Part shown: in pieces, positions 1-64,000 of the stretch
How positions within the stretch are numbered: position 1 is the first letter of the stretch
How the letters are laid out: each line of letters begins with the position of its first letter
Assembly: GCA_947644305.1 (NCBI GenBank)
Contig: CANRYS010000015.1
Location: forward strand, 21,446 to 85,445
Source: an uncultured Roseburia sp.
GTDB taxonomy: Bacteria > Bacillota > Clostridia > Lachnospirales > Lachnospiraceae
Direction: 5' to 3'
Length of the DNA: 64,000 nt
Made by a program: the position numbers and the translations under genes
The notes under the pieces: model-generated
What the model saw: the letters and a program-made list of their open reading frames with translations, nothing else
The model's database searches: none
What the model was told of the DNA's origin: nothing

Positions 1-2216
1 AAACTCTCCAACATATGAGTAGCAATGTCGGATATATTTTCTCTGGTAAGGGCATGGAATACGATAATTTCATCAATACGGTTGATAAATTCCGGTTTGA
101 AGAGGTGTTTCACTTCTTCCATAACTCCCTCTTTCATTCGCTTATGATCCTGTTCTGCGTCTTCACTGGAAAGAAAACCAAGGGTTTTCGGGGAAATGAT
201 CCGATTCGCCCCGGCATTCGAAGTCATGATGATAATCGTATTCTTAAAATCCACCCGGCGTCCCTGAGAATCTGTCAAATGACCGTCTTCTAAAATCTGT
301 AGCAGCATATTAAACACATCTGGGTGCGCCTTCTCGATCTCATCAAACAACAGCACAGAATAAGGCTTTTGACGCACCTTTTCACTGAGCTGCCCCCCCT
401 CTTCATAACCCACATATCCCGGAGGGGAACCTACCATCTTGGAGACACTCTGCTTTTCCATATATTCTGACATGTCGATGCGTATCATATCTTTTTCTGA
501 GCCAAATACCGCCTCCGCCAGCGCCTTAGAAAGCTCCGTTTTCCCCACTCCCGTAGGTCCAAGAAACAAAAAGCTGCCGATGGGACGCCTCGGATCTTTC
601 AGACCAACACGTCCCCGGCGCACAGCGCGGGAGACGGCCTCCACCGCCTCATTTTGTCCTACCACGCGCTCATGCAGAATGGTCTCCATCTTCTGCAGAC
701 GCTTTGTCTCATCCTTTGCCAGACGGCTCACCGGAATCTTCGTCCACGCCGATACAACCTCGGCGATCTGCTGTGCCGAAAGTACCTGTTCTTTCTTTTG
801 CTTTTTCTGCCACTTCTTTAACTCTTTATCCAGCTCTTCCCTGGTGTCCTGCTCTTCGGCATGGATCTGCAAAACCAGATCCATATCTCCCTTGATCAGA
901 GCTTTTTCCTTGGACTGCTCCAGTTCTCGTATCTTATCCTCCAGCTCCGCCGAGACCTGCCCCTTTTTCACCGCCTGGGCCAGTCGGAGCTTAGCCGCCG
1001 CCTCATCCATCAGATCGATGGCTTTATCCGGCAGGTAGCGGTCATTGATGTAGCGGTCGGATAATTTCGCCGCTGCTTCCAACGCCTCATCGCTAATCTT
1101 GATCCGGTGAAAACTCTCATAACGTCCTCTGAGTCCCCGAAGCATACCAATGGTCTGTACCACCGTCGGTTCTTCGATGATTACTGGCTGGAACCGACGC
1201 TCCAGCGCCGCGTCTTTTTCAATTCTTTTGCGGTATTCCTCTCTGGTTGTGGCACCAATCACCTGGATCTCTCCGCGGGAAAGCGCCGGCTTCAAAATAT
1301 TGGAGGCGTCGATCGCCCCCTCTGCTCCTCCCGCTCCGATCACGGTGTGAAGTTCATCGATAAATAATATGATATTCCCAGTGGAAATCGCTTCTTTTAC
1401 AGCACGCTTGATCCTGTCCTCGAACTCGCCCCGGTATTTAGAACCCGCCACCATGCCCGACAGGTCCAGGGAGAGAATGCGCTTTCCCGCCATGGTCTCT
1501 GGTACAGAATTCTCTGCGATTCGGATCGCCAATCCCTCGGCGATGGCAGTCTTACCCACCCCCGGTTCCCCCACCATACAGGGATTGTTCTTTGTTCGCC
1601 GGCTCAGGATCTCGATCACGCTTGCAATCTCCTCATCCCGGTTAAATACAGGGTCCAAACGCCCCTCTTTGGCGTATTCCACCAAATCCCTAGAATACTG
1701 GTCCAGCATCGGTGTCTCTGATTTTCCTTTCTTTCCTGTGCTGCGGTTCCCCGAAAGCTCAGCCTTGGCGGCGTTCAGATCCGCCCCCATGGTCAACACC
1801 ACATCCACAAACATTTTCTGGAGATTTGCTTCCAGAGTTCTTAACACCATGAGACCGCCGGTATCCCTAGCCTTTAGAATTGCCAAAAAAATATGCTCCG
1901 TCCCAATGCTGGAATCCTCATTTCTCTCTGCAATCTGCTCGGCGGACAGGATGATCTCATCAAACCGGGGCGTGACATCACAGTCCTTGCGCTTTACCTT
2001 TTCCGGCGCAGCGCCACCGATCATGTCCTCTAAGATCATCTCGATATCCTGTCGGATCACTCCATTTTCCTTTAATATTCTAGATGCCGTACCGCTCACT
2101 GCACTCAGGCCATAAAGAAGATGTTCCGTCCCAATGGCAGTAGTTCCTAATTTTGCCGCGATCTCTCCTGCTTTCGTCAGAGCTCTTTCTGCACTTGCTG
2201 TAAAATCTCTCTTCAC
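1..2216 (-). CDS. clpC: ATP-dependent Clp protease ATP-binding subunit ClpC (3' end outside window)
   Basis: Reverse-strand open frame from a GTG start ([36 protein letters not shown]...), two AAA+ modules ([35 protein letters not shown]), runs off the window. Absent from the ORF track, probably because it is truncated. Confidence 0.93.
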
Positions 2217-2240
2217 TGTCTCTACTCTCCATTTCTTTTA

Positions 2241-3539
2241 TCAGAAATCCATATCATCCAATTCCCTTTTTCCCTTGCCAAGCTTTCTTCTCAAAACCAT
2301 ATTTAGGATCACGATCAGCAATATAAGTATGATCACCGCCATACTAACCAGCGCCGCATAAAGCCAAGCTCCTGTCTTCGGCATGAATTCCTTTTCCTGG
2401 GCAACATTGCCGCCCTTATTGACCTTCTGCGTCATCGTCCCAGTATAGCGCTGCACCGTCCGCTCCATCCGGTCATACTGATAGAGCACCGGTTCTGTCC
2501 CCGTCCCCTTTAGATACATCAAAAGATAATTATTATCCAGGTCGTTTTCCATCGTATAGGCAGTGACGCTCTTCCCCTCTAGATCCACAGAAGTTTTTAC
2601 ATAACCGGAGGGAAGGATGGAGTCATCCTTCACGTCCACCACCTGAAACTGGTACTGATTCTCGATAAAGATCGATCCCTCTTTTTCATACACGGAAAAA
2701 GTGATATCGGATTTCCCCTTTTCCTGCTGCTCCCGAACCCGTGTTTCTGACTCGCTCTCCTTGATCACCTTGAGCTTGTACACCCGCTTGTCACCGGATT
2801 CTGCCGTCACTACGATCCTGACATCATTCTCACCCAGCAGCAGTTCATCATTATTTTTTATCCTGACGGCGGCTTTATTATGCGCCGCAACATAATTAAA
2901 ATACAATATATTCGTGTCACAGTCAACCTTTACCGTGTATTCCAACACATTCGTATCAAACTTTGGTGTCATAGAGAGACAATCAAAACGTAGGGACTTC
3001 AATTTATTGTTTGTGCTCAGAGAGGGGGCCTCAGTAGCCACCGGCACCGGCGTAGTGGCAGCAGCCGGATCTGGCGTTGCCTCACTGCCTACAGGCTCTT
3101 TCACCGTGAGGGTAACACGATTTGCAGATACGGAAAAAGAATCACCCTCCAGATTTTTCACCGTCATTCTCCTCCCCATCTCAATGGCTCCCACTCCCGC
3201 CTTTAACGCCTTAAAACGCAGCGAATAGGTACGCTTTTTCACCTCGTCCTCATTTCCAGTGGATGAGATCTGAAGAATGCCATCTTCTCCGCTCACTTTC
3301 CTGCCACCACTGACAAATTCCATGATAGAGGCATCGTAAAGCACTTTCATCTCTACATCGCTGAAAACCTCGGAGGAAGTCACACGACATACAACGGTAA
3401 ATTCACTTCCCGTTGAAACCTCAGAAGTACTCGTTGTAAACTCCACCGTGGCACTCGCCGCCTGCACCTCACCTGGTATCAGTAATAGGCCCAGAACAGC
3501 CACAAGCAGCATAACACCAAATACAAATTTTCTTTTCAT
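2241..3539 (-). CDS. secreted/anchored protein with cohesin-like and cadherin-like beta-sandwich domains, C-terminal TM
   Basis: Signal peptide, LKSLRFDCLSMTPKFDTNVLEYTVKVDCDTN cadherin-like module, C-terminal TM helix and basic tail. Confidence 0.6.
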   Translation of the reverse strand: MKRKFVFGVMLLVAVLGLLLIPGEVQAASATVEFTTSTSEVSTGSEFTVVCRVTSSEVFSDVEMKVLYDASIMEFVSGGRKVSGEDGILQISSTGNEDEVKKRTYSLRFKALKAGVGAIEMGRRMTVKNLEGDSFSVSANRVTLTVKEPVGSEATPDPAAATTPVPVATEAPSLSTNNKLKSLRFDCLSMTPKFDTNVLEYTVKVDCDTNILYFNYVAAHNKAAVRIKNNDELLLGENDVRIVVTAESGDKRVYKLKVIKESESETRVREQQEKGKSDITFSVYEKEGSIFIENQYQFQVVDVKDDSILPSGYVKTSVDLEGKSVTAYTMENDLDNNYLLMYLKGTGTEPVLYQYDRMERTVQRYTGTMTQKVNKGGNVAQEKEFMPKTGAWLYAALVSMAVIILILLIVILNMVLRRKLGKGKRELDDMDF

Positions 3540-3557
3540 AAACTACCTCATACTTTT

Positions 3558-5495
3558 TTATTGGGGCACCGGACAGTTTGTCGCCGGCATATTTTCATAA
3601 ACAGGAATAGAAAATACCAGTGGTACCGAATCCAACATACCGTTATAGGCATTCTTCGTCTTCAGCGCCTCAGAGTTCGCCGCCTCCACATTTGTCATAT
3701 ACTGATGATTGTAGGTATTATTGGGAGTCACATTAAATTTTTGTAAATACCCGGTATTCTGTCCCCGGTTGATATAATTGCTTCCAATGTACATCGCCCC
3801 TCCGACGATGGAACGGTAACGATTATTCCATGGACGGAGAAATGTAGTCCCAGAGCTTGCCCATTTCAGGCCATTCAATATCGGCGTTGCCCCGCTGTAG
3901 GCACCAATATTGTAAAAGTTAAAAATCCCTGGATAGCTCTCGGTGGTTCCCGTCACCGCCGTACTGGTAGAGGATGGTCCCGTCACCACTTCCTGCTTGC
4001 TGCGGGAGGCAAGATGATACGGGCTCACACCAGACTCCTTTGCCGCCTGCAAAAAAGCATCGGCGTAGCTGATCCGCTTCTCCACCCCGGTGACATCGTC
4101 GACATAACTAAAGGTGGCATTGGAAAATGGTGTATTCTTAAAGATCTGGTTGATCCCATCCTTGGTCTGATACTGGGACTGGTATTCCAACTGTTCAAAC
4201 TGAAAGATTCCCTGGGTAGTCAGAAAATTGCGGGGGTCCATATAGTAGCTGATTGCCTCTTTTGAGGCTGCCACCCATGTACTTCCGTCGAATACTGTCC
4301 ATTTGCCCGTAGCAGGATCATAAGCTCCCTTTTCCATGGATTTCCACGCCGCTGACTTAGAATTGGAGATCAGGCTTACCCCGAGCTTCGATTCCGCCGC
4401 CACAGCCGCATTCCAGTCAAGCCCGGTCTTGTATGCCGTAAACTGCCAGTAAGGATAGGCCGCGTGAAGCTTGCGCAGGGAATCCTTGTAGGAATCTGGA
4501 AATCCCTGTCTGGTCATCTCTTCCTCAAACTGTTTCTCGCTCAGTACGGTTACTGCAACTTTTTTCTGCACTCTGGTCCTTGCCAGCTTGATATATTTTG
4601 CCTGTACATACCCATAGTAGGTCTTTCCATAATAATCAAATGAAATGCGGTACCATAACTTTTTTTTCACGGTTCTTACTTTGAGAATCTGGATATACTG
4701 TTTTTTAGCCAGGACCATAATACGACCGTTTACCTTATAGTAAGGATTGGAGTTCCCCGGCTTCTTTCTCACACGAAGCGCCGTCTTTACCCCAGTGACG
4801 ACACCTCCTGCCGCTTTTTTCAAAACCGGTTTCAGGTCCGTGCTTTTTATGTATCCCTTTCTCGTTTTTTTCTTGTACTTAAAACTGATCTTGAACCATT
4901 TTGTGCTACCTTTGGTTTTCTCTGCTATTATTTTTACACTTTTATTCTTTTTTAAAACAACATTTTTCTTATTTACCTTTAACGATTTACCAGAGGTGTT
5001 CTTACAGATCGTCCGAGTTCTTTTCAATTTTGCCGGTACACTGATCTTTTTATATGTGGTCTGTGTCCGGTAAACCGTTACTTTTGCTGGCTGAGGTGCC
5101 GGTGTAGGCACAGAGGTCGGCGCTGCAGTTGGTGCTGTGGTTGCCGCGGACGGGGATGAAGATGGCACCGCCGTAAAAGAAATGTATTTGGCCGCCACAT
5201 AGCCCTCCTGTCCATTGTAAGTGATCTTATACCATGTCCCATTGGCATCGGAGCCGGCTGCCGTATCCAGTACTGTAACCTGACTGCCATTGGGAATCAC
5301 TGTCAACACCGCTGTGCCGGTTCCCACGCCCGCACGCATATTCAGCGGATCCCCTTTATCCGTCACTACCGTTGCCGTCTGGTCCGCATATGCTGGACCG
5401 CCTGCCTGCAAAAAAATAACACCGCAAAACAGCATACAGATCATCATTCCTACTATCCATTTACCCTTCATTTTTATCGCATTCCTTTCTTCCAA
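3558..5495 (-). CDS. SH3-domain-containing secreted N-acetylglucosaminidase-like cell-wall hydrolase
   Basis: Signal peptide, repeated bacterial SH3 modules (GDPLNMRAGVGTGTAVLTVIPNGSQVTVLD), C-terminal glucosaminidase-like region (YPGIFNFYNIGAYSGATPILNGLKWAS). Confidence 0.75.
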   Translation of the reverse strand: MEERNAIKMKGKWIVGMMICMLFCGVIFLQAGGPAYADQTATVVTDKGDPLNMRAGVGTGTAVLTVIPNGSQVTVLDTAAGSDANGTWYKITYNGQEGYVAAKYISFTAVPSSSPSAATTAPTAAPTSVPTPAPQPAKVTVYRTQTTYKKISVPAKLKRTRTICKNTSGKSLKVNKKNVVLKKNKSVKIIAEKTKGSTKWFKISFKYKKKTRKGYIKSTDLKPVLKKAAGGVVTGVKTALRVRKKPGNSNPYYKVNGRIMVLAKKQYIQILKVRTVKKKLWYRISFDYYGKTYYGYVQAKYIKLARTRVQKKVAVTVLSEKQFEEEMTRQGFPDSYKDSLRKLHAAYPYWQFTAYKTGLDWNAAVAAESKLGVSLISNSKSAAWKSMEKGAYDPATGKWTVFDGSTWVAASKEAISYYMDPRNFLTTQGIFQFEQLEYQSQYQTKDGINQIFKNTPFSNATFSYVDDVTGVEKRISYADAFLQAAKESGVSPYHLASRSKQEVVTGPSSTSTAVTGTTESYPGIFNFYNIGAYSGATPILNGLKWASSGTTFLRPWNNRYRSIVGGAMYIGSNYINRGQNTGYLQKFNVTPNNTYNHQYMTNVEAANSEALKTKNAYNGMLDSVPLVFSIPVYENMPATNCPVPQ

Positions 5496-5501
5496 TACAA
5501 C

Positions 5502-6251
5502 TTAGTGTCCATTGTATGGTTGTGTTATAAAATAAATTCTCTCATCTGTGGCATCCGGTGGCGCCTCCATATCCTCTCCAAAACAGTCCCTAAGTTCGAG
5601 ACCTGCCTCCCGGAGCAGCTCCCTGATCCTCCTAGGAGAATATGCCCTCTGCCGGTGGCACTCATCCCACCGCTCATACTGCCCGCTTCCAGGCTCTCTA
5701 AAAAACATCGTCAGCATGTACTCGTTGACCTTTGAATCAGGATCGTATGCATTGTCCCAGATCACCGTATAGTCTTCCTCGTCCTCCATCCGAATCTCAT
5801 TTCCAAGGATTTCCTCAAAACAATATTCCGTTTTCATATCAAACACAAACAGCCCATCCTCCGGCAAGACTTCACTGACGCAGCCAAAAAGACCTCGGAG
5901 CTCATCCTCCTCCAGAAGATAATTCATGGAGTCACATATACATAGTACCACATCTGCCGGCTTATGCAACGAAAAATCTGTCATATCCTGATTTAAATAT
6001 AAAATACTCTGCCCATCCTTTTTCTTTTCTGCTGCCAGCGCCAGCATATCCGTGGACAGATCAATGCCAGTGACCTCGTATCCCACCTCGGCAAAACGCC
6101 CCGTCATCTCACCGGTACCACAGCCCAGTTCACACAGATGTCCACCGGTCTTCCCCTGGCGTTCCAGATAGACAGTTAGTTTTTTAAACCATATATCATA
6201 GGGTGTCTCTGACATCATGCGGTCATAAACACCAGCAAATCTATCATACAT
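5502..6251 (-). CDS. class I SAM-dependent methyltransferase
   Basis: Motif I LCELGCGTGEMTGRFAEVGYEVTGIDLS. Confidence 0.85.
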   Translation of the reverse strand: MYDRFAGVYDRMMSETPYDIWFKKLTVYLERQGKTGGHLCELGCGTGEMTGRFAEVGYEVTGIDLSTDMLALAAEKKKDGQSILYLNQDMTDFSLHKPADVVLCICDSMNYLLEEDELRGLFGCVSEVLPEDGLFVFDMKTEYCFEEILGNEIRMEDEEDYTVIWDNAYDPDSKVNEYMLTMFFREPGSGQYERWDECHRQRAYSPRRIRELLREAGLELRDCFGEDMEAPPDATDERIYFITQPYNGH

Positions 6252-6284
6252 CTCTATCTCCTCTCTTAAATTGGCGCCGTCGAG

Positions 6285-9200
6285 CTAGCTCACCTCAATC
6301 TCTCTGTCCAGTGAAAAAGAATACAGCACCTTCCTCACTACCCGTTTCCCCAAAATTCCTTCCAGGGCGCGGGCATAGAGCTCCATCTGCTTCTCATAGC
6401 GCTCCACAAGAATGCCCTCCTGGCCTGGCTCCAGATGATCTGTTTTGTAATCCATCAACACAATGCCTTGTTCCGTCTCATAGAAACCGTCAATGATCCC
6501 CTGCACCAAAACTCTCTCCCCGTCCGCTGCCTCCGGCACGACCTCTGCCGCCGGGATCATCGTCACAAAAGGCTGCTCTCTGTAAAGCCTACCCTCTGCC
6601 TGGGCCTCCCGCATCTGGCTGCCAAGGGAAGAGTCCAGAAACTTCATAAGCTTATGCTTCCGAATATATTTCATATCCTCCGACCTCACTCGCCCAGCTC
6701 CTACCAGCTCCTCCAGCGCCCCTTCCAGTTCCTGTTCCGTCCGAACAGCGGAAAAACAAAGCCCCGCCATCACCTGATGCCACACCGTACCATAACTAGC
6801 CCCCGCCAGCGCCTGGTCTGCTTCGGCATCTTCTTTCGCAAATGCCGGCACCGGAGACTGGTTCTCCAGAGCTTCCCCAGCCAAGATGGAAAATCCCTCT
6901 TCTGTACTGTCTTCCATAGAACGTTTTTTCAACTCCGAGACGGACAGTTTCGTCGGAATCTCCAGTTCTTCTTGTGCCTGATGTTCATCCATGAAAGAAA
7001 GCATTTCATTTATGGCCTTATCATAGGTGATATTTGTGTCAAAATTATTCAGCATCACCTCGTCTACCAAGACATCCGCCTGACGCCGGATCTCCGCCCT
7101 CTCCAGCTCTTCCATCTCCAGCCATCTCACTCGGAACCAGTCATTGCCCTGGACCGCCGGCAGCACCCAGTCAAAATAGCTCTTGGCGCGGATCAGTTGA
7201 AAATATCCAGTCCCCGCAGGGCACTTATCCCGGCGGGTGCAGCCGGTCATCACAAGTTTTTCTTTGGCTCGGGTCATCGCCACATAGAGCACCCGCAGCT
7301 CCTCTCCCAGATCTTCCAGCAGATTCATCCTCGCCAGAGAGCGGGTAAAGGTATGGTTGACAGAGATCCCCAGGTCATTGTCTACCACCGGCGCCGCGAT
7401 CCCCACTTCCGGGTGCACTACCAGAAAGGAGTGAGAACGAGCTCCGGTGATGCTCCTTCCCATCCCCGCCAGAATACAGACAGGAAACTCTAGTCCTTTA
7501 CTCTTATGGATCGTCATGATCCGCACCACATCCTCTCTGTCTCCAGAGAGGTTTGCCTCTCCCAGATCCTCCTCTCGCTCCTTAATCCCGCTGATATATC
7601 TGACAAACTGATGAAGCCCCTTATAGGAAGTGCTGTCAAATTCCCTCGCCACCTCCATTAGAAGTTCCAGATTTGCCTTGCGCTGAAGTCCATTGCTCAT
7701 TGCAGACATCATATAATCCAGTTTCGTACAGTTGTAAATATCCTGAATCATATCCGAAACAGTGGCATAGGTCATCTTCTCCCGAAAACGTTCCAGAAGT
7801 TCCAGAAATTGTCTTGTCTTATCCTGAAGATCCCCTTCCTCCTGACTATCCACATAATGAAGAAGAGAATCATAAAAATCCATATTCTTATTTTTTCCCC
7901 GCAGTTGCGCCAGCTCATCGTCGCTAAATCCAAATGCCGGGCTTCGGAGCACTGCTGCTAGGGGGATATCCTGTCTCGGATTGTCGATAATCTGAAACAG
8001 GCTCACCATCAAAGAGATCTCCCTGGTTTCAAAAAATCCCCTGGTATTCTCCATATGCACCGGAATCCCCTCTGCCGCCAGCGCATCGTAGATCTGCTGG
8101 CCGATGGCTTTGGTACTTCTCGCCAGAATGACAATATCTCCATAACCACAGGGTCGGTATCCATCCCTTCCCTGTACATATAGTGGGTTCTCCTCTCCGG
8201 TATACTCCCGGATCAGCTCTGCGATCAGCTTCCCCTCATATCTCCCATCGTCTTTTCCATCGATAGCAAGTACATCCACGCTGTCTGCCTGACGCTGTCC
8301 GCTCTCTGGGTAGTCTGCCCCCAGTCTCAATCTAGCGGCCTCATCGTAGGCCACCCCTCCCAGCTTCGGCTGCATAATCTGTTCAAAGATATCATTGGTC
8401 CCCTGGAGAACCACATCTCGGCTTCGGAAGTTCCGACTCAAGCAAACGAGACGGTCCCTTTCTCCTTCCTCGGTGGAATATCGGTGGAGCTTCTCCAAAA
8501 ATAAATCCGGGCACGCCATACGAAACCGGTAGATACTCTGCTTGATGTCTCCCACCATAAACAGATTATCCTCGGAAGCGACACTTCCCAGAAGCATATC
8601 CTGGACCCGGTTGCTGTCCTGATACTCATCGATCATAATCTCCGCAAACTGCTCAGACAATTCCACGGCAGCCTCTGTAGGGTGCACGGTTCCGTCCTCA
8701 TCCTCCTCCAAAAGAATCTCCATCGCCATCTGCTCCAGGTCATTGAAATCTGCCAGGGATTTTTCTGCCTTTTTCGCCTGGTATCTCTCCATAAATTCTC
8801 CCGTGAGATGCAAAAAAGCACAGACCGTCCCCCGGATCTGGCGCAACTGCTCCAACTGTTCTTCCAAAGTGGTATTAAAAATCTCTGTTTTCAGTGACTT
8901 TACCACATCCTTCACGGCACTTCGGAGTCCTTTTACCGCCTCTTTTAATTCTTCTTCACAATCCGGCTGTCTCTTCCCTGGCAACCTTCCGAATGTGATT
9001 CCCTCCACCCATCTGCCCAGTTGTTCTATTTCTGCCTCTTCCGGCACCCCCTCAAACTGTCCGGCTTCCTGCACCAAAAAATCCCGGTATGCCGCCGGCC
9101 CCCGCGGCGCATCACACAGCGACAGCATGGTATCGTATTCCTCCCGGATCCCCGCCAGTACGTTTCTTACATATTCCGTATTCCTCCGAACGAACTCCGA

Positions 9201-9821
9201 CGCTTTCAGGTCCTCCACCGTATCCATTCCCACAAACTCTTCCATCCGCAGCAGAAATTTACGGGGAAATGGCTCGCTCACCGCTTTCTCATACAGATAC
9301 AGGATCAACTCCTCGATCTCTTTATCGCTCTTGACAAAACGGCTCATCCCCGCCATCTCCAGAAACTCTTCCGTAGGCGACTCATATTTCTCTTCTAGTA
9401 TCTCCTCTAGCACATCATTTCGGAGCATTCCCAACTCACTTTCTGTTCCCACGCGGTAAGCAGGGTCCACGCCGGTGCGGTGAAAATAATTCTGTATCAC
9501 ATAGCCACAGAAACTATGTATCGTAGAGATCTGCGCCATCGGCACTAGCATAACCTGGCGCTGCAGATGTTCATTGTCTGGATCAGCCGCCAGCGCCTGC
9601 TCCAGCGCCTGTGTCAGCCGCTCCTTCATCTGTGCCGCTGCCGCCTTGGTAAAGGTCACGATCAAAAACTCGTCCACGTCCACCGGCTCTCTGGTATCCA
9701 TGATCCGCGACAGAATACGCTGGATCAACACGGCCGTTTTTCCAGAACCCGCCGCTGCCGACACTAAGATATTGCAATTTCTCAGGTCAATGACCTGTCT
9801 CTGTTCCCTCGTCCAGTTCAT
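6285..9821 (-). CDS. addA: helicase-exonuclease AddAB subunit AddA
   Basis: MNWTREQRQVIDLRNCNILVSAAAGSGKTAVL, UvrD helicase motifs, C-terminal nuclease VLMDYKTD; start set at the internal Met. Confidence 0.93.
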   Translation of the reverse strand: MNWTREQRQVIDLRNCNILVSAAAGSGKTAVLIQRILSRIMDTREPVDVDEFLIVTFTKAAAAQMKERLTQALEQALAADPDNEHLQRQVMLVPMAQISTIHSFCGYVIQNYFHRTGVDPAYRVGTESELGMLRNDVLEEILEEKYESPTEEFLEMAGMSRFVKSDKEIEELILYLYEKAVSEPFPRKFLLRMEEFVGMDTVEDLKASEFVRRNTEYVRNVLAGIREEYDTMLSLCDAPRGPAAYRDFLVQEAGQFEGVPEEAEIEQLGRWVEGITFGRLPGKRQPDCEEELKEAVKGLRSAVKDVVKSLKTEIFNTTLEEQLEQLRQIRGTVCAFLHLTGEFMERYQAKKAEKSLADFNDLEQMAMEILLEEDEDGTVHPTEAAVELSEQFAEIMIDEYQDSNRVQDMLLGSVASEDNLFMVGDIKQSIYRFRMACPDLFLEKLHRYSTEEGERDRLVCLSRNFRSRDVVLQGTNDIFEQIMQPKLGGVAYDEAARLRLGADYPESGQRQADSVDVLAIDGKDDGRYEGKLIAELIREYTGEENPLYVQGRDGYRPCGYGDIVILARSTKAIGQQIYDALAAEGIPVHMENTRGFFETREISLMVSLFQIIDNPRQDIPLAAVLRSPAFGFSDDELAQLRGKNKNMDFYDSLLHYVDSQEEGDLQDKTRQFLELLERFREKMTYATVSDMIQDIYNCTKLDYMMSAMSNGLQRKANLELLMEVAREFDSTSYKGLHQFVRYISGIKEREEDLGEANLSGDREDVVRIMTIHKSKGLEFPVCILAGMGRSITGARSHSFLVVHPEVGIAAPVVDNDLGISVNHTFTRSLARMNLLEDLGEELRVLYVAMTRAKEKLVMTGCTRRDKCPAGTGYFQLIRAKSYFDWVLPAVQGNDWFRVRWLEMEELERAEIRRQADVLVDEVMLNNFDTNITYDKAINEMLSFMDEHQAQEELEIPTKLSVSELKKRSMEDSTEEGFSILAGEALENQSPVPAFAKEDAEADQALAGASYGTVWHQVMAGLCFSAVRTEQELEGALEELVGAGRVRSEDMKYIRKHKLMKFLDSSLGSQMREAQAEGRLYREQPFVTMIPAAEVVPEAADGERVLVQGIIDGFYETEQGIVLMDYKTDHLEPGQEGILVERYEKQMELYARALEGILGKRVVRKVLYSFSLDREIEVS

Positions 9822-12800
9822 CCCAGATCTCCTCTTCTTTTTTTTCTTCCATCTCATGGCAGCATTGGACAAACTCTGCTCGCTCCATGCCGCAGATACT
9901 CCTCAGTCCACAATAATCGCAGCCCGTCTCCCCTCCCAGACGATAGGGATGGACACGGATCACGCCATCCATGATCTGACTTCCAAAATCCGCCGCCAGT
10001 TTGAGAGTGTGAGACATAAGCGTCTGCCACTTCTCATCGCTCAGCACCTTGGCATAACTGCTAAAGTCCCCCTTGGTGGTAGTATTTACCGGGATACAGG
10101 AAGATTTCACTCCATTCTCTAACTCTCCCCCGGTGCCAAAGACCGAATCCAGTTTCTGGAGCACTATGGGATTCTGACTGGCATAACCACCGCACTTATA
10201 CTCCGCTAGCATCTGTTCCTCCAGATCGGAATCTGCGCTGCTCTCCAACTTAAGAACCGGATCTTTCACGTAATAATAAAACATCCCCGCCGGAACCACA
10301 TTTTTTTCCCCGCTTCTCTGCCTCTCCATATCAAGAGCCGCCGCCATATACAACACCAACTGCAACTGCAGCCCGTAAAACATGGAATTCAGGGAAAGTT
10401 TTATACCTCCGGTCTTATAATCCACCACTTTTACATAAATATTTTCCTCGTCCTCATAGGTATCGATCCGGTCAATAATACCGGAAAAAACCAGCCTTTT
10501 TTCCCCCTCCAGGGAGATCTTCATACTGGGAAGATTGTCGTGATAGGAAAATCCCGCTTCACAGTATTCCTGCTCAAATGCTCCCCGGCGCATCTGCTCT
10601 GAGATCGCCCAGATCGTCCGGTTCATCATCCGCTTGATCCGGGTGATCATAAAAGCGATGCGCTTGGACTGTCCAAAGAGCACATCCCGGTAGCCTGCCA
10701 CGGTCCGATCCACGCACTCCGACACCATCGGCTCGATGGTCTCCTCTTCCAGATCCCTCCATCTTAAATTCTTTTCCCGCATCTGGTCCGAAAACTCTTT
10801 CAGGGTATAATGCACGACATTTCCAAAATCTGGCGCTGCCACCGTGTACTCCTCTCTCTCTTTCAAGGACAGCCCGTATAGGATAAAATAAGCATAGGGA
10901 CACCTGGCAAACCGTTCCAACCTAGTGATACTGCCATAAAGTTCCTCACCATAGAGATATTGCAGAGCCTGTTTCGACAGCTTTCCCTCCCGTCTGCCTC
11001 CAAAATGACAGGCCAGAGCCCGGCTCATCCATTCCCTGTCCTCCCCGGCCTGATAGTAACGCCACAGCTCCCACCATATATTTCCCTCTCTACCGTTATA
11101 TCGAACTTCATTTCCAGTGCGGCGATCTTCATCCCCCAGACCATCCAGTAGATACTCCAGTCCTCGGTCCGTTCCGAGATATCTCTCCGGGGAATGATCC
11201 TCTCCGGCGTAAAGTTCACTGAGCGCAGGAAAGATCTGTCGGATCTTCCCGAGAATATAAGAAGCCTGTCTTCCCTCTCCGCCGGCTCCCGTCTCGCTGT
11301 ATGTAAAAAAGAGCTTCTCAGAGGGTCTGGCAAAATTCAGATAGAGATAAAACAGATCATTGGCTGCCTTTCTGCTGCCAGAAGGCGCCAGAGAGATGCC
11401 CATCTGTTCCAGTTTTTTTCTCTCCCTAGTATTTACGATCCCCGGCGGCTGCGGTCCTCCCGGGACAATATCATCACTAAAGCCCATGAAAAACAATACC
11501 CGGATATCCTTCAATCGGGTTCTCTCGATATCACCCACCACCACCTGGTTTTTCTTCGGTGGAATAAATCCCACCAGCCCCTCGGACAATCCCGCTCCCA
11601 GAATCTGACGGTATTCCTCGGCGCTGACCAGCTCATCCCCCATCAGCTCCACCATCTCGTCAAAAAGGTTCATCACAACTTTATAGACACTGCGGTATTC
11701 CTTCGCTAGTATATCCTGCCCCTGTTCCTCAAAGGCCTCACTGCGCGCCAGCATCCGCTCATGCACGGTCTGCTGCAAGAGAAACCCATACAACGCCCCG
11801 GTAAATACTTCCACCGTCTTTTTCCCGCCCCGGAAATTCTCAAACAGTTCTCTGACACAATCATAAACCACCTGTCTGGAAGCATTGATTTCCTCCAGGG
11901 AAAGCTGTCCTACTCCATGCTTCCACTCCTTTTCATAAGAAGACAGTCCTCTTTTGCCCGTGGCGATCACATAATTTTCCAGGCAGTCCGTCTGCTCTTT
12001 GGTCAGCGGAGACAGACCACAGCGCAGAAACCGAAACGTACTCTCATAATCCATATTCCGGCGGACCATCTCCAGCGCAGACTGAATATATTCTGCCACC
12101 CAGTTGGCGCCGATACTTTTTTTATTGTCCAGGAAAAAACGGATGCCCATCCTGGAAAATTCCCGTGTGATGGTCTGTTCGTAGGAACTTATATCCCCTG
12201 TGATCACGGCGATATCCTCATAGCGGTAATCTCCCTTTGCCACCATCCACCATATGGTATATGCCACATATGCCGCCTCATCCCGTGGTTTTCTTCCTAT
12301 GTACAGCCGAATATCCTCTGTGGGGGCATCCCAGCGACCCGGGGGATAGCAAAAACAATTTCTCTCTAGAAAGGCAAGCTCTCCATCCGCCTGAAAACGA
12401 TAGGGTTTCTTGGCTCTTCCCCTTCCCACCCAAACCGGTTCTTTTACTTCCACCGGAAGCCGGTTCGCGATCTCCGTCAAGGCAGTCACCGTCTCCTCAC
12501 TGATCTGAAAAAGATACTTTCTTCGACGTGAGACATCCATCGTCACCGTGATATACATATCCTGGCAGAGCTGTAAAAGCCTGGCGATCAACTCATACTG
12601 ATCCGGGGTAAAACCGGTAAAACCATCGAGACAGATCACCGAATCCCGGACCCCCTCCATCTCATGCACTACTTCCGCCAGTTGAAGTATGAGCTCCTCC
12701 GCCGTCCGGTACGTATCGCCCAATTTTTCTTTGAAGCATTCATAGATCAAACGGATATCCTCAAACTTTATACCCAACTGACTCATTGTATCAAAATCCT

Positions 12801-13212
12801 CTTCCCGACGGATTCCATACTGTTCCAGCTCACACAAAAAAGACTTGCACTCATCTAAAAAGCCGGGAGTATCGATCCCCTTTTTAAAATATGCCAGTCT
12901 GTCTTTCTGCTCAGAAAATACTTTCCGAAGCAACATGGTTTTTCCCATGTCCTCCAGAATCGTCCGCTCCATCGCCGGCAACTGCTCAAATACCCGGAAT
13001 GCCAAGCGGTGAAAACTAAGTACATCAATATTTAAGATTCCCTTCCCCCCACTCCTCTCCACTAGTGTCTTCTGTGTCTCTAGTGTAAACTGGTCAGGCA
13101 CCAGGATAAAATACTGCTTATCCCTGTGTTCTGCCGCTTCTGCGGTGATCATATCATATAAAAAAGTGCTCTTGCCGCTTCCGGCTCCGCCGAATATAAA
13201 CTGCAATGCCAT
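9787..13212 (-). CDS. addB: helicase-exonuclease AddAB subunit AddB
   Basis: MALQFIFGGAGSGKSTFLYDMI, VKVVDYKTGG nuclease motif, C-terminal Fe-S cysteines CDYCGLRSIC; overlaps addA. Confidence 0.9.
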   Translation of the reverse strand: MALQFIFGGAGSGKSTFLYDMITAEAAEHRDKQYFILVPDQFTLETQKTLVERSGGKGILNIDVLSFHRLAFRVFEQLPAMERTILEDMGKTMLLRKVFSEQKDRLAYFKKGIDTPGFLDECKSFLCELEQYGIRREEDFDTMSQLGIKFEDIRLIYECFKEKLGDTYRTAEELILQLAEVVHEMEGVRDSVICLDGFTGFTPDQYELIARLLQLCQDMYITVTMDVSRRRKYLFQISEETVTALTEIANRLPVEVKEPVWVGRGRAKKPYRFQADGELAFLERNCFCYPPGRWDAPTEDIRLYIGRKPRDEAAYVAYTIWWMVAKGDYRYEDIAVITGDISSYEQTITREFSRMGIRFFLDNKKSIGANWVAEYIQSALEMVRRNMDYESTFRFLRCGLSPLTKEQTDCLENYVIATGKRGLSSYEKEWKHGVGQLSLEEINASRQVVYDCVRELFENFRGGKKTVEVFTGALYGFLLQQTVHERMLARSEAFEEQGQDILAKEYRSVYKVVMNLFDEMVELMGDELVSAEEYRQILGAGLSEGLVGFIPPKKNQVVVGDIERTRLKDIRVLFFMGFSDDIVPGGPQPPGIVNTRERKKLEQMGISLAPSGSRKAANDLFYLYLNFARPSEKLFFTYSETGAGGEGRQASYILGKIRQIFPALSELYAGEDHSPERYLGTDRGLEYLLDGLGDEDRRTGNEVRYNGREGNIWWELWRYYQAGEDREWMSRALACHFGGRREGKLSKQALQYLYGEELYGSITRLERFARCPYAYFILYGLSLKEREEYTVAAPDFGNVVHYTLKEFSDQMREKNLRWRDLEEETIEPMVSECVDRTVAGYRDVLFGQSKRIAFMITRIKRMMNRTIWAISEQMRRGAFEQEYCEAGFSYHDNLPSMKISLEGEKRLVFSGIIDRIDTYEDEENIYVKVVDYKTGGIKLSLNSMFYGLQLQLVLYMAAALDMERQRSGEKNVVPAGMFYYYVKDPVLKLESSADSDLEEQMLAEYKCGGYASQNPIVLQKLDSVFGTGGELENGVKSSCIPVNTTTKGDFSSYAKVLSDEKWQTLMSHTLKLAADFGSQIMDGVIRVHPYRLGGETGCDYCGLRSICGMERAEFVQCCHEMEEKKEEEIWDELDEGTETGH

Positions 13213-13306
13213 ATCATTTTCATCCTTTTTCGTTCTATCTGCCCATTTTGATACATATAATATAACAAGATGGAATCTACGCTCCATAAAAGGGGGAATT
13301 ATCCAC

Positions 13307-13756
13307 ATGTCAAAAACTAAAATACTTGTATTTCAAATGAAAGAGCTTGTATATACCGGTATATTTATAGGACTCGGTCTCCTGCTCATCATACTCCTAA
13401 TCGTCATGTTCTATCCTTCCGGCGATGAGGACACCGCCGCTGAAACTACTACCGCAGAGGCAGCGGTCTACAATCCGGGTATATACAATTCCCAGATGCA
13501 ACTGGGGGACACCACGCTGAATCTGGAGATCGTCGTAGACGAGAGCCAAATCAAGTCCGTTTCCCTGGTAAATCTGGACGAATCCGTAACTACCATGTAC
13601 CCTCTGGTAAAACCCTCCCTGGAATTTCTGGAGGAAGAGCTGGTGGCAGGAACTCCCATCGACGATATCTCCGTCAGTGAAAAAAGTAAATATACCCAGA
13701 CTATGCTGATCGACGGCATCAAAAACGCCCTGTCCAAAGCTACTGTAGAACAGTAG
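13307..13756 (+). CDS. small membrane-anchored extracytoplasmic protein, FMN-binding-like tail
   Basis: N-terminal TM, then YNSQMQLGDTTLNLEIVVDESQIKSVSLVNLDES; internal Met start. Confidence 0.5.
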   Translation: MSKTKILVFQMKELVYTGIFIGLGLLLIILLIVMFYPSGDEDTAAETTTAEAAVYNPGIYNSQMQLGDTTLNLEIVVDESQIKSVSLVNLDESVTTMYPLVKPSLEFLEEELVAGTPIDDISVSEKSKYTQTMLIDGIKNALSKATVEQ

Positions 13757-15776
13757 CTTCGGGCTTTATGCTCTCCAGATCTGCTTTCCAGAGCGCATCG
13801 GATGCATCACTCGGCATGCGGAGATCTCCCCGCGGCGACAGCGCCACAGAGCCCACCTTGGGTCCGTCGGGAATACAGGAGCGCTTAAACTGTTGCCTGA
13901 AAAAACGGTGGTAGAAGGTATGAAGCCATTGGTAGATCGTCGGTGCATCGTACACGCCCTTAAAGGTATAGATCGCCATACGGAATATTTTGGACGGCAT
14001 GAAACCAAACCGGAGCATATAGTACAGATAAAAGTCATGTAGTTCATAAGGTCCTACAATATCCTCTGTCTTCTGTGAAATTTTGCCGTCCTTGGGCGGC
14101 AAAAGCTCCGGGCTCACCGGTGTATCCAGTACGTCATACAGGACACGTTTCAAGGTACTCTCGGAAGTATCACCATGGCTCCCACTGGTATCACGAATGT
14201 TGCTGACACAAGTGTCGGCAAAGTACTGCACCAGATACCTCACGAGGGTTTTCGGAACAGAACAGTTCACGCCATACATGGACATGTGATCTCCGTTGTA
14301 GGTCGCCCAGCCCAGCGCCAGCTCTGACATATCCCCGGTTCCGATCACAAGACCGCCGGTCTGGTTGGCAATATTCATAAGAATCTGAGTACGCTCTCTC
14401 GCTTGTCCATTTTCATAGGTGATATCATGGACATTGATATCGTGGCCGATGTCCTCGAAATGTCCCTTCACCGCCTTTTCGATGGATATCTCTCTCAGTT
14501 CCGCCCCCAGTTCTCTTGCCAGATTGACCGCGTTGTCATAGGTTCGGTTTGTGGTGCCAAAGCAGGGCATCGTTACGCAGACGATCCCCTTCCGGTCCAG
14601 CGACAGTTTATCAAAGGCACGCACTGTCACCAGCAGAGCCAGGGTGGAATCCAAACCGCCAGATAGGCCGATCACCGCACTCTGGCAACCGGTATGGCGC
14701 AGCCTTTTTGCCAGTCCCGAAGCCTGAATATTCAAAATCTCATCGCAGCGCTCCTCCCTATGAGTCTTTGTCGATGGAACAAAGGGTGTCTTTTCAAAAG
14801 TTCTGGTAAGTTCTGTCTTCTCCAGCTTTTCATAGTGGAACCTGTGTATTCGGTATCCCATTTTCTCCGGCGAGACATACAGCGGAAACGTCGTCATCCG
14901 GCGCCGCTCCGCCATCAGCCTCTTCACATCGATCTCTGTGATGATATCATGGTCTTTAAAAGAAGGATTTTCTGCCAGCATCACCCCGTTTTCCATGATC
15001 ATATTATGTCCGGCATGCACCAGATCCGTGGTGGATTCACCCTCAGAGGCATCGGCGTAGAGATAGGCGGTGATGGTCCTCGCACTTTGGTTCTTTACCA
15101 GCTCCCTACGGTATGCGGATTTTCCTGTCACCTCATCACTGGCAGATGGATTGATAATAACAGTCGCCCCCGCCATGGCATGATATGAACTTGGCGGCAC
15201 AGGCACCCACAGATCCTCACAGATCTCTATGGCGACAGACAGCTCTGGAAGCTGATCGCAGGTAAAGATCTGTTTGGCGCCAAAGGGAACTTCCCGGTCC
15301 ATAAAAGGAAGACGGTGTGTCCCACAGCTCTCCTCACTCACGGTTCCTCTCTGCCATGCAGAATCCCCGCCGGCAAAATGTCGTCCCTCATAAAATTCGG
15401 AATAGGTGGGGATATGGCTTTTGGGAACCAGCCCCAGTATCCCCCCATGAAATACTGCTGCCGTTACATTATAAAGCCTTCCCCGATGCAGCAGCGGAAG
15501 CCCTACACAAAATAACGTATCGCATGCTTCCGTCTCTCTTGCAAACCGTTCCAGCCCCCGCAGCGCCCCCTTCAGAAGTTGATCCTGCAGAAATAGGTCG
15601 CCACAGGTATATCCTGTCAGGCACAATTCTGGAAATGCCAGCACTTTTGCTCCCTCATTGCTCATCTTTTGTGCTTTTTCGATCATCTTATCACAGTTGT
15701 ATTCACAATCTGCCACTTTAAGCTCCGGTGAACAAGCAGCCACTTTTACAAATCCATCTAACATCTCTTCCTCCAT
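13740..15776 (-). CDS. nadE: glutamine-dependent NAD+ synthase
   Basis: Nitrilase domain (FPELCLTGYTCGDLF) plus NAD synthase P-loop (VIGLSGGLDSTLALLV). Confidence 0.93.
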   Translation of the reverse strand: MEEEMLDGFVKVAACSPELKVADCEYNCDKMIEKAQKMSNEGAKVLAFPELCLTGYTCGDLFLQDQLLKGALRGLERFARETEACDTLFCVGLPLLHRGRLYNVTAAVFHGGILGLVPKSHIPTYSEFYEGRHFAGGDSAWQRGTVSEESCGTHRLPFMDREVPFGAKQIFTCDQLPELSVAIEICEDLWVPVPPSSYHAMAGATVIINPSASDEVTGKSAYRRELVKNQSARTITAYLYADASEGESTTDLVHAGHNMIMENGVMLAENPSFKDHDIITEIDVKRLMAERRRMTTFPLYVSPEKMGYRIHRFHYEKLEKTELTRTFEKTPFVPSTKTHREERCDEILNIQASGLAKRLRHTGCQSAVIGLSGGLDSTLALLVTVRAFDKLSLDRKGIVCVTMPCFGTTNRTYDNAVNLARELGAELREISIEKAVKGHFEDIGHDINVHDITYENGQARERTQILMNIANQTGGLVIGTGDMSELALGWATYNGDHMSMYGVNCSVPKTLVRYLVQYFADTCVSNIRDTSGSHGDTSESTLKRVLYDVLDTPVSPELLPPKDGKISQKTEDIVGPYELHDFYLYYMLRFGFMPSKIFRMAIYTFKGVYDAPTIYQWLHTFYHRFFRQQFKRSCIPDGPKVGSVALSPRGDLRMPSDASDALWKADLESIKPEATVLQ

Positions 15777-15787
15777 TGATACAAATT

Positions 15788-15819
15788 ATAAAAAGGACAG
15801 CGATTCGCTCGCTGCCCCT
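15788..15819 (-). terminator. Rho-independent terminator of the candidate 6S RNA
   Basis: Minus strand GGGCAGCGA-GCGAA-TCGCTGTCC followed by TTTTT. Confidence 0.8.
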
Positions 15820-16044
15820 ATACACTCTTTTGTAAAACCCCCAAAATGCCGGTTCTTGATTTTTGACTCCTAGCATATGCTAGGTGGGCAACCGCACGTG
15901 GTCTTCTGCCTTCCGTTGCAATGTTTCCATTGTACCGAACAAGTTCGGCAGTGACGGCCTGGCATCCAATCACAAATATAGGAATCCCGTTTAAAGTATT
16001 GTAGGTTCAAAAATTCAAGAGTATCGAACATCTCAGGAAGTCAT
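15788..16044 (-). ncRNA. ssrS: structured small RNA, candidate 6S RNA
   Basis: Promoter TTGATA-N17-TATACT (minus strand, -10 at 16051-16056). 5' region contains CTGAGATGTTCG, which resembles the 5' conserved segment of known 6S RNA. Closing stem ATACTCTT/AAGAGTGTAT, inner hairpins CCGAAC/GTTCGG and CCTAGC/GCTAGG, strong terminator at the 3' end. Confidence 0.6.
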
Positions 16045-16144
16045 ACTCATAGTATACCTAATCTATTTGATTTTATCAAGTGCTTATTGAAAGAATTATT
16101 TTCCAAAATGACGCACCTCTCGTAATGATTAACTCGGAACACAT

Positions 16145-16465
16145 TTACCAAACCAGTTCATGTAATGCTTTAAGTACTTCTGCCACCTTATCCGCCTCTC
16201 TGCCTTCAAACAATCTTACTGCATTATATAACTCTGTATCGGAATAAATATCATCACCCCGAACGATGTACTCACAGCTAGTTTCCAAACTGTCCGCAAT
16301 ACTTTTTAAGATACTTACAGAAAATCCTTTTTTGCCGAATTCAATTTCATATAGAAATTTCTGGGAAATATCCGCCATATCTGCAAGTCTTTCTCTTGAA
16401 ATATTTTGTTGGTTTCTCAGCTGCATAATACGAAATCCTATCTCTGAATAATCTGCATTTTTCAT
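16145..16465 (-). CDS. XRE-family helix-turn-helix regulator
   Basis: IMQLRNQQNISRERLADMADISQKFLYEIEFGKKGFSVSILKSIADSL. Confidence 0.85.
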   Translation of the reverse strand: MKNADYSEIGFRIMQLRNQQNISRERLADMADISQKFLYEIEFGKKGFSVSILKSIADSLETSCEYIVRGDDIYSDTELYNAVRLFEGREADKVAEVLKALHELVW

Positions 16466-16496
16466 TAATCATTTGTCTCCTTAAATAATGGTATCA

Positions 16497-16835
16497 CTAT
16501 TTTTCCGCCACAAGATCCGCAATATAGTGTAACAACCTTGCCATGCATTGGCTGTCTTCTTCTCTCACATCCTTTTCTACTCTTATACACTCCGCTTCTG
16601 AAATCACACCTCCAAACAAATAGTTCATATCACAGTTATACCTGGTTGCCAAAATGTAAGCATATTCACTGGATAGTCCGGTAGAACCGTTTTCTATTCG
16701 CAGAAGAGAATCTTTCACGATCCCAAAGGCTTCTGCTAGTTCATCCGCCGATATGCCATTTTTAATCCGAAACCGTTTCAAACGCCCTCCTATCCGAATA
16801 TTTACCTCTGTTTTCTTCCGTGAATTTCTTTTCAT
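16497..16835 (-). CDS. XRE-family helix-turn-helix regulator
   Basis: LKRFRIKNGISADELAEAFGIVKDSLLRIENGSTGLSSEYAYILATRYNCDMNYLFGG. Confidence 0.82.
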   Translation of the reverse strand: MKRNSRKKTEVNIRIGGRLKRFRIKNGISADELAEAFGIVKDSLLRIENGSTGLSSEYAYILATRYNCDMNYLFGGVISEAECIRVEKDVREEDSQCMARLLHYIADLVAEK

Positions 16836-17216
16836 AATATAGATCGCTCCTTTGGCTTTTTATTTCATCATACCAGTAATTAACCTTTCTGAAACGACCT
16901 ATATGTCCATAAACGACACAACATGTTACAACGTACCTGTTTTTTCGGCATTTTTTCCATCCCTTAGCGGGCGTTCTAATGCCCTATTTCAGCCTTTATT
17001 CGACAAGATTCTACCTCAAATGACTTTTTATCCCAACAGACCAAAATTGCGACAAACGACAAACCTACGATTTTTCTGTATCAAACTTTTCAAAAACAGC
17101 TTGACTTGTTCACGGGTGAATAGTTACAATATAGATAATAATATGCAAAAACTACAACGGTGCCAACCATGGGATATCTAATCCCTTTAAAAATATTGTA
17201 GTAGGAGGATTTTATA

Positions 17217-18566
17217 ATGGACAGCCAATTTGAATGGAAAGATGAATTCAAAATCGGAGTAGAGGTTATAGATAAAGAACATCAAAAACTTTTTAAAATT
17301 ATCAATAAGCTCCTCGCGTTTAAAGAAGACGAAGCAACCCGTCAGTGGGCGTGCCGGGAAGGAATTAAATTCTTTAAAAAACATGCTGTCAGCCATTTTG
17401 CAGACGAAGAAGCGTATATGGATTCTATCAACTACGAAGGATTGGAACAACATAGGCATCTTCATAAAGGATTCCGCGAAAATACGCTTCCCGCACTGGA
17501 ACAGGAGATGGAACAGTCAGCCTACTCCCCTGACTCAGTAGAACATTTTCTGGGCGTCTGTGCCGGCTGGCTGATCGGTCATACCCTAACAGAAGATATG
17601 GCCATCACAGGCAAGCAGATGAAAAAACAGTCAAACTTTCTGCCAAGTGAAAATCTTACGGCTATGAAGAAGGTGATCAAGCAGCTTTTGTTTGATATGT
17701 TTCAGTTGGAATCTCATCTGGTCAGCGACGCTTACAATGGAGAAAAGTTTGGAAACGGCGTGTATTACCGTCTGATCTATGGAACCCCCAAAAATGAAAA
17801 GAAGCAGGAAGTCATTTTGGTCTTTGAAGAAAATCTGCTGATCAATACGGTAGGAAAAATTATAGGTATCAAAACAAATAAGTTGGATAATATGCTGGTC
17901 CATGCCGCCCGGTACACCGCCAGACAGTTTGTAAAGCGTGTTATGGAACAATTTCCAACAGAGGAAACATATGAGCTGAAAACGGAAAATCTCCTGGCCT
18001 ATGATCAATTTCAAAAAGTCTTTACAAGACAAAACCCACACCTCAGCCTCTTGTTTAACACAGGAAGCGGTTATTTTGCCTACTGCGCCATAGCGCCCCA
18101 TCTCCTTGAAAACAACATCGGCACACCGATTGAGGCCGATAACGCCATGGATGAAGTCAAAGAATATTTGAAAAAGCGAGAGACCGTAAGCGATAAGCCA
18201 AAAATTCTTGTAGTGGACGATTCTATGACGGTGCGGCAGCATATGGGGAAACTGTTAGGTGAGGATTATGATATCACGCTGGCAGAATCCAGTATTGCCG
18301 CCATCCGATGCATTACTTTAAATAAACCGGACCTGGTTCTTCTAGACTATGAAATGCCGGTCTGCGATGGAAGGCAGACCCTAGAAATGATCCGTTCCGA
18401 CCAGGCCCTTGCAGATATTCCTGTCATCTTTCTGACCGGAAGAAGCGACCCAGATAGCGTAAAGAAAGTTAAGTCCTTAAAACCTGCAGGGTATCTTTTG
18501 AAAAATCTGGAACCCGCCGCGATAAAAGAAAATATTGATGCTTTCTTTGAAAAGAAAAAGCAGTAG
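17217..18566 (+). CDS. bacteriohemerythrin - CheX-like - response-regulator receiver fusion protein
   Basis: Hemerythrin motif (FEWKDEFKIGVEVIDKEHQKLF...HAVSHFADEEAYMDSINY...HRHLHKGF), middle region resembling CheX, C-terminal REC domain (ILVVDDSMTVRQHMGKLL...LVLLDYEMPVCDG). Confidence 0.8.
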   Translation: MDSQFEWKDEFKIGVEVIDKEHQKLFKIINKLLAFKEDEATRQWACREGIKFFKKHAVSHFADEEAYMDSINYEGLEQHRHLHKGFRENTLPALEQEMEQSAYSPDSVEHFLGVCAGWLIGHTLTEDMAITGKQMKKQSNFLPSENLTAMKKVIKQLLFDMFQLESHLVSDAYNGEKFGNGVYYRLIYGTPKNEKKQEVILVFEENLLINTVGKIIGIKTNKLDNMLVHAARYTARQFVKRVMEQFPTEETYELKTENLLAYDQFQKVFTRQNPHLSLLFNTGSGYFAYCAIAPHLLENNIGTPIEADNAMDEVKEYLKKRETVSDKPKILVVDDSMTVRQHMGKLLGEDYDITLAESSIAAIRCITLNKPDLVLLDYEMPVCDGRQTLEMIRSDQALADIPVIFLTGRSDPDSVKKVKSLKPAGYLLKNLEPAAIKENIDAFFEKKKQ

Positions 18567-18697
18567 GATTTACATAGCTGATATGAAACCTTCGACCATG
18601 TGTGGTGTATTTTGACGAGGAACAAGACTAGAGGATGGAAACGAAGTGGTTTGCCAAAATACACCATTCACGGAGGGTTCAGATTCGCGCCATTGAA

Positions 18698-20269
18698 CTA
18701 GCTCAATACCGTTACCGCCAGGATATGTATATCCTTACAGTCAGGAAATTTTACATAACTACATGTACTTTGGATGGCTGCCTCAACTCTGGTACATACG
18801 AGCTTTCCGGTATGATTCAGACCACCCGGCGTCTTATTTGTAAATGCTGCCTGCCAAATAACCGTTTCCCGGCTTAATGGCCGCTCCACCCAATCCGACA
18901 CCGCTATCTTTTCTCTCACAACTTCCTCTTCATAGCCTATTTCCAGTTCTGCCAATTGTGAACCATATGTAGCGTAAAGCAGGAGATAAATACCTTTAAT
19001 CTTCTTATTAACCGGCAACACCTGACCCTCACATTTTAAACAATTAAACTCATCTGGAGCAACCTCTTTTAAGCCAAAGCTGCATTGTTCTGTCTCCCAT
19101 ATCCTCCCATATTCCAATACCTTATCTACATAAAAATCCTCTGGGTGAAGCATATGTGTATATTCGTTGTATGGCAGTTCTAAAAATATCTCTTGCACAG
19201 GATCTTCCTGGTACGAATTTGCCCCGGCATACCTGTCACTTTCCTGTTCTCTGTAGATCTTTTCAAAACACTCTTTGGCACTGTTCTCCATCCGCTGTAT
19301 CTTCTCCAAATTTTCTGCATATATATCCTGATAATTACGTACTTTCGATGGTGTCAATCTGCTTGTTGTATATTCTCTGTGCATTTTGACAGTAAGTATT
19401 TTTAGGGCTTCCCATTCCACGATAAGATCCCGCATCTGATCTGCCAATAAAGCGTATTTGATACCGCACTCTTTGGTAAGATATTTTTCAAACTGAATAT
19501 GTCTTCCCAGAATGATGTAAAAAAGATTGTATAACGGAATACGCCATATATTTTTTTGATCCCCAAACTCCCTCTGGACTTCAAAATCCTCACGTAACTT
19601 TTTTATTAAAGATTCTATATCCTTGCAATGAACCTTAAACTTTGCATTCTTGTATACTTTTTTTATTTTGGGTGCTTTAAAATCATTTAAGGATTTCACT
19701 TTAACCCGAATAAGGCTTAACAGACCCCGCTGCACATCACTCCAGCGGATCATGACATTGGATTTGGAGGGCATCGTATCTACACACCAGACTCCCTCTT
19801 CCCCAACGCTTGTAAGAATTAAAAAATGTACTCTGTAATCATTCTGATTATACGATTTTTGCCAGGGTATGGAATTCGTCTTAATTCCAGCCACTAAAAG
19901 CTGGTCCTCTTGTATACACTGACTGATTTTTGATTTTATTTCATGTTTTCCCAAATTTCCCTGGGGCATAAAGTCAATGCCATAAATTTTTCTTACATGA
20001 TCCTGAATACGCTTCTGACAAACCTTTAAGCCTTTTCCTATGACAAAATCCGGCATATAGCGAATGCTCCAGGAATCCCATAACACCTTTTCATATTCCC
20101 CCCGGAAATAATTACATATAGTAAGGACTGTATTGTCGATACAATCCAGCCCTTCCATATTTACCGGAGTGATCTCCGAATTTAAATTTTCCATTCTATC
20201 ACTTTCCATTTCTGTTTCTCTGATCCAAAACTCCTTTTCACAAATTCTTCTCCTCCACATTTGAAACAA
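18698..20269 (-). CDS. BtrH N-terminal-like (cysteine acyltransferase/peptidase fold) protein
   Basis: GLDCIDNTVLTICNYFRGEYEKVLWDSW near the N-terminus and DYRVHFLILTSVGEEGVWCVDT; true start probably an internal Met (about 20,194-20,209). Immediately downstream of a PaaK-like gene. Confidence 0.5.
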   Translation of the reverse strand: MFQMWRRRICEKEFWIRETEMESDRMENLNSEITPVNMEGLDCIDNTVLTICNYFRGEYEKVLWDSWSIRYMPDFVIGKGLKVCQKRIQDHVRKIYGIDFMPQGNLGKHEIKSKISQCIQEDQLLVAGIKTNSIPWQKSYNQNDYRVHFLILTSVGEEGVWCVDTMPSKSNVMIRWSDVQRGLLSLIRVKVKSLNDFKAPKIKKVYKNAKFKVHCKDIESLIKKLREDFEVQREFGDQKNIWRIPLYNLFYIILGRHIQFEKYLTKECGIKYALLADQMRDLIVEWEALKILTVKMHREYTTSRLTPSKVRNYQDIYAENLEKIQRMENSAKECFEKIYREQESDRYAGANSYQEDPVQEIFLELPYNEYTHMLHPEDFYVDKVLEYGRIWETEQCSFGLKEVAPDEFNCLKCEGQVLPVNKKIKGIYLLLYATYGSQLAELEIGYEEEVVREKIAVSDWVERPLSRETVIWQAAFTNKTPGGLNHTGKLVCTRVEAAIQSTCSYVKFPDCKDIHILAVTVLS

Positions 20270-21431
20270 ACCACGCTAATTTACCTGTTTTTTCACTTGG
20301 GTATAGACAATTGACAAAGAAAAAGTGAAATCTGCCTTTCCCTTGATATTTTTCATAATTTTCTAAAAATAACTGTTGTACCATATCCATTTCTTCTTCC
20401 TCATCTATAACAAGATATACGTCAAACTCATTGTAATCCTTTTGTATGATTTGATATTGAATCACTGCCTGCTGAAGAGCTAAGTTGATTTTATCAATCA
20501 CACTGCAAAACAGGTCACTATGGCATTTTGTTCCATCGCTATTGTAAATCCAGTCGTTCTCTCTTGCCATGTTCAGTTCTATCATCGGTTCCTGACTTCC
20601 GCACTGACAATTGTGATCGTGAATTATTTTTCCTTTGTCCCCTATCTTGTAACGAATAAAAGGCATTACCTTGTTATGTAATGATGTAATACATATATCA
20701 TCTTCTTTTTCCCCTACCGTTTCAACATACACGTTTTCTGTCATTACATGCAAACCACCATAAGGGCATTCATATGCGATACTATTTACCTCATAACACC
20801 CATACTGATCCGCCACCTTACATCCAAAAAAATCTGCTATGAAAGATTTAGCCTCACCAGTAATCCGTTCCCCAGTAAGTTCAATGTACTTTAAGTCTGG
20901 TAATGGTGGAAGATTGTGTGCCTTTAACACCTTTGTAAAGAGCAGTATGATAGACGGCTGTACAATCATCCATTTGGGATTAAATTCCACCATCCTATCA
21001 TATATCTCCAATACCTTATTTTCCGATAGATCCATCTTATTGAAACCAATCCCATATTTTGTCTTTTCAATCTGGAGATCTTCCCCCTCTAAAATTTTAG
21101 TTGTAAAAAAGTAACACCTTTTATCTTTGGGTAATATCCCATAATATTTTTTCCTCTTGTTCCATAACGGCAACAATGATTTTATATTCTGGTCTTTTTT
21201 CCAAAGTATGTCGAGACAGTCTCCAGTAGATCCAGATGTCATAACATGCTCTAGTCTGTCTGACAAAAGATCCATCATGTATTCTGGTGAAAAAACGGAA
21301 TCTATGTTTTGTCGGACCATATATTTATCAACGATCGGATAATCTTTCCACAACATTATTTTCTCATGAAGCAAATCTTTGTAAAATGGAACTTGCTCAT
21401 AGGCATATTCGGCCATCTTTTCTTTTATCAT
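20238..21431 (-). CDS. phenylacetate-CoA ligase (PaaK)/CapK-like adenylate-forming enzyme
   Basis: VMTSGSTGDCLDILWKK, YGCYEVNSIAYECPYGGLHV, MPFIRYKIGDKG. Confidence 0.8.
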   Translation of the reverse strand: MIKEKMAEYAYEQVPFYKDLLHEKIMLWKDYPIVDKYMVRQNIDSVFSPEYMMDLLSDRLEHVMTSGSTGDCLDILWKKDQNIKSLLPLWNKRKKYYGILPKDKRCYFFTTKILEGEDLQIEKTKYGIGFNKMDLSENKVLEIYDRMVEFNPKWMIVQPSIILLFTKVLKAHNLPPLPDLKYIELTGERITGEAKSFIADFFGCKVADQYGCYEVNSIAYECPYGGLHVMTENVYVETVGEKEDDICITSLHNKVMPFIRYKIGDKGKIIHDHNCQCGSQEPMIELNMARENDWIYNSDGTKCHSDLFCSVIDKINLALQQAVIQYQIIQKDYNEFDVYLVIDEEEEMDMVQQLFLENYEKYQGKGRFHFFFVNCLYPSEKTGKLAWFVSNVEEKNL

Positions 21432-21547
21432 ATCTAACTCCCACTCTCTATAAATTTTCCATCACAAACCAGCTCTTCAGAGTATCTATAATCCAATAAG
21501 CTCATTATAGAAGTATCATTATGACCTTACCGCACTTCTTCTGTAAT

Positions 21548-22501
21548 TTATTTGTGGTAAACTTTTATTTTTTTGTTCCCCTCTTTGAAAAGCGCTCGTA
21601 CCTTTACCTTTTTCAAATTAAGCTTTTTTAGCTTATTATTTCGGCAGAAAAGAACAGACAGCTTAGCATTCTGGGGCAAACGCAGGGAAGTCAGCTTACA
21701 GTCATTGCAGTACAGCTCCTTTAACTTCTTATTTTTTGACAAATTCAATTTACCCCATCCATTTCCGGAACAATCCAAATAGGTTAAGTTTTTTAATTTG
21801 CTAAAATTAGGTTTAGGCAATGGGCTATAAGAACAGATTAATTTTTTTAGTTTTTTACAGTTATTTACGTTAAACCTGCATTTTGTTTTTCCAAAATACT
21901 CAAATTCCGTCAACTGGGGTAACTTTTTTGGCAAAATAACATTTTCACCTACATGTACCTTTTTCAAGTTCGTGTGTTTACTAAGATCTTGAACTGGATA
22001 ATCCTGATCCCAAACTGTATACAAGTAAATATCCTGCAACTGAGAATGTTGTGAAAGATCCAAGCCTTCCACAGAACCTGCTCTGCAAAAAAAGCGTTTT
22101 ATTTTTTTGTTTTTTGATAGATCCAATTTTAAATCAAGTGCCATTTCACAGCCTTCATCACCCAATTCACTGTATTGTGACAATTCGTCTGCATCAATCT
22201 CTAGATCCTGCAGATTGGTAAAATATTCTATTCCTTGAAAATTTGCATCTGTTGACATCCCACGTCCATACGCCAAATCCTGGTATGACAATTTTAATTT
22301 TGTTGTCTTACTGATCTCCCGATCACTTAATATACCATCCCTGTTCTTGTCTATACTGGCTAAAATAAAGTCACGAAAATTCTTGTCAGGAAATGTACTT
22401 TCTGTAATTGGTATCTGTTCTGCCTGAACGGTATCTTTGTTCTGATTCATGCCAAATAATAAAAGTCCAATAAATAATAAGTAAAATGCCTTTGTTTTCA
22501 T
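21548..22501 (-). CDS. secreted leucine-rich-repeat protein with EF-hand-like segment
   Basis: Signal peptide MKTKAFYLLFIGLLLFGM, DKNRDGILSDREI, LRR repeats (LKNLTYLDCSGNGWGKLNLSKNKKLKELYCNDCKLTSL); internal Met start. Confidence 0.7.
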   Translation of the reverse strand: MKTKAFYLLFIGLLLFGMNQNKDTVQAEQIPITESTFPDKNFRDFILASIDKNRDGILSDREISKTTKLKLSYQDLAYGRGMSTDANFQGIEYFTNLQDLEIDADELSQYSELGDEGCEMALDLKLDLSKNKKIKRFFCRAGSVEGLDLSQHSQLQDIYLYTVWDQDYPVQDLSKHTNLKKVHVGENVILPKKLPQLTEFEYFGKTKCRFNVNNCKKLKKLICSYSPLPKPNFSKLKNLTYLDCSGNGWGKLNLSKNKKLKELYCNDCKLTSLRLPQNAKLSVLFCRNNKLKKLNLKKVKVRALFKEGNKKIKVYHK

Positions 22502-22690
22502 ATAAATCCTCATTTCTGCGCTGCTTTTTGCGCATAAAGCAACTTTGTGTCTAGCAGCGCGCAGACACAAATTGCCGTGTGAAAAAATTTTTTTCACACT
22601 ATAACCCCTTTCGTACTATTAATATCACCTTATCATGCAGCTCCTAGAGAACGCTCCAGGAGCCGATAGCGATATGGAAATTCTCCTGGA

Positions 22691-22963
22691 CTATCTGCCC
22701 ATCTTCTCTAAAATATAATCCATAAACTGTTCAAGAGAATCTAGATTGTCTATTAAATCTGACATATCTCCGGTTAACTCCGCATCATATTTCTCTTCCA
22801 AAGAAATGAGCAGATCTACCAGAGAAACCGAATCATATTTTAAATCTTCAAATAAATCAAGATCCTTTATCGTTCCGTCTGTATGATTGGACCAAGTTTC
22901 CTCACTAAACTCAAAAATCATCCCCGCAAGTTCTTTTTCCAACTGAGCAAAGTCCTTATTCAT
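22691..22963 (-). CDS. acyl carrier protein-like phosphopantetheine-binding protein
   Basis: DLFEDLKYDSVSLVDLLISLEEKYDAELTGDMSDLIDNLDSLEQFMDYI: ACP fold with candidate phosphopantetheine Ser in YDSVSL. Confidence 0.82.
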   Translation of the reverse strand: MNKDFAQLEKELAGMIFEFSEETWSNHTDGTIKDLDLFEDLKYDSVSLVDLLISLEEKYDAELTGDMSDLIDNLDSLEQFMDYILEKMGR

Positions 22964-23028
22964 AGTGGTACCTCCTAATTAATTTCTTCATCTGTGTTTT
23001 CTCTACCGCTATTATAACTTCCTCCACT

Positions 23029-23925
23029 TTACATCCACTCGTTACTGGCAGCATACCATTGTTCTGTAAACTCTTTTCTTCCTACCGTTGCTGTAAACGG
23101 TTTTGTCAGGAAATCTTTTATTGTTTTCAGCACAGTACTGTAATCATCCGTTTTCGAGTCGATTTTACGAACAAAAGCTCTCCATTTCTTCTGCATGGCT
23201 TCGTCATCATCAAAAGCTGTAATTTGCCGAAACTGTTCAAGTGTAAAACTATGTCCACGATTTTCAAAAGTCTTTCTTAATGCTTCTGTTAGCGTTGCTC
23301 CATCGAAATCAAATTTATTTGCAAGGTAATATATATCATAGTAGTCTTTCATTCTGCTGGAGAACTCCATAAGGCTAAGGATAGCGTCAATCTTTTCGGC
23401 TACCGTTGTTTCAAGGGAATAAGTATTTACTGTTGGTGCAATAAAATCATCAAGCTGCGTCGGAATTTTTCGCTTTTCCTGTTTTGGTACAATGACATCG
23501 CCAACGCCGAAATCGATACTGAACGGAGTTCTTGTATTCTTAATGTGGGCAACTATCGATGCGCCAACACCCGCATATTTTTTTGTAACAGCAATAGGTG
23601 CAATATCCTTAATTTCAAAAGTAATAAAATCATTTCCTGCAGGAGTAACTATAATTTCTTCTAATACAGATTTTAACCGTTCGGGAGTGCCTGGTACTTT
23701 ACGAAGAAGAAAGTCAATATCTACCGTTACACGGCTGTCAAAATCGGTAACAGAATATATGAATAATCCACCTTTAAGTACAAGGTTTTCAGAGTATTTA
23801 GATTTTTCCAAACGACGCAGAAACTCCTCTTGGCAGAAAAGTTGCAGGCAAAGCTGATAGCTTCTTCCACTTTCTTTTGCCTTGTTTTTCAATTTTGCAA
23901 GCACAGATGCAGCAATATCAGCCAT
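23029..23925 (-). CDS. AbiEii/AbiGii-family nucleotidyltransferase toxin
   Basis: ENLVLKGGLFIYSVTDFDSRVTVDIDFLL nucleotidyltransferase motif; paired with 23918-24544. Confidence 0.85.
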   Translation of the reverse strand: MADIAASVLAKLKNKAKESGRSYQLCLQLFCQEEFLRRLEKSKYSENLVLKGGLFIYSVTDFDSRVTVDIDFLLRKVPGTPERLKSVLEEIIVTPAGNDFITFEIKDIAPIAVTKKYAGVGASIVAHIKNTRTPFSIDFGVGDVIVPKQEKRKIPTQLDDFIAPTVNTYSLETTVAEKIDAILSLMEFSSRMKDYYDIYYLANKFDFDGATLTEALRKTFENRGHSFTLEQFRQITAFDDDEAMQKKWRAFVRKIDSKTDDYSTVLKTIKDFLTKPFTATVGRKEFTEQWYAASNEWM

Positions 23926-24544
23926 TGAGTAACACCTCCATTACATTCATAACTTTTGTATAAAGTTTCATTTCTTTTGCGTACTTTGAGAGGTTCGCAA
24001 GATTTTTATTTTTATCGGTTGCGTATGCGTTGACAGCTTTATTAAAAGTTTCACTGTCAAGTTTTGTTCGATACTTAAAACAATCACATATTGTGCGTTC
24101 TCGGTCATATACAGCAAGCACTACGCCATTAAAATCATCTGTGGTTTTTCCCATTTGGAAAAATTGTTTTTGAATATAGTAAGCCTTTATCGGGAATTCC
24201 TCTATTTTTTTTATGGCACGGGACGCTGTTCTTGGCACAGCAACAGACCATTCACGAGGAGCAAAATCACTATATCCATAATGAAACAAGGCTGATTCCA
24301 CACAAATAATCCCTTGTGGAAGAAGCTCTCGTATCAACTGTTCCTCTGTAGTTTGATTGCTTTGTGGAAACTGATAAACACCTCGTCGGATTCTTTCGAT
24401 AAAACCTTCTTTACAAAGCGCAGCCACATCATAATTCTTTATACCTTCTGCCATAAAGTCAGCAGTTTTTGCAATGCCGCCTTTATTTTCGAGTACCCTT
24501 TTTACAATTTCTTTTTTATTCAAGTAAACACCAACTTCCTGCAT
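23918..24544 (-). CDS. AbiEi-family antitoxin / transcriptional regulator
   Basis: N-terminal winged helix (GIAKTADFMAEGIKNYDVAALCKEGFIERIRRGVYQ) and overlap with the toxin gene. Confidence 0.82.
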   Translation of the reverse strand: MQEVGVYLNKKEIVKRVLENKGGIAKTADFMAEGIKNYDVAALCKEGFIERIRRGVYQFPQSNQTTEEQLIRELLPQGIICVESALFHYGYSDFAPREWSVAVPRTASRAIKKIEEFPIKAYYIQKQFFQMGKTTDDFNGVVLAVYDRERTICDCFKYRTKLDSETFNKAVNAYATDKNKNLANLSKYAKEMKLYTKVMNVMEVLLNG

Positions 24545-24839
24545 GCAATTACAAAATATCGTGTGCGTTTATTGTAACATGAATCAAAAGCAATATCAAT
24601 AGCTATTGACGGACAGATTTAAAATATTGCGTGCAATTCATTGATTTATATGATGCCACTTATATTTATCTTTCACTATTTTTCAAACAAATCTGACTTA
24701 ATAATCACCAAAAAGGTGGCAGAGTCATTTGCCTCTGCCGCTGATTCCCTATACAAAAATGATTTCTTTTTCTACTATCTCTCTCGCACACGCCCGTATG
24801 TTATTCAACCGTCCTGTTCATTCTAAGGCGTTACTGCCT

Positions 24840-25136
24840 TTAATTGCTCTGTATGCATTGCGTCTGCTTCATGTCCTCTATAAGCCTTTCAAAACGTTCC
24901 TGCGCCTGTTTATCAATTTGGACAAAGTATATATTCAGTTTGCCGTTTGTAAGAAGATTGATATATGTACCTCTGCGATACTCTTTCAAATAGCGCAAGT
25001 GCCTTTGACCGAACAAGCCTATCGGCTGTTCCACCTCGTCTGGCAATCGTAAATCTGGAATTAAATATCCGCTTTCTTCGTGATATGTGCCGCCTAATTG
25101 TTCAAAAATGATTTTGCCATTTTGTAATTCCTCCAT
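24840..25136 (-). CDS. TnpV-like transposon-encoded protein
   Basis: FEQLGGTYHEESGYLIPDLRLPDE...IGLFGQRHLRYLKEYRRGTYINLLTNGKLNIYF, recalled TnpV family pattern. Confidence 0.7.
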   Translation of the reverse strand: MEELQNGKIIFEQLGGTYHEESGYLIPDLRLPDEVEQPIGLFGQRHLRYLKEYRRGTYINLLTNGKLNIYFVQIDKQAQERFERLIEDMKQTQCIQSN

Positions 25137-25352
25137 ATAATTTGAATTTGCCTACAATTCAATCATTTTGGCTGATTACAAGGCAAAAGGAAAACAACTT
25201 CTTTACGAAGTGTCTCTCTTACACAGGACTTTTCTTTTGCTTTTGCAGGGTTAAAATTTGATAACCCAAAACAAAATAAATAGAAATATTATTTTCTTCA
25301 TAATTACAGCACCTCTTTTTATCTTCGCAGTTCCCCCACTTATCTAAATCTA

Positions 25353-26480
25353 TTAAACCTCACGTATTTGTATTTTCTCCCCATATTCCTCACTCGTTGC
25401 CCTTACGGCCCTCCGATACGCCTTCTTACAACCTTTGGGAACCTGAAACTTAATTCCCCTAAATGCAAAACTTGATTCGATCTTTGGCGGCTTTTTCCCT
25501 TTAAATACATATGTAATATTTTCTCTATACGGACTCCAAAAACTTTCAATTTTTTTAACGGATGCTGGAATGATAAACTTCTTTACGGGTTTGCCTGCAA
25601 AATTTGTCTTACTCAAATATGTTACTTTTTCAGGCACTATAAAAGTAGTATTTTTAACCGATGCGGCAACTAAACGCCCTGATTTTTTACTATATACACA
25701 ATCATTCGTTTCTGCATAATGTTTATTTTTCTTTGAAACATGAAATCTAACTACATCACTGAAAAAAAGTGATTGAAAACCTATCTTATTTACGGAAGCG
25801 GGAATATAAAAATCCGTTATACCAGAACCATAAAATATACTTTGATCATTTATAGTTTTTACTCCCTTTGGAATATTCAGCTTTTTCATAAATTTTACGG
25901 AGCCATGTGCAATTTTACCATCCTTTGACAAGAGCACTCCATTTTTAACCTTATATTTTTTGTTCTTAGAAGAAATTGAAAATTCTTTCCACTTTATTTC
26001 ACATAAATAGGATATATTTTTTGTAAGTCTACTTGGTATATTTATACACTTTCCATCCTGCACAAGACGAAAACAATTCGGAGTTATCGCAGTAACAGTG
26101 GACGGCAAAATAATTTGTTTAATATAAGCCACTTTATTAATTATTTTCTTCGGCCTAATTATCTCATCGTCTTCCGATCTATATATTCCAAAAATATTAT
26201 GTGTTTCAACAAAATCATCCTCTGGATCATATTTTGAGCCTAATTTTACAACTTTTTTTCCATTTATTTTAAGGGGTATTTTTAGTATACTAACATTTTT
26301 GCCCCCCAAAATGTCGATCTTCGTTATCCAGACCTCATTGGACGTAAGTTCCTGATATGTAAATTTGAAATTTCCAATGGTTTCTGAGTATTCCTCTTCT
26401 GTTTTAGCATCGCTGGTTATATTCAAATATAAAATGCACATGCAAAATAAACCCAATATACAATATTTTTTTAAATTCAT
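25353..26480 (-). CDS. secreted BspA-like leucine-rich repeat protein
   Basis: Signal peptide and BspA-type repeats (ITDFYIPASVNKIGFQSLFFSDVVRF; KKFIIPASVKKIESF). Confidence 0.72.
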   Translation of the reverse strand: MNLKKYCILGLFCMCILYLNITSDAKTEEEYSETIGNFKFTYQELTSNEVWITKIDILGGKNVSILKIPLKINGKKVVKLGSKYDPEDDFVETHNIFGIYRSEDDEIIRPKKIINKVAYIKQIILPSTVTAITPNCFRLVQDGKCINIPSRLTKNISYLCEIKWKEFSISSKNKKYKVKNGVLLSKDGKIAHGSVKFMKKLNIPKGVKTINDQSIFYGSGITDFYIPASVNKIGFQSLFFSDVVRFHVSKKNKHYAETNDCVYSKKSGRLVAASVKNTTFIVPEKVTYLSKTNFAGKPVKKFIIPASVKKIESFWSPYRENITYVFKGKKPPKIESSFAFRGIKFQVPKGCKKAYRRAVRATSEEYGEKIQIREV

Positions 26481-26492
26481 AATATCCGCCTC

Positions 26493-28577
26493 CTATTTTG
26501 ATGATGAAGAATATGAATAACTACTAACCCTGGGCGCAGCATTCAAATCCATCTCTGCAACATTCTTATATAAATTAAATATTTGATAATCAGTAGGTGC
26601 CTGTGGAAGTATTAAATCACTTACGCTTAGACTCTGCTTATTTATGTATCTTTCCATTATCTGCTTAGCAATCTTCTGGGCATCTTTATATCTATTATTG
26701 CATACTTCTGTACTATCCGCTCGTTCTACTCCATTTACCTTAGTACTATGTGTTATCAACTTACCCTGGTATCTCACACTGTGAGCATAGGTATCTGTCG
26801 CTGCATGTATCGCCATTCCCCATACAAATGCACGCCTAAAACCAACGGTTTCTTTTTGGGCCTGCGCTTTCTCATTATTTTTATTTATATCTTTTATCCT
26901 TATTAATTCATTTGCCCATACACTATGATTATCCATGTATTTAATATCATCTAACATATCTGATGCATTTTTATAATTTGGATTTGATGCTTTGCTTTGA
27001 TTCCCTTTCCCATAATAATATATTGCATCTCCCATTCGTGTAGCATAAATGACTGCTTTTACATAGTTTGTGTACTTATAATATCCATGCCACCATGGAT
27101 TCAGTGACATACGTGCAAAGATTCTATGTTCATAATCACCATATCTACTAGTATCCGGAAATCTGGCTCCATAACGAACATTAAAATAACTTGATGGAAC
27201 CATCACTTCATGATCATCCTGATACCAGCACCCCTCCACACAACCAGTATCTTCAAAGGTAGTAATTTTCTCTTTATTTTCTTCAATCTGTAAATCTTGT
27301 TCATTTTTTCCCCTTGAATTAATGTTCTTTTTAAACTCATCATAATGGCCCAGTGCGTACTCAGCATCAACTAACCCACTTCCATATGATTCAGCTTCTC
27401 CATACAGATTCGCACTTTCCTTTAACAGGTCTCTAACAAAATCCGCTGGTACACCTGGGTCCCTTTCCCAGATTAAAGAAGCTACTGCCGCCACCTGTGG
27501 CGCCGCCAGGCTTGTTCCAGAAGAAACCATTTCTGTTCCCAGAAACCCTGTTGTACGTACTAACTCCCCTGGCGCAACAATCTCTATCTCTTTTCCCTTT
27601 GCACTATGCTCTGCCACTTCCCCCTGCTTATCCACGGAACCCACAGCTAATACTTCTTCGTATGCCGCAGGATATTGAACGCCTTTATCCCCTGTATTTC
27701 CGGCAGCTGCCACAATTAATATTCCTTTCGCAGCAGCAGCTTCGACTGCTTCTTCCAAAGCTTTGGAGTATGTATTTAATCCAAAACTCATATTTATGAT
27801 GTTTACTTTCTGTTCTATCGCCAGATAAATCCCTTCGATAACACGACTTAACGGGGCCTGGTTTGCATCATCCAGAACACGGATAGAATAAATCTCCGCA
27901 TTGGGGTTGATTCCTGTTATTCCCTCCTCATTGTCTTCGGCGGCGATCAATCCTGCGACACTGGAACCATGTCCGCTTCCATCCATAAACATCTTCGTCA
28001 TTTCTTCTTCCCCTGAAACCAAACTTATTGAATATGCCAGTGATATGTCATTTCCCGCATCTACTCCTGAATCAAGAAGAGCTATTTTAATCTTCTTTTT
28101 TAACTTATTCTTTTTGATTTTATCTGCGTTTATCATCTGCACATTCCATTCGTGCTCAGACCTGTTTTTATTATTCACTTTTTCCTGTTTCTTATGGGGT
28201 TTCTTTTCATTTAATATAATTTTATTGTTTTGGGTACTGCCTTCTACAATGGCATCTTCCTCGATAAATTCTATGTTATCATCTACAGATAATTCTTTTA
28301 GCTCTGTTTGGGATAGTTCTAAAGAAATCATGTTATTCTCTTCCAGAAAATCCCGCTTATTATCATTGATCTTGTTGCTCTCTGAATAATTTTTTCTGAT
28401 TTTATCCAAAGGAGCTTCTGATTTAGTTCTTACGATATATTCCTGGTCTGCCAGGGGCTTCTTAGCACTTGCCGCCTTACACAATTCTGTGTTTATACCA
28501 AATCCAGAATAATACATCACCACCGCTGTCACCGTAATTACAACACATATTTTTCTTGCAATGTTCCTAATTTTCAT
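26493..28577 (-). CDS. secreted S8 subtilisin-like peptidase with C-terminal zinc-dependent phospholipase C-like domain
   Basis: Catalytic Asp (IALLDSGVDAG), His (GHGSSVAGLIAA), Ser (SSGTSLAAPQVAAVASL); C-terminal GMAIHAATDTYAHS resembles zinc-dependent phospholipase C. Internal Met start. Confidence 0.75.
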   Translation of the reverse strand: MKIRNIARKICVVITVTAVVMYYSGFGINTELCKAASAKKPLADQEYIVRTKSEAPLDKIRKNYSESNKINDNKRDFLEENNMISLELSQTELKELSVDDNIEFIEEDAIVEGSTQNNKIILNEKKPHKKQEKVNNKNRSEHEWNVQMINADKIKKNKLKKKIKIALLDSGVDAGNDISLAYSISLVSGEEEMTKMFMDGSGHGSSVAGLIAAEDNEEGITGINPNAEIYSIRVLDDANQAPLSRVIEGIYLAIEQKVNIINMSFGLNTYSKALEEAVEAAAAKGILIVAAAGNTGDKGVQYPAAYEEVLAVGSVDKQGEVAEHSAKGKEIEIVAPGELVRTTGFLGTEMVSSGTSLAAPQVAAVASLIWERDPGVPADFVRDLLKESANLYGEAESYGSGLVDAEYALGHYDEFKKNINSRGKNEQDLQIEENKEKITTFEDTGCVEGCWYQDDHEVMVPSSYFNVRYGARFPDTSRYGDYEHRIFARMSLNPWWHGYYKYTNYVKAVIYATRMGDAIYYYGKGNQSKASNPNYKNASDMLDDIKYMDNHSVWANELIRIKDINKNNEKAQAQKETVGFRRAFVWGMAIHAATDTYAHSVRYQGKLITHSTKVNGVERADSTEVCNNRYKDAQKIAKQIMERYINKQSLSVSDLILPQAPTDYQIFNLYKNVAEMDLNAAPRVSSYSYSSSSK

Positions 28578-28595
28578 AATATCTCCTCTTTTACA

Positions 28596-28727
28596 ATCTT
28601 CTCTAAAATATAATCCATAAACTGTCCTATAAAATCGTTTTGTCTGTATGATTGGACCGAGCTTCCTCACTAAACTCAAAAATCATCTCCGCAAGTTCTT
28701 TTTCTAACTGAGCAAAGTCCTTATTCA
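28596..28727 (-). pseudogene. internally deleted acyl carrier protein copy
   Basis: N-terminus MNKDFAQLEKELAEMIFEFSEEARSNHTD nearly identical to the ACP at 22691-22963; frame then stops, and the ACP C-terminal DNA (CAGTTTATGGATTATATTTTAGAGAAGAT) follows directly. The DSVSL region is lost. Confidence 0.82.
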
Positions 28728-28762
28728 TAGCGGTTACCTCCCAATTAATTTCTTCATCTGTG

Positions 28763-29488
28763 TTATGTGCCCTCTTTCGCTTCCGGGACATAATACTTAT
28801 TGAAGAGTTCCTCTGCATATTCTTTTATGGTATTATTTTCCGTTGACCGATACACTCCACCCCAAAAGACTCTGATCAAACGTGAGTCATCAATCGTAAA
28901 ATCACAAACCAACTCTTCCTCTTCAGAGTATGCTTTAATCCAATAAGCCCAACCAGTATACATACAATTAGAGGTATTTACGTCTAAACGGTATCTGGCA
29001 GAGTTAAATTTCTGACGAAAGAGACTTATTTCTTCCGGAAGTATTATTGTGACCGTATTTCCCCATCTACCAATGGTAATTTTACTGACCTTCTCTGGAA
29101 TTGCCTCTGGTAATTTATCATATACACGTAATACAATGGTAAATTCTGAATTTTTCTTCTTCCCCTTTAACTTCCCTGTTAGTTCATATGTTCCTGACTT
29201 TTTTACTGTAAACCTGTTCTTTTTTATCTGTATCTGCTTACTTCGTGATTTCCACTTGATTTTGGAATTCGTAAATTTCTTCTTTTCTGACTTATCGTAA
29301 GAATCTGGCTTCCGTTTCATATTTATTACGTCCCGTATGGTATATTGTTTTTTACTCTGTATGGCATAATAATCCAAACGGTAGATCTCCACCTTTTTCT
29401 TTTTCGCTGCTATGATCTTGACATTTGAAACTTGAGACACTATGATCCCCAATAACAGAAAAATAGATATTACTTTCTTTCTTTTCAA
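28763..29488 (-). CDS. secreted Lys-rich Ig-like hypothetical protein, copy A (TTG start)
   Basis: Signal peptide; VKKSGTYELTGKLKGKKKNSEFTIVLRVYDKLP; paralogous to 29526-30248. Confidence 0.6.
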   Translation of the reverse strand: MKRKKVISIFLLLGIIVSQVSNVKIIAAKKKKVEIYRLDYYAIQSKKQYTIRDVINMKRKPDSYDKSEKKKFTNSKIKWKSRSKQIQIKKNRFTVKKSGTYELTGKLKGKKKNSEFTIVLRVYDKLPEAIPEKVSKITIGRWGNTVTIILPEEISLFRQKFNSARYRLDVNTSNCMYTGWAYWIKAYSEEEELVCDFTIDDSRLIRVFWGGVYRSTENNTIKEYAEELFNKYYVPEAKEGT

Positions 29489-29525
29489 AACACCTTTCCT
29501 CCCGATATTTCTTTGATTTTTTCAT

Positions 29526-30248
29526 TCATCCCTCTTTTGCTTCTGGGACATAATATTTATTGTAGAGATCTTCTACATATTTTTTTGTGGTATTATTTCC
29601 AGTTGAACGATATGACCCGCCCGGGGAAGTGCTGATCACACTTGAGTCCATAATCATAAAACCATAAACCGCTTCCTCTTCAGAAGAATAAGCCTTAATG
29701 CTATACTCCCAGCCACAATACATACGATTTGATAGATTTAAATCAAGACGATATCTGGCCAAACTAAATCTCTGTCGTAAAAGGTTTATTTCCTGAAGGT
29801 CTATAATAGTAATGGAATTCCCAAATCTGTTAATGGTAATTTTACTGACGTCATCCGGAATTTCTCCTGGTAATTTGTCATATACACGTAAGACAATAGT
29901 AAATTCTGAATCTTTTTTCTTCCCCTTTAACTTACCTGTTAGTTCATATATTCCTGACTTTTTTACTGTAAACCTGTTTTTTTTAATCCATATCTGCTTA
30001 CTACTTGGCGTCCACTTAATCCTGGAATCTGTAAATTTCTTCTTTTTTGCCTTATCATATGAATCCGACTTCCGTTTCATATTTATTACGTCCCGTATCG
30101 TATATTGTTTTTTGCTCTGTATGGCATAATAATTCAAACGGTAGAACTCAGTCTTTTTTTTCTTTGCAGCTGAGACCGGGGCATATGGAACTTCTGACAA
30201 TAGAATCCCCAACAAAAGCAGCATAGATATTATTTTCTTTCTTTTCAA
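29526..30248 (-). CDS. secreted Lys-rich Ig-like hypothetical protein, copy B (TTG start)
   Basis: Near full-length similarity to copy A; GGGAGG SD followed by TTG aligned with the copy A start. The longer 30557 ORF is an in-frame join with an upstream fragment. Confidence 0.6.
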   Translation of the reverse strand: MKRKKIISMLLLLGILLSEVPYAPVSAAKKKKTEFYRLNYYAIQSKKQYTIRDVINMKRKSDSYDKAKKKKFTDSRIKWTPSSKQIWIKKNRFTVKKSGIYELTGKLKGKKKDSEFTIVLRVYDKLPGEIPDDVSKITINRFGNSITIIDLQEINLLRQRFSLARYRLDLNLSNRMYCGWEYSIKAYSSEEEAVYGFMIMDSSVISTSPGGSYRSTGNNTTKKYVEDLYNKYYVPEAKEG

Positions 30249-30557
30249 AATAGTTTTCCTCCCTATTATTTTCCGATAAAATAAAATGTCACAAACTTTT
30301 AGACACATTCCAGTAGTTCCCGACGTATACACACTGAGTAGCTGATCTGACAGCCATAATGGAATACTTTCTGGCATTAGAACAGCGTCCGCATCGAATA
30401 CCAGCTCTTCTTTCCTGACGAGAGGGAGCTTGTCCCATTCTTCTCTTAAATTTAGCTGCTGTACTACAATATCCTTTTGCTCTGCCTTTCTTATATAAAA
30501 AGATGAATTTTGATACACGTGTTTTACAAAATCTTCTTGATTCTTTGTCAGTTGCAT
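30249..30557 (-). pseudogene. truncated N-terminus of a PaaK-like adenylate-forming enzyme
   Basis: NLREEWDKLPLVRKEELVFDADAVLMPESIPLWLSDQLLSVYTSGTTGMCLKV: N-terminal region including the phosphate-binding motif, then abrupt loss of homology. Confidence 0.7.
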
Positions 30558-30567
30558 CTGTACTCTC

Positions 30568-31143
30568 CTATCTGCCTCTCCTATTCACTCCCACTCCGAT
30601 CCACATGATCACCAGCATCATCCCGATTCCCAGCACGATGCATCTGGCCGCCCCTACAGCTCCTAGCAGCCGCAGAATCACAAAAATGGCTGTCTCTGTC
30701 CCATACACGCCAAAGGCCAATTTTCTATATTTGATAACCTCATACTCCTCCAAAGTTTTATTTTCATGCTCCACCGGAGCAAATCTCCACAGACTGAGTC
30801 CTGTGATCACCAGGAGGAAAATCTGCACCCATAAGAATCCAGGAGTCAATTTGTACAAAAGTAATATTCCCAGGAACAACAACCAGGTCTTGACAGCACA
30901 CTGCATCGGTGTCCTGGCATGATAACCGCCAGCATAAATGCGCAGAGGCATAAAGACTAAAAGGATCACCACTCCCTGCCAGAACAGGTTCATAAACAGA
31001 CCTGTACACAACAAAATGACGATCTCTATCAAAGTGCGGAGCCCCTGAACGATACCAAAAGACACCAGGGGAGCATCTTCTTTGGGAAATGCCTGGCTGG
31101 CGAGCATCCTACCCACCAGCCATCCAGCAAACCTTTCCAACAC
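30568..31143 (-). CDS. agrB: AgrB-family accessory gene regulator / AIP-processing peptidase
   Basis: Polytopic membrane protein with RIYAGGYHARTPMQCAVKTWLLF typical of AgrB. Confidence 0.9.
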   Translation of the reverse strand: MLERFAGWLVGRMLASQAFPKEDAPLVSFGIVQGLRTLIEIVILLCTGLFMNLFWQGVVILLVFMPLRIYAGGYHARTPMQCAVKTWLLFLGILLLYKLTPGFLWVQIFLLVITGLSLWRFAPVEHENKTLEEYEVIKYRKLAFGVYGTETAIFVILRLLGAVGAARCIVLGIGMMLVIMWIGVGVNRRGR

Positions 31144-31146
31144 CGC

Positions 31147-31290
31147 CTATCTCCTGCGGAGCCGTTCTGCCCCTTTCGGCAGTTCTGGCTGATGCATCAA
31201 AAACTGACAAGCAGAATTCACTGCACCTGAAGTAACTTTCATCGAAAGTCCTGCTACCTTTGCTGCCAACCTTTTCTTTGCGTTTTTCAT
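31147..31290 (-). CDS. agrD: cyclic lactone autoinducer precursor peptide AgrD
   Basis: Hand-translated 47-aa ORF MKNAKKRLAAKVAGLSMKVTSGAVNSACQFLMHQPELPKGAERLRRR; AGGAGG SD 8 nt upstream; directly upstream of agrB; contains C-x4-x2-P-x-x-P signature. Below the ORF track length cut-off. Confidence 0.88.
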   Translation of the reverse strand: MKNAKKRLAAKVAGLSMKVTSGAVNSACQFLMHQPELPKGAERLRRR

Positions 31291-31304
31291 ATGTCATTCC
31301 TCCT

Positions 31305-31396
31305 AAAAAAAGATGTGATATAAGTTCATTATATCACATCTTTTCGCGGTTTTGGGCGTTTTGGCGTGAACGACACAAACTTGCGACGAACGACAC
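31305..31396 (-). promoter_or_regulatory. agrD promoter region: LytTR-like direct repeats, -10 and dyad
   Basis: Direct repeats GAACGACAC at 31368-31376 and 31388-31396 (20-bp period); minus-strand TATAAT inside the inverted repeat AAGATGTGATATA-agttcat-TATATCACATCTT. Confidence 0.6.
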
Positions 31397-31402
31397 TATG
31401 AC

Positions 31403-32671
31403 CTACAGAAAAAGGCAGATCTTCACTTCAAAAATTCCGTTTTTTGTGTTGATCTCAAAGGTTCCATCATACTTTTTTACGATCTTCCCCACCTTCCGTA
31501 ATCCATAACCATGATTGGTTTTATCTTCTTTCGTGGTGCGAAAATTTCCTCCCGTCCTTTCCCTTTTCCCCTTATATGGATTTCTGATCCAGATAAATAA
31601 TCGCTCCCCCTTACTACTGTAACGAACACCTATCTCAATTCTCTTTTGTCTGATATCACGTACTGCCTCCATACTGTTATCCATCAGATTTGCCAGAATC
31701 AAGTTCATATCATAGACAGACAGTTCCAGCTCCTCCGGGACCTTAAGCTCCATATCCACTGATATATCGGCAGCCACTGCCTCCTGAAGTTTATAATTCA
31801 ATATACCATCCAGTACAGAGTTTCCTGTGTCCGCATATTTCTGACTCTGCAGGATATTTTCCTGGATCTCTCCCAGATATGCCGCAAGATGTTCCGTCTC
31901 ATGCTGCTCGTTCAAATAAGAAATCATGGAAATATGCCTGATAAAATCATGTCTCTGCTCTCTTACCTGTTCCACCACCTGATTCATCAGCTCCAGCTGG
32001 TTTCTCTGATACTGATTCTGAAGTTCCAGCGTATCCTTTTCCACCTGCAGCCGAAAGCTGTGAAGCTGCCGGTCATACAGGTAAATAACAAAGATATTGA
32101 TGGCAAAGAGCACAGCGGCACAGGCTCCCACTGACTGAAGTCTTAGTCCTGGCTGCTGATAAAATAAGATAAAAAGATAGACCGATGAGATTGGCAGCGC
32201 CACAGAAATGATCCAATAAGAAGCCGGCACCTCCTCTCCCTCCCGAATATTTTTGAGATTTCGGATGAATAGTACAATCATGAACATCACGACCGGAAGA
32301 CTGATCGTCCCAAATACTGAAAAATACTCTGTGGACGAAAAAATGTCCAAATTAATATATCCAGATAGAAGCGCCACAACACACTCTGCCAGAGTAAAAA
32401 TCACAAAAACAAAAACTCCTGATAAAATCCGCTTTTTCCAGCTCCCCATATAAATGATAGTGATGAGCAGTTCCCCACCAAAGGAACAGACCAGATTTAC
32501 CATAGGAATGCCCAAAAGCAGATGGGGAAGTGTCAACATGAGATACAGTCCTGCATAGGCACAGAGTTCCTCTTTCCCCCCGAACCGGCTCTTTTTAAGA
32601 AAGCACTGCATGAGCAAATACACCTCATAGGTCTGAAAAGCAGAAGATATCAGGAAGATCATTATGGACAT
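31403..32671 (-). CDS. agrC: AgrC-like sensor histidine kinase (GHKL)
   Basis: N-terminal TM array, REQRHDFIRHISMISYL, NLILANLMDNSMEAV, GYGLRKVGKIVKKYDG. Confidence 0.85.
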   Translation of the reverse strand: MSIMIFLISSAFQTYEVYLLMQCFLKKSRFGGKEELCAYAGLYLMLTLPHLLLGIPMVNLVCSFGGELLITIIYMGSWKKRILSGVFVFVIFTLAECVVALLSGYINLDIFSSTEYFSVFGTISLPVVMFMIVLFIRNLKNIREGEEVPASYWIISVALPISSVYLFILFYQQPGLRLQSVGACAAVLFAINIFVIYLYDRQLHSFRLQVEKDTLELQNQYQRNQLELMNQVVEQVREQRHDFIRHISMISYLNEQHETEHLAAYLGEIQENILQSQKYADTGNSVLDGILNYKLQEAVAADISVDMELKVPEELELSVYDMNLILANLMDNSMEAVRDIRQKRIEIGVRYSSKGERLFIWIRNPYKGKRERTGGNFRTTKEDKTNHGYGLRKVGKIVKKYDGTFEINTKNGIFEVKICLFL

Positions 32672-33391
32672 TTACTTCACCTCCATATCATAATCCACCC
32701 ATGCCTTTTTTATTTTTTCTACATACCGTCTCCCCACAGGAATCTCCGCACCATTTTCCATAAACAAACAATGATCCAGATAGCGGACCACATAACTTAA
32801 GTTCACCACATGAGACCGATGGCACTGGCACAAAGAATAATCGGCATATTTTTTCCCAAGATCCTGGAGGTTTTCCCTTATCCGAATTCTCTTATTGTCT
32901 TTGGTCATTACCTCCAGCATTTTATCCACTGACTTAACATACATGACATCCCTTAGCGCAATCCACTTGACGATTCCATCTTCTTTATACCTCAGCACCT
33001 GTTTGCCATCGCTGCTTCTCCTGACCACCTTATCCAAGTCCGCAAAGATCTCCTCGCGATGCAGTGGTTTATGGTGAAAATTCAATGGCTCCAGAGCAAA
33101 CAGATGCCTGCAGTATTTTGTTTTACCCGATATATAGATAATTTGTACCGCTTCATTTTTCATATTATCCCGAATAAAATGTCCCAGCTCCACACCGGAA
33201 CCCTCTGGAAACTCTATATCCAGAAAAATGACATCATAACAGGACCCTCCTTCTATCTCATTTAAAAGAAGCTCTACCGTATAAAATATATGTATTTCCA
33301 TTCTGACTTTTTGTGTTCTTCGGTAAATCTTAAGCCACCCTTCAAGCCGCGAACAGCATCCCTGATCATCATCGCATATTGCTAGCCGCAT
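32672..33391 (-). CDS. agrA: AgrA-like LytTR response regulator
   Basis: REC domain (MRLAICDDDQGCC...YDVIFLDIEFPEGSG) and LytTR domain (SLCQCHRSHVVNLSYV). Confidence 0.88.
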   Translation of the reverse strand: MRLAICDDDQGCCSRLEGWLKIYRRTQKVRMEIHIFYTVELLLNEIEGGSCYDVIFLDIEFPEGSGVELGHFIRDNMKNEAVQIIYISGKTKYCRHLFALEPLNFHHKPLHREEIFADLDKVVRRSSDGKQVLRYKEDGIVKWIALRDVMYVKSVDKMLEVMTKDNKRIRIRENLQDLGKKYADYSLCQCHRSHVVNLSYVVRYLDHCLFMENGAEIPVGRRYVEKIKKAWVDYDMEVK

Positions 33392-33516
33392 ATCGCCCTC
33401 CTATATCTAAAATCTTTTCTTTAATTATACCAGATACTACCAGAAAACACAATATTTTCGCTTTTATGACATAATACGACAACGTTATAGATATCCTTCG
33501 AGCAAAACAAAAAATA

Positions 33517-33556
33517 ACGGATACATATTCCCTTTTTTTAAGGATTATGTATCCGC
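33517..33556 (-). terminator. Rho-independent terminator of the XRE gene
   Basis: Minus strand CGGATACATA...TATGTATCCG hairpin followed by TTATTTTTT. Confidence 0.6.
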
Positions 33557-33573
33557 AAAAAGTTTTCAGGATA

Positions 33574-33990
33574 TTATTTCCTTAGATCATTCTGCCTGTC
33601 TCCTGACTCTGAACCCTCTACCTTTTTCTCTATAGCATTCAACTGGTGGATGACCTCCGCGAGCATTTGAATCACGCGGCTATCACTGTCTGCCACATAT
33701 TCCTGCTCCACAGGCATACTTGCCCCGCCTATGATATAGTTCAAATCATAGCTTAATTTTCTGTGTAAAATATTTGCCTTATCCGCTGAAAGCGAATTGA
33801 TACCGTACTCGATCCGGCGGTAGCTGTCTTCCTCAAGATTTAAAATTCCTGCGATATAGCGTACCGTATGACCATTTCTGATTTGGATCGTCCTCAGTCT
33901 TTTTCCCACACCGCAATTACACGGATTCTTTTGTTTTTTCTCTTTTCTTTTATCTGATTTCGCCATAAGCATTCCCTTACTTTCTTTCAT
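33574..33990 (-). CDS. XRE-family helix-turn-helix regulator
   Basis: GKRLRTIQIRNGHTVRYIAGILNLEEDSYRRIEYGINSLSADKANILHRKLSYDLNYIIGG. Confidence 0.8.
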   Translation of the reverse strand: MKESKGMLMAKSDKRKEKKQKNPCNCGVGKRLRTIQIRNGHTVRYIAGILNLEEDSYRRIEYGINSLSADKANILHRKLSYDLNYIIGGASMPVEQEYVADSDSRVIQMLAEVIHQLNAIEKKVEGSESGDRQNDLRK

Positions 33991-34101
33991 AGAATTGTCG
34001 ATTAACGGTTATTAAATTCTATGATAACAACCAACGGAAATAATTTTAACGGATACATTGTCCGTATATTTATGGATAAAGTATCCGTCACTTTCAAATA
34101 A

Positions 34102-34617
34102 TTATACCAATAGCACCGATGCGACGATTCCCGCCAGGGTAGCAAACAGCGCCCCAGCCAACGTGTATCTCGTTCTGGTCACCTTAGCAGTCATGAAGTA
34201 CACACTCATCGTATAAAAGATGGTCTCTGAACAGCTCATGAGTACTGAGGCAAGTGTGCCAAGACTACTATCCGGTCCGAACTGCTTATAGACATCCAGC
34301 AAAAGGCTAGTGGCCGCGGAAGACGAGAACATTTTTACAGTGACTAGAGGCACCAGCTCGGAAGGGAAACCAACACAAGAGGTCACTGGCGCCAGCACCC
34401 CCGCCAGATAGTCTAAACTACCGGATTGCCTAAGTACTCCGATTGCGATCATAAGGCCGATCAGTGTCGGCAGTATCTTGTACACCGTCTTAAAACCATC
34501 CACAGCTCCTTCGATAAACGCATCAAATATATCCACCTTCTGAAGAAGCCCATATCCCGCCACCAAAACCAGAACAAAAGGTATCATGCTGTCTGAGAGA
34601 TAATATAAAAATCTCAT
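34102..34617 (-). CDS. spmB: spore maturation protein SpmB
   Basis: FLYYLSDSMIPFVLVLVAGYGLLQKVDIFDAFIEGAVDGFKTVYKILPTLIGLMIAIGVLRQSGSLDYL. Confidence 0.9.
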   Translation of the reverse strand: MRFLYYLSDSMIPFVLVLVAGYGLLQKVDIFDAFIEGAVDGFKTVYKILPTLIGLMIAIGVLRQSGSLDYLAGVLAPVTSCVGFPSELVPLVTVKMFSSSAATSLLLDVYKQFGPDSSLGTLASVLMSCSETIFYTMSVYFMTAKVTRTRYTLAGALFATLAGIVASVLLV

Positions 34618-34875
34618 ACTCTACCGTCCTTTCTGCCGAACCTTCTTGCCACCACGGAAAATATTATTCCCGCCGCTGTAGATACTAGCGTCGCCACCAG
34701 TCCCATCCCGATGATGGAAGTAGGCGAGATCGAGCCATACTCGCTGCGGTAAGCAATGATGTTGACCGGAATAAGTTGAAGCGAAGAAATATTGATGATA
34801 AGAAACGTGCACATATCCGCGCTGGCGATATGACTACCGTGGTTTAATTCTTTCATTTCCTCCATTGCCTTGAGG
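34614..34875 (-). pseudogene. spmA: 3' exon-like fragment of spmA (interrupted gene)
   Basis: Frame reads GLKAMEEMKELNHGSHIASADMCTFLIINISSLQLIPVNIIAYRSEYGS..., the SpmA C-terminal half, with a 4-bp overlap with spmB. Confidence 0.9.
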
Positions 34876-34903
34876 CCTTCTTGTCAAGAGAAATTGAAAA
34901 AAA

Positions 34904-36472
34904 TCACAGATCCCTCCTTTGTTCCTGAAATCCAAACTGAATAACCACTTTATCACCCGGATGCACGTAAATTACCTGTATTAGTTTTTCTACTACATCA
35001 CGTGTAAGTCCCGTAATACCATCCGATTCGGAAAGCACATCCAGAAATGTCATGTCTATCTCTTGAAAATTACTTTGTTGATTTTGCAATTTTCTTTGAT
35101 ATGTATTTTCACTTTTTTCTATCTTTATTTGATTTTCCTGTTTCTTTTTGATAAACTGTTCCCGCTCTATTTGCTCGGATATATATGCCTTATACAAAAA
35201 GAAATTCTCTTGTTTTACTTTCTGGATATAATACTGCAAGTTTTTCAAATCCTGTACTTCTTTGTCCTTTATTTGTTTTTTATGGGAGGTCTTTTCTTTG
35301 TATAAAGTGTGAAAATTTTGAACTAGTTTTACCTGTTTGCGCAGGACTGTTAAAATAGAATTTATCAATTGTCGTTCATTGATATGATGACTCAAACAGT
35401 TATCATGATGTTGCGAATAATAATACTTGCAATAATAACTAGGATTTCGTCTTGGTCTGCGTACCAGGTTTTTTCTGCAACCACCACATTGAACAAAACC
35501 TTTAATTGGCGAATCCAAACTGCCCTTTATATGCATATCTTTTACACATTTTTTTTTCTTATATTCTTGAACTTGATAGAACAATTCCTTGGAAATAATC
35601 GGCTCGTGGGTATTTTCCACAATCACCCATTCTTTCTTTGGTTTCTGTCTTACGTGAACACTAGATATTTCTTCTACTTCCACTTTACCTGATACCATAT
35701 CACCAATATACATTCGATTTCTCAAAATTCGCCCTACAATTGCTCCAGACCAAGTCCCCTGGGTTTTCTGATATTTCCATGAATAATTTAGTCCTTTCTT
35801 TCGCATATATTCTGCTGGGGTTGGTATATGGGCTTTTTCCAGTTTTCTGGCCACCTCTTCCTTGTTACCACAAAACAAAAAAAATGAAAATATCTTTCGT
35901 ACAACCTCCGCTGCTTCTTCATCAACGATAAGGTGCCCCTGCTTTTCTGGGTCTTTTCGATAACCATATGGCGCAAATGTTGCTTGATGTTTGCCAATCT
36001 TCCTGTTTTGAGCTTGAACAAAACGAACTTTTTGTGATGTATCCACACTGTGAAAATCATTTACTAAGTTTTGAAAAGAAAAGCGAAGATCCGGTGTGTC
36101 ACCTATGCCAAGTTCTGTGCTGTCAAAATTGTCATTAATTGAGATAAACCGAACATTCATAAAGGGAAAAATTTTCTCGATATATTCACCTGCCTGTATA
36201 TAATCTCTGGCAAACCGAGAGAAATCTTTAACAATAATACAGCGGACTTTGTTTTTCTTTACATCCGCTAACAAGCGCTTTATGGCCGGTCTTTCAAAGT
36301 TTTTGCCGCTATACCCGTCATCTACATATTCACACACAAAATACTTTTTTAAGTCCGTATGTTCATCAATGAACTTGACCGCCATTTCCCGCTGATTACG
36401 AATACTGTTACTCTCATCCAAACAATCATCGTCTTGATGTGATAATCTCAAATAGATTGCCAGTATTTCACT
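34904..36472 (-). CDS. large serine recombinase (third of three)
   Basis: ILAIYLRLSHQDDDCLDESNSIRNQREM; recombinase and zinc-ribbon (CGGCRKNLVRRPRRNPSYYC) domains; internal Met start. Confidence 0.92.
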   Translation of the reverse strand, partial: SEILAIYLRLSHQDDDCLDESNSIRNQREMAVKFIDEHTDLKKYFVCEYVDDGYSGKNFERPAIKRLLADVKKNKVRCIIVKDFSRFARDYIQAGEYIEKIFPFMNVRFISINDNFDSTELGIGDTPDLRFSFQNLVNDFHSVDTSQKVRFVQAQNRKIGKHQATFAPYGYRKDPEKQGHLIVDEEAAEVVRKIFSFFLFCGNKEEVARKLEKAHIPTPAEYMRKKGLNYSWKYQKTQGTWSGAIVGRILRNRMYIGDMVSGKVEVEEISSVHVRQKPKKEWVIVENTHEPIISKELFYQVQEYKKKKCVKDMHIKGSLDSPIKGFVQCGGCRKNLVRRPRRNPSYYCKYYYSQHHDNCLSHHINERQLINSILTVLRKQVKLVQNFHTLYKEKTSHKKQIKDKEVQDLKNLQYYIQKVKQENFFLYKAYISEQIEREQFIKKKQENQIKIEKSENTYQRKLQNQQSNFQEIDMTFLDVLSESDGITGLTRDVVEKLIQVIYVHPGDKVVIQFGFQEQRRDL

Positions 36473-38078
36473 CATACTGCTTTCCTCCATTTTCCATAAA
36501 TCTTTGTATATTCTCAATCTCATCTTGATACAGTAACTTCAACACTACTTTCTTTCCAGGATAAACTTCGATACGTTTAATCATACTTACCAGAGTCCGA
36601 ACGCTGGGGAGAGAAGCTTTCTGATAACGGCTCCATTCATACATGATTCTCCGATATTGTTTCTCAAAGCGGCAGATTTTACTGTTCTCTTTTTGGAATT
36701 GTATGATATTTTCTTTCTCGTTTACTATCAAATCCAACTGCCTGTCTCGAAATAATACCACCTTCTCCCGATTATATCCTTCTAAATGGTATTTCAATAA
36801 AGCATTTCTGCGTTCCTCCTCTAATAATTCTATTTTTTGCATACATTTAGCCATATCTTTTTGTATTAAATCGGTTTTTACCTGAAATATTTTCCTGCTG
36901 TTTTTACGAATCTGTTCACGCAGATTTTTAAGCGCTTTTGACTGCGTCACAACAAAACGATTGATAATATCGCACAATTCTTTCTCTTTCATTGTTTCCT
37001 TGTGATCGCAGCGTCTAATCGCCTGTCGGTGAAGCGAACAAGCATAGCCCTTTTGAACGGCTTTCTGTTTGTTCACATAAGTGGTTACTCCAACTCTGGT
37101 CATAGGAGAACCACAGACTCCACAATACAACACATCAGAAAAAATATTTTCAGCCTTGCATTTTGTGGGCCTTTGCTTCTCTTGCTTTGTGGATTCCAAT
37201 ATCCTATGAACTCTTTCATACAATTCCTCATCAATTAGCGCTGGGATTGTCCCATCGACCATCGTTCCAACATACACCTTATTTTGGAGCATTTTCTTGA
37301 CTGTAGAATAAATCCATAAACTTTTTCTCTCGTCCTGGTTATAAAGCATACCCGTTTTTCGATACCTTTCCGGTGAAGAAATCTGCCTTTCGTTTAATTC
37401 ATTACAAATGGAAGGAATCTTTTCTCCTTTACCATATCGCTCAAACATTTCTTTGACAATAGGAGCCGTACTTTCATCGAGTTCATAACACCCCTTTCCC
37501 ATACGATATCCATAAGGAATCCTAGACATACGATAAAAATCTCCCTTTTGTCGCTTTGCTCGTAGCGAAGTCTTTACTTTTTTTGAAATATCTTTGGCGT
37601 ACATATCATGCATAAGATTTTTTAACGGAATCAAAAGTTGTTCCTTATCACAATCAGGATTATTACTGTCATAATGATCCAGTACGGATATAAACCGAAC
37701 TCCAAGAAATGGGAAAATCCTCTCCAGATAATCACCAGCTTCTGTGTAGTTTCTGCCAAACCGGGATAGGTCTTTTACAATAATACAATTCACCTCACCA
37801 TTTCTGACAGCCTTCATCATTTTTTCAAATGCTGGTCGTTCAAAATTTATTCCAGATTTTCCATCATCTACAAACTCAGCTATTACCACCATATCATTTT
37901 GGCAAGTTATATAGTCATCTAATATTTTGCGCTGGTTCACAATCGAATCACTTTCCGTGTAAATACTTCCATAAGACAACCGCATATAGAGAGCCGTCTG
38001 ATACATCATCTTATCTGAATCTTGCTTCCTGTTTAAGCGGTTAGCCGGTCTTGCCATCACACACCCCCCTCTTTTCAC
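36468..38078 (-). CDS. large serine recombinase (second of three)
   Basis: TALYMRLSYGSIYTESDSIVNQRKIL; CGVCGSPMTRVG...YACSLH zinc ribbon; coiled coil. Confidence 0.92.
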   Translation of the reverse strand: MKRGGCVMARPANRLNRKQDSDKMMYQTALYMRLSYGSIYTESDSIVNQRKILDDYITCQNDMVVIAEFVDDGKSGINFERPAFEKMMKAVRNGEVNCIIVKDLSRFGRNYTEAGDYLERIFPFLGVRFISVLDHYDSNNPDCDKEQLLIPLKNLMHDMYAKDISKKVKTSLRAKRQKGDFYRMSRIPYGYRMGKGCYELDESTAPIVKEMFERYGKGEKIPSICNELNERQISSPERYRKTGMLYNQDERKSLWIYSTVKKMLQNKVYVGTMVDGTIPALIDEELYERVHRILESTKQEKQRPTKCKAENIFSDVLYCGVCGSPMTRVGVTTYVNKQKAVQKGYACSLHRQAIRRCDHKETMKEKELCDIINRFVVTQSKALKNLREQIRKNSRKIFQVKTDLIQKDMAKCMQKIELLEEERRNALLKYHLEGYNREKVVLFRDRQLDLIVNEKENIIQFQKENSKICRFEKQYRRIMYEWSRYQKASLPSVRTLVSMIKRIEVYPGKKVVLKLLYQDEIENIQRFMENGGKQYE

Positions 38079-39709
38079 TGCATGACAGTGTGAGCCATTT
38101 CGAATAAATCCTCAAATTGAAAAACAATCTTTACCTTCGATTGTTTTTTAATAATAATTTTATCTACTAGCGAAGCTAACATAATTCGAGAAACAGTCTT
38201 AACACTCCTATTAGCCTTGACTTCCTGAATCCAAGCTCCCGCTTCCTTTTCATTTTTAAAATGAGTTTGCATTTCTTCACGAATAAATCTAATTTCCTTT
38301 TTAACTCTAAAAATAGAATCCTCATAATACTTTGTATATTCCTGATATTCTTCATCCGTTATAAGTTTTTCCTTTAAATCACGGTATAAAAAAGACTGCA
38401 TTTTTGAGCATCTTTCCAATTCTATATTTTTTGTATTTATCTTAGATGAATACTCTAGAAAGTGCTCGGACACATAATTGGAGGGCGAATAATTTGCTTC
38501 CAATAACTTATCTATCTCGCAAACCGCTACCATATATTGTTTTATCGTGGATGACACAATTACATTCAACTCCTCTTCCTTAATTTTATGTGAGCTGCAT
38601 CCCTTTTGGCGGTTATATGTAGAACAAATGTAGGATACCATTTCTCTTCCTTTGTACCTGTAAACTCTCCGTATCATTGGTTTCTTGCATTCATTGCAAA
38701 ACAAAAAGCCAGAAAAAGGAGAGACTTTTTCAGCATTTAACGAACGTCGGGTATCCCTTTTGGAGAGTTCTTTTACCCGCTCAAAGACTTCTTTAGAAAT
38801 AATCGCCTCATGATGATTCGGGTATATATCCCACTCTTCTCTAGGTTTGTCTATTACTTTCTTTACTTTATAATTAACTTTTGTTCTCTTGCCCTGCTCC
38901 AAAGTTCCAGTATAAATCGGGTTATTCAAGATCGCATACACGGTACTGTCACACCATTTTGGTCTAGAATTCCCGCTGAATCCAGTCTTAAAATTTATTC
39001 CTTGAAGCCTTTTGTGCTCCATCGGGGAGGGAATTCCCATTTGATTCAGTTTGTCCACTATTGAGTATACGTTGATGCCATCAAGTTTCCAATTGAAAAT
39101 TTTTCTAACGGTGCCTGCTGCACTCTCATCAATGATGATTTCATTCTTGTTCTCTGGATTTTTCATATATCCATAGGCAACATAAGAACCGACATATAAT
39201 CCACTTTTTCGCATAGCACTCTGGCTGCTTCTCACTTTTTGAGATATATCACGGCAATAGTTATCATTTACAAAATTTTTTACAGGAAGCAGTAAGTGGT
39301 AATCATTCGATGTCGCAGTAAGAGAATCAAAATGGTCCAATACAGACACAAAACGAACACCCAAACTAGGAAAAATTTTCTGAATATATCTTCCCGCCTC
39401 TATATACTCCCGCCCAAAACGAGATAAATCTTTTACAATGACCATATTGACTTTGCCATCCAGAATATCTTGCTTCATACGCAGAAATTCTGGACGATCA
39501 AAATTAACGCCACTAAAACCATCATCTGTATAATAATCGTATATGGATACATGGGGCACTTTGCTTAAAAATTCTTGAATAACACGTATCTGATTTGAGA
39601 TACTGTTACTTACACATTTACCAATATTTTCAGATATATCACCATCCTCTTTTGACAAGCGAAGATAGACAGCCACAGTAAATTTAACCGTCTTAGTTGC
39701 ATCTTTCAT
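38075..39709 (-). CDS. large serine recombinase (first of three)
   Basis: VAVYLRLSKEDGDISENIGKCVSNSISNQIRVI; CNECKKPMIRRVYRYKGREMVSYIC zinc ribbon. Confidence 0.92.
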   Translation of the reverse strand: MKDATKTVKFTVAVYLRLSKEDGDISENIGKCVSNSISNQIRVIQEFLSKVPHVSIYDYYTDDGFSGVNFDRPEFLRMKQDILDGKVNMVIVKDLSRFGREYIEAGRYIQKIFPSLGVRFVSVLDHFDSLTATSNDYHLLLPVKNFVNDNYCRDISQKVRSSQSAMRKSGLYVGSYVAYGYMKNPENKNEIIIDESAAGTVRKIFNWKLDGINVYSIVDKLNQMGIPSPMEHKRLQGINFKTGFSGNSRPKWCDSTVYAILNNPIYTGTLEQGKRTKVNYKVKKVIDKPREEWDIYPNHHEAIISKEVFERVKELSKRDTRRSLNAEKVSPFSGFLFCNECKKPMIRRVYRYKGREMVSYICSTYNRQKGCSSHKIKEEELNVIVSSTIKQYMVAVCEIDKLLEANYSPSNYVSEHFLEYSSKINTKNIELERCSKMQSFLYRDLKEKLITDEEYQEYTKYYEDSIFRVKKEIRFIREEMQTHFKNEKEAGAWIQEVKANRSVKTVSRIMLASLVDKIIIKKQSKVKIVFQFEDLFEMAHTVMQ

Positions 39710-39772
39710 TATACCTCACTCCATAATTTTTTACCTCTCATACATCAAGAACGCACTTTATATACACTTTTT

Positions 39773-40042
39773 TCAAATAAGCGCTTCTTTCGCTGCCTGT
39801 CGTATCAGTTCACCTAACAATGTTTCTAGTGATTCGCCATTCTCATTGAACTCCACCTTAATCATAAATTTTCCGTGTCTGAACAGGTAAGGATTTTTAA
39901 TTTGCTCAAGGTAACTTTCCAAACGCTTCATCTGACTTAGTTTTTCATCAATTACCACATCATTAATATCCACCAGTTCCTCCAAAGTGACTGAATCCAT
40001 ATCAACCTGTTTTAATTTATCTAACTGATCCTGTGTAAACAT
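39773..40042 (-). CDS. small DUF6870-like mobile-element protein
   Basis: LEELVDINDVVIDEKLSQMKRLESYLEQIKNPYLFRHGKFMIKVEFNENGESLETLLGELI resembles a family recalled next to Clostridial recombinase modules; start at internal MFTQDQ. Confidence 0.6.
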   Translation of the reverse strand: MFTQDQLDKLKQVDMDSVTLEELVDINDVVIDEKLSQMKRLESYLEQIKNPYLFRHGKFMIKVEFNENGESLETLLGELIRQAAKEALI

Positions 40043-40149
40043 CGATACCCTCCTATTTGTCTTATATTCTTTCTTAATCTTATTACGTAAAAATATCAAA
40101 TATGCAACAAGTCCATATATTATTATCATATTTGTTAAACGCAAAAAAA

Positions 40150-40185
40150 TAAAAAAGACCGGAAAAACCGATCTCTTTTATCTTT
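40150..40185 (-). terminator. Rho-independent terminator after prs-like gene
   Basis: Minus strand GATCGG-TTTTT-CCGGTC followed by TTTTTTATTTTTTT. Confidence 0.65.
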
Positions 40186-40215
40186 CTTTCATGCCTCCCT
40201 ATACTTCTACCATTA

Positions 40216-41334
40216 TTATTTATCACTAAATAACTTCCTTATTTTTTTATGTGGATCCAAAATTTTTGCGATAGACTCTCCCTGATTAATACAATAAATA
40301 TAATAGGAAATATATTTAGTTAAATCTACCTCTTTATACCAGGCTGCCTCTTTTATTTCTTTTCGTCTGTACGACGCATTCGTAATAAATACCGCCGAAA
40401 TAAGTCCATCATTATAAGCCTTATCAAAAATCTCAATTCCTTCTGTAAATAAAGCAAAAGTCGCTGAAACAAACACTCGTTTAGCACCCATCTCTTTCAT
40501 TTTTTTTGCCACATCTAGAATTGTTTCTCCAGAGCATATAATATCATCAACCGTTATTACATCTTTTCCTTTCACATCAGGTCCAATATATTTATGTTCA
40601 TCTACAACATACTTGCCGTTTTTCATTTCACTTTTTGAACGTCTTTTATAAAAAATACCCATATCCAAGTCAAGCTCGTCAGAATAAGTAAAATTGCGGT
40701 TTGTTGCCCCAAAATCAGGAGAAACAAACACAGTATGTTCCTTATCAAATACAATATCGTCATAATTCTTTACAATTGTCTTAATAACCTGATAAACAGG
40801 AAATACATCATCAAATCCTACAAACGGAATTGCGTTTTGAACTTTACTATCATGCACATCAAAAGCCATAATATTGTCGACGTTTATATTTTCAAGTTCT
40901 CGGAGTGCCACAGCACAATCCAAAGATTCTCTGGCAATTCTACGATCCTGACGTCCTGAATATAACAAAGGAGAAATAACATTTACTCTAGCTGCTTTGC
41001 CTCCGATGGCTGATATTGTCCTTTTCAAATTTTGATAATGTTCATCCGGCGACATCATGACTTCTTGTCCAAACATTTTATATTTGCAGCTATAGTTACC
41101 AACATCAACTAAAATAAAGACATCTGTACCCCTCACTGTTTCCTCCAAGACAGCTTTTGCATCGCCTGTCGTAAAACGTAAAATATCAGACTTTACAATT
41201 CTACAACTTCCTATACTATAAATCTCTTCTAGATAATGTTGCACCTTAGATACTAATTCTTCTGTTCCATACAGAGGAATTAGCGAAACCGAATAAACGT
41301 TCTTTTTTTCATTCTTTGTGTTATTGTTGCACAT
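40216..41334 (-). CDS. divergent ribose-phosphate pyrophosphokinase (PRPP synthetase-like)
   Basis: SPLLYSGRQDRR, DNIMAFDVHD, GKDVITVDDIICSGETILDVAKKMKEMGAKRVFVSATFALF (PRPP-binding loop). Confidence 0.85.
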   Translation of the reverse strand: MCNNNTKNEKKNVYSVSLIPLYGTEELVSKVQHYLEEIYSIGSCRIVKSDILRFTTGDAKAVLEETVRGTDVFILVDVGNYSCKYKMFGQEVMMSPDEHYQNLKRTISAIGGKAARVNVISPLLYSGRQDRRIARESLDCAVALRELENINVDNIMAFDVHDSKVQNAIPFVGFDDVFPVYQVIKTIVKNYDDIVFDKEHTVFVSPDFGATNRNFTYSDELDLDMGIFYKRRSKSEMKNGKYVVDEHKYIGPDVKGKDVITVDDIICSGETILDVAKKMKEMGAKRVFVSATFALFTEGIEIFDKAYNDGLISAVFITNASYRRKEIKEAAWYKEVDLTKYISYYIYCINQGESIAKILDPHKKIRKLFSDK

Positions 41335-41496
41335 AAAATAATCCCCTCTTGTTATAAAGTTGTAATGTTAATTATAGTCCTTTTCTAAGGACGGTATTCC
41401 AATAACAAATTTAAAACAATTGTAACATAAAAAATTTATAGTATCAAGTTTGCTTATATCTTTTTACATCCAACAATATGCTTATTTGGCCATCTC

Positions 41497-42678
41497 TTAT
41501 ACTCCAAAATAAAGATACTCTATTTTTTCCCACGGCAACTCGATATCGCTCCTTCCAACCTGGCCATAAACCGCTAATGGTTCATAAATAGGTTCCAGCA
41601 ACCCCAGCTTCTCTATTATTGCAGAAGGCGTCAATTCCAACTGTTTTTGCACACTATTTGCAATATTTGAATCAGGGATTTTACCTGTTCCAAATGTATC
41701 TACATATATTCCGACTGGTTCTGCAACTCCAATCGCATACGCCAGTTGTACATCTACTCTTTTACATATTTTTGAGGCAACCAGATTTTTAGCGATATAC
41801 CTAGCCATATAAGCACCGCTACGGTCAATCTTAGATGCATCTTTCCCTGAAAAAGCACCACCACCATGTCGCCCAAAACCACCATATGTATCAACAATAA
41901 TCTTTCTTCCAGTAAGTCCACAATCTGCTTTTGCTCCACCTGATACAAAACGCCCTGTAGGGTTGATAAATATCTTTGTTTCCTTCGTAATCAAATGTTC
42001 TGGTATCACTGGTAAAACAATCTGTTCACGCAAATCTTTACATAATTGTTCATAACTGATATCTGAATAATGTTGAGTAGAAAGAACAATACTTTTGCAA
42101 CAAAGTGGCTTCATGTCATCCGAATATTCAACAGAAACTTGTGCCTTTCCATCTGAAAGAAGATATTCAATCTCATTGCTCTTTCTTGCATCATCTAACT
42201 TTTTTACTAGCATGTGCGCTAAAACAATTGGCGCTGGCATAAAATTCTTAAACTCGTCGGTAGCATAGCCATGCATAATTCCCTGGTCTCCAGCGCCCAA
42301 AGTATCCGTTGACATATTGTTCTTTGATTCATAAGAACAATCAACACCTCTAGATATATCTTCTGATTGTGGTACGATATTTATTTCAATTTTACTATTT
42401 TCAGCGGATAATCCATGATATTCATCCGTATAGTCTTTTTCTTGCAATACTCGGCGAACAACCTTGGATATATCAATATTGGCTTTTGAAGTTATTTCTC
42501 CACCCACAAGCACCTTTCCCGGCATAATCATCGTCTCACATGCTACACGGGAATAAGGATCTTCTGTTAAGTATGCATCTAAAATTGCATCTGAAATTTG
42601 ATCACATACTTTATCCGGATGTCCTTCTGTTACTGATTCAGAACTAAAAATATTTTTTACGCAGTTCATTAAAATCAC
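41497..42678 (-). CDS. metK: S-adenosylmethionine synthetase
   Basis: FSSESVTEGHPDKVCDQISDAILDAYL, GAGDQGIMHGYA, GGAFSGKDASKIDRSGAYMARYIAKN. Confidence 0.93.
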   Translation of the reverse strand: MILMNCVKNIFSSESVTEGHPDKVCDQISDAILDAYLTEDPYSRVACETMIMPGKVLVGGEITSKANIDISKVVRRVLQEKDYTDEYHGLSAENSKIEINIVPQSEDISRGVDCSYESKNNMSTDTLGAGDQGIMHGYATDEFKNFMPAPIVLAHMLVKKLDDARKSNEIEYLLSDGKAQVSVEYSDDMKPLCCKSIVLSTQHYSDISYEQLCKDLREQIVLPVIPEHLITKETKIFINPTGRFVSGGAKADCGLTGRKIIVDTYGGFGRHGGGAFSGKDASKIDRSGAYMARYIAKNLVASKICKRVDVQLAYAIGVAEPVGIYVDTFGTGKIPDSNIANSVQKQLELTPSAIIEKLGLLEPIYEPLAVYGQVGRSDIELPWEKIEYLYFGV

Positions 42679-42784
42679 CTCTTTCTTTTTTTTAATTATT
42701 TACCTTTTTCTCTTTTGCTACAAGCCTTTATTGGTATAAAGAACTTGAACAATTCACCATATTTCTAGTCTTTTTTTCATAAAA

Positions 42785-42812
42785 AATAGACTGCTTACTC
42801 AGCAGTCTTTTT
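42785..42812. terminator. hairpin terminator next to the element end
   Basis: GACTGCT-TACTC-AGCAGTC flanked by A and T runs. Confidence 0.6.
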
Positions 42813-42824
42813 CAATATAACTTA

Positions 42825-43163
42825 TCAACCCCCGTAGGGCGTCGCCGCCCACCCCAGCCCAAGCATATTGGCAATTATATTGGAGGCGATGTATTCATTG
42901 GCCCGGTGTCCCTCTGGAACCCCTGGAAATAAAAAACGAAGGGCAGGCCGAAGCGCCCTCGTCATGGCGTCGATCAGACCTGCCTTTTTTGCAACATTCA
43001 TGATACCTGTCCACATGGACATAACTCCCAGCATAGCGATGCAGAGTGTCACTGCCTCCTTGGATGAGTCGATGGCCGCGGTTCCCGCCTCCCCGATCTT
43101 TCCTGTAAAAGCTGCCACGATGATTCCCGCCAGCAGCATGATCCCCCAAAGTTTGTTCAGCAT
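42825..43163 (-). pseudogene. spmA: 5' exon-like fragment of spmA (interrupted gene)
   Basis: MLNKLWGIMLLAGIIVAAFTGKIGEAGTAAIDSSKEAVTLCIAMLGVMSMWTGIMNVAKKAGLIDAM...NIIANMLGLGWAATPYGG*: SpmA N-terminal half ending at the element. Confidence 0.92.
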
Positions 43164-43234
43164 AAAAAGAATCCCTTTTTCCGTCTTTTTATAAATCTAT
43201 GAGAAGTATAGGCCGCTTATTCCTCTCCTGGTAT

Positions 43235-44401
43235 TCACTCTCTCTGCCCTGCTGCCACCTTCGCTTTGGAATATGCCAAGCCAACGCCGACTAGCGCCGC
43301 ACCAAACAGCAGTTGGATTCCCAAGCCTCGCCAGAGTTCTCCCATCGCCTGCCCGGGCACATAGCGATCGATCCAGCTCGCCGATTTGATGTACCAGTAC
43401 GCCGGTAGAAAATGTGCTGCCTTGATGAGACCATCTCCCAGAAATTCTAAAGGCACAAAGATTCCACAAAGGAAACTCATACCCAGGGCGATGATATTAG
43501 AGATCATATTCAGCACAGAATTTTTCTTTACCACCTCGCCTACCAGAAATACAATACCCAACGTCACCACCATAAAGCAAAATACATTGAGACAGTACAG
43601 CATCCCCTGAAGACGAAAGAGCTGTGACCGCTCTTTCATAGCCGCAAACACCATCAGGAAGTAACAGAAACAGAAACCGATCTCTGCTGTGATCATACCT
43701 CCATATAGCTCTAAATTTGTCCGCTGCAGCGGATAACAGGAACAAATATTGCGTTCCCTGACCTCTTTTTTATGAAATACCACAAGGATTGGGCCAATTC
43801 CCACAACGGAGATCGAGATAAAAATATAGGGAAAATAAGCGAAGAAATAGTACATCGTCTGGTGACTACTCTCCCTGCCTCCCTCCACCAGTGTTACCGG
43901 AACCTTTTCTTGGCATGTTTCTGCTGTCTTTTTCGCAACCTGCTGTGGCTCCATACCTCCTGCCCGATAAGCCCTCGCAATAGAGCTATACCTGCCTGTC
44001 ATATTTTTAAAAGTCTCCGCATAGATGGTTCCAGGAATACTGAGCACTTCTAGCCTCACTGCCTCTCCACCCTCTACCAGCGCCTTCCCATACCCCTTTG
44101 GAATGCGGATCACACAATTAATATTTCGGTTATAGAGTTCATCCTGAATCGTCTCTTTGTCATCCTCTATCTTTACCTCTTCATTCCCCTCTCTCAAATA
44201 CGCTGCCATGCCCTGACTCAGTTCCGATCCGTCTTCGTCAAAGATTACAAGCCTATGGGAATGCGCTTTAAACATTCCTTTCTGGGTATCCTCCCCCTGA
44301 TAGGACATAACAATAGAAATGCTAAAAAATATAATCAGATACATGAGGATCTGAATTTTCTGCTTATATAATATCCGAAAGAAAACCTTATAAACTTGCA
44401 T
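43235..44401 (-). CDS. ABC-2 type transporter permease
   Basis: N-terminal TM, large extracytoplasmic loop, C-terminal TM cluster (LGMSFLCGIFVPLEFLGDGLIKAAHFLPAYWY). Confidence 0.8.
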   Translation of the reverse strand: MQVYKVFFRILYKQKIQILMYLIIFFSISIVMSYQGEDTQKGMFKAHSHRLVIFDEDGSELSQGMAAYLREGNEEVKIEDDKETIQDELYNRNINCVIRIPKGYGKALVEGGEAVRLEVLSIPGTIYAETFKNMTGRYSSIARAYRAGGMEPQQVAKKTAETCQEKVPVTLVEGGRESSHQTMYYFFAYFPYIFISISVVGIGPILVVFHKKEVRERNICSCYPLQRTNLELYGGMITAEIGFCFCYFLMVFAAMKERSQLFRLQGMLYCLNVFCFMVVTLGIVFLVGEVVKKNSVLNMISNIIALGMSFLCGIFVPLEFLGDGLIKAAHFLPAYWYIKSASWIDRYVPGQAMGELWRGLGIQLLFGAALVGVGLAYSKAKVAAGQRE

Positions 44402-45521
44402 ACCGGCTCCTCCTTACCATAAAATAGCTTACCAGCGTCAATACTACAACCCCTACCCCCAGACAGATCATATTTCCCCAAAAGCGCTCATCCGTCTCGT
44501 AGATGTTCAGTGCATAAAAAGAATCTGTGATCAGGGCTGCCGGGTTGATGTCGTTTATAAACGGCACATTATGTTCGATGCTGTCCTTTATGCCAGATAT
44601 CATTAGATCACTCATAGCGCTAAGAGCGAGACTGACACTCACCAGCACTCCCATCTTCGCCCCCTCGCCCAGTCGGGGAAGGGAGCCCACAAATATTCCT
44701 ATCATAATGCCATAACTGGTGCCAAGAAAAAGGAGGGCCAGGATCTGAGGCAAATCATCTCCCAATTCCAGATGCAGTACAAACTTCATATACGTTAAAA
44801 GCAAGATTACGATACTGTACTGCACGACCTCGCAGGCCAAAAAATCCGCCAGTATGCTTTTTAATTTGTGTACTGGTATCATGTTCCTGCGCTGCCCCAA
44901 ATCCGAGACATTTGCCTGAATCTTTAGGATCCGGTCACAGCCTGCAAAACTGGCAAACAGGCAAACCATCGCCAGTACCGCGTAAAAATAGTTGATGACA
45001 TTATCCTGGTTACTCTCTGTGGAACTCTGCTCCTCCACATATTCTGCCTGGGATGTCAATGCGGATACTGCCTGCATAATCTTTTCCGGATGAATCTGCG
45101 CCACCTCTGATATTGTGTTCTGATATTGTATAAATTGATCCAAAATCATCTGCAACAATGTCTGATCCATACCGGACTCCATCACCTGCAAAGCGGGTCT
45201 TGTCCCCGCAGTCAAAATTCCCTTTATCTCTCCTTCCCGTAGCATATCCTCTGCTTTTTCCCTGGTAGTCTCATGTATCTCCAGCAACTGATCCTCCCCT
45301 TCTTCCGAGACCATCCGTAACATTTGAGCAAACATTTTATTTTCACCCTCCTGTACTACCGCCACCGGTATGACATGAAACTGTTCTGTCGTCTCAAACA
45401 GATTACCAAAAGCAAAGTACATAAACGTTGTGAGGGCAAAGGGAAACACCAGTGTCCAGAACACGATCTCCCTCGTCCGCAGAAGAGATAATAACCCATA
45501 TTTTAATACATGTCGAAACAT
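44388..45521 (-). CDS. ABC-2 type transporter permease
   Basis: Same topology as the neighbouring permease; overlapping genes. Confidence 0.8.
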   Translation of the reverse strand: MFRHVLKYGLLSLLRTREIVFWTLVFPFALTTFMYFAFGNLFETTEQFHVIPVAVVQEGENKMFAQMLRMVSEEGEDQLLEIHETTREKAEDMLREGEIKGILTAGTRPALQVMESGMDQTLLQMILDQFIQYQNTISEVAQIHPEKIMQAVSALTSQAEYVEEQSSTESNQDNVINYFYAVLAMVCLFASFAGCDRILKIQANVSDLGQRRNMIPVHKLKSILADFLACEVVQYSIVILLLTYMKFVLHLELGDDLPQILALLFLGTSYGIMIGIFVGSLPRLGEGAKMGVLVSVSLALSAMSDLMISGIKDSIEHNVPFINDINPAALITDSFYALNIYETDERFWGNMICLGVGVVVLTLVSYFMVRRSRYASL

Positions 45522-45534
45522 TATGCACCCCTTC

Positions 45535-46476
45535 CTACTGATCCCTCAGTTCTTTTCCTGTGATTTCGAGAAATACGTCATTTAAGGTAGGCAGCTCCGT
45601 GAATACCCTGCCAAACGGAATCTCGTCTGCATGGAGCAGCTCGAGCACATGAATCAAATTTTGCCTGCCTCCACTAAAACGGATAAGAAGCTTCCCATTT
45701 TCCAACACTGCCTCGTAGGCGTGTTCCAAGTCTCGGAAACGGGCCAGTTTCTCTTTTCCTAACTCCGGGACTTCTACCGTGATGGTCTCTGTATTTTTGA
45801 TCATCTTTTTCAATTCCTCTTTGGTACCGATGGCTACATTCTGCCCCTTATCCATAATGGCAATCCGGCTGCAGATCTGTTCCACCTCCTCCATATAATG
45901 GGAGGTATACACGATTGTAGCCCCATTTTTATTCAGTTCTACAATCCCTTCGAGAATCCTATTCCGGCTCTGGGGATCCACCGCTACTGTGGGCTCATCG
46001 AAAAATATCAGTCTGGGTTTATGAGCGATGCCGCAGGCAATGTTCAACCTCCTGAGCAGCCCACCAGAAAGTTTCTTCGGATAAAACTTGCGAAATTCAT
46101 CCAGCTCTACAAACTGAATCGCCTCTTCCACATACTGTTTTCTTGTCTTCTTGTCCTTAACGTAAAGACCACAAAAATAGTCAATGTTTTCATATACCGT
46201 AAGTTCATCAAAAACGGCCACATTCTGCAGAACCACTCCGATCTCTCTCTTGCTGTCATAAGAATCTGGACGCATCTCTTTTCCAAAAACCCGGATTCTG
46301 CCTTTGTCAAAACGGAGCAGGGACAGGATGGAACTAATCGCTGTGGTCTTTCCAGAACCATTCGGTCCCAACAGCCCGAAGATCTCTCCCTCCTGAATCG
46401 TCAGATTAAAATGATCCAGTGCCACCAGCTCTTTATAGCGTTTTACCAGATTTTCTACTTCGATCACCGCTGCCAT
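45535..46476 (-). CDS. ABC transporter ATP-binding protein
   Basis: Walker A GLLGPNGSGKTTAI, signature KKLSGGLLRRLNIACG, Walker B RLIFFDEPTVAVDP. Confidence 0.92.
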   Translation of the reverse strand: MAAVIEVENLVKRYKELVALDHFNLTIQEGEIFGLLGPNGSGKTTAISSILSLLRFDKGRIRVFGKEMRPDSYDSKREIGVVLQNVAVFDELTVYENIDYFCGLYVKDKKTRKQYVEEAIQFVELDEFRKFYPKKLSGGLLRRLNIACGIAHKPRLIFFDEPTVAVDPQSRNRILEGIVELNKNGATIVYTSHYMEEVEQICSRIAIMDKGQNVAIGTKEELKKMIKNTETITVEVPELGKEKLARFRDLEHAYEAVLENGKLLIRFSGGRQNLIHVLELLHADEIPFGRVFTELPTLNDVFLEITGKELRDQ

Positions 46477-46639
46477 GCAATTTCCTCCTCTGCTTTTATT
46501 CTAGCATTATTATAAATGATACTTCCCTGTTTTGAAAGTGAACCGTATCATGTTTTACCTGTGACATTTGTCATTTGTTATTTTTGCACATTTGAAGTAT
46601 ACTTAAAAAAGAAATAAATTGCAGAGGAAGGGGGATACT

Positions 46640-47731
46640 ATGCAGGATCTGGGCAATAAACTGCTGATTTATCTGGCTGGCTGTTATTTCATCTGGTGCC
46701 TTGGTGTGGACGATCCGGCGATCATTGCCGTTACCCTGTCCCTTCTATTAAGCTGTCTGTGCAGCTTTCTTAGGGATACCAGAATCTGTGATATACTGGT
46801 GCTGTTATTTTCCCTTTTCTGCCTTATTATCCCAGTTTTTTCCCCCTACCTTCCCCTTCTTATATACGATGCCATATACCAACGGAAGAAGCTTTTGCTG
46901 GTTGCAAGCGCCCCCGCCGGAATCCAAGCTCTTTTATGGCTTCCAGGAGCACTTTTCTTCCCTTATTTGCTGCTTATTTCCCTCAGTTTCTTACTTGCTG
47001 GATATTCTAGAAATAATCAAGGGCTTTTGCGGGAACTTCATCTCATAAGGGACCGGAGCACAGAAGCTGAGATCCATCTGAAAGAACGCAATAAAGCATT
47101 GATCCAAAAACAGGATTCGGAGATACATGCAGCGACACTTTCCGAGCGGAACCGTATCGCCAGAGAGATCCATGATAATGTGGGTCACATGCTGACCCGT
47201 TCCATCTTACAGATCGGCGCCCTCAAAGTCATCAACCGGGACCCGGAGCTAGAAGAACACTTGGATACGCTGAAAGACACATTGAATACTGCCATGACCA
47301 GCATCCGCACCAGTGTCCATGACCTCCACGATGAATCCATCGACCTTCAGAGCGTTTTACAAGAGATCGCATCTTCTGACCCAGATCTTTCGATCCATTT
47401 GGAATACGATGTGGATGAGGATCTGCCCAGAGAAATCAAATACGCATTTATCTCCATCGTCAAAGAAGCAGTCAATAACATCCACAAACACAGCAGTGGT
47501 GACTCTGGCAGAATCATGGTAAGGGAACACCCTGGATTCTATCTGCTGCAGATCCGCGATAACGGTACTCCTGATAAACTGCCACCTAAGACAGATGGCA
47601 TCGGACTTTCGGGAATCCGAGATCGTGTGCATTCTCTGGGGGGAACTATGCGCATCGACACAGCACATGGGTTTTTATTAAATATCTCGATCACAAAAGG
47701 AGCCATATATGAAAGTCTTGATCATCGATGA
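46640..47731 (+). CDS. NarL/DesK-type sensor histidine kinase
   Basis: SERNRIAREIHDNVGHMLTRSILQIGALK, GIGLSGIRDRVHSLGG. Confidence 0.87.
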   Translation: MQDLGNKLLIYLAGCYFIWCLGVDDPAIIAVTLSLLLSCLCSFLRDTRICDILVLLFSLFCLIIPVFSPYLPLLIYDAIYQRKKLLLVASAPAGIQALLWLPGALFFPYLLLISLSFLLAGYSRNNQGLLRELHLIRDRSTEAEIHLKERNKALIQKQDSEIHAATLSERNRIAREIHDNVGHMLTRSILQIGALKVINRDPELEEHLDTLKDTLNTAMTSIRTSVHDLHDESIDLQSVLQEIASSDPDLSIHLEYDVDEDLPREIKYAFISIVKEAVNNIHKHSSGDSGRIMVREHPGFYLLQIRDNGTPDKLPPKTDGIGLSGIRDRVHSLGGTMRIDTAHGFLLNISITKGAIYESLDHR

Positions 47732-48341
47732 CGATATACTCGTCTCTCTTTCACTGAAAACAATTTTAGAAGCCAGCGGTCAGGTAGAGATCGCGGGGAT
47801 CGGAAATAGCGGGGCAGAAGCAGTTGAGCTCTATGATTCACTGGGTCCGGACATCCTTCTTATGGATATCCGCATGGAAGGCATGACCGGCTTGGAAGCA
47901 GGAGTGCATATTCTGTCTGCACATCCAGAGGCTAAAATCTTATTTCTTACCACCTTTTCCGATGATGAATATATCGTAAAGGCATTAAAAATGGGAGCAA
48001 AAGGGTATATACTCAAGCAAAATTTTGAGAGCATTGTCCCAGCACTTCTTGCGGTGGAAGGAGGTCAGAATGTATTTGGCGATGAAATCACTGGCAGGCT
48101 TCCCCGCCTTATGAGCACGCCTGCCAGTGGGCCAAACTTTGATAAATATGATATGTCCGAGAGAGAACAAACGTTGATCTCACTGGTGGCAGAAGGTTTG
48201 AACAACCGGGAAATCGCAGAAAGACTCTTTCTCAGCGAGGGAACAGTCCGCAACTACCTAAGCAATATTCTGGAAAAGCTGGAGCTGCGGGACCGGACCC
48301 AACTGGCGATATTTTATTATAAGGGGGATTGCAACTCATAA
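47709..48341 (+). CDS. NarL/LuxR-type response regulator
   Basis: REC (MKVLIIDDDILVSLSLKTIL...ILLMDIRM) and LuxR HTH (LISLVAEGLNNREIAERLFLSEGTVRNYLSNIL). Confidence 0.9.
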   Translation: MKVLIIDDDILVSLSLKTILEASGQVEIAGIGNSGAEAVELYDSLGPDILLMDIRMEGMTGLEAGVHILSAHPEAKILFLTTFSDDEYIVKALKMGAKGYILKQNFESIVPALLAVEGGQNVFGDEITGRLPRLMSTPASGPNFDKYDMSEREQTLISLVAEGLNNREIAERLFLSEGTVRNYLSNILEKLELRDRTQLAIFYYKGDCNS

Positions 48342-48477
48342 TTGTTGTAAACGGCATAATCAAATTAAAAATCAATTTGTTGTTCTATATGGATCTGTTA
48401 TTGACATAACTAAAATACCATGTATAATTCAGTTATGGGTAGAGAGAAAAGATCAAAAATAGGAGGTATTACATAAA

Positions 48478-49296
48478 ATGAATGAAAAATTGCAGTATGT
48501 CGTCGATAATCTTGACATGATAAGCCAGTTGTTTGACAAAGAACTGATCATATCCGTTATGGATAGGGACAAGGTAGTTCAGGGTTTTTCACTTCCTAAG
48601 GGAATTCCCCCGCAGGTAGAGGTTGGCTCCGTGTTTGAGGATCCCAGCGGGATCTTTGATGAAGTTATCGCAACAGGTGTTACAAAACATAATTATCTTC
48701 CAGAAGAGGTCATGGGCTTTCCCGTTGAGGGAAATCTAGTCCCGATTAAAGACAACGGAGAAGTGGTGGGCTGCATAACATGTTCATACTCTGTAGAGGG
48801 TAAAGAAAAAATTAAGGATATCGCCACAAGATTCCAGGAATCCATCCATGAAATCGACAGTTCTATTCAGGATGTCATCGGTGGCATCGAAAATCTGTTT
48901 CATATGTTGACAAATATGAATAAGATGACTTCCGATGTGGAGAAGGACGTCACGGAAGCGGCAGATGTTGTAAATAAGATCAGCAATAATGCATCCCATT
49001 CCAATATACTTGCACTAAATGCCTCCATTGAGGCCGCACGAAGTGGAGAAGCAGGCAGAGGATTTGCAGTGGTTGCCACACAGATGGGAAAATTGGCAGA
49101 AGACAGTGGTAGTTCCGCCACGGAAATAAAGAAAACTTTGTCTGAGATCGTCACCCACCTTGAAACTATTGTAGACTCTATAAAAGATGCAAATGATGTG
49201 GCAAAAAGCCATATAGACAGCATAAGTTCCATCAGAAACGCACTGGAACAGACGATTTACATTGCCAAAGAATTGGAAAGCGACATAAAATTATAA
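48478..49296 (+). CDS. soluble methyl-accepting chemotaxis-type signalling protein
   Basis: [39 protein letters not shown] hairpin; N-terminal sensor domain, no TM. Confidence 0.85.
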
Positions 49297-49390
49297 CAGA
49301 AATATAGGCTTAAGATTAGCTCGACGGTACCGCCGAGCTAACTCTTACCTGAAAGTGTCCCCTGGCAGCCGGTATCTGAACGGGCTGTAT

Positions 49391-50506
49391 CTATGGTTTC
49401 ACGTCAATGAGTACATACTCTGAATGTCCTCCCGTCCGCACCGCATATCCCCACCCGGCAATGCCAGAACTAACGATGGCATGGAAACCGTCTATATTTT
49501 TTAATCCATAATTCATCTCGTTGATTCCCAAAAGTTCCGCCAGCTGTCCTGTCGGCCAGATCTGCCCCGCATGGGTATGCCCCGAAAGCTGCAGATCCAC
49601 CCCGGCAGCTGCATTTTCTTCCAGTTCCACCGGTCGGTGGTCGAGAACGATCTGATAAGAACCGGGTTCTAAGTCTGCTGCCAGTTCTTGAACACTCTTT
49701 CGGTTTCGGTCCAAAGACTGTTCCATCCGCCCAATAACTGCCAGCTCCGGCGCCACCTGCACCGCTTCATCTTCCAGTACCTGAATCCGGCTGTCAGCAA
49801 GCACACGTCGTAGCTCCTCCATGCTATATTCCGCCTGTGCTGAATAATGATTGGGATCGTGGTTTCCCCAGACATAATACACACCATATTTTGCATCGAT
49901 GTGTCCTAGTATGCTGGCTGCTTCCTCCATCATCGACTTTTCTGTTCTTTCATCAAAAATATCTCCTGTGAGAAAGAGAATATCTGGTTCCTTCGCCTGA
50001 ATTTTTTCACAATATCCACGAAGTTCCTCCACTCCCATCGTCGTTCCCATATGTAAATCTGAGATCTGGGCAATCCTCAGCCCTTCACCCGATATTTTGT
50101 CAGACTGCAGTGTGTAAGCGGTCTCTCTCACCTGATATATATTGATATAACCATAAGTAAACAGTATGCTGACAACCAAAATGGGAATGATTCCACTTTT
50201 ATGGATCACATTCCATATCCGCACACCTCTGTTTTTATTCAAGTATCTTTTAAGTAGCCGGTGAACTCCATCTAGCAGCAGTGAACAACCAACAAAATAA
50301 AGCACCGCCACAGAACCCACATCATAAACCCGCCAGCCTGCCGCTGCACATGCCACAGCAAAGACCACAGATATGATTTTATCCGCTTTTTTACTCCGTT
50401 TTATACGAAACAGCGACAGGAGCCGTTTCATAAAATGGTACAGATAAATTCCCACAGGGATATAGACAACTGCCGGCATCAGATAAAACAAGATCCTCAT
50501 TTGCAC
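49391..50506 (-). CDS. membrane-anchored metallophosphoesterase
   Basis: GLRIAQISDLHMGTTMG, VWGNHDPNHYS, LQLSGHTHAGQIWP. Confidence 0.9.
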   Translation of the reverse strand: MQMRILFYLMPAVVYIPVGIYLYHFMKRLLSLFRIKRSKKADKIISVVFAVACAAAGWRVYDVGSVAVLYFVGCSLLLDGVHRLLKRYLNKNRGVRIWNVIHKSGIIPILVVSILFTYGYINIYQVRETAYTLQSDKISGEGLRIAQISDLHMGTTMGVEELRGYCEKIQAKEPDILFLTGDIFDERTEKSMMEEAASILGHIDAKYGVYYVWGNHDPNHYSAQAEYSMEELRRVLADSRIQVLEDEAVQVAPELAVIGRMEQSLDRNRKSVQELAADLEPGSYQIVLDHRPVELEENAAAGVDLQLSGHTHAGQIWPTGQLAELLGINEMNYGLKNIDGFHAIVSSGIAGWGYAVRTGGHSEYVLIDVKP

Positions 50507-50621
50507 AAACCTCCATTATTTTTTTGCTTCCCCTATCATAACATCTATAGCCGGCTCCAGGGCAAGCTTTTTTTGAAAGTTCACAAAATCTACACATTTT
50601 TCTGACTGGTATCTCCCCGTC

Positions 50622-51071
50622 CTAAAAATCCTGATTTAGTATCGGCACTCCAAAATACACAACACTCTTATCCTCATTTTCATCATAGGTGATCGCCACG
50701 TTCATGTTGATCATTTTTCCATTCACCCGCTGTACCATATTGATACCATTGGTATAACCGTAGGCAACATAATATCCCTTCGTCTCCTGTTCCATGATGC
50801 TACCACCGCCCTCATAGCCGAACAGGCTCTGTGCCATCCTCTGTTTCTCCTCCGTGGACAGTCTTCCAGGCAGTTTACCCATAACCCAGCCGCCCTCCTG
50901 ACAGATCTCTGGAAGTTCCCCACTTTGCGCTGCGATAGCAAGCTGATTTCTGGCAAATGCCTGCGTCATGTCATTTCTTTTTACATATGCCTTTGTCAAA
51001 ATAATCTGGGCAAACACCACGATCCAAAGTGTGCAGACCACAGATATCATAATCTTTATCTTTCTGCTCAT
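50622..51071 (-). CDS. hypothetical membrane-anchored protein
   Basis: N-terminal TM; no confident family. Confidence 0.4.
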   Translation of the reverse strand: MSRKIKIMISVVCTLWIVVFAQIILTKAYVKRNDMTQAFARNQLAIAAQSGELPEICQEGGWVMGKLPGRLSTEEKQRMAQSLFGYEGGGSIMEQETKGYYVAYGYTNGINMVQRVNGKMINMNVAITYDENEDKSVVYFGVPILNQDF

Positions 51072-51387
51072 ACAATTCTCCCTTCCCGTCCGATGGCAAT
51101 CTCGGACGAACTAAAACCATTATGGCTTCTTGGGAAAAGTATGTCCATTTCTTTCAAAATTATACCAGATTAAAATCCAAAAGCATATCCCAGAACTGTC
51201 CAGTTCATTGTTACTGCTTTTATTTTTGGAGCTATACTATAAAAGTAGACACAGATATGAACCATATTTTATAATTCTTAAGGAAAGTATCATATTCAGA
51301 GCAGCATCAAAAAGAGCAGCTTATACTCAAGATAAACTGCTCTGGATGTGATTCTTTCTAATTGTACCAATTCGCAAAAACTTTGCT

Positions 51388-51640
51388 GTGAGCCTATGGG
51401 GATTGTATAATATTTTCAGACAAACTTTTAGTCCAGAAACTAAATTTCTGCATCATGGACTTATTTTCCCGAAAAATCATTGCATGGCAACTATCCGGGA
51501 AAGCAGATGCAGACTTCGTGATCAAAACCTTCCAAAAAGCTTACCGGAAACGGAATTCTCCCTATGGACTTATGTTCCACTCTGACCGGGGATCCCAATT
51601 TATAACTCCAGAAGATCTCACAGTTCCCTTGGGCTTTTGA
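51388..51640 (+). pseudogene. IS3-family transposase (rve domain) remnant
   Basis: Two frames share a broken transposase: MDLFSRKIIAWQLSGKADADFVIKTFQKAYRKRNSPYGLMFHSDRGSQF. Confidence 0.8.
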
Positions 51641-51827
51641 CCCCAAATGAGAAAGAAAAGTTTTACTGGGAGCAGCATTAAGCTACTGCTCTCCGAAAAA
51701 AGTTACACAAAATTGTGTCCATTCTCTTGACTATAGTCGACTTGTTAGCGTATATTGTCTCTTGTTTTTTGTGCCCCCCCTTGTTAGATAACGGGAGTTT
51801 TGAGTTTATCTTCCGCACAACTGGTAT

Positions 51828-52046
51828 TTATTTTTCAAAAATCCCCCATAGAGAAATAATAATACCCAAAATAGTAATGAATATAAAGAAAGCAAGTACA
51901 GGAAGTAATTCATATCGTGACAAATTATAAATTACCGAATAGGTATCATTGTTTATCCAATCTTTAATCATACTAAAACCTAATAAAAGTGCCGTGGCAA
52001 TTATGCCGGCTAAAGAAAGGGAAGAACCCCAAATTACTTTTTTCAT
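51828..52046 (-). CDS. hypothetical two-TM small membrane protein
   Basis: Two hydrophobic segments; no family recognised. Confidence 0.35.
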   Translation of the reverse strand: MKKVIWGSSLSLAGIIATALLLGFSMIKDWINNDTYSVIYNLSRYELLPVLAFFIFITILGIIISLWGIFEK

Positions 52047-52534
52047 TTTTTATCTCCTTAATTATCTAAAATAAACAGGAACAGAAGGAACTAAATATCC
52101 GTTTCTGCGGCAAATGCCGTTGTACTCATGGTAACTGTCATAATTGCATCTAATGCCAAAGAAGTAAAAGTTTTACGTTTGTTCATGCTATTTCCTCCTA
52201 CTACAATATATTTATGGTTAATATCCCTTACAGCCAGTAAGAAATTATCATTCATACAATATTTAACAACTGTAATATTTGAGGGCATACTCAGCAGAAC
52301 ATTAATAGAATACCATACTTATCTGCGTAAAACAACGAACATTTTCTTAAGATTATTTAAACACACTTCGGAACATATTAGCTCTAAGTAAAAGAGTAAC
52401 CCAAAATTCAAAGCGTATGCCGATACACATAATGATGAAGATATCCATGTTTCAAACTTTCTATATTAAAGTGTTAATAATATTTTGCAAGCAGGAAAAC
52501 ACAGGTTATTTCTTAATATCCTTTTGTTTGGGAA

Positions 52535-52625
52535 ACTTCCGTTTCCCACTTGGAGATTGTCTGTCTGCTTACTCCAAGTTTTTCAGCGACCGCTTCCTGT
52601 GATAAACCACATTTTTTATGTCCTG
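52535..52625 (-). pseudogene. XRE HTH regulator fragment
   Basis: Minus-strand translation LSQEAVAEKLGVSRQTISKWETEVSQTKGY*, no complete gene upstream. Confidence 0.65.
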
Positions 52626-52709
52626 TTCTCCTTTTATATATGGTTCGACATCAAAGCTCTTTTTTCACCATTATTAAACTCAACCAATATTAAAGTAGCA
52701 CTTCCCTAA

Positions 52710-52847
52710 TCAGTGGCAGCCGCCACTGCAATTTTTGCAGTAGCAGCCACACTGCAGGGATTTTCCCTGCTTTTTATCCCGGATCATACTTCTCACAGCA
52801 AGTATGACTCCGATCACAACAACGATGAGTACTATCGCTGTGCCCAT
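52710..52847 (-). CDS. FeoB-associated Cys-rich membrane protein
   Basis: MGTAIVLIVVVIGVILAVRSMIRDKKQGKSLQCGCYCKNCSGGCH, immediately 3' of feoB. Confidence 0.82.
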   Translation of the reverse strand: MGTAIVLIVVVIGVILAVRSMIRDKKQGKSLQCGCYCKNCSGGCH

Positions 52848-54997
52848 ACCGCATTCCCCTTTCCATGAAATGTTAGAGATTCTCTTCGTACTGGACGAAA
52901 CAGCAGATACAGTAGCGCAATTAACAGTGCCGCCGCCACAATGGTTCCAATTCCAAACGTACCTGCGGTAATAAGGGAGCCAAACTGATATATCATCAGC
53001 GCTACCACGTAGGCAAATACACACTGGTATCCAATGGCAAACCAAAACCACCTAATGTTGTTCATCTCACGTTTGATGGCACCCATCGCTGCAAAACATG
53101 GGGCGCACAGGAGGTTGAATGCAAGGAACGAATATCCAGCGATCTGGGTCATTCCCGCGAAGTCCAGCACCCCAAATACACCCACAACCTCTTCCTTTGC
53201 CACAAGTCCCATCACAGTGGCAACCGCTGCAGTGGTCTCTCCAAATCCCAGCGGGGCAAATACCCACTTAATCAGATCACCAATGTGTCCCAGAACACTG
53301 TCAGCCAGCTCCAGATCTGCATTGAAGCCAAAGGCTCCATCGGTCCAGCCAAATACTGATCCCATCCAGATGATAATAGTAGAAAGCAGAATGACGGTTC
53401 CCGCCTTTTTGATAAAGGACCATCCTCGCTCCCACATACTTCTGAGAATAGTACCCACGGTCGGCAGATGGTACTCCGGCAGCTCCATCACGAAGGGGGC
53501 GGCATCTCCGGCAAAGAGCTTTGTTTTCTTTAATATAATACCAGAGACGACGATGGCAGCGATGCCAAGAAAATAAGCGCTTGGCGCCACCCATCCAGCA
53601 CCACCAAACAAAGCACTAGTGATCAGCGCAATGATCGGCAGTTTCGCCCCACATGGTATAAATGTGGTGGTCATAATTGTCATTTTGCGGTCGCGGTCAC
53701 TCTCGATGGTACGGGATGCCATGATTCCCGGCACTCCACATCCGGTACCAATCAGCATAGGAATAAAGGATTTTCCCGAAAGCCCAAACCGACGGAAAAT
53801 ACGATCCATGATAAATGCCACCCGTGCCATATAACCGCAGGATTCCAGAAATGCCAGAAAAAGAAACAATACAAGTAGCTGTGGTACGAATCCAAGGACC
53901 GCACCGACACCGCCGATGATCCCCTCTACCAGAAGTCCCCTGAGCCACTCCGCACAGCCGATGGCTTCGAGTAGATTTTCCGCCAGTACTGGTATTCCCG
54001 GCACCCAGATCCCATGTTCCGCAGAATCCGCCCCTCCAATCCCAAATAAATACCAACCATCGCCAAAAAGTCCATCATTGGTCCAGTCTGTCAACAATGT
54101 TCCCACAGAAGTTACTGATACATAGTATACAATGACCATCACCGCCGCAAAGATTGGCAATGCCAGAATTCGATTTGTAACAATCTTATCAATTCTATCG
54201 GTAAGTGTCAATCTCTCACGGTTTGCCTTCTGGATACAGTCCCCAATGATCCCAGATATGTACTCATATCTCTCATTGGTGATGATACTTTCCACATCAT
54301 CTTCAAATTCTGTTTCCAGTTGTTCTGACAATCTAGATACATCCGGCGGATTTTTCATCAGATCACCAATCTTCTCGTCCTTCTCCAAGAGCCGGATCGC
54401 CAGAAAACGTTTTTCTGCTTCCTCTACCTTCGGAATCAACCCTTCTGCCTGTGCAATCACCTTTTCCACTTTTTCAGAAAAGGAATGTGTCTGATAAAAT
54501 ACTTTATTTGACCTGGCAGCCGCCAATGCTTTTTCCGCTGCCTTACTAATACCAGTACCTTTCAGGGCAGAGATCCCAACCACCTCACAGCCCAGCTTTT
54601 CTCCTAACTGTGTCAAATCGATGCTGTCTCCCCGCTTTTCCACGGCATCCATCATATTCACCGCGATCACCACAGGGATTCCCAGCTCCATGATCTGAGT
54701 GGAAAGATATAGGTTTCTCTCCAGATTCGTGCCATCTACAATGTTAATGATCACGTCTGGTTTTTCGTTAATGAGATAGTTTCTCGCCACAACTTCTTCT
54801 AAAGTGTATGGTGAGAGCGAATAGATCCCTGGAAGATCTGTGATCACCACATCCTTGTGATTTTTTAATTTGCCTTCTTTCTTCTCTACCGTTACTCCCG
54901 GCCAGTTTCCGACGAACTGATTAGAACCCGTCAAAGCATTAAATAACGTAGTTTTGCCGCAATTCGGGTTGCCGGCTAAAGCTATTTTTATAGACAT
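52832..54997 (-). CDS. feoB: ferrous iron transport protein B
   Basis: IALAGNPNCGKTTLFNALTGSNQFVGNWPGVTVEKKEG G-domain, Nucleoside_recog/Gate TM regions. Confidence 0.95.
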   Translation of the reverse strand: MSIKIALAGNPNCGKTTLFNALTGSNQFVGNWPGVTVEKKEGKLKNHKDVVITDLPGIYSLSPYTLEEVVARNYLINEKPDVIINIVDGTNLERNLYLSTQIMELGIPVVIAVNMMDAVEKRGDSIDLTQLGEKLGCEVVGISALKGTGISKAAEKALAAARSNKVFYQTHSFSEKVEKVIAQAEGLIPKVEEAEKRFLAIRLLEKDEKIGDLMKNPPDVSRLSEQLETEFEDDVESIITNERYEYISGIIGDCIQKANRERLTLTDRIDKIVTNRILALPIFAAVMVIVYYVSVTSVGTLLTDWTNDGLFGDGWYLFGIGGADSAEHGIWVPGIPVLAENLLEAIGCAEWLRGLLVEGIIGGVGAVLGFVPQLLVLFLFLAFLESCGYMARVAFIMDRIFRRFGLSGKSFIPMLIGTGCGVPGIMASRTIESDRDRKMTIMTTTFIPCGAKLPIIALITSALFGGAGWVAPSAYFLGIAAIVVSGIILKKTKLFAGDAAPFVMELPEYHLPTVGTILRSMWERGWSFIKKAGTVILLSTIIIWMGSVFGWTDGAFGFNADLELADSVLGHIGDLIKWVFAPLGFGETTAAVATVMGLVAKEEVVGVFGVLDFAGMTQIAGYSFLAFNLLCAPCFAAMGAIKREMNNIRWFWFAIGYQCVFAYVVALMIYQFGSLITAGTFGIGTIVAAALLIALLYLLFRPVRRESLTFHGKGNAVWAQR

Positions 54998-55000
54998 AAT

Positions 55001-55246
55001 CTACATTTCCTTTCTTTCATTAACACGATCCACTACGATCATTTCCGCATCTGCTTTGCGCAGAGACAACTCATACCCCCGCACCGTGACCTCCACTGGA
55101 TCACCAAGGGGAGCCGTCTTTCTCACGAATACACTGGTTCCTTTTGTGATCCCCATATCCATAATACGCCTTTTTACACTGCCTTCCCCTGTCAGCCGCG
55201 TCACTTTGACCGTGGCACCACAGGGAATGTCCCTTAATGTCTGCAT
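55001..55246 (-). CDS. feoA: FeoA-domain protein
   Basis: LRDIPCGATVKVTRLTGEGSVKRRIMDMGITKGTSVFVRKTAPLGDPVEVTVRGYELSLRKADAEMIVV. Confidence 0.9.
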   Translation of the reverse strand: MQTLRDIPCGATVKVTRLTGEGSVKRRIMDMGITKGTSVFVRKTAPLGDPVEVTVRGYELSLRKADAEMIVVDRVNERKEM

Positions 55247-55250
55247 AGCT

Positions 55251-55469
55251 TTAATTCCTTTCCACCATAATCTTATTTGCCATATTTTTTCCAATGGCAA
55301 TCCTAGAATCCATCACACTGACGATCATATTTCCTTCCACCCTGTTGATCACTGTAACAGAACTTCCCTCGACAAAACCAAGGTTTTTCAGAAAACGCTT
55401 TGTATCATCTCTGCCAGAAATCCGGTGGATCATCCCAGACTCTCCAGAGCAAAACATAGATAATGGCAT
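55251..55469 (-). CDS. FeoA-domain protein, second copy
   Basis: DTKRFLKNLGFVEGSSVTVINRVEGNMIVSVMDSRIAIGKNMANKIMV. Confidence 0.85.
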   Translation of the reverse strand: MPLSMFCSGESGMIHRISGRDDTKRFLKNLGFVEGSSVTVINRVEGNMIVSVMDSRIAIGKNMANKIMVERN

Positions 55470-55508
55470 AACATCACTTCCATTTCAAATTATTTATTCC
55501 TTACAAAC

Positions 55509-55524
55509 GTTAGTATATACTAAC
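55509..55524. promoter_or_regulatory. candidate operator of the DtxR-type regulator
   Basis: Perfect 16-bp palindrome GTTAGTATATACTAAC followed by TTATATTAG between divergent feoA and the regulator gene. Confidence 0.6.
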
Positions 55525-55660
55525 TTATATTAGTTGTCAACAACATTTTTAGCATTTTTTAAAAGCGCTGTGTGCTTTATTGATTTCATTTTTTTGATAT
55601 GTTATACTTATTAAACAATCAACACCCGAATATACCGGGCTGGTTATGGGGGAGATACTT

Positions 55661-56038
55661 ATGACGTTAAATGAGTCATCTGAAAATTATCTGGAGACAA
55701 TACTTATGCTGAGCAAAAAACTTCCTGTAGTTCGCTCTGTGGATATCGCAGAAGACATGGGATTTAAAAAATCCAGCGTCAGCGTAGCTATGAAGCAGTT
55801 ACGCGAAAATGATTATATAACAGTTACAAAAGCGGGATTTATTTATCTTACAGAAAGAGGAAAAGAAGTGGCAGAAATGATCTATGAACGCCATGAATTT
55901 TTATCCTCCTGGCTGACTGAGCTGGGAGTGGACGCCAAAACCGCCGCCGAAGATGCCTGCCGCATGGAACATTATATCAGCAAAGAGAGTTTTCAGGCCA
56001 TCAAAGACTATATCGCCGGACGAAAGAACACAAAATAG
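55661..56038 (+). CDS. DtxR/MntR-family metal-dependent regulator
   Basis: ENYLETILMLSKKLPVVRSVDIAEDMGFKKSSVSVAMKQLRENDYI. Confidence 0.9.
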   Translation: MTLNESSENYLETILMLSKKLPVVRSVDIAEDMGFKKSSVSVAMKQLRENDYITVTKAGFIYLTERGKEVAEMIYERHEFLSSWLTELGVDAKTAAEDACRMEHYISKESFQAIKDYIAGRKNTK

Positions 56039-56070
56039 TGGTAAAGCCACCTTGGATGCTATGGTATAAC

Positions 56071-56104
56071 AGAAGAGCCGCCCGATTTCCCGGACGGCTC
56101 TTCT
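56071..56104. terminator. bidirectional terminator-like hairpin
   Basis: AGAAGAGCCG...CGGCTCTTCT between convergent genes. Confidence 0.6.
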
Positions 56105-56126
56105 CACATCTATACGACATCCTCAT

Positions 56127-56513
56127 TTACTTAAAAGACCGCTCCCACAGCCCATGCTCATTACAGTAAGCATATACAGCAGAGATCGTCTCGTCCTCTT
56201 CTAACAGAAACTTTGTCTCTGGCTCTCTTCCCGCCTCAAAATCCCTGCGGTACATTCCATGATTCGTGTGAACTGCCACCCAGCCGATATAATGCTCTTT
56301 AACCATCGGATGAAGAACGCTGCCGACTCTGACCGTCACAGCATTTCCCTGAACTTCCACCTCTGGAATGTGTTTTTCTCCGGCGCCTTCACTGGTGTTC
56401 GGATGAATTTCTTTCAGTTTCACACTACAGCAGTCACCGGCGCCCTGTCCTTCCACCAGTTCCATGATCGAACTGCAGTCCTCACACATGTAAAATTTTG
56501 CTTCTTTCTGCAT
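56127..56513 (-). CDS. desulfoferrodoxin / superoxide reductase family protein
   Basis: FYMCEDCSSIMELVEGQG...KHIPEVEVQGNAVTVRVGSVLHPMVKEHYIGWVAVHTNHG...YCNEHGLW. Confidence 0.85.
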   Translation of the reverse strand: MQKEAKFYMCEDCSSIMELVEGQGAGDCCSVKLKEIHPNTSEGAGEKHIPEVEVQGNAVTVRVGSVLHPMVKEHYIGWVAVHTNHGMYRRDFEAGREPETKFLLEEDETISAVYAYCNEHGLWERSFK

Positions 56514-56634
56514 CGATTTCCCTCCTTGCGTTTTCTCTACCTTTCTTGCATCAGACCGGCAGAATCTTAACTATAGTTTCTTCGCATTTTGAAAAATTAT
56601 TCATAGCAGAGATACCATAGAATAATTTAGGGGA

Positions 56635-57648
56635 TCATTTGTCCCGCCTTACATCTCCTCTCGCCTCCACCACCCGGTATCCGGCAGACGCCACCTGCTT
56701 TTTCAGAAGGTCAACACTCTGGGCGGCCTCTTCGCCGGTGGATATTTTATTTTCATATGGATCATAAAGTTTCCGCACTCTCAAGGGAGACAGATTTGGC
56801 ATAACCACGTTTGCACCTGCCTGCAATCCTAATTCGCGTCCTCTGGGGTGAATCGTTCCCAGCGCTGTCGTAGCAGGGATAAGCGCATAGGGAAACATCA
56901 ACCTAAGAATAGAGACCAGACGAAGTGTCTGGGAAAGAGTTCCGTTGCCCCAGCCGGCTAAAGGCGTCTCACCATGGTTGATATAGGGACCGATCCCAAT
57001 CATATCCGGCTCCAGTTTCTGCAAAAAGCGCAAATCCTGAATAAGATGATCTGTGGTCTGATAAGGCGATCCCACCATAAATCCAGAACCTACTTGATAA
57101 CCAATCTCTTTCAGGTCAAATAAACAACGCTTTCGGTCCGATGCCTTCATCCCCTTCGGATGGAGCTGACCGTAATGTTCTTCCGAAGCAGTTTCATGTC
57201 GGAGCAGATACCGATTAGCACCGGCATCAAAATATGCCTGATAGCTCTTTCTGGACTTCTCTCCGATGGACAAAGTAATTGCACAGTCCGGGTGCTCATG
57301 CCGGATCGCCGCCACGATCTCACACATTTTATCGTCAGAAAAATAGGGATCTTCTCCACTCTGCAGAACAAAGGTCCGAAATCCTAGGCTATATCCTTCC
57401 CGACAACAGGATAAAATTTCTTCTTTCGTAAGGCGGTACCGCACAGCCTTTGTATTGCCTCCGCGGATCCCGCAGTAATAACAGTTATTTTTACAGTAAT
57501 TAGAAAACTCAATCAGTCCCCGGATATACACCTCATCACCATAGTACTGGCGGCGAATGGCATCCGCTTCTTCTGCCAGACGGGAAGCTGTCTCTGGGGA
57601 ATCATTTTCCAACAATTCTTTTAATTCAATATCTGAAAAATCTCTCAT
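56635..57648 (-). CDS. hydE: [FeFe] hydrogenase H-cluster radical SAM maturase HydE
   Basis: IRGLIEFSNYCKNNCYYCGIRGGN, radical SAM CxxxCxxC, HydE-like downstream motifs. Confidence 0.9.
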   Translation of the reverse strand: MRDFSDIELKELLENDSPETASRLAEEADAIRRQYYGDEVYIRGLIEFSNYCKNNCYYCGIRGGNTKAVRYRLTKEEILSCCREGYSLGFRTFVLQSGEDPYFSDDKMCEIVAAIRHEHPDCAITLSIGEKSRKSYQAYFDAGANRYLLRHETASEEHYGQLHPKGMKASDRKRCLFDLKEIGYQVGSGFMVGSPYQTTDHLIQDLRFLQKLEPDMIGIGPYINHGETPLAGWGNGTLSQTLRLVSILRLMFPYALIPATTALGTIHPRGRELGLQAGANVVMPNLSPLRVRKLYDPYENKISTGEEAAQSVDLLKKQVASAGYRVVEARGDVRRDK

Positions 57649-57821
57649 TGTTATTTAACCTCTCTTTCTATTTTACGCTCTTCAAAGAAGGACAAAGGGT
57701 TGCCTACTCCATTTAAATTATAACTTTTAGAAAAATCACTTGACTACAAGTATACTTGAAGTGTTACACTATGTAAATAGAACAAAGATAATAAATATAT
57801 AAAGATTGGAGGTAATGAGAC

Positions 57822-58799
57822 ATGGAATATCGCAGTATGGGAAAATCAGGATTGAAGGTGAGTGAGATTGCAGTGGGGAGCTGGATGACAGATCTCACCG
57901 GAAGCGAAAAGGCAAAGATAGCAGAAGAAACAATACGGCTCGCATATGATAAGGGTGTCAACTTCTTTGACTGCGCTGACGGCTACAGCGGCGGAGAGGC
58001 AGAGCGCTTTTTGGGGAGGTTACTTAAAGATTATCGCCGAAGTTCTTATGTGATATCCAGCAAAGTATTTTTTCCGACAGGTCCCTCTGTCACTGAGTCA
58101 GGACTATCAAGAAAGCATATTTTTGAAAATATTGACCGCACTCTTATAAATATGCAGTTGGATTATATCGATCTGTACTACTGCCACCGCTTCGACCCAA
58201 CAACTCCGATGGAAGAAACGCTCCGTGCTCTGAGTGCCCTGGTGGATCAGGGAAAAATCCTTTATTATGGTGTCAGTGAAGAATGGGGCGGAGCCCGTCT
58301 GATGGAGGCACAAAAGATTATTGAGAAATATGGTCTTCACCCGATGACCAGTCTACAGCCACAATATCATATGTTGGATCGATATATCGAGCATGAAATT
58401 ATGGAAATCTGTGAGAAATACGGCATCGGCATCGCACCATTTTCACCCCTTGCCCAAGGGCTGCTCACTGGTAAGTACAAGAAAGGACAGCCATATCCAG
58501 AAGGTTCCCGCGCCACCCATCAGGCAGATAAGCAGGTAAATCATCTTTTGACGGATGAAAATCTGGACAAAGTGGCAGCGATGGAGAAGATTGCAGGAAA
58601 TCTTGGCATAACGATGTCGGTCCTCGCCCTGTCATGGATTCTGCGCAAAGGTATCATCAGCAGTGTGATCACAGGAGCAAGCAAACCATCACAGTTAGAA
58701 AGCAATCTCGCAGCCACCGGATTTAAAATTCCGGCGGATGCCCTGGAAGAGATTGATAAAATTCTGGGATTTACACCATTTGAAAGACATGTGGGATGA
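57822..58799 (+). CDS. aldo/keto reductase
   Basis: MEYRSMGKSGLKVSEIAVGSWMTD...GVNFFDCADGYSGGEAERFLGRLL. Confidence 0.92.
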   Translation: MEYRSMGKSGLKVSEIAVGSWMTDLTGSEKAKIAEETIRLAYDKGVNFFDCADGYSGGEAERFLGRLLKDYRRSSYVISSKVFFPTGPSVTESGLSRKHIFENIDRTLINMQLDYIDLYYCHRFDPTTPMEETLRALSALVDQGKILYYGVSEEWGGARLMEAQKIIEKYGLHPMTSLQPQYHMLDRYIEHEIMEICEKYGIGIAPFSPLAQGLLTGKYKKGQPYPEGSRATHQADKQVNHLLTDENLDKVAAMEKIAGNLGITMSVLALSWILRKGIISSVITGASKPSQLESNLAATGFKIPADALEEIDKILGFTPFERHVG

Positions 58800-58961
58800 T
58801 AGAAAATCTTTTTCAATAAAGTAGAAGAATAAGAAAGCTTCCTATGGCGAAAAAAAGAGGATAGTCCCTCAAGTCAACTTATGACTTTTGGGACACCCTC
58901 ATATAGAAACACAATATCAAAAATTCCTTCTGATTCTATTTCACAGTGGACACCCTTACCT

Positions 58962-60524
58962 TCAACTACAACCCGCTTCTTTCATCACCAGCAGAACATC
59001 CCCTGCATTGATCAGATCGCTCTCCAGCTTGTTGATCTCCATAATTGTATCCGTAGTCGTATAAAATTCTTTGGCGATGTCCCAGAGTTCATCCCCTTTC
59101 TGAACGACATAACCGATCAGGCCGGGCTCTCTCGCCCTGGCATCACAGTCCAGTGACTCCATCTTAAAGTCTGCAATAATTGGTTCCTCGATATTATTGA
59201 AAGCAAGAATATCGATCATGACAACCGCCTTGATATCCGCTTCATTTTCTCCCAGAAGAGAACCACTGATCTGCTCGATGCCCGCCGTCATGCGTATATC
59301 GCTGTCCGGGAGGATATCTGGGATCTGTATATGTTGTTCAAAGGGCAGAATCCCCGATGAAGCCGCCAGCGGTACCGCATCGTCCGACGACTGGTACAAA
59401 ACATTTATATCAATAATACCCTCTACTTCCACACCATCCTCTACGATCCGTTTGCCATCTACACGCACAGCCCCCGTCACTTTCCAGATCTGCAGCGGGG
59501 TATTGGCGCCATCCAGAGGAATTTTCCCGTTTACTCTAGATTTACTCTTATTCTTCATGATGAGGTTCTCAAAATAAGAGGTTTCAAATACTGGCGTACA
59601 TTCCTTTTCTGTTGAGTAAAAATCTGTAAGAAGCTCCAGTCTCTCCTCGCCAAATGCCTTTATATCCAGATCCAGGACGATTTCTACATCGATGACGCGG
59701 TCTTCACCGTCTTCATCCTCCTTCACCTCGATCTCTCTGCTGTGGATGCCCACATCTGCCTGAACCACGTTGGTCTCGTCGCAGCCCCCGCAGTTTATTT
59801 CCCCGCTGAGGGGTACGATACACTCATGAAAATTTAACTGCGGTGCCTCGTCATTACTCAGATAGATCAGGAAAAGGCTGGCTTCACCGGAAAGCACCAG
59901 CTTATCTTCACCGACTCTGGTCTCCACTTCCAGCAGGCTCACATCATCATACAAAATGCGGCCGATGGTATCCTTCGTTCCAGGGATCTTACATTCATCC
60001 CTCACCCGGAGAGTATCCTTTTTAGCCAGGATAAGCCGGGTGATATCCATGCTTTTTTTGCGTTTGAGGATGGACTCATCTCCCTCAATATCAATGGCAC
60101 CCTCGCCATCATAGACCGATTCCGACACCACTTCCATATTAACGATGGCCTTTACCCCAAATTTACGAGAATTGATCAGCTCTCCCCTTAGATCTTCAAT
60201 GGATGAGTGTACCGAGATCTCATCCTCCCTGGTGGAATCACATCCCAGAGCCACCGTTTCACTGATGGGAATATTTCCTGTCAGGTCGCAGACCGGCATC
60301 TCGTCCTCTCCGGCATACAGGATCGTAAAATACAAAGCGCCTTTTATGTTGGCTCTGCCATCCACAACCCGTATCTCCTCTATTACTACCTCACCCTTCT
60401 CCTGCATGATCGCCCTGGCATCCGGTTTGATATCCGGTACATTAAAATCTGCATCCAGTGTGATCTGAACATTTTCCCGGCTGTTGCACCGGTTCATGTG
60501 AACTCTCTGTTTTATAAGTTCCAT
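58962..60524 (-). CDS. DUF3794 (SPOCS) and LysM domain spore protein, SipL-like
   Basis: Repeated SPOCS domains (NVQITLDADFNVPDIKPDARAIMQEKGEV) and C-terminal LysM (YVVQKGDELWDIAKEFYTTTDTIMEINKLESDLINAGDVLLV). Confidence 0.85.
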   Translation of the reverse strand: MELIKQRVHMNRCNSRENVQITLDADFNVPDIKPDARAIMQEKGEVVIEEIRVVDGRANIKGALYFTILYAGEDEMPVCDLTGNIPISETVALGCDSTREDEISVHSSIEDLRGELINSRKFGVKAIVNMEVVSESVYDGEGAIDIEGDESILKRKKSMDITRLILAKKDTLRVRDECKIPGTKDTIGRILYDDVSLLEVETRVGEDKLVLSGEASLFLIYLSNDEAPQLNFHECIVPLSGEINCGGCDETNVVQADVGIHSREIEVKEDEDGEDRVIDVEIVLDLDIKAFGEERLELLTDFYSTEKECTPVFETSYFENLIMKNKSKSRVNGKIPLDGANTPLQIWKVTGAVRVDGKRIVEDGVEVEGIIDINVLYQSSDDAVPLAASSGILPFEQHIQIPDILPDSDIRMTAGIEQISGSLLGENEADIKAVVMIDILAFNNIEEPIIADFKMESLDCDARAREPGLIGYVVQKGDELWDIAKEFYTTTDTIMEINKLESDLINAGDVLLVMKEAGCS

Positions 60525-60831
60525 ATGCCCTCCTCACTATAGCCTGGCGCGCAGGCAGGCTACGGCTTAATTACTTCTAAACTATCTATATTCCGGGGGC
60601 ATCACGGTTATTCCAGCTTTTTGTAAAAATAGAAGGAATATTTTTCCGTTTGCCGCATATAATAATAATGTTATTTCATTGCGCAAAAAAGGAAACAGAG
60701 ATACAAAAATTGACAAACACAATATTATGTGGTACAATAGAATTGTATTTCTATATATCGTGGTAATACACTGAAGGGACATGGGACATCATATTACCTG
60801 TCCGGCGACAGGAGAAAGGTCGGTATTATTT

Positions 60832-61077
60832 ATGTTGAAAACAGATGTTGGAAATGTGCGTAAGGCAGTAAGTAAGCACATTGGAAGCAGAGTAGTGATA
60901 CGTTGCAATTTGGGAAGACATAAAGTAGACGTTACAGAAGGTGTTATCACGGAAACATTCCCAAGTATATTCCTGATCACAGTAGAAAATGAGCTTGAGA
61001 ACACAAGCCAGACGATCTCATACAGCTACACAGATGTATTGACAAAGGATGTTCAAATAACGCTTTGTAAAGCATAA
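60832..61077 (+). CDS. veg: Veg family protein
   Basis: DVGNVRKAVSKHIGSRVVIRCNLGRHKVDVTEGVITETFPSIFLITV; internal Met start. Confidence 0.88.
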   Translation: MLKTDVGNVRKAVSKHIGSRVVIRCNLGRHKVDVTEGVITETFPSIFLITVENELENTSQTISYSYTDVLTKDVQITLCKA

Positions 61078-61114
61078 CAAAGCACTTTTCTCATACGATT
61101 TACTTTTCTCAGCA

Positions 61115-61145
61115 AAAAACGGCTGCCACAGCAGTCGTTTTTTGT
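61115..61145 (+). terminator. Rho-independent terminator after veg
   Basis: AACGGCTGC-CACA-GCAGTCGTT then TTTT. Confidence 0.8.
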
Positions 61146-61177
61146 GTTTAGTAGAGGCCTTCAGGCCATAATTATTT

Positions 61178-62365
61178 TTATTTCTTTACGATCACATCAA
61201 AGATCGTCGCTGCCACCTCTTCCTTTGACATGCAGGGAAGCTCAACCAGCCCCTCCTCCATAATCAGCGTGACAATGTTTGTATCGGAACCAAAACCGGC
61301 TCCCTCCGTGTTCAGGTTATTGGCAACAATCAGATCTACATGTTTATCCTTCAGCTTCTGTTGTGAATTTTCTATCATATTTTCCGTCTCCATAGAAAAA
61401 CCACAGATATATTGCCCCTGTCTGCGGCGGGCGCCAAGATAAGCAAGAATATCCTGAGTGCGCTTTAGCTCTAGTGTACTCTCCCCCTCTTTTTTCTTGA
61501 TCTTCTCCTCATGGTATTCCACTGGAGTAAAATCTGCCACCGCCGCCGCTTTGATAATAATATCCATATCCGGCGCCAATTTTTTCACTTCACGAAACAT
61601 ATCTTCGGCGCTCTCTACTCTGACCAGATTTACACAAATCGGAGGCGGCAGTTGGGTCGGCGCACTTACCAGTGTCACTTCTGCCCCCCGGTACATAGCG
61701 ACCTTCGCCAGTGCATAACCCATTTTTCCGGTAGAATGATTGGTGATAAAACGCACTGGATCGATGGCCTCACGGGTAGCCCCGGCAGTAACCAGTACTT
61801 TCTTTCCTTCCAGATCCTTTTCCAGATGAATTTCCCGCAAAACGTATTCCAACAGGATCTCCTCTGAGGGAAGTTTTCCTTTCCCCACCGCCTTACAGGC
61901 GAGGATTCCGGTATCCGGCTCGATCACTTCCATGCCAAAATCCCTCAATCTCTGCAGATTGTGCTGTACAATAGGATTCTCATACATATTCGTGTTCATC
62001 GCCGGCGCCACCAGTTTGCGGCAACGGCAGGCGAGTGCCGTCGTCGTCAGCATATCGTCCGCGATACCTCCCGCCAGCTTTCCGATCACATCGGCAGAGG
62101 CCGGCGCCACCAGCATCAGATCTGCCTTATCTCCCAGCGCCACATGTTCTATATTATAATTAAAATTCCTGTCAAATGTATCCACAAGGCACTTATGCCC
62201 TGTGAGAGTCTCAAAAGTAATTGGATTAATAATATTGGTAGCATTTTTTGTCATGATCACATGGACATCACAGTGAAGCTTCATGAGCATACTCGTGAGA
62301 TTCGCCATTTTGTATGCCGCGATGCTTCCTGTCACTCCAAGCACTACCGTCTTTCCCTTTAACAT
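61178..62365 (-). CDS. coaBC: bifunctional phosphopantothenoylcysteine decarboxylase / phosphopantothenate-cysteine ligase
   Basis: LGVTGSIAAYKMANLTSML, APAMNTNMY, VLVTAGATREAIDPVRFITNHSTGKMGYALA. Confidence 0.95.
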   Translation of the reverse strand: MLKGKTVVLGVTGSIAAYKMANLTSMLMKLHCDVHVIMTKNATNIINPITFETLTGHKCLVDTFDRNFNYNIEHVALGDKADLMLVAPASADVIGKLAGGIADDMLTTTALACRCRKLVAPAMNTNMYENPIVQHNLQRLRDFGMEVIEPDTGILACKAVGKGKLPSEEILLEYVLREIHLEKDLEGKKVLVTAGATREAIDPVRFITNHSTGKMGYALAKVAMYRGAEVTLVSAPTQLPPPICVNLVRVESAEDMFREVKKLAPDMDIIIKAAAVADFTPVEYHEEKIKKKEGESTLELKRTQDILAYLGARRRQGQYICGFSMETENMIENSQQKLKDKHVDLIVANNLNTEGAGFGSDTNIVTLIMEEGLVELPCMSKEEVAATIFDVIVKK

Positions 62366-62430
62366 TTTGCTACCTCTCTTCTAAATTATTTTCTCAATGT
62401 ACTACTGATAAAAATCAGCGGCATAGTACA

Positions 62431-62814
62431 TTAGTTCAACTGTCCGTGTTTTTCATAGGAAGAAATTCTCTGCACCTTATTATCATCATTCACGAAAACT
62501 ACCTTGGGGCGGTGATTCTTCGCCTCCTCCGGCGTCATCTCGCAATATGCCATGATGATAATGTGATCCCCCACCTGAACTTGTCTAGCCGCAGCGCCAT
62601 TCAGACAGATCATGCCGGAATTCTCTTCTCCCGCTATGGTGTAGGTCTCAAATCGGCTTCCATTTTCCACATCCACGATCTGAACTTTTTCATATTCAAG
62701 AATTCCTGCTGCTTCCATAAGCGCCGGATCCACCGTGATACTCCCTACATAATTTAACTCAGCCTGCACAACAGTGGCGCGATGAATCTTTCCCTTTAAC
62801 ATTGTAATATTCAT
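62431..62814 (-). CDS. panD: aspartate 1-decarboxylase
   Basis: [34 protein letters not shown]...[22 protein letters not shown] processing site. Confidence 0.95.
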
Positions 62815-62840
62815 AGCTTACCTCATTTCTTGTAAAAATC

Positions 62841-63296
62841 TTACTTTACACTAACTTCCCGATGATCGATACATGTTGAAAATACGATCAATGTCTTTGT
62901 CCTTCCATAGATCTGGAGTTCACCGATAAACTGATCCAGCTCCATCGTGCTCTTAAACTGAACCTCCAGTAGCATGGAGTAATCCCCCGTAACACAGTTG
63001 CATTCGATCACGTTAGGACAGTCCTTAATAAAAGGATAAAAATCCTTCTTATCTTTGGGCTCAACTTCCAGATTTATAAACGCTTTGATATGATATCCCA
63101 AAAGTTCCGGGTTCAGGCTCGCATGAAACCCGGTTATATACTTCTCATTTACAAGATGATTGATCCGTGCCGATACCGCTGGCGCCGTAAGAAATACCGC
63201 CTGGGCAATGTCTTTTACCGGAGTTCTGGCATCCTTTTCCAAAATCTCAATTATCTGCTTGTCTATGGCATCCAAATGGTCATTTTTCATAACAAT
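62841..63296 (-). CDS. Lrp/AsnC-family regulator
   Basis: LDAIDKQIIEILEKDARTPVKDIAQAVFLTAPAVSARINHLVNEKYITGF. Confidence 0.9.
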   Translation of the reverse strand: MVMKNDHLDAIDKQIIEILEKDARTPVKDIAQAVFLTAPAVSARINHLVNEKYITGFHASLNPELLGYHIKAFINLEVEPKDKKDFYPFIKDCPNVIECNCVTGDYSMLLEVQFKSTMELDQFIGELQIYGRTKTLIVFSTCIDHREVSVK

Positions 63297-63633
63297 CTCC
63301 CCATTACAAATCAAATCCCTCATAGTATAGCACTTATTTTCTCCCTCGTCCATAGCCACTTTAGAAAATAAACAAAAAACCTTAAAACGCTTTTATTTAT
63401 AACATATTTTCTTATTATTCATAACGTTTCAAGGTCTTTCTGTTCATGTATTGACTTTATTCAAATAGTAGGATAAGATGGCATTCTATCAGTGGCGAAT
63501 AGCAATTATGATAGAACTGCTACATTTGACCACATTTTTCCTTATAATATCAAAAAACAGGGGCTTCTGCATCCGGTGTTTGTACCGTGCACTGCCTCTG
63601 TTTTATTTTCTGTCTAGTATGTCGAACTTTTGA

Positions 63634-63945
63634 TTATTTACTTTGCGATACAAGATTATATATCATATCAACTGTATCTGAAACACTAAAATTTTTAGTT
63701 ATTATCTTTTCAAGAATAATATGAATAAAATCCTTTTCTTTCCACCATCTTTTCATATCTTGTTCTCCAAAATCCGCCTTATTAGGCTTTGTTGCATGCC
63801 TTTGTAATGTTTCTTCAAATAACAAATCATAATAAAAAGCTAATATGTCTTTGCCATATTCTTGGACCGCCAATTCAAACAAAGGCATATAAATCTCCGC
63901 AGGAAGTATGCCATCCAAAATTGTAATATCTGAATTTTGTGAGTG
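63634..63945 (-). pseudogene. 5'-truncated gene, possibly a TetR-type regulator C-terminal domain
   Basis: Frame stays open upstream of the called TTG start (SQNSDITILDGILPAEIYMPLFELAVQ...) until about 63945, where composition changes. Confidence 0.4.
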
Positions 63946-64000
63946 GGGGGTGCGGACATTTTTCTGGACTCCCTAAGGGCTCCGAAAGGAGCTGAATCAC

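What the first reader, a model, noticed from the sequence alone, without database searches (positions are those of the whole stretch)
31147..31290. Unlisted 47-aa AgrD pheromone precursor with a novel-looking AIP sequence
MKNAKKRLAAKVAGLSMKVTSGAVNSACQFLMHQPELPKGAERLRRR has an amphipathic leader, a Cys for thiolactone formation and a PELPKG tail. It has a strong SD and lies just upstream of agrB, with agrC and agrA further upstream. It is shorter than the ORF track cut-off. If the Cys plus four residues form the ring, CQFLM is a plausible macrocycle core.
Basis: partly seen in the sequence, partly recalled or inferred. Interest (0 to 1): 0.7.

Follow-up and report, generated by a model that had tools for sequence, protein, structure and literature searches.

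The report
Gut bacterial agr pheromone and regulon
The short gene is a real precursor for a small ring-shaped quorum-sensing peptide in a gut Lachnospiraceae-type bacterium; the family is well known, but a very specific control sequence in front of it recurs before protease, surface-protein, export and apparent phage-defence genes, which points to what this signal switches on.

Summary
A 47-aa ORF at 31147-31290 (minus strand) lies three bases before agrB, with agrC and agrA upstream (order agrA-agrC-agrD-agrB). It passes NCBI's AgrD model (36.1 bits, cut-off 19). Orthologues in five congeneric genomes keep frame, spacing and tail while the ring varies (CQFLM, CQLFM, CQLLM; CLYLM, CVFFM further out). 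In 25 of 25 distant relatives exactly four residues separate the Cys from a [H/Y/N/G][Q/E]P motif, so a five-residue Cys-to-Met thiolactone is the best reading. The "amphipathic leader" was not above chance. This is a new member of an ordinary family.

Beyond the finding: a 28-bp direct-repeat box before agrDB occurs in exactly the six of 39 congeneric genomes carrying this AgrA/AgrB, and in one of 396 other family genomes, again on a contig with an agrB. A -10 hexamer sits exactly 34 bp downstream (45 bp for one gene family) at 30 of 31 sites. It precedes secreted subtilase/CBM2 and BspA-type LRR genes, a small peptide with transporter genes, a C39/type-I exporter, a dCTP-deaminase-type anti-phage gene, HD-CE/HSP90-like and integrase genes. 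Likely mechanism: AIP to AgrC to AgrA to box. Regulation is inferred, not measured.

The parts
31147..31290 (-). agrD, 47-aa AIP precursor
   Evidence: TIGR04223 36.1 bits vs cut-off 19; orthologues in five genomes
31195..31209 (-). codons 28-32, predicted five-residue thiolactone ring C-Q-F-L-M
   Evidence: C-x4-[HYNG][QE]P spacing constant in 25 of 25 printed family homologues while the residues vary; cleavage and cyclisation not shown
31299..31304 (-). AGGAGG Shine-Dalgarno of agrD
   Evidence: sequence; conserved in orthologues
31307..31345 (-). 17-bp perfect hairpin followed by a T run; its 5' arm contains the -10 hexamer
   Evidence: dG -20.9 kcal/mol, z -7.5 against shuffles; stem kept in the orthologous agrD promoters while the loop varies
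31328..31333 (-). predicted -10 hexamer TATAAT of the agrDB promoter
   Evidence: 34 bp after the box, the same spacing as at most other box sites
31368..31396 (-). predicted AgrA box GTGTCGTTCGTCGCAAGTTTGTGTCGTTC (two 9-bp direct repeats, period 20)
30568..31143 (-). agrB, processing/export endopeptidase
   Evidence: PF04647 121.6 bits; His75 and Cys82 seven residues apart, hydrophobic segments
31403..32671 (-). agrC-type receptor histidine kinase
   Evidence: HATPase_c_5/GHKL 75.6 bits; five hydrophobic segments in the N-terminal half, RHD His at 241
32672..33391 (-). agrA-type response regulator
   Evidence: LytTR 65.6 bits and Response_reg 31.2 bits; Asp58
26493..28679 (-). S8 subtilase on the same strand downstream of agrB, possible operon cargo
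   Evidence: PF00082 165 bits; subtilases also follow agrB in L007 and L008 (by sequence); co-transcription not shown
25353..26480 (-). BspA-type LRR_5 secreted protein downstream of the subtilase
   Evidence: PF13306 41 bits; the S8 plus LRR_5 pairing recurs behind a box elsewhere in this genome (L031)

Best explanation
The ORF is the pheromone precursor of a complete peptide quorum-sensing system. AgrB cuts AgrD after Met32 and joins that carboxyl to the thiol of Cys28, giving a five-residue thiolactone (CQFLM) with an N-terminal tail of unknown length. The secreted peptide binds the membrane part of AgrC, AgrC phosphorylates AgrA, and AgrA binds the 28-bp direct-repeat box centred about 60 bp upstream of the start, activating agrDB (positive feedback) and a set of operons with the same box: secreted proteases, surface LRR proteins, small peptide and exporter loci and some conflict or defence genes. 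A hairpin overlapping the -10 probably ends transcripts arriving from agrAC, keeping agrDB under the box-controlled promoter. Shown by sequence: the gene set, AgrD family membership, ring-spacing conservation, and the box with its fixed -10 spacing and its co-occurrence with this AgrA. Inferred: processing, receptor binding, AgrA binding, direction of regulation and the terminator role.
For: AgrD model hit; AgrB, AgrC, AgrA domains and order; orthologues with conserved frame and tail but changed ring; Cys-to-[HYNG][QE]P spacing constant in 25 of 25. Box: in 6 of 39 genus genomes, exactly those with AgrB at 82% or more and AgrA at 92% or more identity, reversed control 0 everywhere; in only one further genome of 396 in the family sample, on a contig with an agrB. 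Of 31 sites, 25 have TATAAT and 2 TAAAAT exactly 34 bp after the second repeat, 3 have TATAAT at 45 bp; among eight spacer-distinct promoter groups, TATAAT is at 34 in five, shuffle mean 0.012. A box-like sequence is partly kept at the same place in front of the agrD of G016, whose AgrA is 57% identical. In S. aureus the AgrA repeats are centred near -60 (PMC4227749), as here if the start is about 7 nt after the -10.
Against: No expression, binding or peptide data. The six genomes are from one genus and may be one clade, so their co-occurrence is not six independent events. The genome has five agrB genes, so the signal and the box could involve another pair. One of 31 sites has no -10 at either spacing. 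AgrC sensor and kinase halves differ about equally between orthologues, so there is no sign of rapid receptor divergence tracking the ring.
Confidence: 0.85

Rival explanations
1. AgrD and AgrB make the peptide, but the box is bound by another regulator that also drives agrDB, so the box operons are not the quorum regulon.
For: Binding was not tested. The genome has several LytTR-type and agr-type systems, and an XRE-like protein (33574-33990) sits next to agrA.
Against: The direct-repeat form and position fit LytTR regulators, and the box co-occurs exactly with this AgrA. AgrA is the regulator encoded beside the agrDB box.
Confidence: 0.1
2. The peptide is mainly an inhibitor or antimicrobial aimed at neighbours rather than a self-signal.
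For: AIPs can cross-inhibit other species (general knowledge), and a C. thermocellum AgrD-type pentapeptide slows growth (PMC5322536).
Against: A complete receptor and regulator pair is encoded with it, and its own promoter carries the box.
Confidence: 0.05
3. The product is not the five-residue thiolactone but a longer or differently cut ring.
For: The N-terminal cut is not predictable here and no peptide was measured.
Against: Constant Cys-x4-[HYNG][QE]P spacing in homologues; [quoted passage not shown] perfringens signal (PMC7492741).
Confidence: 0.08
4. The ORF is a chance reading frame.
For: It is only 47 codons long.
Against: Family model hit, conserved frame and Shine-Dalgarno, dN below dS in every orthologue pair.
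Confidence: 0.01

Closest known systems
C. difficile agr2 locus (agrACDB) of strain R20291
   Same: Same gene order agrA-agrC-agrD-agrB, LytTR regulator, 46-aa AgrD (PMC3754575)
   Different: There agrACDB is suggested to be a single transcript; here a box, a -10 and a terminator-like hairpin lie between agrC and agrD, and the predicted regulon differs.
C. perfringens Agr-like system (AgrBD with VirSR)
   Same: Five-residue thiolactone ring signal (PMC7492741); an HQPE-type motif after the ring is recalled from memory
   Different: There the sensor pair (VirSR) is encoded apart (from memory); here agrC and agrA are adjacent.
S. aureus agr (agrBDCA, P2/P3)
   Same: AgrB/AgrD/AgrC/AgrA set; AgrA direct repeats centred near -60 (PMC4227749)
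   Different: Opposite gene order, different box sequence with a conserved spacer and period 20; an RNAIII-like transcript was not looked for.
AgrD family TIGR04223 in genomes of the same bacterial family
   Same: Leader, Cys plus four residues, [HY]QP[EK].P, basic C-terminal tail
   Different: Ring residues QFLM; Met at ring position 5 was seen only in this genus among the precursors read.

Membership tests
AgrD pheromone precursors (TIGR04223) | Score above the curated model cut-off | tested here: met
   36.1 bits against 19
AgrD pheromone precursors (TIGR04223) | Cys (or Ser) followed by a short ring segment and a conserved proline-containing recognition motif | tested here: met
   CQFLM-HQPELP; same spacing in 25 of 25 homologues
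AgrD pheromone precursors (TIGR04223) | Encoded next to agrB | tested here: met
   agrB starts 3 bases after the stop
AgrD pheromone precursors (TIGR04223) | Amphipathic N-terminal leader | tested here: inconclusive
   Hydrophobic moment not above shuffles
AgrD pheromone precursors (TIGR04223) | Processed to a thiolactone or lactone peptide | not testable with these tools
   Needs mass spectrometry
Complete agr quorum-sensing system | AgrB with catalytic His and Cys | tested here: met
   PF04647 hit; His75 and Cys82, seven apart as in S. aureus (the comparison is from memory)
Complete agr quorum-sensing system | Membrane GHKL histidine kinase and LytTR response regulator encoded with it | tested here: met
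Complete agr quorum-sensing system | Direct-repeat AgrA site upstream of its own promoter (autoinduction) | tested here: met
   Sequence site present and conserved; binding not tested
Complete agr quorum-sensing system | Density-dependent induction by its own peptide | not testable with these tools
   Needs experiment

The most novel reading that the evidence does not exclude
In this gut genus an agr-type pheromone directly controls, through a near-invariant 28-bp box, a dispersed regulon of inter-bacterial and anti-phage genes (subtilases, surface LRR proteins, small peptide and exporter loci, a dCTP-deaminase defence gene, HD-CE/HSP90-like genes), with promoter cassettes copied in front of new cargo in different species.
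Probability: 0.45. Interest if true: 0.6.

Novelty: new member of a known kind. Interest (0 to 1): 0.42.

Why it matters
Agr loci are common in genomes of this gut family, but the literature searches made here found no experimental work on them. A box this specific turns an anonymous agr locus into a testable regulon and suggests that the signal governs competition and possibly phage defence. Quorum control of anti-phage systems is known elsewhere, for example CBASS in Vibrio cholerae (PMC10653837); agr control of a dCTP-deaminase defence gene would be a new instance as far as these searches go.

Tried and rejected
A chance ORF was rejected. Amphipathic leader: not above shuffles. Receptor divergence tracking the ring: AgrC halves 1-200 and 201-422 differ about equally, so no support. 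The basic RLRRR tail looked unusual at first but basic tails are common in the family's AgrDs. The generic sigma-70 and terminator scan found nothing in the intergenic region: no good -35 is present, which would fit an activated promoter, and the hairpin did not meet that scan's criteria; it is judged on fold energy instead. Pfam and NCBIfam gave no family for the small peptide in L055/L154 or for L150, so a bacteriocin-like reading of them is only a resemblance recalled from memory. A PDB search with AgrA gave only weak generic hits to response regulators.

Full report
Observation. AGGAGG lies at 31299-31304. agrB follows after three bases (30568-31143, PF04647, 121.6 bits); a GHKL kinase (31403-32671) and a LytTR response regulator (32672-33391) lie upstream on the same strand. 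NCBIfam TIGR04223 (AgrD) scores 36.1 bits, cut-off 19; the narrower staphylococcal Pfam model is not reached.

Relatives. The genome (G000, 3.19 Mb) has five agrB genes and three AgrD model hits above cut-off. AgrB orthologues at 82-90% identity occur in gut assemblies of the same genus, whose titles name Lachnoclostridium, Roseburia or Eubacterium. Their AgrDs have the same length and position and an almost invariant tail HQPELPKGA[ED]RLRRR, with rings CQFLM (L006, L009), CQLFM (L007) and CQLLM (L008, L010); dN is below dS in every pair. More distant systems in the genus carry CLYLM (G016) and CVFFM (G020). Among 397 genomes sampled from the family, 36 have an AgrD match to the query; in all 25 precursors that could be read, Cys is followed by four variable residues and then [H/Y/N/G][Q/E]P. 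This is the signature of a pheromone precursor with a five-residue ring ending at Met32. A five-residue thiolactone is the likely natural signal in C. perfringens (PMC7492741), and a five-residue AgrD-type lactone was confirmed by mass spectrometry in C. thermocellum (PMC5322536). The N-terminal cut cannot be predicted here.

The box. Between agrC and agrD, at 31368-31396, lies GTGTCGTTC-GTCGCAAGTTT-GTGTCGTTC, a direct repeat of period 20 followed 34 bp later by TATAAT (31328-31333). The exact repeat occurs at one other place in the genome. With the pattern RTGTCGTTYNTCGCAARTTYRTGTCGTT (up to two mismatches) there are 31 sites, all in six of 39 genus genomes; these are exactly the genomes with this AgrB (82% or more) and this AgrA (92% or more). 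The reversed control pattern gives none. In 396 other genomes sampled from the family there is one with hits, G362, where a tandem array of the box lies on a contig that also carries an agrB-like gene by sequence. Of the 31 sites, 25 have TATAAT and 2 TAAAAT exactly 34 bp after the second repeat, three have TATAAT at 45 bp (one helical turn further), and one has neither. Because many sites are orthologous, the sites were grouped by spacer similarity: of eight groups five have TATAAT at 34, one TAAAAT at 34, one TATAAT at 45; shuffles average 0.012 groups. If transcription starts about 7 nt after the -10, the box centre is near -61; S. aureus AgrA repeats are centred near -60 (PMC4227749). A partly conserved box is at the same place in G016, whose AgrA is 57% identical.

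Putative regulon. In the window's genome: agrDB; a 1240-aa secreted subtilase with CBM2 domains followed by two BspA-type LRR proteins (L031); an LRR_5 protein followed by a small secreted peptide and ABC transporter genes (L055); a 1080-aa HD-CE/HSP90-like ATPase (L145); a tyrosine integrase-family gene (L056, L155); a 228-aa putative secreted protein (L146). In relatives: the same subtilase/LRR operon (L051, L053); a different secreted protein with an LRR-like partner (L052); a C39-peptidase/HlyB-type exporter (L156); an acyl-carrier-protein/AMP-ligase cluster (L153) like window 18698-21431; a dCTP-deaminase anti-phage homologue (L149, NF041025 E 6.9e-89, 298.7 bits, below its 400-bit cut-off; PADLOC dCTPase E 1.7e-101); and a locus with MkoA-like helicase pieces behind a truncated HD-CE-like gene (L147). 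The agrDB operon itself may read into S8 and LRR_5 genes in the window (26493-28679, 25353-26480), and subtilase-like genes also follow agrB in L007 and L008; co-transcription was not tested.

Hairpin. A 17-bp perfect stem with a five-base loop and T run at 31307-31345 (dG -20.9 kcal/mol, z -7.5) has the -10 in its 5' arm and is kept in the orthologous agrD promoters. Read-through from agrAC would form it and probably terminate; transcripts starting at the promoter would lack the 5' arm. The terminator function is inference.

Limits. The six genomes may be a single clade, so co-occurrence is weaker than the count suggests; the fixed -10 spacing across different genes, and the near absence of the box from 396 other genomes, carry more weight. 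No binding, expression or peptide data exist. The leader's amphipathicity is not above chance and AgrC shows no faster sensor divergence.

Verdict. The added value is the box, which makes a concrete regulon prediction centred on secreted and inter-bacterial functions.

Noticed in passing
window 34876-42833: The spore-maturation-type gene spmA is split by a 7.96-kb insert with three large serine recombinases, a DUF6870 protein, a PRPP-synthetase-like and a SAM-synthetase gene; both junctions share a GG dinucleotide, and spmA is intact in L006-L010. It resembles a skin-like element in a sporulation gene.
   Followed up: partly
window 29526-30557: Chimeric ORF directly downstream of agrB: the first ~85 residues resemble PaaK-type AMP ligases, then it joins a secreted lysine-rich protein that looks paralogous to 28763-29488. 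A fuller ligase-like gene is at 20238-21431.
   Followed up: no
G000 contigs C2, C4, C21, C18 (L002-L005): Four further agrB genes in the same genome, most with AgrC- or LytTR-like neighbours; e.g. a possible AgrD ending CFWGEPEYPTEG beside the C21 agrB.
   Followed up: partly
G092 (same family): One genome gave ten AgrD matches in the family search, an unusually large set of pheromone precursors.
   Followed up: no
window 33574-33990 and 16497-16835: Two small XRE-like regulators that look alike; the first, between spmB and agrA, is kept in most relatives.
   Followed up: no
L162 7427-7624 region (G362:C102): Tandem array of TGTCGTTYGTCGCAA-type half-sites about 6 kb from an agrB-like and a C39-peptidase-like gene in another genus.
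   Followed up: partly
window 23029-24544: Gene pair that by eye looks like an AbiEi/AbiEii-type toxin-antitoxin pair; not searched against any library.
   Followed up: no
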